Source: Neocallimastix lanati (nom. inval.) (lineage: Eukaryota > Neocallimastigomycota > Neocallimastigomycetes > Neocallimastigales > Neocallimastigaceae). From it: 64,000 nt of DNA. Under the pieces are notes generated by a model. The model was given only the letters and a program-made list of their open reading frames with translations, did no database searches and was not told the DNA's origin. The position numbers and the translations under genes were made by a program. The stretch is taken from assembly GCA_016946835.1 (NCBI GenBank), contig JACVTC010000040.1, positions 968,501 through 1,032,500 on the forward strand, read 5' to 3'. Each line of letters opens with the position of its first letter. Positions within the stretch are counted from its first letter, which is position 1. Shown here piece by piece: positions 1 to 64,000 of the stretch.

Positions 1-120
1 GATTAAAATATTTTTATATATTACATTTTTTTTATAAAAAAAAAAAAAATACATTAAATAATTTAAATATTTTTATATATTACATTTTTTTTATAAAAAA
101 AAAAAAAATACATTAAATAA
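1..120. repeat. Two tandem copies of a ~60-bp AT-rich unit
   Basis: Two nearly identical units of about 60 bases lie back to back. Each holds a TTTTTATATATTACATT segment, a T-run, an A-run and TACATTAAATAATTT. No coding sense is visible. From here to about 330 the DNA is A-rich, and I see no gene in it. Confidence 0.75.
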
Positions 121-330
121 TTTAAAGATAAAAATACAAGGTATATGAAAGATTAAGAAAATAAGAAATAATAAAAAAATAAAAATAAAAAAAAAAAAAA
201 TTTAATATAATTAAGAATAAAAAATAAGTTCAAAAGTTAAAAAAAAAAAATTTTTAATGTGATGTATACTACATGTAGTTACATGAACACCAATTAAATC
301 TAAAATATTAAAATAAAGAAGTTAACATCT

Positions 331-879
331 TTAAAAACAAGATAGTGTAGTATCTACTAAACTCTCTCCTGAACCACAAGAAAAGATCATCAAAAAAATT
401 GAATTACTTACTATAGGTTCTAGGTTTGGAACTATACTGTTAGTAAAATATGTATTGATGAGAATTAACAGGACTTCTAACTGTACTATATTCCTTTGCC
501 ATATCGGTACGACGTCGGCATTCTTGGTAATGATGGTGTTCCACAATATTCGGAATAGAAGATCCCTGTGAACTTTTTAGGAGTTATTCACTTAAATGTC
601 CCCGTTTCCCAATTGTTGCTCATCTAAAGCTAAAATTCCCCCAAGAAGGAATATATAAATATACATGTTTATGAAATTTAACTATTAATGAGGGTATTCA
701 AGGCTGAACTTGAATATATTATTATTCTAGTATTTATAAATTTGAAGTTATCGTAATTCGCACCTTTAATTCCTTGGAATTTACCGACATCAGGTCAATA
801 AGATTCAACATAACATCTTTGAATTTAGTTGATATTCTTTTTTTCCTAATTTTTTTTTTTTTTTTTTGTAGAGCACCAG

Positions 880-913
<34 letters not shown>

Positions 914-3700
914 ACTAAAGAATATTGTTACATGGAAGGGATATGGTTAAATGAGATTCTTAATGATACATTTGAAATTTTTACCATTTACAAAAAAAAA
1001 AAAAAAAAAAATCATTTTATTTGAAGAGAAGCACAAAAAAAAGCCAACCATTGGAAAACACTTGAAAGATCACGAGATAAAGGCATAAAAACACTAACCT
1101 TTGAGTTCCCTTTTTTTTTTTTTTTTGATATAATATAACTCTTAAACATTTTTTTTTTCTTTTTCAATGTTAAGATAATTTTTCTTGTTCGAAGAGTCAG
1201 AATCAATACACTAACAACAAATGCAGTGTTAATTAAAGGATTGTATATTTGTACATTCTTAGAAATTGTTTTTTGTTTGAACCTAAAAAAAAAAAGTGGA
1301 GCAAAATATAATGTAATGCTTTGCTAATAATATAGGATATGAATAATAGTTTTTTTAAATGTTAATGGAACTTTATTATTAGATAAAAAAAAAACTAGGG
1401 AAAGAAAAAAAGGAATTTTCTGACTTTAGTATTCATATAAGTGATAATTGGCTCAAGGGAAAAATCATGACTGAAGGGAATACCTAAGTAAATATACATA
1501 AATTCTTTAGGGATAGAATACATACCAAGGTGAAGTGTAGGTTCTTCATAATCAGAATATGAAGCAAAATTTAAGGGTTTAATAACCATCGTAACACATT
1601 TATTGATACCAACAGACATTTTATTTTTTAGTAACCCAACAAAAAAAAAACATGACAAAGTAGAGCCTTCATTTTTTTTTCATAAGGGTAATGAGCTTTA
1701 TAGTTTTTTTTTAGAAGTAAGTAAGATAGAGCTTTAGAAATGAAAAAAAAAATCAAAAAGCGTTTGTCAATGGATGGGATACCAAGAAAGTGAAAGTTTT
1801 TTTTTTATAAAGAATGTTGAAAATGGGAACAGAGTTGAAGAGCTTTTTTCTTTTTTTTTTTTTTTTATTTTGATTTGATTTAAAAAAAAAAAAAAAAAGA
1901 AACTACCTTAGAGAATTGACTCTTTTTTTTTTTCTTTAAAAATTTTCTTCTTTTAACAAATTTCTTTAATTAGAGAAATGTAGAGAACGGATACATTCTT
2001 CATGATTTTGCCTGTAAAAAACAAATTCTTCAGGTCTAAATAAAATTACTCTCAAAAAAAAAAAAAAAAAAAAAAAAAACATATTAACATATTTTGAGAT
2101 TCTATCTGTGAACTATTTTTGTTAGAATTTTATGACCGACATTTGATAAGAGAGAGATACCTCTATTAAAAATTACAATTAGAAAGATCGTCCTTTCTTT
2201 GGAATAGAAACAATAGATGCATAGTTCCATTCATTAAGAAAAAAAACCTTTTTTCAAATTTTGTTAAAAAATAATCTCAAGGGAGCACTTTACCAGTAGA
2301 AGGAAATATTCTTTTTTTCTTTCTTTTAGATCATGATTACAGAAGAAAGCTTTTTTAATAGAAAGAAATAGGATCAATTTTTTTTTTTTTTTTTTATATT
2401 CCAGGTAGTTTGGACTACAAAGATTATGAACGGAAAATATTTGCCCACCACAATGCCCAATAGTCTTGGTTTTAAGTTTTGAACAGGAGAATCAAGACAA
2501 GTAAGTCTAAGTCCTTATAATATTCAGTCCAACGTTTTTTTGAGACCACACCACACCAACCACGACTATCGTCTTTTGTTTATATAAAATAGTTAACTTA
2601 GTTTTGAAAATATTTTGCCTTTATAACGACTGGAACGTAAAGGGTGCTTTTAAATCTTTCTCAAAGTTTTTTGCCATAATTTATGAATACGGATTAAATT
2701 GATCTAAATAAGCATCCATCGAAAGGGGGTAATCTGAAAAAGGAAAAGGTTTAATATTTTCATATGCATAAAAATACTTGGCAATTAAAATATTCTTTTC
2801 TTTTACCTAACTCTAGGGGCAGTGGAAAGCAGCTTTAATTTCTTTATCAAACATGGATTGAAGTATTTATAAATTCTTTAATCATAATATCATCTGCTGC
2901 TGATGATATTTCATTTCATCAAATTTGGATTCAAGATTACTTTACTTTACTTGCTAAAACAGAAAAAATTAATTATGAGACGGTACATTTATATTCGGAG
3001 TATTACAATTAATGTTTAAGACCATTTAAAAAATTTTCTTATTTTCTTATTTTCTTAGGTTTATTTAAAACCATTTGGAAAGATTCTTGTTGAAAGATAA
3101 GAAGATAGGATAATGAATCAGAAATATCATTTACAAATGAACAAAGCTGAAGATAAATGTACATGAGGAAATCAATCAGAAATATCATTTACAAATGAAC
3201 AAAGCTGAAGATAAATGTACATGAGGAAATCATTAAGCTTTATTATAGATAATATGGTTGATGCAAGAAGATTTGGAACCTTTAGAATAGGTAATAATAC
3301 TACTACCAGTAAGATTAACAACAGGTATTTGGAAGGGCATACTAAAATCACCTAAAAAAAAAAAAAAGAAAAGTAAAAAGAGCAGAAGGTGAATTATTCC
3401 TTATTTTTGACGACTTAACCGTTTTTCCAATTTCAGAGAAAAGCATTTTTAACTAACGAGCTTCAGGTCATTTATAATATTAAGGAAAGAAGAAATATTG
3501 CCAATAGAACGAACAAAACAAAAAGGATTTATTTTTCTTTTGAATTTTTTTTTTTTTAACTTTATTATAATTGGATTTGAGGTCATTAGAAATTAGAATT
3601 AGAATTAGAATAACCTTTATGTTCTTTAGAGTTAATTTTAACAGAGGAATGAGACCATCATTTTAACAAATCATAGAATTCGTTTAAAAGGTATTATTAT
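331..3700 (-). mobile_element. Decayed LINE (non-LTR retrotransposon), endonuclease plus reverse transcriptase
   Basis: Reading on the minus strand, pieces of a LINE appear in the expected order. At about 3352-3236 there is an endonuclease-like stretch starting GDFSMPFQIP and containing TYSKGSKSSCINHI. At 2238-2192 the reverse transcriptase fingers read LNEWNYASIVSIPKKG. At 1658-1395 a palm/thumb stretch contains IPKEFMYIYLGIPFS followed by MNTKVRKFL. At 546-331 a possible C-terminal part contains PIWQRNIVQLEVLL. These motifs are typical of LINE polymerases. The frame changes many times between the pieces and poly-A/poly-T runs interrupt it, so no full-length protein remains. The element is therefore an old, inactive copy. 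Both ends are approximate; I could not find a 3' tail or target-site duplication. Confidence 0.72.
3115..3230. repeat. Perfect tandem duplication of a 58-bp segment inside the LINE remnant
   Basis: A 58-base block beginning AATCAGAAATATCATTTAC and ending ACATGAGGAAATC occurs twice in direct succession with no difference that I can see. The surrounding LINE is badly decayed, so the duplication must be much younger than the element. Confidence 0.85.
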
Positions 3701-4129
3701 TGAGAGCATTACTTTAATAATAATGTATTTGTGAAAATTTTCTAACTTTTGAAAAGTTGATATTTAAAAAAAAAGATCTAGATTAATTAATGATGCAATT
3801 ATAAAGTTTTTTTTTTTTATTTTTTACTGACCAATTTTTGAGTTTTATGAAATGAATTTCATGTAAAATTTGTTGAATACTCATCTGTAAATGGTGTATG
3901 AATGCCACGGTGAAAGTTTAAATAATATATATAGAGTTGAGTTCAATAGTACACAATAACTGTTATGATATTTCAAAAATAAGTAATACTGTAAATAATA
4001 CTGTAAAAATTGAAGTTTAAATTTGAGATAATTATAACAGGAAAAAAAAAATACTTTTTTCTGAGTGATTAGATAATTATTGGGATTGCGGAGTTTTTAA
4101 CAAACGTAATACCATTAATTTGTCGATCT
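3700..4129. other. AT-rich spacer with no recognised feature
   Basis: This is AT-rich sequence with T-runs and no convincing reading frame, RNA gene or repeat on either strand. Confidence 0.5.
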
Positions 4130-4135
4130 TTTAGA

Positions 4136-4327
4136 TTGATAATGAAATGGTATTCCGTTGAATCTATTGAATCTACCGTTGCTAAGAGCGTCTACGTCGA
4201 AATGATAAGGCATGGATTTTCATCTTCCAATGAAAGATCTGATACAGATTCGGTTGATTATACTTATACTGAAATTATTTCTTGCAATAATGGACATGGG
4301 TTATCATCGATGAATGGGAAAAGTTAG
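4136..4327 (+). CDS. Possible terminal exon or small unknown gene
   Basis: An open frame of 63 codons begins with ATGATAATGAAATGG-like sequence and ends at TAG. It is clearly less AT-rich than its surroundings and uses varied codons (for example GTCTACGTCGAA), as real coding sequence does here. The peptide is Ser-rich and acidic in its middle, has no signal peptide or membrane segment, and matches nothing I recognise. A CTTTTAG splice-acceptor-like site sits just before the frame, so this may be the last exon of a gene whose upstream exons I could not identify. It is followed at once by a repeat resembling a 3' untranslated region. Confidence 0.3.
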   Translation: MIMKWYSVESIESTVAKSVYVEMIRHGFSSSNERSDTDSVDYTYTEIISCNNGHGLSSMNGKS

Positions 4328-4344
4328 AAACTATTGCTTCTAAC

Positions 4345-4552
4345 ACACTTTTATAATTTTATAATATATAATGTTTAATTTCATGTATTTTATTTTTTTT
4401 TTTTATTTAAATCATGTAATTTTATTATTATATATAAAATAAATTTATTATTTATAATTTTATAATATATAATGTTTAATTTCATGTATTTTATTTTTTT
4501 TTTCATTTAAATCATGTAATTTTATTATTATATATAAAATAAATTTATTATC
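4345..4552. repeat. Two tandem copies of a ~105-bp AT-rich unit
   Basis: A block containing TTTATAATTTTATAATATA, TTTCATGTATTTTATTTT, AAATCATGTAATTTTATTA and TATATAAAATAAATTTATTA occurs twice in a row, differing mainly in the length of a T-run. It lies directly after the short frame ending at 4327. Confidence 0.85.
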
Positions 4553-4559
4553 TAATTCT

Positions 4560-4692
4560 AAAATATATATATAGTATATATATTTTTATTATTATAATGA
4601 TTATTAGAATAAAAACAAAGTATAAAGAAAGAAAATTTTCCAAATTTTTTGAACCTGACTTTTAAAAAATTAGAAAAGTTATTTAGTTTATC

Positions 4693-4723
<31 letters not shown>

Positions 4724-6310
4724 AAATTTCTTTGATAATTAGAATAAAGAAGAAATTAAAAAAAAAATTTCTAATCAAATGAAAAATAAAGGAAAAAACA
4801 TTTATTAAGATAATATTAATGTAAATAAAACAATTAAAAGTCACATTATTGGAATCTTTAAAAACCATTGGAAATGAACTAAAATAAGGAGAAGAAGAAA
4901 AGAAGAAATAATAACTACCATGGAATTGGATTCTGTTCTATATTTTTATTTGAATTTTGTTTTAAAAATAAATAAGGTATGTATTTTTTTTATCAACAAA
5001 TTTTAAATAAAAATGAAATTTTATTGAAAGCAAAATCCCTGTCTTGTGTTAGACAGTTACTGCAATCTTTTCCTACTAATATCTTTTTGAATTTGAAATC
5101 CATGACTTAATTTAGACAGTTTTAAGCAATAAAAAATCGTAAGTTTTAAAATGCTGTCTAGTTTCAAATCAATAAATATCCATTGATGAGCCTAATGAAG
5201 TTCGAATATTCTTAATTAAAAAGAAAATAAACCAAAAAAAAATCTCTTTGAAATTTAGACGAATACAGCAATCATTTCTTTTTTTAAAAAATTTATTTTA
5301 CTATTTTTTTTTTATTAAAGTTTTGAATTTTTTTCAAAATGAAAGAAAAAAAAAAAAGAAGTTTTTATTTTAATTTTATTTATATAAAATAAAATAAGAA
5401 TTAAAAAGATTTATTAATATTTAATAATATAAATATAATTTTAATAAAAAGCAATAATAAAATTATATTATTTCAAATAGAAATAAATATAAAAAACAAA
5501 TTAAATAAAATAATTAGCATTAGTCTAGTATTCAAAAAAACCAAAGAAAATAAGTTTTTTTTTTTTATTTAATTCAATTTTATTAATTAAAGTTTGAATT
5601 AAAAAATTTATTTCAAAAATATATAAAATAAAATATATATATTTGATATAAAATAGTAGAAATAATAGTATGTAAAGAAATAGATATAAAGTAATATTTC
5701 TTTTAATATAATATTTTTAATATTTTTATTTTAAATATAATAATATAATTAATGAGCACAATAATAAAAATTAAAAATTACATTAAATAACGCTATAAAT
5801 AATAATATAATACAATTATTTTAATAATGAATTATTAAAAAAACAAAAAAAGTAAAAAGTAAAAATCAAAAATTATATAAAATATAAAGAAGATTACATT
5901 AAATATAGCTATAAATAATAATATAAACAAATTTAAAAATCAAGATGTTAATTTTTGTTAATTTTTGTTAATTTTGTTGTTTTGTGTAATAATAAATAAA
6001 AATAGGAATTATTTTACAATCTTTTTGTTTTATTATTTTCTTTTTCTTTTAAAAAATTATAGAAATTTAAAAATGAAAAATAGTAAATCTGTACATCAAA
6101 TAAATTTTATATTTAAATAAATTAATGAATGAATAAAATATAAAATAAATCTTTTTTTTTTTTTTTTTTTTTTTTTTGTATCTTAAGTAAAAATTTTCTT
6201 AATTATATATATAAAAAAAAGGAATGTACATATACAAAAAAGGTAAAATAAAAATTAAAATCAATAGAATATTATTTTATTATTATTAAATATTTTATAA
6301 AAAAAAAAAA
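4560..6310. other. AT-rich spacer
   Basis: Homopolymer runs and AT-rich filler. A slightly less AT-rich patch near 5030-5215 has no lasting reading frame. I see no gene, RNA or structured repeat. Confidence 0.5.
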
Positions 6311-6930
6311 TGATGATTATCCTTTCTAAAGTGGCTTCAAGTACGAAGAGAGTAAATTGGAATACTTGAAAAGTACTGGAAGACTGTTGAAAGTGAACCT
6401 GATATTTTATATTGTTTTAAACTGGATATATAGTAACATTGGAGTTGTATAATTAATAATTTCATTTCATGATGTTTCATCATATTATCATTGTAATGAA
6501 TCTATTGTATTTTTTACTTTAGTATTATTTTGTAAATGTATTTTTCTCAGGTATCATTTAAACTCTTATGTAGCTATTGTAAAATGGAAATGTAGGTGAT
6601 TGATTCACTCTAAAGCTTGTGTTTAAAACATTATTTAATGGATGGGAATCTTTTTATTGTCTTTCACTATTACCATTTTATTTACATCCACATTTTAGCT
6701 AGTATATGATTATTCAACAAAAAATTTTTATGTTTTAAAGAGCTTTATTAATTGAAATAAAAACCAGTTATTCAAAAGATAAAAAGAAAATATTATTCAT
6801 TATAACAGAATATATAAGGGATTTATTTTATATTTTTTTTTTTTAATTTTTATATTTTTATTTATTTTTATATTCCTTAGTTTTTTATTATTTTAGTTTA
6901 TATTAGTTTTATTTTTATCATTTGTAATTA
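6311..6930. other. Moderately AT-rich spacer with no identified gene
   Basis: The base composition of 6311-6720 is less extreme than the filler around it, which suggests decayed unique sequence. All six frames are closed and I recognise no motif. Confidence 0.4.
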
Positions 6931-6940
6931 ATGGTTAATT

Positions 6941-7071
6941 ATGGAAAAAATATTGAAATTCTTTATGAAAAATTTTATATTATTTCTAAATAGTAATGTA
7001 AACACTATTATCACAGATATGAATAATATAGTATCAAGTTTTGATTATGATAGTATTAATAATATTGCTAG
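6941..7071 (+). CDS. Possible orphan first exon with a canonical splice donor
   Basis: From an ATG at 6941 the frame runs 43 codons plus two bases and then meets GTAAGT at 7072. That is the same donor type seen in the four-exon gene at 12088-13053. The peptide begins MEKILKFFMKNFILF and continues with a polar part containing SSFDYDSINNIAR. No downstream exon can be found, because a LINE remnant (about 7500-8110) and a 2-kb minisatellite follow. I infer that a gene was cut off by these insertions, or that its next exon lies beyond a very long intron. No family is recognised. Confidence 0.35.
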
Positions 7072-7499
7072 GTAAGTATAACTTTTTTTTTCCTTTTTTC
7101 CTTTGTATTTTATTTACATCTATATAATTTATTAAACTATCTTACTATATAATGAAAATATTAATACTGAATTTATTTTAACTTCCTAAATTTAAGATCA
7201 AATTTGTTATGATTTCCTTATACAGTAAATATGCTTCAAATTTACAATTTGAAGCCAGTATACCCCCTTATTTATTATAGTTTTCTTATGAAACCAATAT
7301 ACTCTAATGTATATGATAAAATGATTAACAAATCACCTTATCATATATACAACATTAACAAATTATATTATATTTAGATAATCTTTTAAATAATAATCTA
7401 TTTAATTTAATATAAAAAATACATATTTAATGTAATAAGATTATAAGATCAATACTTAAAAGTAAAGATCATCTAGAAAAGGTAAAGATTTCTGTAATT

Positions 7500-7720
7500 T
7501 TCCAATTCTTTACAGGCAAAGATCCAGTGAGAAAAGCTAGGTACACTAACACCACAACAAGGGCAACATTTAGGGCAATCTTCTGAGACTATTTTTCTTT
7601 TAATGGAAATACTAAATTGTCAAATTTAAACCCACACCTAATTCGAGAAATCCAAAAGAATCCCAATTGATACTTAGGATATTGAAATGTTAAGTCTTAA
7701 ATTTCTGAAATAAATTCAAA
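7500..7720 (-). mobile_element. LINE remnant, C-terminal zinc-knuckle part (minus strand)
   Basis: On the minus strand a frame at about 7720-7630 reads WISRIRCGFKFD. A shifted frame then reads IVSEDCPKCCPCCG followed by FSHWIFACKEL at about 7620-7500. The Cys-Cys-His-Cys spacing is the zinc knuckle found near the C-terminus of many LINE polymerases. The shift between the two pieces shows that the copy is dead. Confidence 0.55.
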
Positions 7721-7739
7721 ATTATTCTCCTTATAAATA

Positions 7740-8110
7740 ATTCCTTTTTTAGCTTTTGAGGGTTTGAAGACATCACTTTCCCAATAAAACTTTTGTAATT
7801 TCACTTATTTTATATTATGCTCCTCTCTTTGGTTCAAATAAAAGCAGATGCTCTAAAAGCTCAAAAAATTAATTAACAGAGGACTTTATTGGAGTTATGG
7901 ATTTAAATCTCGTAATTCTTATGTTAGTCTCTATGATATTACTCATGAATTGAGAATACCTCCTCTTTCAGCTCTCTGTGCTATAACTCAATTATGCTGC
8001 TTTAGAAAATGGAAAAACTCATCATATATACTATGTCCACATTACTCATGGAATAAAGAATCAAAGACTTTACTCAGAAATTGTTTTTTTACCATTTAAT
8101 TTCTTATCCA
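7740..8110 (+). mobile_element. LINE remnant, polymerase thumb part (plus strand)
   Basis: On the plus strand a readable frame at 7878-8100 gives GLYWSYGFKSRNSYVSLYD, then HELRIPPLSALCAITQ and CFRKWKNSSY. Just before it another frame gives YYAPLFGSNKSRCSKS. This is the thumb-side region that follows the YLGIPFS segment in LINE polymerases. It is head-to-head with the minus-strand piece at 7500-7720, with almost no gap, so the two may be halves of one inverted insertion. Confidence 0.55.
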
Positions 8111-8195
8111 AATGTGACATAGTAGAAGTATTATTAGTGAGATGATTAATAATACATGATGAGAAGAATAAAGGAAATTAAAACATATTTCTTTA

Positions 8196-10250
8196 ATGGG
8201 AGATGAATATATTTATTTATTAATTATATATTTATTATATATTTTTCTATTTATTAATTATATATTTATTATACATTTTTCTAATTGTTTTATTTTATTT
8301 CATTTTTATTTTTTTTATATATTTATTATTTATTATATTATATATTTATTCATTTTTCTATTTTTTTTTATTTTATTTCATTTTTTTTTATCTATTATTT
8401 TTATTTATTATATATTTATTATATATTTTTATTATACATTTTTCTTTTTTATTTTATTTTTTTTTTTTTTTTTGTTTTATTTTTTTTTATTATACATTTT
8501 TTTTTTATTTATATATATATATTTATTATTTATTATATATTTATTATACATTTTTACTATACATTTTTCTTTTTTTATTTTCATTTTTTATTTTTTTTAT
8601 ATATTTATTATTTATTATATTATATATTTATTCATTTTTTCTATTTTTTTTTTTTATTTTTTTTATCTATTATTTTTATTTATTATATATTTATTATACA
8701 TTTTTATTATACATTTTTCTTTTTTTATTTTATTATACATTTATCTATTTTTTATTTTATTTAATTTTTATATATATACATATATTTATTATTTATTATA
8801 TATTTATTATACATTTTTATTATACATTTTTCTTTTTTTATTTTATTATACATTTATCTATTTTTTTTTTTATTTTATTTTATATATATATATTATACAT
8901 TTTTCTTTTTTATTTTATTTTTATTATACTTTTTATTTATTATATATTTATTATACATTTTTCTTTTTTATTTTATTTTTATTATACATTTTTCTTTTTT
9001 ATTTTATTTTTATTATACATTTTTCTTTTTTATTTTATTTTTATTATACATTTTTCTTTTTTATTACTATTTTTTATTTATTTTTATCTTATATATTTTT
9101 ATTTTTTATTTTTTTTTTTTTTTTTATTTTATTTTTTTTATATACATATTTATTATTTATTACACATTTTTGTTTTTTTTTATTATACATAATTTATCTA
9201 ATTTTTCTTATTTTACTATTATTTTTAATTTATTATATATTTATTACACATTTTTTTTTTTATTTTTTATTTATTATATATTTATTATACATTTTTCTTT
9301 TTTATTTTATTTTTTTTTTTTATTTTACTATTATTTTTTATTTATTATATATTTATTATACATTTTTCTTTTTTATTTTATTTTTTTTTTTTATTTTACT
9401 ATTATTTTTTATTTATTATATATTTATTATACATTTTTCTTTTTTATTTTATTTTATTTTTTTTTATTTATTATATATTTATTATACATTTTTTTATTAT
9501 ACATTTTTCTTTTTTATTTTATTTTTATTATACATTTTTCTTTTTTATTTTATTTTTATTATCTATTATTTTTTATTTATTCTATTGATTATACCATTTA
9601 TACATTTTTCTTTTTTATTTTATTTTTATTATCTATTATTTTTTATTTATTCTATTGATTATACCATTTATACATTTTTCTTTTTTATTTTATTTTTTAT
9701 TGTTTTATTTATTATATATTTATTATACATTTTTCTTTTTTTTTTATTATACATTTTTCTTTTTTATTTTATTTTTATTATACATTTTTCTTTTTTATTT
9801 TATTTTTATTATCTATTATTTTTTATTTTATTTTTATTATCTATTATTTTTTATTTATTCTATTGATTATACCATTTATACATTTTTCTTTTTTATTTTA
9901 TTTTTTTTTTGTTTTATTTATTATATATTTATTATACATTTTTCTTTTTTTTTTATTATACATTTTTCTTTTTTATTTTATTTTTATTATACATTTTTCT
10001 TTTTTATTTTATTTTTATTATCTATTATTTTTTATTTATTCTATTGATTATACCATTTATACATTTTTCTTTTTTATTTTATTTTTTTTTTTTGTTTTAT
10101 TTATTATATATTTATTATACATTTTTCTTTTTTTTTTATTATACATTTTTCTTTTTTATTTTATTTTTATTATCTATTATTTTTTATTTATTCTATTGAT
10201 TATACCATTTATACATTTTTCTTTTTTATTTTATTTTTATATATTAGAAT
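8196..10250. repeat. T-rich minisatellite of about 2 kb
   Basis: The block is built from variants of ATTTATTATACATTTTTC followed by TTTTTTATTTTATTTT. From about 9540 a higher-order unit appears that includes TCTATTGATTATACCATTTA, repeated five times with variable spacing. The plus strand stays open for hundreds of codons, but the product would be only Phe, Tyr, Ile and Leu. I read this as a by-product of a strand with few A-starting stop codons, not as a gene. The array may expand and contract between strains. Confidence 0.85.
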
Positions 10251-10259
10251 ATGGTAGAG

Positions 10260-11487
10260 TATAAAAGTATTTCTAAATAACTTAATATATTATTATAAAT
10301 ATATAAGAATATTGTATATAAAGTATTTCTTAATTTTTAATGTTGAACATTTCATAAGAAATATTTTAATTCATATTCATTCTATTTGAATAAAAACATT
10401 CATCTATTTATTAATTAAATATTTTAATTCATATTCTATCATTCATCTATTAATTAAGAAATACTAAATTTTAAAAATAGAATAATAAATTATAATAATA
10501 TTTAAAATATAAACTAAAATATTTATTATTTTATTATTTTCTCAATATCATTTTTTCTTTTTATTATTATATAAATTTTGTATTAAACATTTATTATTAT
10601 GATTTTTTATTATAATGGTTAGGTCAATGTATATAGAATTTACAGTAAAAAAAATATCTTCATAGTATATTTTATGAAAAGTTTTTAACTAAAACTATTA
10701 CATGATATTTTTAATTACTTAATAAATTTATATATATAAAAATTGATAATAAACCTATAAAGAGAAAAATTTATATTTTATAATTTAATTATTTTTTTTT
10801 TTTTTTCATTTTTTCATTTTTTTATTTTTTCTTTTTTTCAATTTTCAATTTTCAGTTGGATTAGTTCATGGCTAAAATCTAGAATACTGACGCTTGAATA
10901 AATAGTTATTTTGGATCAACAGAGTGGTGCACCGCTTTCTTGTGATTAAGCAGTATATTGAAAAATCAGTTAATGACAAATTTTATTCTATTATTATTCC
11001 ATTCATTATTTAACATAAATAACTATGTAATATGTAGGCATTATCAATCTAGGATAACCTAATAACCTATTAAATAAAACTAGATTAAATAGCAATTTTT
11101 ATTGCATTATATGAATTAATCATATTTTATTTTTGTGATAATAAGGTGTTTTAATATCTTTTTTTTTTTTTTTTTTTTTATATATATATATATATTATTT
11201 AATAAATAAAGTTTTTTTTTTTATATATATATATATTATTTAATAAATAAAGTTTTTTTTTTTTTTTATTTTTATTTTTTCATTTTCAATTTTCAGTTAC
11301 ATGATAATTAATTGTATTTTGTGGTATTTTAATTTAATTTAATAATAATAAAAAAAAAAAAAAAGGAATTTTATAATAAAAAAAAAAAAAAAAAGAATTA
11401 AATACAAAAAAAAAATAAAATTAAAATTTTTTAATTTTATTTCTTAAACAGTTCTATGACTAAAAATTTTATTTTATTCTATTCTTA

Positions 11488-11535
<48 letters not shown>

Positions 11536-12087
11536 TCATTCATTATTTCATTTATTTAATATGAATATGAAATGGATGCTTTCAATATATTCTAATATAT
11601 TCTAATCCATTATTACTTTATTAGAATATTATTTAATATGTTTTATATTATTTAATATTTTTTTTTTTTATAAAAATACAAAACATTAACATATAAAAAT
11701 TTAAAATAAAATAAAAAAAGAAATATCAATATAAATAATCAGTTAATATATATATAAATCTATATAAACATAAATATATAAATATTTATCAATAAAAATA
11801 AAAATTCATGAAAATTAAAATAAATTTTTTTCTCTTTAAAAATTTATAAAAATAAATACAAAAACAAAAACAAAAAAAATAGAAAAAATAAAAAAATAAA
11901 AAAAAAAACATATATATATATATAAAGATATATAAAATAAATATATAAAATATATAAATAAATATAAAAGAAACTTTAAAGAATAAAAATAAAATAAAAT
12001 AAAATAAATAATAAAATAAATAATAAAATAAAATAAAATAAAATAAAAATAAAAATAAAAGTAAAAATAAAATAAAATAAAGTAAAT
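10260..12087. repeat. AT-rich spacer with simple repeats
   Basis: AT-rich filler. Two copies of a unit with TATATATATATATTATTTAATAAATAAAG lie at about 11180-11260 (given here in outline only), an ATT array at 11489-11536, and ATAAA/AATAAA runs at 11990-12085. A patch at 10850-10960 is less AT-rich but closed in all frames. Confidence 0.5.
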
Positions 12088-13053
12088 ATGAATTCAAAGA
12101 TTGATAAGCATTCAATGAAATTAATAATTTATTCATTTTGTATGATTGTAAGTAATAATATAATATAATATAATATAATATAATATAATATTAAATAAAA
12201 TAAATAAAGTAAAATAAAGTAAAATAAAGTAAAATAAAAAATATTATAGAAAATATAATTATTAATTTTATATATTTATAGATATGGTATATATTAATTT
12301 CAATTTTAGCCTATAATTATGGTAATTTACCATTTGGAAATTATTTTGTAACTGTTTTATCATTAACACAAAGTGTAGCCATTGTATTACTTATTATTAG
12401 TATTTTTACAGTAAGGAAATAAAAAAAAAAAAAAATTAAAAATAGAATATTAAATTTTATATAAATTTATACATTAATAAATAATTATTAATTTTTATAA
12501 AAATATATTTATAGAGAAACAAAAGTTTTATAACACATTGCATAAAATTTATTTCCTATGAAACATTACAAAGAATGAATTATAATATTATAATTATCAG
12601 TGCACTCAATTTTATTTATATTTTGGCAAAAGGAAACCTTGATAATTATAAAAAGAAGTATAGTAATAAGTTTGATAATTATTCTAACGGAGAATTAAAA
12701 AAATATATATTATTGAATACATCAATAATGCTTATTGCTGAAATTATTCAATTGATACTTGTAGTAAGTTATTTATTTTTATGAATTGCTCTGAATACAT
12801 GAAAAATTATATCATTTTAATTAATAATTAACAGTTAATATATAAAAACCATTTAATATTAAAAATATTTCAATATTGAAATGGATAATATTTTTTATTT
12901 TTCTAAGTTTTAAAAAAAAAAATTTTATCTTTTAATTTATTTATTGATATATATATATATATTTTTTTTATAATTATTATTAATTCAATACTATAGAAAA
13001 AGTACAATACTTATTTAGAAAATTATTCCAATGAAGAAAAAAAAAAAAACTAA
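12088..13053 (+). CDS. Four-exon gene for a small multi-pass membrane protein (unknown family)
   Basis: Four exons join in phase 0: 12088-12147, 12282-12410, 12515-12763 and 12997-13053, giving 164 residues. The donors are GTAAGT, GTAAGG and GTAAGT, and the acceptors are TATAG, TATAG and CTATAG. The start is the ATG in AAATATGAATTC, and the stop is TAA in the Lys-rich last exon. The protein has about four hydrophobic stretches: near residues 10-34 (across the exon 1/2 junction), 42-63, 86-99 and 127-146. Polar loops such as NLDNYKKKYSNKFDNYSNG separate them, and the C-terminus is KEEKKKN-like and polar. I recognise no family. Three consecutive phase-0 introns with good sites, open frames between them, and a neighbouring copy with the same exon 1/2 structure all support a real gene. 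The call rests on splice logic only. Confidence 0.6.
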
Positions 13054-13143
13054 ACTAAACTAAAATAAAATAAACTAAACTAAACTAAAATAAATATTAA
13101 TTCATATAAAATAAAATAAAATAAAAAATAATATAATATAAAT

Positions 13144-13803
13144 ATGAATTCAAATAAAGCAAGTATAAATTCAAATAAAGTAAATATGAATTCAAAGATT
13201 GATAGGCATTCAATGAATTTAATAATTTATTCATTTTATATGATTGTAAGTAATAATATAATATAATATAATATAATATAATATAATATAATATAATATA
13301 ATATAATATAATATAATATAATATAATATAATATAATATAATATAATATAATATAATATAATATAATATAATATAATATAATATAATATAATATAATATA
13401 ATATAATATATATATATAATATAATATAATATTAAATAAAATAATATAATATTAAATAAAATAAATAAAGTAAAATAAAGAAAATAAAATAAAATAAAGA
13501 AAATTATAGGTAATATAATTATTAATTTTAAATATATATAGATATGGTATATATTAATTTCAATTTTAGCCTATAATCATGGTAATTTACCATTTGGAAA
13601 TTATTTTGTAAACGTTTTTTCATTAACAGAAAGTGTAAAAAATTATTTAAATGAAATTAATTTATTTGAGAATTAGTTCATTTATAATTTTATACATTAC
13701 TTATTTAAAAAGTAAACATATTAATGTTGTTTTTGAATTTATAATTTTTAATTCCATTTATGGTATTATATCAGTTTTACTAGTAATTATTGATAATCAT
13801 AAG
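13144..13803 (+). pseudogene. Partial tandem copy of the membrane-protein gene, composite 3' half
   Basis: Exon 1 is repeated at 13144-13245, here longer at the N-terminus (34 codons) because an NSNKxS-type segment precedes the shared ATG. It ends at the same GTAAGT donor. Exon 2 is repeated from 13542 with the same IWYILISILAYN start. After about 35 codons the sequence departs from the first copy and the frame stops at 13676. A different frame, 13651-13803, encodes another hydrophobic stretch (ISSFIILYITYLKSKH, then IISVLLVIIDNHK) and ends at a GTAATT donor-like site. The copy is thus either a frameshifted pseudogene or a gene with a different 3' half. The intron between its exons 1 and 2 is swollen by a TATAA microsatellite. 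Confidence 0.5.
13246..13440. repeat. TATAA pentanucleotide microsatellite inside an intron
   Basis: An almost uninterrupted run of TATAA units occupies 13256-13430. It lies in the intron between copied exons 1 and 2, where the first gene copy has a shorter run of the same unit (about 12158-12192). Confidence 0.9.
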
Positions 13804-14255
13804 GTAATTATATATAAAAAAAAAAAAAAAAAAAAAGTACATTAAAATTTTTCTTTTCTTAATAAATATACAAACAATATTGTGAAAAATAATGAATACA
13901 ATTAATGATGATGATATTGAACTTATATATTTTTTTATTTTTATTTAAATATACAATTACGGCTATTCATCGAAAAGGATTATATCTAAATAATAATAAA
14001 AATAAACAGTAAACAATAAACAATAAAAAATAAAAATAAAAATGAAAGTAAAAATAAAAATAAAAAATAAAAAATGAAATTTCTGATAAAAATGATATTT
14101 AATAAATGTAATATATATTTTTTTTCTCTTCATATTTATTATTTTTATTTTAGTTATAAATAACAATTTACATTTTTCTTCGTTGATTGTTATTCCATAA
14201 TAAATTAATTTTTTTTTTTTTTTTTTTGCAATATTAAATAAGCCAGCTTTTCAAG

Positions 14256-14560
14256 CTAATTTAAAATAGGATATACATTATTTATTATTCTTAAGAAATT
14301 TTTTATTTTTTTTTTCTTAATAAATAATAAATATTCTTCTATATCAGGATAATTGAAAATTAAAATACTCATTATTGAATCATTGCCTCTTCTATCCTTT
14401 GCAAACATATTTATATCCCTTTTAATTAAATATTTTACAATTTCAATATTTACCAACCTTTGAAACAAAAATTCAATACATTCTTACCGTCTATTCATTT
14501 TGCATTAATATTTATTCCATTTTTTATATCAAAAACTATACCTAGTTTATAATTATATTA
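14256..14560 (-). pseudogene. Ankyrin-repeat gene relic (minus strand)
   Basis: On the minus strand a 70-codon frame reads NIEIVKYLIKRDINMFAKD followed by RGNDSIMS, then PDIEEYLLF. This is the ankyrin pattern of a helix pair followed by a D..G...L turn. Upstream, at 14560-14470, another ankyrin-like piece (FDIKNGININAK) is interrupted by a stop and lies in another frame. Ankyrin proteins are very common in gut fungi, and this one is broken and short. Confidence 0.5.
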
Positions 14561-14645
14561 TAATTATTATAACCATTTTTTTAAAAAAAAAAAAAAAAAA
14601 AAAATAAGATAAAAATATAAAAAAAAAAGTATATTTATTTTAAAT

Positions 14646-14756
14646 GAAGCATTTATTATAAATATTTTGATTAAGAACGGATTCAATATTAATAAAAAGA
14701 ATTGGATTACAGGGGAAAATGAGTTATTCTATAATATTTCAATGAATAATACTTAA
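14646..14756 (+). pseudogene. Short ankyrin-like fragment (plus strand)
   Basis: A 36-codon frame reads FIINILIKNGFNINKKN followed by GENELFYNIS. It resembles one ankyrin unit (..ivk.Li.nG.din....G...l). It points away from the minus-strand relic 100 bases to the left, so the two are separate fragments or an inverted pair. Confidence 0.35.
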
Positions 14757-14795
14757 ATTGCTATAGAAATGTATTTTTTTTTATTTTTAATTAAT

Positions 14796-14835
<40 letters not shown>

Positions 14836-15019
14836 TTTTATCTTTTTGGTATTAAGATAAAATTGCTTATTTACATTGCGTGTTTATTACTCCTTAACAG
14901 ATTAAGAGTCTCTAACAAAAACAAAAAAAAAAACAAAAAAAAAAAACAAAAAAAAAAAAAAATTAATTTTATTAATTTTATTTGTTTAATATAATATTTA
15001 AAAGTTTTTTAATAATATA

Positions 15020-15178
15020 ATGTTTAATATTTTTAACTTATTATTTTATTTGATGTTTTATAAAATAGCTAAAAAAAAAAAAAAAAAAAATAATAAAAAT
15101 AAAATTATTATTGAAGAGAGCTCGACTTCATGGACTCCAACTGAAAATAAAGACAATGAATCAATCTCTTCTTTATGA
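15020..15178 (+). CDS. Possible 52-residue ORF, Lys/Asn-rich centre, unknown
   Basis: From ATG at 15020 the frame stays open through a 20-base A-run and ends at TGA 15176-15178. The product has a hydrophobic start (MFNIFNLLFYLMFYKIA), a Lys/Asn stretch and a tail reading IEESSTSWTPTENKDNESIS. The tail has normal codon variety and looks like true coding sequence, so the real gene may be larger, with this as its last exon. The hydrophobic N-terminal part could be chance. No family is recognised. Confidence 0.25.
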   Translation: MFNIFNLLFYLMFYKIAKKKKKKNNKNKIIIEESSTSWTPTENKDNESISSL

Positions 15179-15194
15179 TGATGAATCTAGCGAT

Positions 15195-15550
15195 TAAAAG
15201 ATTGTTATTAATTAAAAATATTAATGCCCAGATCGATAGAATAAAGATCTAAGATACTAACGCCGAGAGTTCAGATACACTAACGTCATTTACCGTTAAT
15301 ATCATCAAGAAGATATCACCGACGGATAAAGATTCAATTAACGATCGGAATAGATGGAGTTATAATAAGTTGTTAAATAACAGATATAATAAAACTCCCT
15401 TTATATGTGAATATCAATGCAGGCAGCGAGAATAATCTATCTTCAGTTTCGATCTACCGGCCTCTGAATCGAGGAACCTCTAGACCAATTGATTACTAAA
15501 TAAAATCTCTACAATAAATAAATTAAACTAACAATATAATAAATAATAAA
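15195..15550 (+). mobile_element. Possible solo LTR of a Ty1/copia-type element
   Basis: This island is non-coding and distinctly less AT-rich than its flanks. Near its right side it has a GAATCGAGGAACCTCTAG segment that reminds me of the 3' part of Ty1-family LTRs, followed by ACTAAATAAAATCTCTACA. No TG...CA ends or target-site duplication could be fixed. I call it a fossil LTR with low confidence. Confidence 0.25.
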
Positions 15551-16220
15551 TAACTAAACTAATAAAAAAAAGTAATTTCATTGTTAACTATAATTATATT
15601 TACTTCAATATTTAGTAAAATTTAAATATAAATTATATTTCAAAAATATTTATATACTTAAATAAATGTAAATTTATGTACACACATTTTATGTTTACAT
15701 AGATATCTCTAAATAAATTTTATCATATCACGTTGTTTGCATGGTTTTATTTTATATCATATAGTTATTTTTAAAGAGTTCATTTACTATTAATTGGACT
15801 TTTATATTGTTATTTATTCCGTAATAGTAGTAATGATAACATTTATATTATAAATAAATTTACTTATAATTTTATGCTTTAATAGCACAAATTATTTGGA
15901 AATTATTGGGAGTTAAACCTTTCTACTCGATTTTTGTACTTAATTTATGGTGGTAACAAAATAATTTTGTGTAACTCTAATTGGATTCTATATTAATTAA
16001 AGTTTTATATATTGAAATCTAATAAAATCTAATATATAAATAATTATTGAATCACTTTATTAATAAGAGAGTGTAATTTTAAGTTTTTAAAAAATTAAAA
16101 GATATATAATAATTAAAATTTAAACTTTAATAAATAGTTAATTATTTAAATATATTGTTTATTTGTTTATTAAATAAAAAGACAAAATAAATAAAGTGAA
16201 ATATATATAACAAAATTTTA
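15551..16220. other. AT-rich spacer
   Basis: AT-rich unique sequence with no open frame, RNA gene or clear repeat. Confidence 0.5.
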
Positions 16221-16223
16221 TAC

Positions 16224-16425
16224 AATTGTAAAAAATTTATTTATCAAAATTCTTGTTTATTTTATTTTATTTTTTTTTTTTTTGGTTTTTTATTGTTTTA
16301 TGTTATCTATAATAAAAATTGTAAAAAATTTATTTATCAAAATTCTTGTTTATTTTATTTTATTTTATTTTATTTTATTTTATTTTTTTTTGGTTTTTTA
16401 TTGTTTTATGTTATCTATAATAAAT
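16224..16425. repeat. Tandem duplication of a ~95-bp unit
   Basis: A block with ATTGTAAAAAATTTATTTAT, CAAAATTCTTGTTTATTTTA, and GGTTTTTTATTGTTTTATG followed by TTATCTATAATAAA is present twice. The copies differ in the number of TTTTA units between the two halves. Confidence 0.85.
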
Positions 16426-16639
16426 AATATTAAAATTTACTTATCGTTTGATATTTTATTATATATTCATTTAAATACACAATATCTATAAATATTTTAA
16501 TAGTGTACATTTTTTCTTTATATTGTTTTTTTTTTTTTTTTTTTTTTTTTTTTGTTATTTATAATAAATTCCTTAAGGAATTCACTGACCAACTGATTCC
16601 ATTTGGATATAAGCCTTAGGATTATGTTTTTTTTTTTAT

Positions 16640-17340
16640 TAATCGACAACTGACATTGCAAATTACCTCGTTATTGGCGGTTCGTTCTTATCCAAGTATA
16701 TCAGTCGTACTATTCCACTCAACCTTCACATTGCCAGTGTTATCCAAGCAGATTCTGATGGTGATGAAATGAACATCTTTTGGCTTCCCGGTGATGAAAC
16801 TAAAAAAAAAAAAAAAAAGGAACGAAAAGAAAAATTGAATATTATCAATAATATTCGTTCGTTTAAAAATTTCGTTCACTTATTATTAAACTTATTCAAG
16901 ATACCATACCAAAAATCAAATAACATGACATGAGATAATGCCCATTGACGATTCCGATATGATCAAAGAAAAAATATATAAAAAGCTGAAAATATTTAAA
17001 AAAGAATAAACATATTTTTAGTGGGGTGTTATAAATCTAAAATGAAGCTTTATAGATATTGCTAAAAATTTTTATTTACGAAAAAGATAACCCTTTTTTG
17101 AATGAATATTCCTTTGCAACTCATGAAAAACCTTGTAGAAATCCCATATGCTCATCTGATAATCTCTGCTACTTTCAAGAAATCTAAATTTATCCTTTGA
17201 AAATAGAATGTTAGTAAGAGAAGGAATTCTTCATGGTGTGGTACTGATGGCAATAATCAAACTCAATTGCTTGACGCTATAGGTAATTATGGAAATATCT
17301 TTTATTTGAAATTTATGTGGGATGTCCAAAGCATGGTACC
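16640..17340 (+). pseudogene. Remnant resembling an RNA polymerase largest subunit
   Basis: On the plus strand a coding-like stretch of unusually balanced base composition contains an ADxDGDEMN-type motif at about 16758-16785. This is the catalytic Mg-binding signature of the largest subunit of multi-subunit RNA polymerases. It is preceded by a region reading SKYISRTIPLNLHIASV. Further coding-like pieces continue to about 17340. The remnant is broken, with several interruptions. The source could be the host's own polymerase gene, a linear-plasmid gene or an old insertion of a large DNA virus; the fragment is too short to decide. Confidence 0.35.
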
Positions 17341-17344
17341 CATA

Positions 17345-17955
17345 TAATCTTTTTTTTTTTATCATTTAATTTATGAATGCTTTTATGAATAACTAACTAC
17401 TTATTAACTACATATGAATGGAATACCCGATGATGAATTTTATTGCTATAAAGTAAGTGAACGAATGGATATGGAATGAATCAATATTTGTTAACTACAT
17501 TTAGTTTATGAAAGGAATGAACTTATTCATTAAGTGAAAGCAATGAATAACTAACTATATAATAAACTATTTAATGAATGAACCACCCCGATGAATGAAC
17601 TTTATTCAATAAAAACAATATGAATGGGTTATGAATGATGAAATTTAATACGCTTTTGACACATTATACCTTTATATAATGTTATTTCTAAAAATTCTAT
17701 ATTAAACATTAACATTAATTCATGATATGCTCATTTTGGGCACTTCTATTAACAAAAATATTAAATCCTATGTAATAAACTAATTCATTCATATGTTGTT
17801 GGAAAATATGAAACTTTTTATAATAAATTTAATTGTTATTAAGTTACTTTTCTTGAAGATTTTTCAAGAAAATTTTGGATTTATTTAATTGAAAAAATAA
17901 ATCTGATGTGTATAAATATTTTTATTAAAGTAATTTCACAAAGTAATTTCTAATA
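17345..17955. other. AT-rich spacer with GAATGAAC-like short repeats
   Basis: Loose repetition of ATGAATGAA/TAACTAACTA words occurs at 17370-17650. I see no gene. Confidence 0.4.
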
Positions 17956-17959
17956 CTAC

Positions 17960-18640
17960 TCCCTTTTATAAAATGATTTCTATGAAAATTGATAATAGTA
18001 CGGAATATATAAACAAAAATCTTATTAATTACTTAGAATCAAATAGTATTAATTTCATTCCCTTTTGTTCCAAAAAAAAGGCCTTCCCTAATAAAATGGA
18101 CGTGCTGAACATTGGAATCAAATCTTAAATTCTTGTGTATCCACCTTACTTAATTCTGCTAAAAAACTTCCTTCTAAATTTTTCGGGATTCCGCTGTACT
18201 TTGCACTTACTAATTTATATAAATTTAAGTCTTCATCGAAGTATTGATGTAGTCGACGTCAAAATGATAATGAATGTAAGGTTCTGTTCCTTAATACACT
18301 CATGTGACCTACCAATGATGTAGAAATCATGTAAGAAAGTCTAAAAAAAAAAAAAAAAAATCAAAGTATTGATTATAAAATTCTGAATAAAATATTTTTC
18401 AATAAACCAATTTAATGTTATCTCATCTTAAGGTTTTTGAAAGCAAAGCATTCTTCTACAATAATCATAAATCTAATAAGCTTGATAGTAAAATTGAACC
18501 TAATATTTTCTTAGGATACCATTTCTTATGTGATAAATATATTGTTATAATAACAATAATAATGATAATAATTATAATAGTAGTAGTAATAGTAATAGTA
18601 ATTATAATAATAATAGTACAAAAATAATGACAATACAACA
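17960..18640 (+). mobile_element. Ty1/copia LTR-retrotransposon fossil (integrase region)
   Basis: Plus-strand pieces match the order of a copia-type integrase core and the stretch after it. The first resembles the NGTEYINKNLINYLES part of the core, and later comes a HLKVFESKAFFYNNHKSNKL segment followed by IFLGYH. An Asn/Ser-coding simple repeat follows. This is an incomplete and multiply broken copy with no reverse transcriptase or LTR recognised next to it. It looks old but still readable. Confidence 0.6.
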
Positions 18641-18733
18641 AAGAATGAATCAATAAACAATGCTCAGAAAAAAATTAATAATATTAATAATAAATATAAA
18701 GAAAATGACAAAGACGTAAACTTTTTTTAAACA

Positions 18734-19105
18734 ATGAAAGAAGTTACTAAATATCAATTTAATTCGATATCTTTTATTAATATCATAAAGCATGAACTTA
18801 TTTTTGATGTAGAAGAATATTTCGAAAAAACAGAAAATGGTTCAGAAGAAATCTTATTAAAATTTGATGATATTAATGAATATAATATTTAAAAAAAAAA
18901 AAATTCATATTAGAAGTCATGTATTAGCTTTGACATAAACAAACTCAAAATTACAGAGTTAATTATTACAGCACCAAGTGGAGATGACTGGTAAGAGAAA
19001 GAAATAAGTTTAACAGTATGATGAATATTATATGAAAGAATCATGGAACTGATTAAAAGTGGAAGCTAATATTTCTAATGCAACAATATTTGGATTACTC
19101 TTTTT
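18734..19105 (+). pseudogene. GH10 xylanase pseudogene with internal deletion
   Basis: The plus strand begins at a region equal to residue 131 of the neighbouring GH10 enzymes (MKEVTKYQFNS, compare MREVIKYQFNS). It runs through ENGSEE and LKFDDI and reaches IHIRSHVLA (compare IHIRGHVLV). It then jumps to the part coding for the nucleophile end (ITELTITAPSGDDW in the intact genes) and ends near the equivalent of ANISSVTVFGL. About 170 codons in the middle are missing, including the acid/base Glu. There are in-frame stops and frame changes after the A-run at 18891. No signal peptide or dockerin is present. Confidence 0.85.
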
Positions 19106-19139
19106 AAATATCAATATCATTATTATAGTATGATGCTAG

Positions 19140-19462
19140 TACTGTTAATATATTATTAAATATGATATATTAAGTAATATTTATTAATTATTGTTAATTT
19201 TTTTATTAAAAGTATAGATATGTTAAATAGAGAAGGTCGTACATCAGTAACATACTGAACTTTCAATGATAATTAATTCATGGTCAAAATGATAAATGAA
19301 TCTCTTTGTAGTATTGATCATATAAATAATTAATAAGAATAAATAAAACAATACTTTAATAGGTATATTTTCAGTAAAAATAAAAATTCAAATAAAAAAA
19401 ATTTTTATTATTACATGACAAATTACAAATATTTTCTATAATTTATTATATTATTATTATTA

Positions 19463-19500
<38 letters not shown>

Positions 19501-19585
19501 ATAATGTAGTTAAATAATAATTTTTTTTATAAAATTTAATATAAAAAATGAATAAAAAAAATTTTTTTAATAAATAAATAAATAA

Positions 19586-19620
<35 letters not shown>

Positions 19621-19835
19621 GTTTGTATTTCTAGTAATAATAATAATTATAATAATAACAAATAATAATAATATTATTAATAATAAGTAATATACAATCA
19701 TATTAATAATAAAAATAAATAATAATAATAATAATAAACTATAATAACATAACTTAATAGAAAAAAAATGTTAGTACAGTAGACCATTTAACAGTAAATA
19801 ATATTCAGAACATTAATAAAAATAGAAAATAAAAT

Positions 19836-19866
<31 letters not shown>

Positions 19867-20362
19867 TTTTTGCTTTATTTTTTTTCTATAAATTATTATT
19901 ATCATTAAAAAGAAAGAATTTTTTTTTGTAATTATTATAATAAAAAATTTAAAGCTATGACTAATAAAAAATAATATTTAAAATATAATTTGTTTATTTC
20001 ATTCATATATATATATATTTTTTTTTACTTTAATAAAAGTAAAAAGTTTTATTTTTTTATTTAAAATAATAGTAATTTGTTTTATTTTATTCATTACATT
20101 CATATTTTTTTTTTTTTTTTACTTTAATAAAAGTATAAAAAAAATAAGCTATTATTTAAATAATAAAAAATAATAATATTTAAAATATAAAATATTAAAA
20201 AATATATATATATATTTAATATACTTTTTTTTATTTAAAATAATAATTTGCTTATTCATTCATTCATTTTTTTTTTTTACTTCAATAAAAATAAAAAAAA
20301 AAAAAAAAGAAATTAGCTATTATTAAATAATAAAAAATAATAATATTTAAAATATAAAAATA

Positions 20363-20398
<36 letters not shown>

Positions 20399-20600
20399 GA
20401 TTTTCTTTGTTGCACATTATAATTAATATTCATATATAATATATATAATATAATTTCATTTTATATATTTATTATTATTATATATATATATAAAACTTAT
20501 ATATATATAATATTTCATTTTATATATTTATTATTATATATATATATAAAACTTATTTTAATTCATCATTGTTTTTATCGTTCGTCATCATTATCTTTTT
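19140..20600. repeat. AT-rich spacer with AAT/ATT microsatellites
   Basis: Contains ATT/AAT arrays at 19450-19497 and 19590-19617. Three loose copies of a unit containing ATTCATTCATNTTTTTTACT, TTAATAAAAGTA and an A-run lie at about 19990-20330. Two copies of TATATATAAAACTTATAT with flanks lie at 20440-20550. No gene is seen. The last 60 bases are the 3' flank of the xylanase gene that follows. Confidence 0.6.
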
Positions 20601-20605
20601 CTTTT

Positions 20606-22171
20606 TTAATTCTTATTTTTATTTTTTTTTGTTTTTTCTTTTTTATTTTTCTTTGTTTTTTCTTTTTTAATTTTTTTATTTTCACTCTCTGTTTCTGTTT
20701 CTGTATCTGTTTCTTTTTCTGTATCTGTTTCTGTATCCTCTGTATTTATATCCTCTGTATATGCGTTCTTCTTATAAGATTTTAAAATGCTCATAATCGC
20801 CTCAAAGTTTGGCTTCTTTTGAAGATCATGATCAAGAAGTCTTGTTTTTGTCGAATCACTAGCGTAGAAGAGATAGCCATCTTGTAATCCAAATACGGTG
20901 ACACTGCCAATATTGTATCCTTCTTCAACATGCTTCATTAATCTTTCAAAGAAATCTCTGTATTGTTCTGCTTGTGCTTCTAACCAATTATCTCCATCTG
21001 GGGCGGTAATAGTTAATTCGGTAATTTGAAGCTCAAGTCCTGTGGTGGCTAATCTTTCGACACCTCTAAAGTATTCATCAAGGGATGGCCAGGTTACTCC
21101 TAAATACGATTGTAATCCAATACCATCAATTAAATCTTCTTTCTGTAAAATTCCGGCTAAATCCATAATGGCTTGTGTCTTATTGTGGGGCCATACTTGG
21201 AATGTATTAAAATCGTTATACACTAATTTCACATTTGGAAGAGCATATTTACGAGCTATACGGAAGGCTTTAATGACGTAATCTGGTCCAAACATATCGT
21301 AATATGGATTAGGGGTATTGTTTAACATGGTACGGGTATACCATCCTGTATTGGCATCATATTGTCCATCAGTGATTTCTATGGCTTCATTGACAACATC
21401 CCATACATCTACTACTCCTGGATAATTAAATTGTACAAAACTAAGATATTGTTTTATATAACTATCTAAACGAGATTCCATAACCTCTGGACTGACTTTT
21501 TTTCCATCGTCAGTATAGCCTTCATTAAAGAACCAATCTGGAGTTTGAGTGTGCCAAATCAAGACATGTCCTCTAATGTGGATACCATTTTTATAAGCAA
21601 ATTCTAATCCATCGACGATACTAGTAAAGTTTAACTTTGGATCTTGAATGCCATTCTTAATATTTTGGATACTTCCTTCCTTATCTAAAATGTAGAGAGG
21701 CTTCATTAAATTGGTGTAGGTCATCGAATTAAATTGATGCTTAATGATATCTCTCATCTTTTCCGAAACGGTTGTGGAAACTTGTAAATTGGTTCCAGTT
21801 AATCCAACACCAAAACGGAAAGGCGCTTCCTTCGCTAAGGAATCCCCTTCCACTAAACTGGTAATATCACAATCCTTCGCAGGATCTATAATACTATCGA
21901 TAATACTGGAATGAAGGGGCTCTGGTGGAACATCTTTGACGGGTCTTGTACTTTTTTTACTGAGACTACACCATTTTCCGTTATCTTCTTGACCCCATTC
22001 ACCATCATATGTGGTACGAACGACTACATCAGTTTTTTTACAACATGGAATTTTAAAAAGACCTTTAGACCAACATTTTCCTTGATTACTTTTATTATTA
22101 TTTTTTGCTGAAACTGCAATGGAAAGACTTCCAATCACCCCTAATAAGGTAATAAAACGATGAATTTTCAT
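20606..22171 (-). CDS. GH10 endo-1,4-beta-xylanase with N-terminal fungal dockerin (521 aa)
   Basis: This enzyme should cut internal beta-1,4 bonds of xylan outside the cell, bound to the cellulosome. Residues 1-22 are a signal peptide (cut near AVSA). Residues 33-68 form one fungal dockerin with CW, CC and WC signatures and the DGEWG core. A short Pro-containing linker follows, and GH10 spans about 105-465. The acid/base is Glu262 in DVWDVVNEA and the nucleophile is Glu385 in LQITELT; the conserved RGHVLIWH and PDWFF segments are present. The C-terminal tail (about 474-521) is unusual: a Thr/Glu/Asp repeat (TDTETETESE) followed by a Lys/Asn block. The gene has no intron, and the start is the only ATG before the signal peptide. 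It is the most diverged of the five xylanases here, so it probably split first. Confidence 0.97.
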   Translation of the reverse strand: MKIHRFITLLGVIGSLSIAVSAKNNNKSNQGKCWSKGLFKIPCCKKTDVVVRTTYDGEWGQEDNGKWCSLSKKSTRPVKDVPPEPLHSSIIDSIIDPAKDCDITSLVEGDSLAKEAPFRFGVGLTGTNLQVSTTVSEKMRDIIKHQFNSMTYTNLMKPLYILDKEGSIQNIKNGIQDPKLNFTSIVDGLEFAYKNGIHIRGHVLIWHTQTPDWFFNEGYTDDGKKVSPEVMESRLDSYIKQYLSFVQFNYPGVVDVWDVVNEAIEITDGQYDANTGWYTRTMLNNTPNPYYDMFGPDYVIKAFRIARKYALPNVKLVYNDFNTFQVWPHNKTQAIMDLAGILQKEDLIDGIGLQSYLGVTWPSLDEYFRGVERLATTGLELQITELTITAPDGDNWLEAQAEQYRDFFERLMKHVEEGYNIGSVTVFGLQDGYLFYASDSTKTRLLDHDLQKKPNFEAIMSILKSYKKNAYTEDINTEDTETDTEKETDTETETESENKKIKKEKTKKNKKEKTKKNKNKN

Positions 22172-22329
22172 TTTAATTTTTTTTTTTTATATATATTTTC
22201 TTTTGTTAATAATTAAAAACATTTTTTAAGATTTTTTTTTTTCTTTTTATATATTTATAATTAATAATAATTAGAGTTTTAATAATTAATTTAATTAATT
22301 TGAATAAAAATGAATTCTATTTATAATTA

Positions 22330-22500
22330 TAATTAAATTATTTTATTATTTTAATTTTTTATTTCATTAAATCAATTAAAATAACCAAAAAAAGTTTTTA
22401 TTATTTTAATTTTTTATTCCATTAAATCAATTAAAATAACCAAAAAAAGTTTTTATTATTTTAATTTTTTATTTTTAAATCAATTATATTAATCAAAAAA
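22330..22500. repeat. Three tandem copies of a ~57-bp unit upstream of the xylanase
   Basis: TTTTATTATTTTAATTTTTT, CATTAAATCAATTAAAATAA and CCAAAAAAAGT repeat three times, the last copy shortened. The block lies 160-330 bases upstream of the xylanase start. I see no proof of a regulatory role. Confidence 0.75.
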
Positions 22501-22783
22501 AGTATAAGTCATAATTAATAGAATATTTTTTTTATTATTATTATAATATTTATATTTTATTTTAAATAATTTTTCAAATAAGATAAAATAAAATAAAATA
22601 AATTGTTTTTGAATTATCTTTTATAAATATTCTTATAAAAATTATATCAAAATGATAAAATAATTTAAATAATGAAATAAATTATTTACATTAATTTTAT
22701 TTAATTTTTTATTTCATTTAAATTGTTTTATGTAATTAAAAACTGTTTAAATCATAATTAATAAAAGTTTTTTTTTTTTTTTT

Positions 22784-22999
<216 letters not shown>

Positions 23000-23039
23000 T
23001 ATAATAATAATTATTATATTTTTTTTTTAAATAATTTTT

Positions 23040-23249
23040 AGAGTAAAATAAAATAAATTCTATTTTACTTGTCTTCTAATAATGGTAATAATTTTATATA
23101 TATATATCTCATTTAGATCATTTAATATAAATGAGAAAACGTTTAAATCATAATTAAAGGAATTTTTTTTTTTTTTTATAATATTATTATAATAATATTT
23201 TTTTTAAATAATTTTAGAATAAAATAAACTCTTTTTGAACTGTCTTCCA

Positions 23250-23288
<39 letters not shown>

Positions 23289-24265
23289 TTTTTTTTTTTT
23301 TTCGATTTATTAAATCAATTTAAATAATTAGAAAACGTTCAAATCATAATTAATAGAATTTTTTTTTTTTTTTTCTTTAAATAATTTTTAAAATAAAATA
23401 AGATAAAAATTCTTTTTGAATTGTCTTCCAATAATAATAATCTTTTTTTTAAATAATTTGTAAAACAAATTTTTTTTTTTTAAATAATTTGTAAAACAAA
23501 ATAAAATAATCTCTTTTTTTTTTTTTTTAATAATAATAATTATAATATTTTTTTTTAAATAATTTTTAAAATAAAATAAGATAAAAATTCTTTTTGAATT
23601 GTCTTCCAATAATAATAATCTTTTTTTTAAATAATTTTAAAATAAAATAAATTCTTTTTGAACTGTCTTCCAATAATAATAATAATAATAATAATTATAA
23701 TATTTTTTTTTAAATAATTTTTAGAGTAAAATAAGATAAAAATTCTTTTTGAATTGTCTTCCAATAATAATAATCTTTTTTTTAAATAATTTGTAAAACA
23801 AATTTTTTTTTTTTAAATAATTTGTAAAACAAAATAAAATAATCTCTTTTTTTTTTTTTTTAATAATAATAATTATAATATTTTTTTTTAAATAATTTTT
23901 AAAATAAAATAAGATAAAAATTCTTTTTGAATTGTCTTCCAATAATAATAATCTTTTTTTTAAATAATTTTAAAATAAAATAAATTCTTTTTGAACTGTC
24001 TTCCAATAATAATAATAATAATAATTATAATATTTTTTTTTAAATAATTTTTAGAGTAAAATAAAATAAATTCTATTTTACTTGTCTTCTAATAATGGTA
24101 ATAATTTTATATATATATATATATCTCATTTAGATCATTTAATATAATGAGAAAACGTTTAAATCATAATTAAAGGAATTTTTTCTTTTTTTTATAATAT
24201 TATTATAATAATATTTTTTTTAAATAATTTTAGAATAAAATAAACTCTTTTTGAACTGTCTTCCA

Positions 24266-24307
<42 letters not shown>

Positions 24308-24868
24308 TTTTTTTTTTTTTTCGATTTATTAAATCAATTTAAATAATTAGAAAACGTTCAAATCATAATTAATAGAATTTTTTTTTTTTTTTTTCTTTAA
24401 ATAATTTTTAAAATAAAATAAGATAAAAATTCTTTTTGAATTGTCTTCCAATAATAATAATCTTTTTTTTAAATAATTTGTAAAACAAATTTTTTTTTTT
24501 TAAATAATTTGTAAAACAAAATAAAATAATTTCTTTTTTTTTTTTTTTAATAATAATAATTATAATATTTTTTTTTAAATAATTTTTAAAATAAAATAAG
24601 ATAAAAATTCTTTTTGAATTGTCTTCCAATAATAATAATCTTTTTTTTAAATAATTTTAAAATAAAATAAATTCTTTTTGAACTGTCTTCCAATAATAAT
24701 AATAATAATAATAATTATAATATTTTTTTTTAAATAATTTTTAGAGTAAAATAAAATAAATTCTATTTTACTTGTCTTCTAATAATGGTAATAATTTTAT
24801 ATATATATATATATCTCATTTAGATCATTTAATATAATGAGAAAACGTTTAAATCATAATTAAAGGAA

Positions 24869-24900
<32 letters not shown>

Positions 24901-24967
24901 ATTAATATAATAATATTTTTTTTAAATAATTCTAAAATAAAATAAATTCTTTTTGAACTGTCTTCCA

Positions 24968-25021
<54 letters not shown>

Positions 25022-25071
25022 TTAATAATATTAATAATAATAATAATAATATTAATAATAATAATAATAAT

Positions 25072-25109
<38 letters not shown>

Positions 25110-25505
25110 TTTTTTTTTTTTCGATTTATTAAATCAATTTAAATAATTAGAAAACGTTCAAATCATAATAGAATTTTTTTTTTTTTTTTTTTAAATAATT
25201 TTTAAAATAAAATAAGATAAAAATTCTTTTTGATTGTCTTCCAATAATAATAATCTTATTTTTTAAATAATTTGTAGAACAAAATAAAATAATTTCTTTT
25301 TGAATTGTCTTTTAAAAATAATAATATTATTATTATTTTTTTTTATTTCATTTAAATCAATTTAAATAATAAGAAAATATTTAAATCATAATTTATAAAG
25401 ATTATTATTTTTTTTTTGTAATAATAATAATAATGTTTTTTTTTTTTTTTTTTTTTTTAAATAATTTTTAAAATAAAATAAGATAAATTCTTTTTGAATT
25501 GTCTT
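23040..25505. repeat. Higher-order tandem repeat block
   Basis: Basic units centre on TTCTTTTTGAATTGTCTTCC or its GAACTGTCTTCCAATAATAA variant, separated by AAT runs, T-runs and TTTAAATAATTTT. A large unit starting at GAGTAAAATAAAATAAATTC (23041, 24056, 24745) contains TTCTATTTTACTTGTCTTC, ATGGTAATAATTTTATATA and AAAACGTTTAAATCATAATT. The spacing is about 1015 and then 689 bases, so one copy holds an extra ~330-base sub-unit (23388 and 23721 starts). The 73-codon open frames seen on the minus strand recur with the unit and are not genes. Confidence 0.85.
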
Positions 25506-25621
25506 CTAATACTCGTTAAGGCTGTCCAGCAAGGACATTATCTGCCTATGTTAAAAGCATAACTGAAATGTTTTGACTACCTCAATATTCCCACTGCTCC
25601 TGAGAGGCGGGGCTGAAATCA

Positions 25622-25750
25622 AGGTGCTAGTGTTACAGTATTTGGTATTCAAGATGAATATAGACTCTATATCTTTGGCAGTACTAAGACTTGTCTTTTT
25701 TTAATCATGATCTTCAAAAGAAATCAAATTATTAACTCTTCATGAAAGTT
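25622..25750 (+). pseudogene. GH10 xylanase C-terminal relic
   Basis: The plus strand reads GASVTVFGIQDEYRLYIFGS then TKTC, which matches ANITSVTVFGIQDGYRFYTSDSTKT of the intact genes. After that the frame is lost, although the DNA still resembles the LLDHDLQKKPN part. No catalytic residue is kept. The preceding 110 bases (25508-25620) are unusually GC-rich for this window and match nothing I recognise. The relic sits between the two minus-strand xylanase genes, in opposite orientation. Confidence 0.75.
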
Positions 25751-25759
25751 TTATTATTA

Positions 25760-26150
25760 TAGACTTTAAATAAGAAAAAATGAAAAATATAAAAATATAA
25801 AAGATTATAAATAATAAATTATATTATTAACAATAATATTTTTTTTCTATCAGCCACATTTATTGCGATTACTTCAAACTTTATTTTTAAAATTACTTTT
25901 TATTTCACATTACTATTCTATATATTATTATTTTCTAATTGGACAAATAATTTTTATTTTTTACTTCATTAATTAAGTTTTTTTATAAAAAAAAATATTC
26001 GTGTAATTTACATATGAATAAATAAATATAGTTTAAATTATGCGAATATTTTTTTTTATTATAAAGCGTATAAATAAATTCTGAAAAATAGTTCACATAC
26101 AATGAACCTCACCTCCAGATTTTAAAATATCTGTTTAAAGGAAAATTTTT
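25760..26150. other. AT-rich spacer
   Basis: AT-rich, closed in all frames; no feature seen. Confidence 0.5.
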
Positions 26151-26159
26151 ATTCCGGAT

Positions 26160-26640
26160 TAGGGTTTGAATTGACTATCTGAAAGAAATTATGGAATAGC
26201 ACCCCTTGTCGAGTATTAGTCCCAGGCATAATTTCTGTAAAGAGAGCCACAGATCTCTCCATGAATGGGGTTTTAGAATAATTAGCAGAAATGATTTGGT
26301 TATTAAACAAAACATCCTATTGCTTTTTGTAATTGGTACCATATCACATATATGTTTACACACTCACTATTCAGAAAATTACTAATATTAACACGATTAT
26401 CGTCAAATGACCTATTCACTACATTAACAGTAATGATACTATTATTTTCATTATCTCTAATATAAATATAAATATTTCATTTTTCACTATCAATACTATT
26501 ACTAGTATTAACAACGCTATTCCTATAGATATTATTATTATTATTAATATTATACTATTCGCAACTACTATCAGAATCAGTATTTATATTATTAATATCT
26601 TTACATTATTATTTGTCATTGGACAATCTTTGCTAATTAC
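26160..26640 (-). pseudogene. Unidentified degenerate coding remnant, Asn-rich N-terminal part
   Basis: On the minus strand a stretch rich in Asn, Ser and Asp (NNINTDSDSS, then NTSNSIDSEK) is followed by FDDNRVNISNFLN and, in a nearby frame, by a better conserved piece reading SKTPFMERSVALFTEIMPG. Codon variety shows that it once encoded protein. The sequence is interrupted and I cannot name the family; a mobile-element origin is possible. Confidence 0.35.
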
Positions 26641-26649
26641 AAACAATTT

Positions 26650-27077
26650 TTAATAATAATAATATAATTGATAATTCATTTCTATTTTTAATTTTATATT
26701 AATTTTTAGAAAAAAAAATTATGTAATTTCATAAATATATTTATACATATATTTTTTTTTCTTTGTTAAAAAAAAAAAAAAAAAAAGTTTTTCCATTCTT
26801 TTCATATTTTTAAAAATTTTCATTAAAATATATATATATATATATATAATATTTATTTATTTAAATATATTAATATAAAGAATTTATTTTAATTAAAAAT
26901 TAAAAAAAAAAAAAAAAAAAAAAGAAAAAAAGAAAAGAAAAAAAAAATAAGATAAAAAAATTTATTTGTAACCATTAAATAATTTTTAGCCTTTTATTAT
27001 GTACCACTATCAATGATGGTAATGGGAAAAGAAAAAAAAAAATTTTTTTTTCCCAATTTCTTAATAATACTTAATTA

Positions 27078-27123
<46 letters not shown>

Positions 27124-28080
27124 CTTTTTTTAATACCACAATTTTAAATAATAAGTAAATAAATAAGTAGATAAATAATTAAAACAATGATTAATGATTA
27201 TAATAATATATATAAATTATCTTTTTAATTTTCTTATAGTAAAATTTTCTTATAATAGTTTATTTTTAATTACACATTTTAACAATTTTTAGATATATTA
27301 AAAAAAAAAAAAAGGGTAAAATGGTCATTTTTGTTTCACATATATTTACAAATAAAACTGCTTAATTAAGTCCTTTTTTTAAGCATTAAACACTTCCAAA
27401 CAAAAAAAAAATTGTTTTAGTCATTATTTTAAATTTTTTAATTCTTTTCAAGAAAACTTTATTTTTATTTTTATTTTAATTATATTTATTTTATTTTTAT
27501 TTTTATTTTTATTTTTATTTTTATTTTTTTTTTCTTTAATTATTTAATTAATTAATTATTTATTATTACTTTTTTATTTTTTAATTCTATTGATTTATTT
27601 TGACTTTTTATGTTTTGTAATAATTGATTTATTTTTTTTTTATTTTATTTAATTTGAATAATAATTCTTTTTTTTTTTTACTTTGTTATTTTTTTTATAT
27701 TTTTTTTTTTGTTTTGTTTTGTTTTTATTGTTGTTCTATATATAAATATTAATTTTTTATATTTTTACTTTTTTATTTTTTATTTTTTTTTTGTTTATAA
27801 TTTTGATATTTTTTTTAAAAAATTAATTTTTTTTTAATAAAAAAAAAATTTTCATAAATAAATTAATATAGATTTTTTTGTTTATTTTTCTTTCTTTTTA
27901 ATCTAAATCTATATAAACTTTATATTAATAATAATTAAATATTCTAAATTGTACTTAAAAAAACACTTCTTTTGTGTATTATTAATTCTTTTTATAATAA
28001 ATTTATAAATTTATATTTTTTTTTGTTAAAAATATATAAAACTATTTAAAATTAATTGATAACCAATTTTTTTTTTTTAA
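26650..28080. other. AT-rich spacer with long homopolymers
   Basis: Includes A-runs at 26770, 26902-26923 and 27082-27120, and TTTTTA/TTTTAT runs at 27460-27530. No gene is seen. The last 100 bases are the xylanase 3' flank. Confidence 0.5.
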
Positions 28081-28088
28081 TTTTCACT

Positions 28089-29618
28089 TTAATTATTGGT
28101 TTCTTCTTCTTCATCACTTACATCTTCTACTTCTAATCCATCATCATTAACATCTACATTTTCCTCATCATTGGAATCTTCAGATTCATTTTCTTCAGCA
28201 GCTGTTGTTTCTTCTTCAACTTCTACTGGTTGTTCTGACTTCTTATTGGCTTTTAAAACTTCCATAATGGCTTCGTAATTTGGTTTCTTTTGAAGATCAT
28301 GATCTAAAAGACGAGTCTTAGTACTGTCAGAGGTGTAGAATCTATATCCATCTTGAATACCAAATACAGTAACACTGGTAATATTAGCTCCCTTATTAAT
28401 TTGTTCCATAACTTTTTCAAAGAATTCACGATATTGTTGAGCTTGTTTTTCTAACCAACCTTCTCCATTTGGTGGGGTAATGGTTAATTCGGTAATTTGA
28501 AGTTCTAAACCAGCTTCAGTGAAACGTTCAATGGCTCTAACATATTCTTCAATCTTTGGCCAAGTTTCACCAATATAAGATTGCATACCAAGAGCATCAA
28601 CTAAATTATCTTTTCTTAAAATATTCATAAGATCAATGATAGCTTGAGTTTTATCATGTGGATAGGTTTGGAAAGTATTGTAATCATTGTAAACTAATTT
28701 AACATTTGGAAGAGCGTATTTACGAGCAATTTCAAATGTTTTCTTAACATAATCTGGTCCAACAATCTTATACCATAAACTTTCTTCAGTTTGAGTAGAG
28801 ACTCTGGTATACCATCCAGTAGAGTTATCGAAATATCCATCATTAATTTCAATAGCTTCATTAACAACATCCCAAACATCAATGACACCTGGATAATTGT
28901 GTTGAACAAATCCAAGATATTGACGAATATAACTTTCTAAACGTTGATAGATAGTTTCAACATCAGCAAATTCATTTTCAGAATTGAATCCTTTTCTGAA
29001 GAACCAATCTGGAGTTTGGGTGTGCCATACTAATACATGACCTCTAACGTGAATATTATTCTTTAAAGCAAAATCTAAACCGTCAACAATATCGTCAAAT
29101 TTTAATACGACTTCTTCAGATCCATTTTCAGCGTTTTTGAGACAACCTTCCTTATCAAGAACAAATTCTGGTTTCATAAGATTAGTATAAGTCATAGAGT
29201 TAAATTGATATTTAATGACTTCTCTCATTTTTTTTGAAGTAGTAGTAGAAGTAGAAATGGCTCCACCATTTAAACCAACACCGAAACGGAATGGGGCTTC
29301 TTTTGCTAAAGAATCACCAGTTGTTATATCAGTAATATCACATTCAGCAGCTGGATCATTAATGGAATCAATATCAATGATAGCTGGAGGAGATGGTGGA
29401 ATATCATCCTTTGGTCTAGTACTTTCTAAACCAAGACCACACCATTCACCATTTTCTAAACCCCATTCACCATCATAAGTTGATCTTACAACAGCATCAG
29501 TTGATTTACAACATGGAATATTAAATTTTTCAGACCAACAACCTTTAATGGTTTCAGTTGGTTTAGCACTGACAAAACAAACAGCGGATAAAATACTTAA
29601 AATGGTATTATATTTCAT
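28089..29618 (-). CDS. GH10 endo-1,4-beta-xylanase with N-terminal fungal dockerin and acidic tail (509 aa)
   Basis: A secreted xylan-cutting enzyme for the cellulosome. Residues 1-18 are the signal peptide (ends VSA), and the dockerin spans 27-60 (CWSEKFNIPCCKST, then DGEWG and WCGL). A linker with PPSPPAI near 75-80 follows, then GH10 at about 92-456. The acid/base is Glu254 in VVNEA and the nucleophile is Glu377 in ITELT. RGHVLVWHTQTPDWFF (192-207) is complete. Residues 464-509 form a very acidic tail (EEVEE, DEENVDVNDD, SDEEEE types), unlike the Lys/Ser-rich tails of the 491-residue relatives. There is no intron. The start is the ATG of the same MKYNT N-terminus found in the three genes to the right. 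It is closer to those than to the gene at 20606. Confidence 0.97.
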   Translation of the reverse strand: MKYNTILSILSAVCFVSAKPTETIKGCWSEKFNIPCCKSTDAVVRSTYDGEWGLENGEWCGLGLESTRPKDDIPPSPPAIIDIDSINDPAAECDITDITTGDSLAKEAPFRFGVGLNGGAISTSTTTSKKMREVIKYQFNSMTYTNLMKPEFVLDKEGCLKNAENGSEEVVLKFDDIVDGLDFALKNNIHVRGHVLVWHTQTPDWFFRKGFNSENEFADVETIYQRLESYIRQYLGFVQHNYPGVIDVWDVVNEAIEINDGYFDNSTGWYTRVSTQTEESLWYKIVGPDYVKKTFEIARKYALPNVKLVYNDYNTFQTYPHDKTQAIIDLMNILRKDNLVDALGMQSYIGETWPKIEEYVRAIERFTEAGLELQITELTITPPNGEGWLEKQAQQYREFFEKVMEQINKGANITSVTVFGIQDGYRFYTSDSTKTRLLDHDLQKKPNYEAIMEVLKANKKSEQPVEVEEETTAAEENESEDSNDEENVDVNDDGLEVEDVSDEEEETNN

Positions 29619-29827
29619 TTTTATTAATTTTATTATAATTAAATAAATAATTTATTATTTTTTCTAAAAATAAAAAAAAAATACTTTTTTGTATTTTAAA
29701 TATATATCTATTAATATTAAATTAAATTAAATATAACTTTTTTTTTTTAAATAAGTTATAAAAAAAACTTATTGAGTAATAGATAAAGAAAAAAAAAAAA
29801 AAAAAAAAAAAAGGAAAATAAGTTTCA

Positions 29828-29840
29828 CTTTTATATTTTT
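29828..29840 (-). promoter_or_regulatory. TATA-box-like element upstream of the xylanase at 29618
   Basis: On the minus strand AAAATATAAAAG lies about 210 bases before the ATG. The same ATATAAAAG word is placed upstream of the other three MKYNT-type xylanases, which argues for a promoter function. Confidence 0.35.
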
Positions 29841-29849
29841 TAAGAAAAA

Positions 29850-31200
29850 AATTTTTATTATTATTTAGGATTACTTGATTTCTAAATTAATTTATAAAAC
29901 AAAAATTAAATTAAATTATAAAATTAAAAGAATAAATAAATTTTCCTTTTTTTAAAAAATATATTAATTTCTTTTGAGTACTAATAATAAAAATAATAAT
30001 AATAAAATTCTATTATTTTAAAGTCAAAATCTATTTAAAATAAAATAATAAGTTATTATAATAAAATAAATAATTTTTCAATCAAATATCAACAATAAAT
30101 AAATGGAAATCTGTTATTTTTTTTTTTTTTTTTTTTTTTATTTTGTTTTAAAACCTTATCATCTATATTATAAAAAGATTAATTATTAATATAAACATTT
30201 ATAAAAAATAAGGTTATTAATGGTTTATTAATGTATGGTTAAAGAAATTAAATTAAGAATTAATAAAAATGGATAATAAATAAAAAAAAAAAATAAAGTT
30301 TAAAATATATTAATATTATATAGATATAATTTATATATTTATAAAAAATAAATAAATATGGAAAATAATCTATTTTTTTTTTTTTTTAATTAAATTTTTT
30401 ATATTTAAAGGATTTATTTAAGAAATTATTTAATTAATGGTTTAGTTATGGTTACACAATGATGATCTTTTTTCTTTTTTTCTTTTCTTTTTCTTTTTAT
30501 ATTATTTTTTTATTTAAATTTTTAATTTCTTAAAAAAAGATCTACAAAGATTGTAAAACTTGATGTTTTAACAATTTTTAAGGATACAATTTCTATTAAT
30601 ATATATAAATAATTTAATTTAATTTACACTAATCATTTAATTTAATTTACACTAATCATTTAATATGAAATGTGTATATTTTTTATTATTCAAACCTTTT
30701 CTTATAAATAAATATAATCAATATACATATAAATATAAAATAAAATTAAAATAATATTAAAAAAAAAAAAAAAAAAGAAAATTATCATATTATTATAATT
30801 ATTATATTAATTATTTTTTTTTTTTATGGTTTGATTAAATATACTTTAATTTAAATGTAACTAAATATTTAATATTTAATAGGTGAAAAATTCACCTTTT
30901 TATTATTAATAATTAATTTTTTAATTTTGTTGTATCCACTATAAATATATAAATATATATAACATAAATATTATAAATATTTATATAGATATAATTTTAT
31001 ATAAGGAATATTAAATTTTCACAAAGAATAAAAATAACTTTAGTGAAATGAATTATAAAATAACTTTTAATATTAAAATTTAACTTTTTTTAAAAAAAAA
31101 AAAAATTAAATAAAATTTAATTAAAAAATATTAAATTTTAATATTCAAAAAAATTTTTTTCTCCATAAACTTTTGTAATTTATATGCATTTTAAAAAAAT
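29850..31200. other. AT-rich spacer
   Basis: Homopolymer runs, and a short direct repeat of AATTTAATTTACACTAATC at 30612-30660. No gene is seen. Confidence 0.5.
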
Positions 31201-31203
31201 AAA

Positions 31204-31570
31204 GTAAGTCTGTCCATTTTTTATCCTGGTGATTAGTAGTACTCGGAACTAACACACATAAGGTTTCTGAATCGACTACCTCCTGAATTTATATGGGGGT
31301 GATTTTCATCGTCCTAGTGTGTTTTCCCTTATAAATAAAAATGGATGTTCCCTCTCCATGGTAAGCATTCTTGTTGCTAGACTATATAATTGCTAGTGAA
31401 ATGAGCGCTTGGTCTGTGAGTGAATAAGTATAGTTGTTTTTCCCTTAATAAAAGTTCATAAGATCATTGAAAAGAATCCCCATCGTAATAAAGCTACTTA
31501 GAGGGAATGTCTTTCATATTAGCCTTACTTAAAGAGATTGAAGGCCCTATTGTCCTCACCTTATCCGTTA
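31204..31570 (+). mobile_element. Dispersed repeat, copy A (LTR or SINE-like)
   Basis: A non-AT-rich island shares TTTTTATCCTG, TTAGTA, GAATTTATATGGGG, ATTTTC and CCCTTATAAAT-type words, in the same order, with a second copy at 59745-59960. A TATAAAT box is followed about 110 bases later by CTTAATAAAAG, which resembles a polyadenylation signal. This would fit an LTR, or a transcribed non-autonomous repeat. Ends and target-site duplications could not be fixed. Confidence 0.45.
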
Positions 31571-31670
31571 ATATTTTACTATATTTAAAATTTATTAATA
31601 AAAAAAGTTAATAATAATAATACACACATATATATATAATCCTTTTTTAAAAAATATTAATATATATAGA

Positions 31671-31730
31671 TTTTCAATATCAATTTATATAATTAATTGA
31701 AAAATTAATTATGTAAATTGATATTGAAAA
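31671..31730. repeat. 28-bp inverted repeat with 4-base loop
   Basis: Arms 31671-31698 and 31703-31730 pair at 27 of 28 positions around a GAAA loop. The left arm starts TTTTCAATATCAATTT. It would form a long hairpin in DNA or RNA. Confidence 0.9.
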
Positions 31731-31739
31731 TTTTTATAA

Positions 31740-33200
31740 TAAATAAAGTTTAATAACAAATATATTTTCTATTATTCCTAATAATCCTATTATTTCAAAT
31801 TCATTTTTTAATTTTTTAATCCAAAATAAATTTTTTTTTTTTAAATGAAACAATATATAAATTGATATTCTTCTATTTTTTTTTTTTTCATATGATTTAA
31901 TTTTAGTTTTAGAATGAATAAATTGTCATTGCATTTGTTACTTCTGTTCCACAATCTTCATTATGTATATTTATATTTTTTAGGACTAAATTTTTGAACT
32001 AAATTTTAACAAAACATATACAATATCCATATAACTATTTATTATTACATAGATTAATGATGTTTGATGGTCATTGGAAAAGAAATTTATATTATCATCA
32101 TTATATGTTAAGTATTTAGTAATAATATAATAATCATATTCAAAAGCATACATCAGTTGTATTTTTATTTTTAATTTCTTTGGGGATTTTTAATAAATAT
32201 ATTTTCCCTTTAATGCTATCTTTAGAATTGTCAAGAATAGATCAGGATAAAAAAATTTTTTTTTTTATTTCTTTTTTATTTTTTGATAATTTAATTTATA
32301 TGCATATGGATATATATATATTTACATGTTTTTTTTTTTTTTTTTTTTTTAAAAAAGAATTAGGATAATAATAATTAATCATATTAGAAATACCAAATGT
32401 AGAATAAATAAAATAATTTACATAAAAATTTTGATAGAATGTATTAAAATGTATAGATTTTTAATATACAAGCCACAATCTATATATATAAATACACATA
32501 ATTTGTATTTAATTTTGTTAGTTAAATTATAAAGCTACTTGTAAAAAATTAAATAATATGATTGACATATAATTAATATACCTCACATGTATTGCTTTAC
32601 AATTAACTTAAAATATTATTAATATTATTAACTGAGAGGTATAAATATCAATATTGAAACTTTTATATCCGACTATAATTATAGTTACAGCTTAACTATA
32701 AAGTGGATGATATTTTAATAAAAAAAAAAAAATAAAAAAAAATAAAATCCTACACATGAAAAGATCATATTCTTCAATACAATAATATAAATTGAAATAA
32801 ATTAAATACCATGAAAAAGATATATTCAATAATATTGTAATATATCATGGTTTAATTTAGCGTTAAATGAGTTTTATTCATAAATAATAGTCATTAATAA
32901 TTTTAAAAGATGGTGTAAGACCTGACAGTAGTGAAATACCTTCTTTGAAAGGGCTCAATTGTAATTATGATGAATAATAGTTAGACTCTTCATATTACCA
33001 CTAAATATAGAGTGTATTTTCTCAGACTAATTGGTTAGCATTCCAATTAACGGAACAGTTTACATAATACATAAACTTCCTAATTGAAGATAATTTTATC
33101 AACATATTTTCATACTTTCATGAATAGTATGTTGTAAATTTGGTAACATCTATTAAATTTTTAATTTTCATATATATTCAAATTTAAATAAATATTTTAA
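31740..33200. other. AT-rich spacer with no identified gene
   Basis: Mostly AT-rich. Short less AT-rich patches at 32910-33080 have no open frame. A hydrophobic 62-codon frame at 32180-32368 is T-run driven and not supported. Confidence 0.45.
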
Positions 33201-33388
33201 AATTTTTAGATTTGATGAGGGGGAAACAGTAGCTATTACATGAATATTTAAATGAAGAATGAAAATATATATTTAAAATAATAAAATTAAATTTTTAAAA
33301 ATTTTAGATTTGATAGGGGGAAACAATAGCTATTACATGAATATTTAAATGAAAAATGAAAATATATATTTAAAATAATAAAATTAAC
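33200..33388. repeat. Tandem duplication of a ~97-bp unit
   Basis: AATTTTTAGATTTGATGAGG (33198 on) and AATTTTAGATTTGATAGGG (33299 on) each start a unit with AAACARTAGCTATTACATG, AATATTTAAATGAA and ATATATATTTAAAATAATAA. The copies differ at a few positions. Confidence 0.85.
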
Positions 33389-33429
33389 TTAATTATCAAA
33401 TAATCATTATTAATAATTATGGAATCATA

Positions 33430-33523
33430 GAGTAACAAAGCCCAATCCTAGTTTCAAAATTGAAGAAAGATACAGAAGAATAAAAGCTTTAAAGGAAAAT
33501 GGATGGTTTAATCAATATAATTA
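33430..33523 (+). CDS. Possible terminal exon fragment, unknown
   Basis: A short open frame reads TKPNPSFKIEERYRRIKALK then ENGWFNQYN and stops at TAA. Composition and codon use are gene-like and an ATCATAG acceptor-like site precedes it. It could be the last exon of a lost or undetected gene. Confidence 0.25.
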
Positions 33524-33529
33524 ATTTAA

Positions 33530-33940
33530 CGGAAGCTACTTAAATAACTATTTGTGTTGACTATTTTAAAAATCATATTTATATAACCATTAAGTGTGAA
33601 AAAAATTTTTATTGAAAATATAGTATAAAGATAATATATTAAATATTGATATTGAGGTACAAATCAATATAATAAGCTAAACTATTATTTTTAAAAATAA
33701 AACCTTAAATAATTAAAAATTTTTTATTAAATTCTTTTATATAATTCAATAAATAAAGAAAATTAGAATGTATTGTTGTATTGTTATTAAATTAAATATA
33801 AAATATGTATATTAATTATACTTTATTAAATATTTTTTATCTTGGCTCATATTATATAAAATATAATTAAAATAAATGCAATATTTTAATAGAATTGTAA
33901 AATATAACTCTCGAATGTCAACCGTATTAATTAGTCTGTT
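33530..33940. other. AT-rich spacer
   Basis: No gene or repeat seen. Confidence 0.45.
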
Positions 33941-33944
33941 AACA

Positions 33945-34190
<246 letters not shown>

Positions 34191-36490
34191 TTTTATACTT
34201 TCAAAATTAGAATTTGGTAATGTCTTATCATTCGTATTATTCCATAGTAATAGTTCATTGTAAATTATTGTTTTATCAGTATTATTACTATTACTATTAT
34301 TATTATTATTATCACTATTACTTTTACTATTACTATCACAAATACAATTACTGTTACTAACACTATTTATTTATTATTTATTAAAAGTAAATAATAATAT
34401 AAATTTATTAAGATTTATTTTCATATTTTTAATTATTTTAAAATATATTATCAAAGAAATTTAATTTTTAAATAATTTTACATTTTTTTTTTTATTTTTT
34501 TTTTTATTTTTTTAAATTTTATTCTTTATCTTATGTAAAGTTTTTATTCCAAAAATCACAATTATAGTACCAGTTCTTCCATCATCTTTTTTTTTTTTGT
34601 CTTGATATTTTAATTATTTTTTATTAAAAAAAAAAAAAAAAGTTTATAATTATTTATTTATTAATAAATTATTATTAAAATTTCATATTAAATTTTTATT
34701 CCAAAATCCACAATTATTTATTGTCTCCCTCTTTTTTATTTTATTTTATTTTATTTTGATATTATAAATATTTTATATCAAAAAAAAAAAAGTTTTTATT
34801 ATTATTCATAATTCAATGATTTCATTTTCAAAAATTTTCATTATTTCTTTGGATTGTCACACAGTATCATATAAATAAATGTCTTATGGTAATTTCTAAT
34901 GAATATACAGGCATTTTTTTTTTTTTTTTTACAATATCAATACCTTTTATATACAATTTGGAATTATTAGCTAGAAGACATGAGTATTTTTTTTTTTTTG
35001 GACATAATGATCATTCGTGAAAATGTGTTTTTGTAGTTTAGATACCTATATAATTAGTTTTTTTTACATAAATATCAATTGCTTGATTTAAATAATTTCT
35101 TCTCATATCTGTGGGGTACTTTCAGCATCAGGTAAAAAACCTTAGAACAGAGATATCGGTAAATGTAGTTGCTCAAAATTATTAAAATTGGTAAGTGCAT
35201 ACTGCTTTTTATCATATATAATATAATCCGAACCCTGGTCAATTTTAATTAAATTTTTATGACATATACACTCCATTAGTAATATTTTCATTAGACGAGG
35301 TAAAATACCTTCATGATTTTTAGTAAAATATTAAAATTATTGATTTCCAATATCAATGATATGATAAGAATCCGTGGGTATTTATTTCTATATCATTCTT
35401 ATTATTAATTAAAATAGTGTAGCATATGTTGTGAGAAATGATCACACTTGGACACAAGCTGGTAAAATCAAGAATAGTGCAATAGTTGTAAACTCCTTCT
35501 TCCCGGGTTTATGATGGTAGCGTTTTGATAATCATTCGATTTGGTGCAATTCTTTTCTATGCAAAAGTCGCAGTCATAGCAAAATTTATATAGCAGGTTA
35601 GTCCGTTTCTTACTTTAGCCGGACTTATCGACCTCATCAAGGTAGTTTCTGGATGCCTTGGCTACTTTTATCAGTTGGATTCATTGGTTGTTGTTGAAGA
35701 AACATAAAATTGATTTTACCGTATAAAAACATGTTTTTTATATAATCTCTGAAAATACCGTGGAAACATTAAAAAAGGTAGTCGTTTATTGTATTATGGT
35801 TTCAATATTAACCCTCAAACTATTCAACAACTTTTCCGAAACATAATTTAAACTGGATGACATTAAATTTAATGATTTGTCATACTTATATAAGACTTGA
35901 GGAAAAGCTCTAAATACATTCCAATTTTCTGCATCAGATACATATAATCAAAGCTAAATGAATTTTATCCTATAATGAGATCCAGATCATGAATTCTTGT
36001 TTGATTAAGAAATTCACACAACAAACTCATATTCTGTTTCCTTAAATATTATTTGCATATTTTTCATTAAAGGTATTTATTTTTTTTTATAATATTTTCT
36101 TCTTCTTCTTTTTTTTTATTCTATTTCTTAATGTATTCTTCATTTTTTTCATGGTTTTCATAATTATTTTCTCTGCTACTTTTCTTTTCAATATTTATTT
36201 TAATTTGATTTTCTGGACTTGAACTCCTGTCTATCAAATTTCTCAAACTATTATGACTATTTCGATTAGAAAACTCTAAGTTTTTGTTAATTTTCAGAAT
36301 CGACATGAATTTTTCGTATTTAGTACTACCTTTATTCATATGAACATCTTGGCCTTCAAAAGAACTTGATTTATTTACAAATATTATATTGATCCTGATC
36401 AAATCTAATAATCTATTTTTATTGTTATTGTCATCTATACTACATTTGTAATTGTTACCATCATTAACATTATTAGAATATTCTTTTTTT
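34191..36490 (-). pseudogene. Unidentified degenerate coding remnants, possibly of a retroelement
   Basis: The minus strand has three gene-like pieces. At 36470-36121 an Asn/Lys/Ser-rich part includes FMSILKINKNLEFSNRNSHN and SSSPENQIKINIEKK. At about 35960-35450 a better balanced part includes DAENWNVFRAFPQVLYKYDK and SLNYVSEKLLNSL. At 34370-34191 a Ser/Asn linker runs into the poly-Asn array. Asn-rich linkers of this kind also follow the copia integrase fossil at 18.5 kb, so a retroelement origin is possible but not shown. The pieces are broken many times. About 34380-35000 is AT-rich spacer. Confidence 0.3.
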
Positions 36491-37090
36491 AATGTATAAA
36501 GTTATAACTTTATCAAATTTTATTTTTTATTTTTTTTTTTTTTTTTTTTTTTGATTTATTAGTATTATTAATTTTCAATTATTATCATTTCAAGCATTTT
36601 AGTATATAAGAATCCATTAAAATTTTATTATACATAAAATATTAAATATCTAAAAAAAAACATAACATTGTTTTTTGTAATTTTTATTGAATGATTGATT
36701 TAAATTACTTAATATACATTTGATTTTTTTAAATATAAGTTTATAAAAAATATAAGTTTATAAAAAAATATATATTTTTAATTTTTTCACTTTGTTTTTT
36801 TTTTTTTTTTTTTATTTATTTATTTATTTATTTTTAATTAATTTACGAATTAAATATTAACCTTTACATTTAATATTTTATTGATACTACATATTTTAAC
36901 TCTAATATTAAATAATAAATAATTTTTTATTTTTATAAATATTATCTTAAATGAACTAATAAAAAAAAATATAAATCTATGATTACTAGATCTATTGGAA
37001 TAAATAGTTTCATTAAATATTCACATTTTATTTGAATATGTCTTCATTGATTCCATTTCAATGATTACTTTTTTTTAATTTCTTTAATAA
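36491..37090. other. AT-rich spacer and 3' flank of the next xylanase
   Basis: Homopolymer T-runs and a TTTATTTATTTA run near 36815. No gene seen. Confidence 0.5.
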
Positions 37091-37097
37091 ATTAATT

Positions 37098-38480
37098 TTA
37101 ATTTTGGTATTTTTTTAAAACTTTCATAATAGCTTCGTAATTTGGTTTCTTTTGAAGATCATGATCTAATAGACGAGTTTTAGTACTATCAGAGGAATAG
37201 AATCTATATCCATCTTGTAATCCAAAAACTGTTACACTAGAAATATTAGCTCCCTTTTTAATTTGTTCCATGATTCTTTCAAATAATTCTCCATATTGTT
37301 GAGCTTGTTTTTCTAACCAATCATCGCCACTTGGTGCTGTAATGGTTAATTCGGTAATTTGAATTTCTAATCCGGCTTCAGTGAAACGTTCAATGGCTCT
37401 TATATATTCATCAATACTTGGCCAACTCACTCCAATGTATGATTGCATACCAATGGCATCGATTAAATTATCTTTTCTTAAAATATCTATGAGATCAATG
37501 ATGGCTTGAGTTTTATCATGTGGATAAGTTTGGAAAGTATTATAATCATTATATACTAACTTGACATTTGGAAGTGCATATTTACGAGCAATTTCAAATG
37601 TTTTCTTAACATAATCTGGTCCTACTACTTTATACCATAAACTTTCTTCATCTCCTGTCATAGTTCTAGTGTACCATCCTGTAGAATTATCAAAGCTGCC
37701 ATCATTAATTTCAACTGCTTCATTAACAACATCCCAAACATCAATGACTCCTGGATAATTAAATTGAATAAATCCAAGATATTGTTTAATGAAACTTTCT
37801 AAACGATAATAGATTGTATCGACATCGGCAAATTCATTTTCAGAATTAAATCCTTTTCTGAAGAACCAATCTGGAGTTTGTTTATGCCAAACTAATACAT
37901 GACCTCTAATATGAATATTATTCTTTAAAGCAAAATCTAAACCATCCACAATATCATCAAATTTTAAAGCCATTTCTTCTGAACCATTTTCTGCATTTTT
38001 GAGACATCCTTCTTTATCAAAAATATATTCAGGTTTCATGATATTAGTATAAGTCATTGAATTAAATTGATATTTAATGACTTCTCTCATTGTTTTAGAA
38101 GTAGTAGTAGAAGTAGAAAGAGCACCACCATTTAAACCAACACCGAAACGGAAAGGAGCTTCTTTTGCTAAAGAATCACCAGTAGTTATATCAGTGATAT
38201 TACATTCCGCAGCAGGATCATTGATAGAATCAATATCAATGATAGCAGGAGGAGAAGGAGGAATATCATCTTTTGGTCTTGTACTTTCTAAACCAAGACC
38301 ACACCATTCACCATTTTCCATTCCCCATTCACCATCATAAGTTGATCTTACGACAGTTTTAGTTGATTTACAACAAGGAATATTAAATCTTTCAGACCAA
38401 CATCCATCAATATTTTCAGCTGGTTTAGCAGCTACTATAGAAACAACTGATAATATACTCAATAATGTATTATATTTCAT
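37098..38480 (-). CDS. GH10 endo-1,4-beta-xylanase with N-terminal fungal dockerin, no C-terminal tail (460 aa)
   Basis: A secreted, cellulosome-bound xylanase. The signal peptide is 1-18 (ends VAA) and the dockerin is 27-60 (CWSERFNIPCCKST, DGEWG, WCGL). GH10 spans about 92-456, with acid/base Glu254 (VVNEA) and nucleophile Glu377 (ITELT). It ends at KVLKKYQN right after the catalytic domain, whereas its relatives carry 30-50 extra residues. The middle of the gene is almost identical to the genes at 41931 and 46567, on the opposite strand, while the first ~31 residues and the last few differ clearly. At several positions (Asp176, Gly276-Asp277, Ser414) it agrees with the gene at 46567 and not with the one at 41931. 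There is no intron. Confidence 0.97.
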   Translation of the reverse strand: MKYNTLLSILSVVSIVAAKPAENIDGCWSERFNIPCCKSTKTVVRSTYDGEWGMENGEWCGLGLESTRPKDDIPPSPPAIIDIDSINDPAAECNITDITTGDSLAKEAPFRFGVGLNGGALSTSTTTSKTMREVIKYQFNSMTYTNIMKPEYIFDKEGCLKNAENGSEEMALKFDDIVDGLDFALKNNIHIRGHVLVWHKQTPDWFFRKGFNSENEFADVDTIYYRLESFIKQYLGFIQFNYPGVIDVWDVVNEAVEINDGSFDNSTGWYTRTMTGDEESLWYKVVGPDYVKKTFEIARKYALPNVKLVYNDYNTFQTYPHDKTQAIIDLIDILRKDNLIDAIGMQSYIGVSWPSIDEYIRAIERFTEAGLEIQITELTITAPSGDDWLEKQAQQYGELFERIMEQIKKGANISSVTVFGLQDGYRFYSSDSTKTRLLDHDLQKKPNYEAIMKVLKKYQN

Positions 38481-38586
38481 CTTAACTATTAACTATGTAA
38501 TTAAATTTTTATAAATTAAATATTTTAATATCTAAATTTTTAAAATAAATTAAAACAATAATAACTGTAAAAAAGAAATTTTCACC

Positions 38587-38601
38587 TTTTTTATATTTTT
38601 T
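38587..38601 (-). promoter_or_regulatory. TATA-box-like element upstream of the xylanase at 38480
   Basis: On the minus strand AAAAATATAAAAAAGGTGAA lies about 110 bases before the ATG, at the same distance as the TATA-like words of the two plus-strand copies. Confidence 0.35.
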
Positions 38602-38609
38602 TAGAAACT

Positions 38610-39575
38610 TAATATTTAAATAGAATCTTTATTAAATTTATATTAATAATATTATATTTATAGTGACAATCCATTTAAAATAATCCTTTTTATTAAATAA
38701 TTTAATATTATTATTTAAAATTCTTACTATTAATAGGATTTATTATTAATTAAAAAAATTTTTTATTGATAAATGAAAAAAAAAAAAAAAAAAAACTTAC
38801 AATATATCCTTGATTTCAATGAAACAATGAAAACCGTTTAACTTTAATTCTATTTAATTTTTATAATATTATTAATAAAAATACCAATAAAAAAAATTTT
38901 TTTATTAATAAATAATATATATTACTAATTAAATCTATTAAAACAGAACTATTGGTTTTTCCTTTATATCTAAAAAAATTAAAAAATTAAAATTAATATA
39001 TAAAATAGAATAAAAATAAAATTAATATATTTTTTATTATTATTTTTTTTTTAAAAAAAAAAAATAATTAAGATTAATAAATAAAATAGGATAAAAATAT
39101 AATTAATACATTATTTTATTATTGTTATTTTATTTTGATGGTGTATTTTCTATTTATTTATATAATTTTAAAGTTTATTGAAATACAGAAAAAGAAATAA
39201 ATTAAAATTGATATAAATATAACGGATTAAAATAATATAATAGACAGAATTAGGGGTTATATTAAATTTTAGTACTAAATTCAAAAAACTAAAAAAACTA
39301 TTAACATGTTCTATATTAATTTAAATAATCAAAATCATTATTGTTTTTTTTATATAAAATACAAAAAATTATTACATATATGTATATTACATAAATATAT
39401 TTAAATGTTAAAAAATAATAATTAATAATTTTTTTTAAAAAAAAAATTAAACCATTTTTATATTTTATTATTTAATTATTATTATTATTTTTTTTTTCAT
39501 AATTTTTATTTTTATTTAATTTTAAAAAAAATAGAATAAAATTTTAATTTAATTTAGCACCTATGTTATAATATA
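38610..39575. other. AT-rich spacer
   Basis: AT-rich filler with A- and T-runs; nothing recognised. Confidence 0.5.
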
Positions 39576-39578
39576 CTT

Positions 39579-39645
39579 AAGAATAAATTGAATATTATAA
39601 TAGAAAATAAGGAATATTTTCTATTATAATATTCAATTTATTCTT
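39579..39645. repeat. Perfect 31-bp inverted repeat with 5-base loop
   Basis: Arms 39579-39609 and 39615-39645 are exact reverse complements around AGGAA. The left arm starts AAGAATAAATTGAATATTAT. It ends exactly where homology to the xylanase 3' flank (inverted) begins. Confidence 0.93.
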
Positions 39646-39649
39646 TTAA

Positions 39650-39850
39650 TTTTAACAAAAATTATTTTTTTATATTTTTAATTAATTAATTATAAATGTA
39701 TATATTATAAAAAAAAATTATTTTAAATTATTAAATTTTTAACAGGATTATTTAGCATTATTAATTTGTTTTTTCTTCACTTGAAATTTCTTATTCTTAT
39801 TCTGAATCTTTATCTTTATAGTTTTTCTATATCGTCAATTTTTTTTTTGT
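39650..39850 (-). pseudogene. Inverted relic of a GH10 gene 3' end and flank
   Basis: Read on the minus strand, 39845-39755 matches the last ~30 codons of the 491-residue xylanases: an AAAATTGACGATATAGAAAA start, GATTCAGAATAAGAATAAG, then TTCAAGTGAAGAAAAAAC. The match continues through TTAATAATG past the stop and into the 3' flank (AAATAATCCTGTT, then TTTATAATTAATTAA). The Glu/Ser tail frame is broken. The catalytic part is absent: upstream of the tail the sequence turns into unrelated AT-rich DNA. Confidence 0.75.
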
Positions 39851-39854
39851 AAAT

Positions 39855-40635
39855 TTTACATTATAATAAATGATATAATTAATTCAATTAAACAATGTAA
39901 AAATAAAATAAAAAAATTATTGATCAATGAATTTGAAAATTGTTTATAAATCTTTGTATATTTTTTATTTCTAATAGAAAAAAAAAATTAAATATAATAT
40001 GTTCCAAGAATTTATTATTTTAATTTATATATTCTTATTTTCTTATTAAAGAAAAAAATTTTTTTTTTAAAAAAAAAAAAAAAAGAGAAAAATAAAAATT
40101 AATATTATTAATAAAATTATTATTATTATTATTATTATTATTTGTTTAACTTTGATATTATTTTATTTTTTTTTATAAAAAATGTTGACACTCCCCTCTC
40201 AAACTAGTTTTTATTTATATACTCTTATATATTGTTAATTATATTAACAAATATTTTTATTATTTAAAAACATCCTCATTTATTGTTAGAACTCCTTATT
40301 ATATTATAATGGCCATAAAATAAAAATTCCGAATAATTAATTATTTTTTATAACATTAAATAAATAATATTACTTTTTATAATATTGATCGTTTTAAAAT
40401 GATTTAATAATAATAGTAAAATTTTTTTTACAATAAATAAGGATTGTTATACAAAATCTTTTAATTTTTTAAATATTAATAATATTAATTTTAATAATAG
40501 TTTTATATATATTTAGTATTTAGTTTTATATAAAATTAAAAGGAATGAATAAAAATATTTAACCCTTTCATGGTTTTTAATTTACTTATTGATTAAAATT
40601 TAAAATTTATATTCGATGTTGAAAAGCAAAATATT

Positions 40636-40675
<40 letters not shown>

Positions 40676-41490
40676 AAAAAATAAAAAATTATTTAAATAT
40701 TCATAGTTTTAAATTTTTCATTAATATTTAAATAAATTTTTATTTTTTAAAGTTTATATAGAATTTAAAAATATAATATATCAAAATTAATATTTTAAAC
40801 GAATTATAAAAAAAAGAAAATATATTTACAATTTACATTATTATATAATATTAACATATTTATTAGTCTTCATTATTACCAATAATTTTAAAAATAATAA
40901 AAACACAATGTTACATGTATTATTTTTTAATTATTATTATTATTAGATAAAAAAAATTGTTAAAACTTTATTAATTATATTAATGAATATTACTATAAAA
41001 TTTTTATGATATTAATTTAAATTTTTTGGTTAAATTTATTAAATTTTTGTTCCCCTTAATATTATATGTAACAATTAAAATATCCACACTTTATTTATAA
41101 AATTTAAAAATCATTTATATATTTACTAATGAAAAGAAACAAGTTTTAAATTTAATAATAAATTTTTTTTAACTATATTTTTATCATTAAATATTTATTA
41201 ATGAATATAATAAAATTTTTTTTCATAATTTTAAAAACAAAAGATTATTATATAATTTTAAAAATAAATGATAGTTTACTTTAGATCTAATTCAAATATC
41301 ATAAATTCAATAAAGTATATATTTTTAATAATTATTAATAATTATTATTATCTTCATGTAAATAATTTTTTTTTTTTTTTTTTTTTTTTTTATAAATTCT
41401 AAAATATAATAATAAGTTTTAAATGATTGGTGTTTTTTTAATAAATCCATACAAATTAAAATAAATATTTGATTTTATTTCTATTCTTTT

Positions 41491-41523
<33 letters not shown>

Positions 41524-41820
41524 TTTTTAATTTATATATATTATTTTCTTTAAAACATTTTATATAGATTTTTTTATATTATGGAATTTTTAAATAAATA
41601 TATTTAAAGTTCAATAAAAAAATTAATTTATTTATTATTCAAAAATAATATTACAGAGTTTTTTTTCCTATTTTTTTTTTTTTTATTTTTTCCTATTGTT
41701 GGAAAATAACTATTATGAAACTTATTGTTATATTAAATTTTAAAAATCAATATTTTTTTTTATTTTAGAAAAATTTAACCGAAAATAACAATTTAATATT
41801 TTTAAAAGTAAATTATATTT
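39855..41820. repeat. 5' flank of the first plus-strand xylanase, left copy of a large direct duplication
   Basis: From about 39980 (AATATAATATGTTCCAAGAA) this stretch is paralogous to 45190-46566, with shared words such as CTTTTGTTCCCCTTAATATT-type, CACAATGTTACATGTA and a long A-run preceded by TTATTTAA. The copies differ by many insertions and deletions. It holds no gene. Confidence 0.65.
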
Positions 41821-41827
41821 TTAAAAA

Positions 41828-41840
41828 TATATATAAAAGG
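41828..41840 (+). promoter_or_regulatory. TATA-box-like element upstream of the xylanase at 41931
   Basis: TATATATAAAAGG lies 91 bases before the ATG and is followed by AAAGGTTTTTCCATTTTT. The same block is kept in front of the paralog at 46567, although the farther upstream DNA has diverged. Confidence 0.45.
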
Positions 41841-41930
41841 AAAGGTTTTTCCATTTTTAATTCTTTACAAAAATTCAGAATATTTCTATTCAAAAAATAA
41901 AAGTAAATATTATATATATTAATCATCAAA

Positions 41931-43406
41931 ATGAAATATAATACATTATTAAGTATATTATCAGTTGTTTCTTTAGTAGTTGCTAAACCAACTAAAAATA
42001 TTAAAAGTTGCTGGTCAAAGAAATTTAATATTCCTTGTTGTAAATCAACTAAAACTGTCGTAAGATCAACTTATGATGGTGAATGGGGAATGGAAAATGG
42101 TGAATGGTGTGGTCTTGGTTTAAAAAGTACAAGACCAAAAGATGATATTCCTCCTTCTCCTCCTGCTATCATTGATATTGATTCTATCAATGATCCTGCT
42201 GCGGAATGTAATATCACTGATATAACTACTGGTGATTCTTTAGCAAAAGAAGCTCCATTCCGTTTCGGTGTTGGTTTAAATGGTGGTGCTCTTTCTACTT
42301 CTACTACTACTTCTAAAACAATGAGAGAAGTCATTAAATATCAATTTAATTCAATGACTTATACTAATATCATGAAACCTGAATATATTTTCGATAAAGA
42401 AGGATGTCTCAAAAATGCAGAAAATGGTTCAGAAGAAATGGCTTTAAAATTTGATGGTATTGTGGATGGTTTAGATTTTGCTTTAAAGAATAATATTCAT
42501 ATTAGAGGTCATGTATTAGTTTGGCATAAACAAACTCCAGATTGGTTCTTCAGAAAAGGATTTAATTCTGAAAATGAATTTGCCGATGTCGATACGATCT
42601 ATTATCGTTTAGAAAGTTTCATTAAACAATATCTTGGATTTATTCAATTTAATTATCCAGGAGTCATTGATGTTTGGGATGTTGTTAATGAAGCAGTTGA
42701 AATTAATGATGGCAGCTTTGATAATTCTACAGGATGGTACACTAGAACTATGACAGAAAATGAAGAAAGTTTATGGTATAAAGTAGTAGGACCAGATTAT
42801 GTTAAGAAAACATTTGAAATTGCTCGTAAATATGCACTTCCAAATGTCAAGTTAGTATATAATGATTATAATACTTTCCAAACTTATCCACATGATAAAA
42901 CTCAAGCCATCATTGATCTCATAGATATTTTAAGAAAAGATAATTTAATCGATGCCATTGGTATGCAATCATATATTGGAGTGAGTTGGCCAAGTGTTGA
43001 TGAATATATAAGAGCCATTGAACGTTTCACTGAAGCCGGATTAGAAATTCAAATTACCGAATTAACCATTACAGCACCAAGTGGCGATGATTGGTTAGAA
43101 AAACAAGCTCAACAATATGGAGAATTATTTGAAAGAATCATGGAACAAATTAAAAAGGGAGCTAATATTACTAGTGTAACAGTCTTTGGATTACAAGATG
43201 GATATAGATTCTATTCCTCTGATAGTACTAAAACTCGTCTTTTAGATCATGATCTTCAAAAGAAACCAAATTACGAAGCTATTATGAAAGTTTTAAAATC
43301 AAATAAAAAAGAGAATCAAAAAATTGATGATAAAGAAAAACAAAATTCAAAAAATAAAAATTCAGAATCAGAATCAGAAAGTTCAAGTGAAGAAGAAAAA
43401 AATTAA
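41931..43406 (+). CDS. GH10 endo-1,4-beta-xylanase with N-terminal fungal dockerin (491 aa, copy 1)
   Basis: A secreted, cellulosome-bound xylanase. The signal peptide is 1-18 (ends VVA). The dockerin is 27-60, with Cys at 27, 36, 37 and 60 and the DGEWG core at 49-53. A PPSPPAI linker follows, with GH10 at 92-456. The acid/base is Glu254, the nucleophile Glu377, and RGHVLVWHKQTPDWFF spans 192-207. The tail 457-491 is Lys/Asn- then Ser/Glu-rich (SESESESSSEEEKN). I count seven residue differences from the gene at 46567: positions 41, 176, 276, 277, 414, 478 and 486. Position 176 is Gly here and Asp in the other three MKYNT-type enzymes. There is no intron. The start has AAA just before ATG, as in the paralogs. 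Confidence 0.97.
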   Translation: MKYNTLLSILSVVSLVVAKPTKNIKSCWSKKFNIPCCKSTKTVVRSTYDGEWGMENGEWCGLGLKSTRPKDDIPPSPPAIIDIDSINDPAAECNITDITTGDSLAKEAPFRFGVGLNGGALSTSTTTSKTMREVIKYQFNSMTYTNIMKPEYIFDKEGCLKNAENGSEEMALKFDGIVDGLDFALKNNIHIRGHVLVWHKQTPDWFFRKGFNSENEFADVDTIYYRLESFIKQYLGFIQFNYPGVIDVWDVVNEAVEINDGSFDNSTGWYTRTMTENEESLWYKVVGPDYVKKTFEIARKYALPNVKLVYNDYNTFQTYPHDKTQAIIDLIDILRKDNLIDAIGMQSYIGVSWPSVDEYIRAIERFTEAGLEIQITELTITAPSGDDWLEKQAQQYGELFERIMEQIKKGANITSVTVFGLQDGYRFYSSDSTKTRLLDHDLQKKPNYEAIMKVLKSNKKENQKIDDKEKQNSKNKNSESESESSSEEEKN

Positions 43407-43698
43407 TAATGTTAAATAACCCAATTGAAAATTAAATAATTTAAAAAGAAATTTTTTTTAAAAAATTTAAATTTATAATTAATTAAAAATATTAAAAAAA
43501 TTATTTTAAATTAGAATGTTAGTTTCAAAATTAAGTGTTTTAAATTTAACTTTCTTTTTTTGTAATATCTATTATTAATCAAATTAAGAAAATTAATAAA
43601 TAGAACTTTTATTAAATTGAATAAAATATTCAAAAAATATATTATTTTTAAATTTATAAAAATAATTATAAAATAATAAATTTAAGTTATTACTTATA

Positions 43699-43700
<2 letters not shown>
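43407..43700. repeat. 3' flank, left copy of the direct duplication
   Basis: From the stop codon to about 43690 this is nearly identical to 48043-48325 (TTAAATAACCCAATTGAAAA, GAATGTTAGTTTCAAAAT, AATAGAACTTTTATTAAATT). The two copies then part company at an A-run. Confidence 0.85.
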
Positions 43701-43740
<40 letters not shown>

Positions 43741-43789
43741 TTATTATTTTTTTTTTTATAAAAAATTTAATTAAGAAAATTTCATATAA

Positions 43790-45000
43790 ATTTTTTTAAT
43801 TTTTTTTGGCTTTTTATTTTTTTATAATTTCAAAATTTTATAATGAAAAAAATTAACATTTTAATATTTTCCAACTAAAAACTATTCCATTACTATTTAA
43901 TATCATTCCAACATCATAATATATTATGTATATTTTCCATAAATTTATTAAAAGATTACATATTTTTTTTAAAAATTAATTAATAGAATCATGTATAATA
44001 CACTTTATTATAAAAGCTGATGAGAAATTAATAATTTTAAATTAAAAAAAAAAAAAAAAAAAAAAACGCTTCTAACATTTTCTTTTATAAAAGAAATTAA
44101 TCCAAAAAATTTAATATATGTTATTATTTTTTTTAGTTTTTTTTTATAATTTCAAAATTTTACAATGAAAAGAATTAATATTTTAATAATTTTCAACTTA
44201 GAGGAATTATATAAATTTATTGAATTTTATTTTAATATATATTCATTTCAAATACTTTATCATAATTCAATAATTTTATAATTAAGCAAAATAAAAAAAA
44301 CTTTTGTTATTATTTTTTGAAATTCATCCATATTTATATATCATTTTTTTGTTGTAAATTTAAACATATAATTAATATAATTCAATTAATATGATTAAAT
44401 GATATAAAAATAATTATGATTATTAACCATAAATTTATTAAAAAGCTACATATTTTTTCAAGAAAAATTAATAATTAAAACTATGCTTATTTCACTTTGA
44501 TAAAATTTGATGGGAATTTTAAATTGTTAAAAAAAAAATCATTGCTAATTTTTTTTTTTTTTATATATAAAAAAATTAATCCAAAAAATTTTATATAAAA
44601 TGTTATTATTGTTTGGGGTTTTTTTTTAATAATTTCAAAATTTTACAATAAAAAAAAAATTAACATTTTAATATTTTCTAACTAAATACCATTTCATTAC
44701 TATTTAATATCATTCCAACATCATAATATATTATGTGTATTTTCCATAAATTTATTAAATATTTACATATTTTTTTTAAAAAAATTAATTAATAAATAAT
44801 AGAATATTATACTTTGTTATAAAAGCTGATGTAAATAATTATTTTTGAATAAAAAGAAAATAAATTTTAATTTTTAAGATTATTAATCATAAATTTATTT
44901 ACTAATTATTTTTTTTTTAAGAACAATAATCAATAAAACTAGGTTTATTTTATATTTCATTCAATTTTTATAAATATATTTTTAGATACAACATTAACAC
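43790..45000. repeat. About 800-bp tandem repeat between the two xylanase copies
   Basis: A block with CAAAATTTTATAATGAAAA, TTAACATTTTAATATTTTC, TCATTCCAACATCATAATAT and TATTTTCCATAAATTTATTA at 43826-44035 recurs at 44634-44830. The part around 44300-44490 recurs at 49025-49208. A third piece of the first block lies at 50217-50290, on the far side of the element with inverted ends. No gene is in it. Confidence 0.7.
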
Positions 45001-45007
45001 ATAGAAA

Positions 45008-45066
<59 letters not shown>
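45008..45066. repeat. ATT array of ~19 units
   Basis: A pure ATT run with no coding context. Confidence 0.9.
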
Positions 45067-45069
<3 letters not shown>

Positions 45070-45189
45070 TAAAATGTGGAAAATTAAAAACTCCTTAATA
45101 TCCAAAAAAAATATATATATATATATATATTATTAACAATACCTAAGGATTAAATTAAAATATAAAATTTATGTTTTTTTTTTCTAATA

Positions 45190-45664
45190 AAATAAAAATA
45201 TATATATATAATATGTTCCAAGAATTAATTATTTTTATTTATATTTTTTTTTTATTTAAAAATAACCTTATATATTGTTAAAACTCCTTATTATATATTA
45301 AGGGCAATAAAATAAAATTTCCAAATAGTTAAATTTTTTTTTATTAAATAATATTATATAGTAACATATTTTTAATTGATATTATATAAAAGTAATATAT
45401 ATTAGTTTTATATAATATCGATTGTTTTAAAATAACTTAATAATAATAGTAAAAAATATTTTTATAATAAATAAAGATTTTTATATATAATCTTTAATTT
45501 TTTTTTTTGATATATAAATAATAATTATGATTAATAATAGTTTTATATATTTAGTGTTGTATAAAATTAATAGGAATAAATATATTTTGCTTGTCTTTAA
45601 ATGGTTTTTAATTTACTTAATTAAAAATTAAAAATTTATATTCTATGTAGAAAAGAAAAATACT

Positions 45665-45706
<42 letters not shown>

Positions 45707-46466
45707 AAAAAAGTTTAAAAAATATAAAATTACCTAAATATTCATAAAAAAAATTAAAATTAAAGTTTAAATAGAACTTAGAAATATATATATAAATCAA
45801 AATTAATATTTTAAACGAATAAGAAAAAAAATAAAATATATTTACAATCTATATTTTTCTATAATATTAAAATGTTGATTTGTCCTCATTGCTACCAATA
45901 TATTCAAAAATAATAAAAGCACAATGTTACATGTAGTTTAATCAAAATGTTTATTTATAATTATATTATTACTATTGAAAGATAAAAAAAATTGTTAAAA
46001 CTTTATTAATTATATTAATGAATATTACCATAAAATTTTTATGATATTAATTTAAATTCTTTGTTTAAATTTATTTAACTTTTGTTCCCCTTAATATTGT
46101 ATGTATAACAATTAAAATATCCATATTATAAAATTTATATTATTTTATTTAAAACATTTTATATAGATTTTAAATAATATAAACCAAGCAAATATTAAAA
46201 AATAAAATTTATCGATTTTGTCATTTTATTATGGAATTTTTAAATAAATATTCAATAAAATAATTTATTTATTTATTTTTTCAGATTAATATTATAATTT
46301 TTTTTTTTTCATTCATTTTTTTTTATCCTATTGCTGGAAAATATAACTTAATATATTAAATTTTAAAATTTAATATTTTTTTTTAATATATATATATTTA
46401 TATTTGAAAAATTTAGCCGAAAGTAATAATTTAATATTTTTAGAAATAAATTACATTTAAAAAAAA
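45190..46466. repeat. 5' flank of the second plus-strand xylanase, right copy of the direct duplication
   Basis: Paralogous to about 39980-41827. It starts at a shared ATATAATATGTTCCAAGAA word. It is shorter than the left copy because of insertions and deletions. No gene seen. Confidence 0.65.
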
Positions 46467-46476
46467 TATATAAAAG
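46467..46476 (+). promoter_or_regulatory. TATA-box-like element upstream of the xylanase at 46567
   Basis: TATATAAAAG lies 91-100 bases before the ATG and is followed by TAAAGGTTTTTCCATTTTTT, as in the paralog. Confidence 0.45.
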
Positions 46477-46566
46477 TAAAGGTTTTTCCATTTTTTATTT
46501 ATTATAAAAATTCAAAATATTTCAATTTAAAAAAAAAAGTATATTTTATATATATTTATCATCAAA

Positions 46567-48042
46567 ATGAAATATAATACATTATTAAGTATATTATCAG
46601 TTGTTTCTTTAGTAGTTGCTAAACCAACTAAAAATATTAAAAGTTGTTGGTCAAAGAAATTTAATATTCCTTGTTGTAAATCAACTAATACTGTCGTAAG
46701 ATCAACTTATGATGGTGAATGGGGAATGGAAAATGGTGAATGGTGTGGTCTTGGTTTAAAAAGTACAAGACCAAAGGATGATATTCCTCCTTCTCCTCCT
46801 GCTATCATTGATATTGATTCTATCAATGATCCTGCTGCGGAATGTAATATCACTGATATAACTACTGGTGATTCTTTAGCAAAAGAAGCTCCATTCCGTT
46901 TCGGTGTTGGTTTAAATGGTGGTGCTCTTTCTACTTCTACTACTACTTCTAAAACAATGAGAGAAGTCATTAAATATCAATTTAATTCAATGACTTATAC
47001 TAATATCATGAAACCTGAATATATTTTTGATAAAGAAGGATGTCTCAAAAATGCAGAAAATGGTTCAGAAGAAATGGCTTTAAAATTTGATGATATTGTG
47101 GATGGTTTAGATTTTGCTTTAAAGAATAATATTCATATTAGAGGTCATGTATTAGTTTGGCATAAACAAACTCCAGATTGGTTCTTCAGAAAAGGATTTA
47201 ATTCTGAAAATGAATTTGCCGATGTCGATACGATCTATTATCGTTTAGAAAGTTTCATTAAACAATATCTTGGATTTATTCAATTTAATTATCCAGGAGT
47301 CATTGATGTTTGGGATGTTGTTAATGAAGCAGTTGAAATTAATGATGGCAGCTTTGATAATTCTACAGGATGGTACACTAGAACTATGACAGGAGATGAA
47401 GAAAGTTTATGGTATAAAGTAGTAGGACCAGATTATGTTAAGAAAACATTTGAAATTGCTCGTAAATATGCACTTCCAAATGTCAAGTTAGTATATAATG
47501 ATTATAATACTTTCCAAACTTATCCACATGATAAAACTCAAGCCATCATTGATCTCATAGATATTTTAAGAAAAGATAATTTAATCGACGCCATTGGTAT
47601 GCAATCATATATTGGAGTGAGTTGGCCAAGTGTTGATGAATATATAAGAGCCATTGAACGTTTCACTGAAGCCGGATTAGAAATTCAAATTACCGAATTA
47701 ACCATTACAGCACCAAGTGGCGATGATTGGTTAGAAAAACAAGCTCAACAATATGGAGAATTATTTGAAAGAATCATGGAACAAATTAAAAAGGGAGCTA
47801 ATATTTCTAGTGTAACAGTTTTTGGATTACAAGATGGATATAGATTCTATTCCTCTGATAGTACTAAAACTCGTCTTTTAGATCATGATCTTCAAAAGAA
47901 ACCAAATTACGAAGCTATTATGAAAGTTTTAAAATCAAATAAAAAAGAGAATCAAAAAATTGATGATAAAGAAAAACAAAATTCTAAAAATAAAAATACA
48001 GAATCCGAATCAGAAAGTTCAACTGAAGAAGAAAAAAATTAA
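46567..48042 (+). CDS. GH10 endo-1,4-beta-xylanase with N-terminal fungal dockerin (491 aa, copy 2)
   Basis: Same layout as copy 1: signal peptide 1-18, dockerin 27-60, PPSPPAI linker, GH10 92-456, acid/base Glu254, nucleophile Glu377, and a Lys/Asn then Ser/Glu tail 457-491. It differs from copy 1 at only seven residues and from the minus-strand gene at 37098 mainly at the two ends. At 176, 276-277 and 414 it shares the residues of the 37098 gene rather than those of its tandem neighbour. That is not what a simple tandem duplication predicts. It has no intron, the full catalytic set is present, and nothing suggests loss of function. Confidence 0.97.
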   Translation: MKYNTLLSILSVVSLVVAKPTKNIKSCWSKKFNIPCCKSTNTVVRSTYDGEWGMENGEWCGLGLKSTRPKDDIPPSPPAIIDIDSINDPAAECNITDITTGDSLAKEAPFRFGVGLNGGALSTSTTTSKTMREVIKYQFNSMTYTNIMKPEYIFDKEGCLKNAENGSEEMALKFDDIVDGLDFALKNNIHIRGHVLVWHKQTPDWFFRKGFNSENEFADVDTIYYRLESFIKQYLGFIQFNYPGVIDVWDVVNEAVEINDGSFDNSTGWYTRTMTGDEESLWYKVVGPDYVKKTFEIARKYALPNVKLVYNDYNTFQTYPHDKTQAIIDLIDILRKDNLIDAIGMQSYIGVSWPSVDEYIRAIERFTEAGLEIQITELTITAPSGDDWLEKQAQQYGELFERIMEQIKKGANISSVTVFGLQDGYRFYSSDSTKTRLLDHDLQKKPNYEAIMKVLKSNKKENQKIDDKEKQNSKNKNTESESESSTEEEKN

Positions 48043-49208
48043 TAATGTTAAATAACCCAATTGAAAATTAAATAATTTAAAAAGAAAAATTTTTTTTAAA
48101 AATTTAAATTTATAATTAATTAAAAATATAAAAAATTATTTTAAATTAGAATGTTAGTTTCAAAATCTAGTGTTTTAAATTAAACTTTCTTTTTTTGTAA
48201 TATCTATTATTAATCAAATCAAGAAAATTAATAAATAGAACTTTTATTAAATTGAATAAAATATTCAAAAAATATATTATTTTTAAATTTATAAAAATAA
48301 TTATAAAATAAATTTAAGTTATTAGTTATATAATTTAAAAAAAAAAAAAATAGATAATAATTAAAATTATTAAAAAAAAAAATAGATAATAATTAAAAAA
48401 AAAAAAAAAAAAAAATAGATAATAATTAAAAAAAAAAAAAAAATAAATAATAATTAAAATAATTAAAAAAAAAAATAGATAATATTATATAAATCATAAA
48501 AATAAATAAATAAATAAATAATAAAATTAAAAATAAAATTTCATCTATTAATAATTATTTTACTTAATATTAATAAACTTCACTAAATATTTCAATATCA
48601 TATATCGTATTAAATAAATAATAAATATTAATATTTATTTTAAAGTTTATAATATTTTTTATAAATATATAGTTTATAAATCAAATCATTATAAATTAAA
48701 ATTCGATTATTACATATATTTACATTGTTAAACTTTTAAAAGTCAAAGAAAATACCATCAAATTGTAATATTTAAATACTATATGATAATAACCAATATA
48801 AAATATAAAATTTATCAAAAAGTTTATGTATATTATAAAATAAATTGTATCATTAAATTATTTTATTTTATAAATTTCATAATAAAAAGTAAAGTTTTAA
48901 AGTACCATTAATACTTTATTGCTTTACTTTTTTTTTTTTTTAATGCCTACTAAATAATTAATCCTTTAAAGAAAAAAAAAATTTTTTTAAAAAGAAAAAA
49001 AATATTTATACTAAAATAAGTTATATAAATTTATTATATTGATATTTTTTGAAATTCATTTAATTTTATAATAATTTTTGTTGTAATTTTCAACTTGTAA
49101 TATAAGAATTTAATTAATGTTATATTTGAATGAAATAAAAATAATTATGATTATTAAATTTATTAAAATGTTTTATATTTTTTCAAGAAAAATTAATAAT
49201 TAAAATTA
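48043..49208. repeat. 3' flank (right duplication copy) and AT-rich spacer
   Basis: 48043-48325 copies 43407-43690. Then come several units of TAGATAATAATTAAAA with A-runs (48350-48480) and AT-rich filler. 49025-49208 copies part of the 44.3-44.5 kb repeat. Confidence 0.7.
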
Positions 49209-49589
49209 GGAGTGTGTGGCATTTCGCAAAAGTTTCATTTCGCAAAATAGATAGATAAATAATAAAAAAAAATAAACAAAAAAATAAAAAAATAAAAAAA
49301 AATTATAAAATATAAAATAAAAAATATAAAATATAAAATATAAAATAAAAAAAAATAAAAAATAAAAAAAAAATAAAAATAAAAAAACTATAAAATATAA
49401 AATATAAAATATAAAATATAAAATATAAAATATAAAATATAAAATATAAAATATAAAATATAAAATATAAAATATAAAATATAAAATATAAAATATAAAA
49501 TATTAAAATATAAAATAAAAAAAATAGATACCACCTAAAATCATTCTAACTTTATGCTACTTTTAACTCCCTTTTTTATGATTTCCTCA

Positions 49590-49623
<34 letters not shown>

Positions 49624-50217
49624 GAATTATATATAAATATTTCTTTTATTAAAAAAATTTATTAGTAATTTAAGATTTTTTTAAAATACTGCTCAAGGAC
49701 TTAAAAGGTGTAAAATGATCAATTAATTATTTAAATATTATTTTTTAGTCTTTATAATAATTATCTTTTAATTATTTTTAATTTTAATAGTTATATTTTA
49801 AATTATTATCTTTATACATCTTTTAAATTATTAATACTTATTTTTATATATATATAAAATTATTATTAATTATATATTATAGAACATTTAAAATGTATGA
49901 TAAAATATTTTATTTTTTTAAAGCATTAATTCTAATGAATATTTATTATTATATAATGTATATTTATTACATATATGTATATATATATTTTTCTTTATTT
50001 TAAAAAATTTAATTTTAAATTTATTTATTTATTATAGTTTTATTTGTTTATTTTTATTTATTTAGTTATTTATTTAAATTATATATATTATTTATTTGTT
50101 TTATTATTAATTTATTTATTTATTAACTTTATAAAAAATTTTTACGAAATGAAACTTTATGTAAATTTTCCAGAAATGAAACTTTCCGAAATGAAATTTT
50201 TCGAAATGCACCTCCCC
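49209..50217. mobile_element. About 1-kb non-autonomous DNA element with terminal inverted repeats
   Basis: The left end begins GGAGTGTGTGGCATTTCGC followed by AAAAGTTTCATTTCGCAAAA. The right end, read inward on the other strand, begins GGGGAGGTGCATTTCGAAAA followed by ATTTCATTTCGGAAA, with further TTTCATTT copies behind. Each end thus carries repeated CATTTCG words in mirror orientation, like the subterminal repeats of cut-and-paste transposons. The interior is only AT simple repeats (ATATAAA runs at 49310-49510, TTTATTTATT at 50040-50130). It has no transposase, so it would need one supplied from elsewhere. Target-site duplication is not clear. Confidence 0.6.
49310..49510. repeat. ATATAAA heptanucleotide array
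   Basis: About 20 near-perfect ATATAAA units lie at 49388-49510, with shorter ATAAA-rich runs before them, inside the inverted-repeat element. Confidence 0.9.
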
Positions 50218-50319
50218 ATTCCAACACCATAATATATTATGTATATTTTCCATAAATTTATTAAAATATTACATATTTTTTTAAAAAAAATTAATTTTTA
50301 CAATGGTAAAGTCATAGAA

Positions 50320-50836
50320 TATCTAAAGATTAAAAATAGTTGTTACATTTTTATATTTTAATTTTTATACCATATTTTGGTAAAATTTAAATTTTTTACT
50401 TTATTTTTTTTTTAAAAAAATAGCAAATATGATAAAGTTTACTATAATATAATAAAATAATAATATTTATTAATATTACTATTATTAATCATTATAACAC
50501 AGTATTATTTAATTAATAATAATAACTATATATTTTATATATAATTAATAATAATAATAATATTATTATTATTATTTTTAGTGTTAACTATTAATTAATT
50601 TGTTTTTTTATAAATTTTTTTTTTCTTTTGTATTTTCTTTATAGTATTTAAAATTGAATTCTTTTTTGTTTTTTATAATTGATAAAATTTATTTTTTTTT
50701 TTTTTTTTTAATTTTTTTTATTCATTTAATTAATTTTTTGTTATTGTTATTGCTTTTCTTTATAATTAATAAATAATTATTTTTTTTTTTTAGTTTCTTG
50801 TTGTTTTATATAATTTATAAAAAAATTATTTTAATT
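50320..50836. other. AT-rich spacer and 3' flank of the licheninase
   Basis: AT-rich, with AATAAT runs at 50515-50575. No gene seen. Confidence 0.5.
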
Positions 50837-51544
50837 TTAATTAAGTGGTGCATCATACGAAATCCAATCATAAAAAGCACTAATATTAGTGCTTCCATTG
50901 AAAGGTTCAAGCCAGTCATCTACACCGATACCGTTCCATGCATTCATCATAATTTTACCTGGAGTATTTGGAATATTATCGTAGGCAGTGTAGACTTCTC
51001 TACCATCTACATACCAAGTAATATGATTTCCATCCCAAAAGAAACCATAGGTATGGAAACCTTGAGAAGCATCGAATCCAAGATAATGAATATGTTCATG
51101 ATGTCCGACACCATTGGTGTAATAGTTAAATTGAACTTTGGTGGTATCATAACCAAGGAATTCAATATCAATTTCATCCCATTTAGTACCATCACTTGGA
51201 CCAGTATAAGTGAAGAAAGAGGAAACTACACCAGGATTCTTAATGGGTTTCATATTGACTTGAAACATACCAAAGCCATAATATTTTTTAGTACGATATT
51301 CACCACAAGTATATCCAGACCAATCACTATTAATAGTAATCTTTAATTTTCCATCTTCAAAACTGTTATTATTTGGTGTGAAAGCACAGTTAAACATATC
51401 ACCATTGGACCAATTTGCCATGTCAAATATACTTGAATCATGGTAATTAAAGTCCATACTTTCATGATTACCATTCCAAGCGGGAGCAGCCAAGGTTATC
51501 GACAATCCTAAGGCTAATAATACAATAGATAAGATATTTTTCAT
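50837..51544 (-). CDS. GH16 licheninase (1,3-1,4-beta-glucanase), secreted, no dockerin (235 aa)
   Basis: Cuts mixed-linkage beta-glucan (lichenan, cereal beta-glucan) outside the cell. Residues 1-20 are a signal peptide (LGLSITLAA). The mature part is a single GH16 jelly-roll domain of the bacterial-lichenase type. The active-site segment WDEIDIEF lies at 122-129, with nucleophile Glu124, Asp126 and acid/base Glu128. Cys53 and Cys80 match the conserved disulfide of Bacillus lichenases. [10 protein letters not shown] (138-147), [19 protein letters not shown] and MMNAWNG are other family hallmarks. Length and layout fit single-domain lichenases of gut fungi, which are thought to come from bacteria by transfer. 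No dockerin or carbohydrate-binding module is present, so it is probably a free enzyme. It has no intron. It lies next to the xylanase cluster, converging on the gene at 46567. Confidence 0.97.
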
Positions 51545-51548
51545 TTTT

Positions 51549-51705
51549 TTTTTTTAATAATAAATTTTATATCAAATAAAATACTTTTTTTTTTTTAATA
51601 ATAAATTTTATATCAAATAAAATACTTTTTTTTTTAATAATAAATTTTATATCAAATAAAATACTTTTTTTTTTTTTTAATAATAAATTTTATATCGAAT
51701 AAAAT

Positions 51706-51710
<5 letters not shown>
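51549..51710. repeat. Four tandem ~40-bp repeats directly upstream of the licheninase
   Basis: TTTTAATAATAAATTTTATA followed by TCAAATAAAATAC and a T-run is present four times, starting four bases before the ATG (on the minus strand). The fourth copy has one C-to-G change. They would lie in the 5' untranslated region or core promoter. Confidence 0.9.
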
Positions 51711-51743
<33 letters not shown>

Positions 51744-51880
51744 GTTAAAAAGATATAATTAATTTTTTATAGTTGTTATATTTATCCATTAATTAATTAT
51801 ACTTGCTAATTAATTAATAATAAAAAATTGTATAATTTTTTATTAATGAAAACAAAAAAAAAAAAAAGTACTTTTTTATC

Positions 51881-51890
51881 TCTATTTATA
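51881..51890 (-). promoter_or_regulatory. TATA-box-like TATAAATAGA upstream of the licheninase
   Basis: A consensus TATAAATA on the minus strand, about 340 bases before the ATG and just outside the repeated block. If it is used, the repeats would be part of the transcript leader. Confidence 0.3.
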
Positions 51891-51894
51891 CCTA

Positions 51895-52666
51895 TATTTT
51901 ATATACAATATTGACACAAAATGTATAATAATCTATTATATAAATTAAACATTTATGATATATAATGAAATTATAACTCTAATTTATAATAAAATATTGA
52001 ACATAAAATTACAATAAAAATTAGCATAATTAAAGTATTGTAAAAGTGTGACTTGTTATAAATTAATATTATAAATTTAATAAAAACGAAAATTATTATC
52101 ATAAAATTATGCATTATTAAATGAAATATTTAAATAATTTATGTTATTTAAATAGATTTTTAAAAAAGTATAAAAATATATTTTTATTATTTTATTAATA
52201 TATTTTTTAAATTAAATAATATATTAATTTTTATAATTATTTAGAAGAAAAAATATTAGCATCGCATGAATATATTTGTTTAAATCATTAAATATTAATT
52301 AAATGTATAAACATTATTTTTTTATCTTTTATTTTTATAAGTATTAAACAAATACAAATAATGAATAAATATAAATTTTAATTAAATAAATTATTTCTGC
52401 CCTTCAATAAAGAATAATATTGAAGTAACTATCACTTTTTCATATTTATTTAATGTTCCATGATAATTAAAAATATAATATAAATTTAATTTATTTTTTG
52501 AGACATAATTAAAAAAAAAAAAAAAAAAAAAAATAATAATAATACTTGATATTAATGAAAATTAATACTATTATGATATTAATAATCTTTTTCATTATAA
52601 TTATGATGTTATTCCATCAACGAAGAAAAAAGAATTTAAATTATAAAATAATAGTATCAATTTTTA

Positions 52667-52712
<46 letters not shown>

Positions 52713-53847
52713 TAATAAAAGTTATTTATTTTATTCATTTATTAAAATTATGTCAATATCAAAAATAATTATTTTATTTAATATATTTAAGGAAAATAAA
52801 ATTAATTAAAATAACATATTCTTTAAATAGATTCGAATAAATCAAAATAACAAATTATTTAAATAGTAGTTCGAATTTTGAACTTAATAAATATTAATAT
52901 TTAAAATAATTTATTAAACATTAGTTTATTTAAATTATTATTATATTTTTATTTTAAATATTCAATGTTCTAAAATTATTTTAAATTATTTATTATAAAT
53001 TAAAATATATTTTACGAATATTTAAAAATTATTTGTTTTAATTAATTTATAGTATTAATGTTTTATATATCGATAATTCAGATATATTTTTTATTTTAAT
53101 AAATTGTATTATTGAAGAAAAGAAAAAAAAAATAAATATAAGTTCCTTAATAGTAATATAAAAGTAAAAGACAATTATAATATAGTATTAATATATGTTT
53201 ATAAGGAATTCGATTAAAACCTCAAATCAATAATTCATATTCTATATTATAAAATAATTAATTTAAATTTATAAATTAACCGAGTTATTTAAATTATTCT
53301 CAATTAACCAAAACTTATAAATTATCACATATATTAATAGTAATAGTTCATTATTATATGCATATTTATATATATAATAATAGGTTTAAATTGTTGAATA
53401 TCACATTTTATTTAATTTATTAAATATATATTAAATGTTTGATTTTAAAAATCATATATATACAAACTTTTGTTAGTATTTTACTTTTAATAAAAGCAGA
53501 CTTAATAATTTGTATTTAATTGTTATGAATGATATATAATACAAAATTAATAAAATATATAAATTAATAATTATCAATATTTTAATTTATTATCATTAAT
53601 TAAAAAAAAAAAAATAGAATTGAAATTAGACATATAAATGGAATACTTATTTCGCTATAATTTAATTATAATTTTATATGGAAAGTAATAAATATAAAAT
53701 ATAAAGAATACTATTTAAATTCTTTTTGCATATTACAACGATAAATAATTCAAAGTAAATAATATATAATTGGTTTTAAAAGTATAAAGAAATACAATTA
53801 TTCATAAATTATTAATTTTTTTAAAATTAATATTTTGGGAAATATCG

Positions 53848-53875
<28 letters not shown>
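51895..53875. other. AT-rich spacer
   Basis: Unique AT-rich DNA with homopolymers. A hydrophobic frame at 52546-52809 contains a long T-run (poly-Phe) and is not credible as a gene. Nothing else is seen. Confidence 0.5.
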
Positions 53876-53878
<3 letters not shown>

Positions 53879-53881
53879 ACT

Positions 53882-54388
53882 ATGAATGTATATTATATCA
53901 CCGAGTATAAATATTTAGATGTAACATGCCCAGAAATTAAATTTGACAAAAATAGCTACATTGAAGAGATAAAAAATTTAAGCCCTATCGTTAGTAGAGG
54001 TTGTATGTCCACTCTGGAGGATGTATCAAGCAGACTTGAAGAATCAAATTCTGAAATTAAAAATTTATATCCAATTGTTCACGGTTTAGTGAGCTTAAGT
54101 AATGTTCTTTCTCTAGAAAAGTCAAGAGAAATGATGACTATTTCCTTTAATATCTTAACGAGAGCTGCATTAACAGGAAATGTGGATGCGATGTATGGTT
54201 TAACCACAACTTCCTTTACTCCGACAAAGGAAGAGATGGCTAAGATACTTATCATTAAGGGTATCGACCATTTGGATTTGGATTTCGAGCAAGTAAAGGA
54301 GGTGTTGTCACAGAAATTAGAAGAAGACGAAAGTGAAGAGGCTTTTGTTGAAGTTTTAGAAGAAATGAAACACAAATCTATAGTTTAA
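53882..54388 (+). CDS. Unknown acidic protein, possibly Sel1-like or part of a larger gene (168 aa)
   Basis: A 168-codon frame with codon variety far above the local background (ATCGACCATTTGGATTTGG and similar), so very likely real coding sequence. The product is acidic and mainly helical, with no signal peptide or membrane segment. Residues around 95-105 read RAALTGNVDAMYGLTT. This weakly resembles the A..GN..AMY.LG pattern of Sel1-type helical repeats, but only once. The C-terminus is Glu-rich (EEDESEEAFVEVLEEMKH). The frame starts right after a T-run of more than 25 bases, so an upstream exon or a longer original protein is possible. I do not recognise the family. Confidence 0.6.
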   Translation: MNVYYITEYKYLDVTCPEIKFDKNSYIEEIKNLSPIVSRGCMSTLEDVSSRLEESNSEIKNLYPIVHGLVSLSNVLSLEKSREMMTISFNILTRAALTGNVDAMYGLTTTSFTPTKEEMAKILIIKGIDHLDLDFEQVKEVLSQKLEEDESEEAFVEVLEEMKHKSIV

Positions 54389-54399
54389 CCTAAAGTTTA

Positions 54400-55010
54400 G
54401 TCATTATTTAGTTTTTAAAATATAATTTTATACTTTTTACTATTAAAAAAAATATATATATATACATAAATATTTTATAAAAAATATAATCTTTTATTGA
54501 ATTATTTTTATCATTAAATAATTGTGTTGTCTATAATATTATTTTATTTTTCTCACGAACATTAGCAAATACTTGTAAGAAGTTGAAATAAATTATTATA
54601 AGTTAATTCTATTTTTTACTAACTAATAGTTATTTCATAATTATTATTTTAAAAAATAAAATTTTTTTTCATTCAAAATAAATTGTATTAATCAATTTAT
54701 TGATGTATTGATTATTTTATAAAAAAAAAAAAGAATTTAATGTAAGTTCTATATTATTTTATATATTTTTTTTCGTTCTTTATCTTCTTAATTCTTTAAG
54801 CTATCCAAATCGGTTGTTAAAGTTTTTTTTTTTTTTTTTTTTTTTTCAGATTAATTTTAATTTGTTTTATTTAATAACACGTTAATTGATAAATAGTGAT
54901 TATTGATCAAAAATCTTTCCTTTTTTTTTTTTTTTTTTTTTTTTCTTCAAATCTTTTTCTGGAAAGAATTATCGTTAATATTAGAAAAATATTTATTTGA
55001 AAATAAAATT
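54400..55010. other. AT-rich spacer
   Basis: Homopolymers and AT filler; the last part may include decayed 5' sequence of the ankyrin relic that follows. Confidence 0.45.
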
Positions 55011-55014
55011 ATTT

Positions 55015-55400
55015 TAATGATTCATTCATTGAGGCATATCTAAATGGAAATGAAAATATATCAAGATATTTGATTGAACATGCAGCAGATATAAAAAAAT
55101 AAAATAGATATGGCCAAATTCCATTATTTGAAGCTTATGAAGATGGAAATGAACGTATATTAAAAAAATTTAATAGAATTCGGAATATATTTAAATAAAA
55201 GAATCTGTTACGGTGAAACACCATTATTTTATACAAGTCGAAATGGAAATGAAAGTATAGTAAAATATTTAATAAAACATGATGAAGATATAAATAAAAA
55301 AAATAATAATAATCAAATATCATTATATTAAGTAATAATAAATAATAAAAATATAGTGGACTATTTAATTGAATATAATATACTTATAAATCTTTTCATT
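55015..55400 (+). pseudogene. Ankyrin-repeat gene relic (plus strand)
   Basis: At least four ankyrin units can be recognised in shifting frames. The best is at 55206-55331: YGETPLFYTSRNGNESIVKY followed by LIKHDEDINKKN. Before it come units ending in IEHAADIKK and similar, and after it NKNIVDYLIEYN. Stops and frame changes separate the units, so it is a pseudogene. Repeated ATGGAAATGAAxxTATA words at 55045, 55143 and 55241 show the ~98-base spacing of the 33-residue repeat. Confidence 0.7.
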
Positions 55401-55409
<9 letters not shown>

Positions 55410-55440
<31 letters not shown>

Positions 55441-55770
55441 TTAAAATTAAATTAAATTAAATAAAATAAAATAAAATAAAATAAATAGTGAAGTAGTATA
55501 AAAGATTCTATAATAGTAAAGATATATAAGTTCTCTTTAGTAATGAAATGTAATTGTATTATTTAAAATATTAATAATACATTAGTCTTTAGGAAATAAA
55601 CTTTCAAACTAATTACAATATTTCAAAACTTTCGATGATAGGCACTTTAGGACCTTTACTAATTTAACTTCTAAATTTAGGAAAAAAAAATTTTTTTTAT
55701 CTATATTACATAAATACTATATATAATATCAAAATATAATTTTTCTTCATTTATTGTTAAAGTTTTTAAT

Positions 55771-55812
<42 letters not shown>

Positions 55813-56247
55813 ATATTAAAAAATATTAATTTTTATTTATTATTCATTATTATTAGTATTATTATTTTATATCTTTTAATTATATTTATCAATAGAGGTT
55901 TATTTTATTTACTCTTTTCCTTTCAAATTTATTACTTCTTTTCATGTATTTATTAAACTACTGTTATTTGCTGGTTCATTCTCTTTAATTATAATTATAT
56001 GTTATTTTTTTTTTTTTTTTAGAATTATTTATTTACTCATTTAATTAATAATTAAATAATTAATAATATTAGATAATAATAAATAACATTAAATAAATAA
56101 CAAATGAATAAATAATTAATAATATATATATTGATGTTTTGGTAATTATATAAATTAAAATAGAAATTTTAATGAAAATTTTACAATTAATTATAATTTA
56201 AAAAAAAAAAAAAAAAAAAAATATAATAATTAATTAAAAATGAATTA

Positions 56248-56287
<40 letters not shown>

Positions 56288-57200
56288 AAAATTTTTTTCA
56301 CGTGCTACACTAAATCAAATGATAAAACTATGCTGATAAAACATAATTTAATAATTTATAATGGTTAAGGTATATTAATTATACTAATTAGATATAAATA
56401 TATATATAAAAAATGTTACTATTTTAAGTCACACTTAATTAAATTTTATAATAGATTAAGTATTAATCATCAGATGAACGAATTTAAAAAAAAAAATAAT
56501 TAAATTTTAATATATTCAACTTTTTTTTTTTTTTATAATTAAAAAATTTTAATAATAAAAGTATATATATAACATTTAATTTCAAGACCAATAAAATAAA
56601 CATAAAAAATATATATATATATTATATATAAATAGATTAAATAATTTTAATCAATTATCTTTATTAATAAAAATTACATGTTATTAATTAAAAGAAAATT
56701 TATTAAAAGATATAATAAAAAAAAAAAAATTGATATAATTAATTCGATAAATATTATTATTTCAAATATTACTATTAATAAAATATAATATTAATATTTT
56801 TAATACAATTAACATTAGTATGTAATTAACTGCTTTATAAAAAAAATAATTCTTAGAGTAGTTTTTATAAAAAAAAAAACTTTATAAAAATTTTAAAATC
56901 AATATTTTTATAAATAAAGAAATTGAATTATCATTTTATTTGTAGATAATTCATTAATTATTTGAAATAAATTCAAATTAGTTTAAAAATAGATACTAAG
57001 AATATTCATTCTTTTTTCTCCATATTTTTTTTTTCTATATTTTAATAAGTAAAATTATATTTAAATTATAAATAATTAATTTTAAATTGTTATGTTATTA
57101 TCATACAATTAGATTTGTATTTGGATATTTTTTTTTCATATAAAAACACTTTTTTTTCATAATTTTTTTTATTCATTTAAAAAAGAATTTAAAAGAATAA
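55410..57200. other. AT-rich spacer
   Basis: Long homopolymers (A-run at 55403-55438, T-run at 55770-55806, A-run at 56253-56285). A less AT-rich patch at 55590-55680 has no frame. No gene seen. Confidence 0.5.
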
Positions 57201-57273
57201 TATTAATTTTTTTTTTGAAAAAATATATAGATACCCCAATTAATAAAGAAAAAAGAAAAGTATACCTATCAAA

Positions 57274-57534
57274 ATGAAATTCAACGCTGTTCTTGGTATG
57301 GTTTTAGTTTTAGGTTCCTTCGTTTCTGGAGAAACCATTATTGCTCACAGATCTTTTGGATCTTATGTTCATAATGCCAAATGTCCACAATTTCATTTCA
57401 ACGATACCAACGTTTTTCATATTAATCCAGAATTAGCATCCGTTCAAGTATTTATGGGAAAAGAAAAGCAAACTTTAATCCCATACTTTGATGCTGATGC
57501 TATGATCAAGAAATCTTTATACAATGAAAAATAG
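57274..57534 (+). CDS. Small secreted protein of unknown function (86 aa)
   Basis: The frame starts at ATG in CTATCAAAATGAAATTC, the same AAAATGAAA context as the xylanases. Residues 1-19 form a clear signal peptide (NAVLGMVLVLGSFVSG). The mature part of about 67 residues begins ETIIAHRSFGSYVHN and has one Cys (37), one N-glycosylation site (Asn43 in NDT) and several His. It ends with DADAMIKKSLYNEK. Codons are markedly less AT-rich than the surroundings (GGTTCC, TTCGTT, GCTCAC, AACGATACC), as in highly expressed genes of these fungi. A TATATAG word lies about 45 bases before the ATG. No family is recognised; it could be a secreted accessory or cell-surface peptide. Confidence 0.75.
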   Translation: MKFNAVLGMVLVLGSFVSGETIIAHRSFGSYVHNAKCPQFHFNDTNVFHINPELASVQVFMGKEKQTLIPYFDADAMIKKSLYNEK

Positions 57535-57539
57535 ATATA

Positions 57540-58364
57540 CTAATATATATATTATTTTAATATAAAATTTTTATAAAAATTAATTATTTAATAAAATGTA
57601 TTGAAATATTAATATATATTTCATCTATACCATATTTATATTTAGTAAAATTAAAACATTATTATATATATATATATTTATATAATAAAAAATAAATGAT
57701 ATTAAAACAAAAAAAAAAAATATTAATGTTTTATAAATATTTTGTTTTTTTATTATTTTTTTTTATTGATAAAAAAGTATACTTATTAAAATAAATTTCC
57801 TATAAAAAAAGAATGTTAAAATGAGTTTGTTTAAAAAAAAGAATGTTCAATTGACATTAATAAAAATAATAGTTTTTTAATATATATATATATAAAATAT
57901 AGTAAATAGGAATATTAATATTAGCAGTCATAAAAATAATTTTTTTTAATAAAAATAAAATAAAATAAAATTATAAATTTTTAATAAAAGTAAAATAAAA
58001 AAAATTACAGATGAAAAGATTACATCGATTCTATTATCTACAATATATAAACAATATATAAACATAGTAAATATTTCATTATTTAATACCATAGAATAAA
58101 TATTAATAATAAAATACTTTTATATTTTGATAGTTATAGCAAAATATTTATTAAAATTAACTATATTATAGCTTTTTATTATTATTATTATTATTATTGA
58201 ACTTTTTATTTTATTTTTTTTATTAATATTAATATGAGTAATAAAATTATTTAATTAGAAAATTAAAAGATTTATATATAAAATTGAAATATAATAATTT
58301 AATTGTTTAATATATTTTTTATATATTTTTAATTTTTATAATTTAATTTATAAATATTTCTTTT

Positions 58365-58400
<36 letters not shown>

Positions 58401-59025
58401 TGACCTCAATTGAAATAAATACTTCTATTCAATTTTAAATAATTAAATGAAATATTTAAATTACTATTTTATCTTCTGCATCATTTAAATATTTTACAAA
58501 TATTTTTATTGTATTTTTAAATCAATATAAAAATAAATTATATTATAATTTTAGTTAAAATTAATTATAAAAATAACAATTAAAATTTTAAGCAAGAAAA
58601 ATATTTGTTTTTATTTTTATTTATTATGTAATATAGTTATGTACTTTGTAATTTTTCATATATATTTATTTTTTATTTAGTTATTAGCATTATTTATTAT
58701 TGTTTATATATCAATTTTACTATTTTAATTAATTAAAATATATTTTTATTTTTTATTTTAATTTTTTTTTTCTGAATTAGAAATAAAAATAAAATAAAAA
58801 TAAAAAATATTAACCTAAAGAAATATACTTAATAATCATTTACTAATACCTTCTTATTTTTTAAATTATTAATAAAGCTAAAAAAAAAAAAAAAAAAAAT
58901 TGACATTGGCTTTAATATTATCATTGAATATAAAATTTAAAATTTTTAGTACCTAATTAATACAAAATCATTTAAATAATGATTTTATATTAATTTTATA
59001 ATTTATTATTTAATTATTTATATAA
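57540..59025. other. AT-rich spacer
   Basis: A short direct repeat, AAAAAGAATGTTMAAWTGA-like, lies at 57806 and 57838. Otherwise AT filler without genes. Confidence 0.5.
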
Positions 59026-59027
59026 TT

Positions 59028-59235
59028 ATTATTTATTATTTATTATTTATTATTTATTATTTATTATTCCATTATTTATTATTTATTATTTATTATTTAT
59101 TATTTATTATTTATTATTTATTATTTATTATTTATTATTTATTATTTATTATTTATTATTTAATTATTTATTATTTATTATTTATTATTTATTATTCCAT
59201 TATTTATTATTTATTATTTATTATTTATTATTATT
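59028..59235. repeat. TTATTTA heptanucleotide array
   Basis: About 27 units of TTATTTA, broken at two places by TTCCATTATT. The two broken halves look like copies of one another. Confidence 0.92.
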
Positions 59236-59744
59236 TTATAAATATATCATAAATATAATATATATATATATTTTTTCATCTTCTATGAGATAAGTGTGTA
59301 AAATCATCTTCATCCTATACATCCAAATTTTCCGTGAATGTTGACAATTCATAAAAATATCAATAAATCATAAAGTTTATTTAAGATAAAAATTCTGTAC
59401 AACATTACACAAATCAATAATTAGTGCATTTGTGTTTTTATTTAATTTTAATTTGATAGATGGCAAAAATTAAATTAGATTAAATAATATTATAATATAG
59501 ATATAAAATATAAAAATAAATTTGTTTAATATATTCATTTAAAATACCATAAAATAAAAAATTTCAAAAAAAAAAAAAATATAAAATTTTAAAACAAACT
59601 AAATACAATATATATTATAATATATATTTATATATGTTTAATTGATTTTGAAATTTCTTAGAAGATGTTACATTAAATTATTTGATAAGAATTTAATTAA
59701 AAAAAAAAAAAAATAAAATAAAATTTCAATTTTTTATTTCCATA

Positions 59745-59960
59745 TTAATCTTTCCAGTTTTTATCCTGTTGGTTAGTATCCTACTCATGCCTTCTTAATT
59801 TATATGGGGTATTTTCTCCCTACCCTGAATTTTTCCCTATAAATGAAGTTGGGATGATATTGTATCGGACTCAACTCGGGCCATGTGTTAAAGGCTCTAT
59901 GTTCTTAGGATGAGCAAAGAACATTATTTTACATGTTCTAACTAACTAAGAGGAACGTAA
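59745..59960 (+). mobile_element. Dispersed repeat, copy B (LTR or SINE-like)
   Basis: Shares TTTTTATCCTGTTGGTTAGT, AATTTATATGGGG, ATTTTC and CCCTATAAATGAA words in order with copy A at 31204-31570, but lacks about 30 bases in its first half. A further, weaker piece with ATTATATGGGGGAGA lies at 60980-61060. The DNA between (59960-60190) is also less AT-rich and may belong to the same insertion. Confidence 0.45.
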
Positions 59961-60309
59961 CTATTCGTCAATCATGATGAAAAGCATTGAAGTCCACTGA
60001 CTATTATGAGATATCAGTATTATTCTTGTTTAGAAATTAAGAAACGAGAATCGACACTGAACTGCTATGGTCATTTAAAAACTATTGTGGCTGTGCAATA
60101 CATTATATACGCTTGTGGTGACTATATATATATTGAATATTACACGACTATAGGCTGTACTATAGATAAATATATATATATAGTATTGTGAAAAAAAAGG
60201 ACTATATATGTATATGTAGATATATACAAAAATCAAGTAAAAATAAAAAATCCAATGTTTTATTAATTTATAGTTTATTGTTTATGATTGATAAATAATA
60301 TGTAATTTT

Positions 60310-60600
60310 AAATATTTTATTATTTTATTATTTTATTTATGATTTATTATTTTATTATTTTATTATTCTATTATTCTATTATTCTATTATTTTATTATTC
60401 TATTATTTTATTATTTTATTATTTTATTATTCTATTATTTTATTATTTATTTATTTTATTATTTTATTATTTTATTATTTATTTATTTTATTATTTTATT
60501 ATTTATTTATTTTATTATTTATTTATTTTATTATTTATTTATTTTATTATTTATTTATTTTATTATTTATTTATTTTATTATTTATTTATTTGATTTATA
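60310..60600. repeat. TTATT / TTATTTATTTA simple repeat
   Basis: TTTTATTATTCTATTATT-type units pass into ATTTATTTTATT units. The 110-codon open frame across it encodes only Tyr, Phe, Ile and Leu and is not a gene. Confidence 0.9.
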
Positions 60601-60984
60601 GTTTTTTTTGTTTTATTGAATTATATTCATCCTTTGTTTTTTCTTCTTTTTCTTTTTTTTTATTTGTATGAAATAAACAAAAATAAATAATAAAAATTTA
60701 AAATAAAAAAATTATCCATTTATTTATCCATTGATTTTGTATCAATGAATTCCATCAACCATAATATATGATAGAATATAATTGTTATATATGAATGTCA
60801 TATATTAAATATTGATTTTAGTTTTTTTTTTAATTTTTTTTATTATTTTAGTTAATTTTTGATATATATGAACTTTATTCTATAATATATTTTTTTAAAT
60901 ATAAATTATTAAAAATTATTGCATTCGAGTAATTTACGTATACATGATAAATATAATAAAAATATTGGCAGTTATCAAAGTAAA

Positions 60985-61125
60985 TAATGCCAGAGTAGAA
61001 GCCGTATAGGGATGGCAGTTAAACATACACCCATATTATATGGGGGAGACATAAGTCTTTAGTCTATAAAAGAAAAATCAAAATAAATAAATAGATAAAT
61101 AAATAATAATATAATGTATAAAAAA

Positions 61126-61164
<39 letters not shown>

Positions 61165-61260
61165 GTAAATAAATAAATAAATAAAATTTTATTATTCATA
61201 AAAATTATAATTATTTCTATTATTATTCTATTCTTTATTATCATTATTTTTCTTATATAT
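60985..61260. repeat. AAAT tetranucleotide array next to a short non-AT-rich island
   Basis: A run of AAAT units at 61081-61183 follows the 60985-61060 island that weakly resembles the dispersed repeat. No gene. Confidence 0.7.
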
Positions 61261-61924
61261 TCTTTAATATGATTTCATTTATATTTTCTAATGGATAATA
61301 TGAAAGCAGTAATTTTGAAATTTTAAATTCATTATCAATATGAAGTTTTTTTCTTTTTTTTTTTTTATATAAAAAAAAAAGAAGAAAGAGAAGACTGAGT
61401 AGTTAAAATTACTATTTTATTATTTGATTTTAGTTTTATTGAATTTTTTCATTCATTCACATATATATAAATACTTATTTATTAGCATTCATTCACTTAC
61501 ATAAAAATAAGTATTTATTTATTTATTAACATTCACTCACTTATATATAAATATTGATTGATTAATTTATATCAAACAATTCCTTAAAACCTTTTTTTTT
61601 TAAAAAACCACTTTATAATATTACTATCATTATATATTTAATATGATTATACTGTTAATAGTTATTATGGACATAGAGATTAATATTTCTATAATAAATA
61701 TTATTTTATTTTGTATATAAAAATTTTTTATTTTTAAAAAAAATATTAAGAAATACAGTATTTATTTTTAATTTTTGTAACTCTGGAATATACTAAAAAT
61801 GCTTTTATCTTTATTTTTAATTTTAATTTTATGTTAAAATTAGTTGATGATGAAGAATTTATATGAGACAAATGTTGAATAAAAAAAATATACATAAAAA
61901 AAATTATATTTCTTTATTTATTAT

Positions 61925-62490
61925 ATATTATTCAATTATTCAATTATTCAATTATTCAATTATTTATTATTGGATTAATTATTATTCAATTATTTATTTA
62001 TTATTTATTATTTATTTATTATTATTATTATTATTCAATTATTTATTTATTATTTATTATTTATTTATTATTATTATTATTATTCAATTATTTATTTATT
62101 ATTTATTATTTATTTATTATTTATTATTTATTTATTATTATTATTATTATTCAATTATTTATTTATTATTTATTATTTATTATTTATTATTTATTATTTA
62201 TTATTTATTATTTATTATTTATTATTTATTATTTATTATTTATTTATTATTTATTTATTATTTATTATTATTTAATTATTATTCAATTATTATTCAATTA
62301 TTTATTATTCAATTATTTATTATTTATTATTTATTATTTATTATTCAATTATTTATTATTTATTATTTATTATTTATTATTTATTATTTATTATTTATTA
62401 TTTATTATTTATTATTTATTATTTATTATTTATTATTTATTATTTATTATTTATTATTTATTATTTATTATTTATTATTTATATTGTATA
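61925..62490. repeat. TTATTTA / ATTCAATT simple-repeat array
   Basis: ATTCAATT units pass into long TTATTTA runs, with a ~105-base higher-order unit (ATTATTATTATTCAATTATT, then TTATTTATTATTTATTATTT) repeated about four times at 61980-62160. The 211-codon frame over it is low-complexity Tyr/Leu/Ile and not a gene. Confidence 0.9.
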
Positions 62491-62499
62491 TTATATAAT

Positions 62500-64000
62500 A
62501 TCTTTTTATTTATTTTACCTTTTATTCTTTCATTTTCATTATAATTAACCAAAAATAAGAAATTATATATAAATAATAAATAAACAAAATTTTTATTAAT
62601 TTTTTTATTTATTTATTATTCAATTATTTATTTATTTACTATTTATTTATTTATTATTTATTTATTTATTATTTATTATTTATTTATTATTTAATTATTT
62701 AATTATTCAATTATTTATTATATATTTATTTATTGTATATTTTATTATTATTTGTTATTCAATTATTAATAGAACTTTGTTAATCTTTTTTCATTAATAT
62801 AAATTATTAAATTATATTATTTTTTATATCCTGAATAAATTTATAAATTTAAAATATATTAATCATTATATTATTAATATATGTGATATATATTTTATTA
62901 TATATTCTAAATAAAATAGTTTTTCTTTTAAATTTTACATAAAGTTTATTAATTATAAAAATGTTAAATACTCTAATAAATAAAAAGCATTTCATTAGAA
63001 TTAATATATAGTAAATAGGCAATTATTTATATTAGATTATATTAGATTATATAGCAAATTATACAAATTTTACTAAATTAAGATTTGTATAAAACTCTGA
63101 AATAAAAAATATTTTTAGTTCTAGTTTTTTATTTTTATTTTTATTTTTTTTTTTTTTTAATATTCTGGTTTGATTTATACATATAATAGTAATATATTAT
63201 TTATTTATTTACTTATTTATTATTTATTTAAATATAAAGAAAATATCATAAAAGTTTATTTTTAATATATATAAAATTAAACAATTATATATATTTTTAT
63301 TTAAAATAAATTTTTTTATATTTTTATAAATACATAATAAAATTAAAATTAAATAAAATCAAAATAAACTATTTATTATTGACTTTTTTTTTTTTTTTTT
63401 TTTTTAAGAAAAGTATATATTTATAAAATTAAGGAAATCATAAAGTTAAGTAATTTTTGGATTATTTTTGAATCCTAATTATAATATATATATAAAATAT
63501 ATTCTTAAATAAAATATAGATTGTATATATAAAATTAAATAAATTAAAAATTCATAAATTGTAATGAAGAAAAATATTTTAGAGTAAGAGATTATGTGTG
63601 AAATAGCAAATTTATTTCTCAACAATTAGAAGTAAAAAAAAAAAATAGAAAGTGGACATTTGATTTTATAAAATTAAATATAGAACCATAATATTTAAAA
63701 ATATATATTATTATTCTATTATATCTTTCTATTTTATATATACCATAAATGAATTTATAGTTTTTTTTATAAAGTAATTGAATGTTATTAAAAAAATAAT
63801 AAATTTCAATTGATAAAATTTTATATATATATATAAATAGTATTATTGTTATTTTTTTTTTATAAAAAAAAAAAAAAAAAAAGAATAATTTATATTCATA
63901 GTAAAAAATTTAATTTATTTTCTTTAAATAAAAAAAAAAAAAACTGTAAGTGTAATCTTTCAAAATTATATAATATTCTTAAAAAATAATTTTTATTATT
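62500..64000. other. AT-rich spacer to the window end
   Basis: Starts with TTTATTTATTATTTATTTAT runs at 62605-62760. The rest is AT filler with no open frame, RNA gene or structured repeat that I can see. Confidence 0.5.

Follow-up and report, generated by a model that had tools for sequence, protein, structure and literature searches.

The coding cores of three neighbouring GH10 xylanase genes, one of them (A) inverted relative to the other two (B and C), have probably been homogenised by repeated ectopic recombination between paralogs, most likely through non-reciprocal gene conversion during repair. In both the A-C and the B-C comparison, a tract was found that is far more alike than the homologous sequence adjoining it (A-C, 9/1275 differing bases within the tract vs 13/93 beside it; B-C, 18/1740 vs 105/1029). 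These tracts are also young at unconstrained sites, as seen from the contrast in synonymous divergence (Ks), from a synonymous comparison with the paralog D (p 0.022), and from noncoding differences between B and C (4/264 vs 105/1029). Young cores lie between older ends and flanks.

The genes were identified in a window of 64,000 nucleotides from the Neocallimastix lanati genome (C335:968501-1032500, on a contig of 1.34 Mb), the whole stretch of DNA analyzed here. The assembly is AT-rich and comprises 199,045,447 bases in 762 contigs, and the GC content of the window is low (7-27% per 2 kb). For three published Neocallimastix assemblies, sizes of 187-201 Mb and a GC content of about 18% are reported (PMC12341934).

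A, B, and C are open, intact ORFs, and the preliminary description had given their coordinates and arrangement correctly, with B and C in tandem and A inverted (Table 1). All three matched the Pfam profiles of GH10 (PF00331; 230-231 bits, curated cut-off 22.1) and of CBM_10/fungal dockerin (PF02013; 35.6, 37.1, and 36.4 bits in A, B, and C, curated cut-off 23), and by this family match their CBM_10 domains are predicted to be of the dockerin type. The WDVVNE and ITEL motifs, which we take to be catalytic, were present in each gene. The closest solved relatives by sequence were bacterial-type GH10 entries, such as 2w5f. Additionally, GH10-like relic pieces were observed in the window at 18729-19098 and 25627-25753.

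Table 1. Xylanase genes, tracts, and flanks in the window (positions count from the first base of the window).
Feature	Position	Strand	Remarks
Gene A, GH10 xylanase + CBM_10, inverted copy	37098..38480	-	ORF of 460 aa
Gene B, GH10 xylanase + CBM_10	41931..43406	+	ORF of 491 aa
Gene C, GH10 xylanase + CBM_10	46567..48042	+	ORF of 491 aa
Gene D, GH10 paralog, outgroup	28089..29618	-	core Ks 0.42-0.44 to A, B, and C
Gene E, GH10 paralog, more distant	20606..22171	-	core Ks ~1.05-1.11 to A-D
Young tract in gene A (CDS nt 93-1366), near-identical to B and C	37115..38388	-	from a two-rate change-point fit
Apparently old 5' end of the A CDS (codons 1-31)	38389..38480	-	13/93 bases differ from C, mostly in codons 15-31
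Young B/C island, B side	41922..43676	+	from 9 bases before the start codon to ~270 past the stop
Young B/C island, C side	46558..48311	+	partner of the B-side island
B upstream flank, homologous to that of C, diverged	40235..41921	+	
C upstream flank, homologous to that of B, diverged	45225..46557	+	
B far downstream flank	44311..44483	+	80% like 49043-49208
C far downstream flank	49043..49208	+	partner of 44311-44483

The contrast between the 5' end of A (codons 1-31) and its core (codons 32-456) was strong in the comparison with C (Fisher p 9e-11), and A and B differed at 14 bases in the end and 12 in the core. As previously described, the core is near-identical in all three genes, B and C also differing at 9 of 1275 bases, while A departs from both at eight residues of codons 1-31 and in a different, shorter tail. 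A comparison of synonymous divergence between core and ends, proposed in the preliminary description as a check, revealed non-uniform divergence of A from B and C, with a Ks of 0.19-0.26 in the end (0.19 for A-C) vs 0.022 in the core. For A-C this corresponds to 3.5 synonymous differences at 20.4 sites vs 6 at 274 (Fisher p 0.0025, with the counts rounded to 4/20 and 6/274). In the best two-rate split, the young tract spans nt 93-1366 for A-B and A-C alike, with 9 differences to C and 12 to B inside it, and none of 1000 permutations gave an A-C change-point statistic as strong. The end-to-core odds ratio of difference from C was 22.9 for A and 1.76 for D (p 1.1e-6 for all sites, 0.022 for synonymous sites only), which ruled out that the ends of A are simply fast-evolving. 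At synonymous sites, the core of A is about 20 times younger relative to B and C than its split from D (0.022 vs 0.42-0.44).

A, B/C, and D are equally far from one another in codons 15-31 (11-13 of 51 bases), and at the 13 sites of codons 1-31 where A stands against B and C, the base of D is found in A five times and in B/C seven times; the 5' end of A therefore seems to date from around the split from D. This old coding end measures only 93 bases, of which codons 1-14 differ from B/C at a single base in 42, a near-identity that one tract boundary would not explain. Toward the 3' end, A aligns with D by blastn as far as codon 456, and A lacks the extended tail common to B, C, D and, less clearly, E, so the tract probably ends there with the homology itself. 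The match of the B/C tail to D, and still more to E, depends in part on low-complexity sequence and disappeared under hard masking.

A query of 117 bases around the old 5' end of A (6 upstream and 111 coding), used to search for a donor, matched only A, C, B, and D at E<=1. The 300 bp upstream of A showed no similarity to B, C, D, or E above 60 shuffles, and the 300 bp downstream showed none to B, C, or D; the A-E comparison at 300 bp downstream exceeded all 60 shuffles (z 3.2). Over 1200 bp downstream, A-B (z 7.0) and A-E (z 8.4) were above the shuffles, similarities that may reflect low-complexity repeats. The blastn alignment of A to B and C extends about 75 bases above the start codon of A. 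However, when 80 upstream bases were compared with 300 random noncoding windows, 88 windows aligned as well for A-B, 16 for A-C, and 2 for A-D, which makes homology of A to B/C in these ~75-80 bases doubtful.

B and C form an older tandem unit that carries a young island, which opens 9 bases upstream of the start codon and closes ~270 past the stop. The indel-rich upstream flanks noted in the preliminary description were confirmed: over 1.5 kb, the 105 substitutions (~10%) were accompanied by 40 gap events. Within the coding sequence, differences numbered 1/93 in codons 1-31, 9/1275 in the core, and 4/108 in the tail, and the figure of 18/1740 given above combines these with the 270 bp downstream flank. 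Because the noncoding sequences upstream and downstream differ strongly in rate (Fisher p 3e-7), noncoding status as such is not the cause of the upstream divergence. Farther downstream, the top non-self match of 44311-44483 among the scored genome candidates was the collinear segment 49043-49208 (80%, 150 bits; next match, 72 bits).

A GENECONV-like test, run with our own script rather than the GENECONV program and with 5000 trials per pair, gave a divided answer to the conversion test that had been proposed earlier. With all variable sites and mismatches allowed, no trial of 5000 matched the observation for A-B or for A-C. The longest exact run was significant for A-C (49/5000) but not for A-B (806/5000), and with silent sites only, neither A-B (352/5000) nor A-C (1265/5000) was significant. 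No mosaic was found by this test within the coding sequences of B and C, where their differences are unclustered.

The preliminary description had argued from a patchwork of residues. There are indeed exactly seven residue differences between B and C (41, 176, 276, 277, 414, 478, and 486), and C agrees with A rather than B at 176, 276, 277, and 414. Any variable site in a set of three sequences is a singleton; a few residues shared by C and A therefore do not make a patchwork on their own, and an outgroup is needed. When core sites were polarised with D, the informative sites were divided into two supporting AB, three AC, and two BC. A tree uniting B and C in every segment had been named as evidence against conversion; the maximum-likelihood tree of the core joins A and C, yet B+C was not rejected (AU p 0.20; 0.12 for A+B). 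In simulations under a codon model on the clonal B+C tree, at least five conflicting sites arose in 89 of 1000 runs and at least three AC sites in 212 of 1000. The conflict among A, B, and C in the core is compatible with homoplasy, and codons 41, 176, 276, 277, and 414 are variable among other paralogs too. The residue patchwork is thus unfit as proof of conversion, although the observation itself stands.

On the conversion reading, the exchange between A and the inverted B/C genes would have covered codons 32-456, reaching on its 3' side to the end of common homology and stopping on its 5' side near codon 31, so that A would have retained its flanks together with an older end encoding the signal peptide. 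In the tandem pair, the tract would begin shortly ahead of the start codon and end ~270 bp beyond the stop, within the older duplicated unit. The core has a GC content of 31% and the two spacers measured have 10-11%; coding DNA may accordingly offer the main stable homology between the genes. Spacers lose alignment through indels, and tracts may thereby be confined to coding sequence. That the process was conversion rather than crossover is a step that we infer, as any direction of transfer would be. Conversion is the best explanation of the Ks contrast, the D contrast, and the B/C island. The earlier statement that conversion between inverted paralogs explains all of the pattern was too strong, as the short tail of A reflects lost homology rather than a converted segment, and part of the homogenisation concerns the tandem B/C pair.

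Crossover could leave the same mosaic if an A-B inversion or an unequal B-C exchange had moved whole flanks. The tests used here come out alike for crossover and conversion, and in the GH11 array on C113, treated below, the pairing of the upstream flanks does not match that of the downstream flanks, a pattern expected from inversions between inverted copies. Diverged homology of B to C nevertheless continues on either side of the island, which is easier to reconcile with a patch than with one exchange, and we regard crossover as unlikely. A core kept slow by strong constraint or low mutation, without recombination, would be in line with the conserved nature of GH10 catalytic cores as proteins, but the same core has a Ks of 0.42-0.44 between D and A/B/C and of 1.05-1.11 to E, which leaves this account almost no credence.

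A might also be a young, truncated, inverted copy of a B/C gene, broken at codon 456 into unrelated DNA, with codons 15-31 evolving fast under selection or local mutation. The end of homology at that codon, the dissimilar 300 bp upstream flank, and the single difference in codons 1-14 all agree with such an origin. A fast young copy should, however, be farther from D than B/C in codons 15-31, and A is not (12 vs 11-12 of 51); together with the five of 13 sites at which A carries the base of D and the synonymous excess in the end, this renders a truncated copy very improbable. Duplicated or merged haplotypes could mimic near-identical genes through misassembly. Against such an artefact, all copies lie on the single 1.34 Mb contig, no match longer than 230 bases in the genome exceeds 73% identity apart from A-D, and the flanks of B and C are 10% different with indels besides, so that the chance of an artefact is slight.

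We also surveyed other xylanase arrays in the genome. For GH10, 30 loci were fetched of 93 genome matches, and one of the four other close same-contig pairs (L008/L012, L014/L015, L019/L020, and L021/L023) proved to be a clear intragenic mosaic. This pair, L021/L023 on C468, had synonymous differences at 8/190 in codons 1-300 vs 64/189 in codons 301-601 (Fisher p 1.7e-14). The genome contained 127 GH11 matches, including six genes of alternating orientation on C113, of which four (g1-g4) were compared in their flanks. Their coding sequences differed by 4-13 substitutions in ~1 kb. The upstream flanks paired g1 with g4 (8/287) and g2 with g3 (4/296), with 25-29 differences of 274-278 in the other four pairs, while the downstream flanks paired g1 with g2 (17/259) and g3 with g4 (18/294), with 29-35 of 269-275 in the others. 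Since these pairings conflict, exchange between inverted GH11 copies, by inversion or conversion, is suggested. All four closest flank pairings join opposite orientations, but so do four of the six possible pairs. The pair g2/g3 is also the closest in coding sequence, so flank and coding histories are not wholly uncoupled. Eight GH11 copies on C146 (28 pairs) differed at 7-18 of 552 positions in the coding domain and at 8-20% upstream, with 6-22 gaps; this flank contrast was set aside because alignments with at least 15 gaps per 300 bp approach the level of unrelated AT-rich DNA here.

More broadly, coding-limited concerted evolution might operate across the genome, although we put this forward only tentatively. 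Coding islands would lie amid fast-decaying spacers of ~10% GC, and neighbouring paralogs, inverted ones included, would keep homogenising the catalytic regions of xylanases across many arrays, with divergence left to signal peptides, linkers, tails, and promoters; enzyme dosage would stay high as regulation and attachment vary. Should cores be overwritten in this way, trees built from near-identical CAZyme copies would be misleading as to orthology and the dating of duplications, and the number of near-identical xylanases may show that dosage is maintained, not that duplication was recent. Exchange between inverted copies could be measured in the alternating GH11 arrays of this genome.

The enzymes themselves are ordinary, as A, B, and C resemble other GH10 xylanases with fungal CBM_10/dockerin-type domains in combining GH10 and CBM_10. 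We found no report of gene conversion or concerted evolution in anaerobic fungi or xylanases among the openly licensed PMC papers searched, which yielded papers on other subjects, such as Plasmodium and Ganoderma. Similar patterns have been described elsewhere. In the HMA4 cluster of Arabidopsis halleri, recurrent ectopic gene conversion is reported among the coding sequences of tandem copies whose promoter regions have separate histories (PMC3749932), as here; that work covered many individuals, whereas ours concerns one genome, one inverted copy, and a fungal-type enzyme cluster. The beta-tubulin paralogs of Leishmania likewise are reported to have concerted coding regions and noncoding regions distinct to each locus (PMC1533823), but they lie on separate chromosomes and were compared between species, unlike our neighbours within 11 kb in one species. 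In Aspergillus, a comparison of two species describes recursive ectopic conversion between nearby paralogs, again in a fungus, tied to gene splitting and loss (PMC12844118), in contrast to the three intact ORFs here. Taken together, these comparisons place the xylanase genes as a likely new example, with an inverted copy, of a known mechanism, ectopic conversion.

Parts of the sequences flanking two of the near-identical GH10 xylanase genes in the window are similar to other sequences in the assembly. Partial copies of the stretch downstream of gene A (window 36300-36736) were found with 81% identity on contigs C27 and C257 and with approximately 73% on several contigs. Upstream of gene B, about 440 bases (window 41090-41540) are missing at the corresponding place beside gene C, and parts of this segment showed 69-83% similarity to dispersed sequences. 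In addition, long imperfect repeats occupy about 3 kb (window 22454-25511) between the further GH10 paralogs E and D, and the window contained GH10-like relic pieces and a GH16 gene adjoining the cluster.

GH10, GH11 and GH16 features in the window and elsewhere in the assembly
Feature	Location	Strand or orientation	Remark
GH10-like relic piece	window 18729-19098	+	79% to A/B/C vs 73% to D
GH10-like relic piece	window 25627-25753	+	nearer to D, 84%
GH16 gene adjoining GH10 cluster	window 50837-51544	-	
GH11 array (L061, L062)	C113:105240-123050	alternating or mirrored	domain scores near-equal
GH11 array	C15:620768-629921	alternating or mirrored	domain scores near-equal
GH11 array	C17:16317-32667	alternating or mirrored	domain scores near-equal
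L038, inverted GH11 copy of C146 array	C146:73280-73831	-	

Other contigs of the assembly harbored various GH11 genes and domain matches. The inverted copy L038 carried an early in-frame TAA within the signal-peptide region, where the other copies of the C146 array had no stop. Several consecutive GH11 domains within one open frame were identified on C554, C58, C743, C64, C566, and C750, including a frame of 1869 amino acids with six GH11 domains (C554:363523-368088). Also, GH11 matches occurred at an identical position near the contig start in C457 and C711 (1709-2263 in both), and these might perhaps represent contig ends in a common repeat or subtelomere. Among the arrays in alternating or mirrored orientation, the pairing of genes by upstream flank differed from that by downstream flank for four of the six genes on C113.
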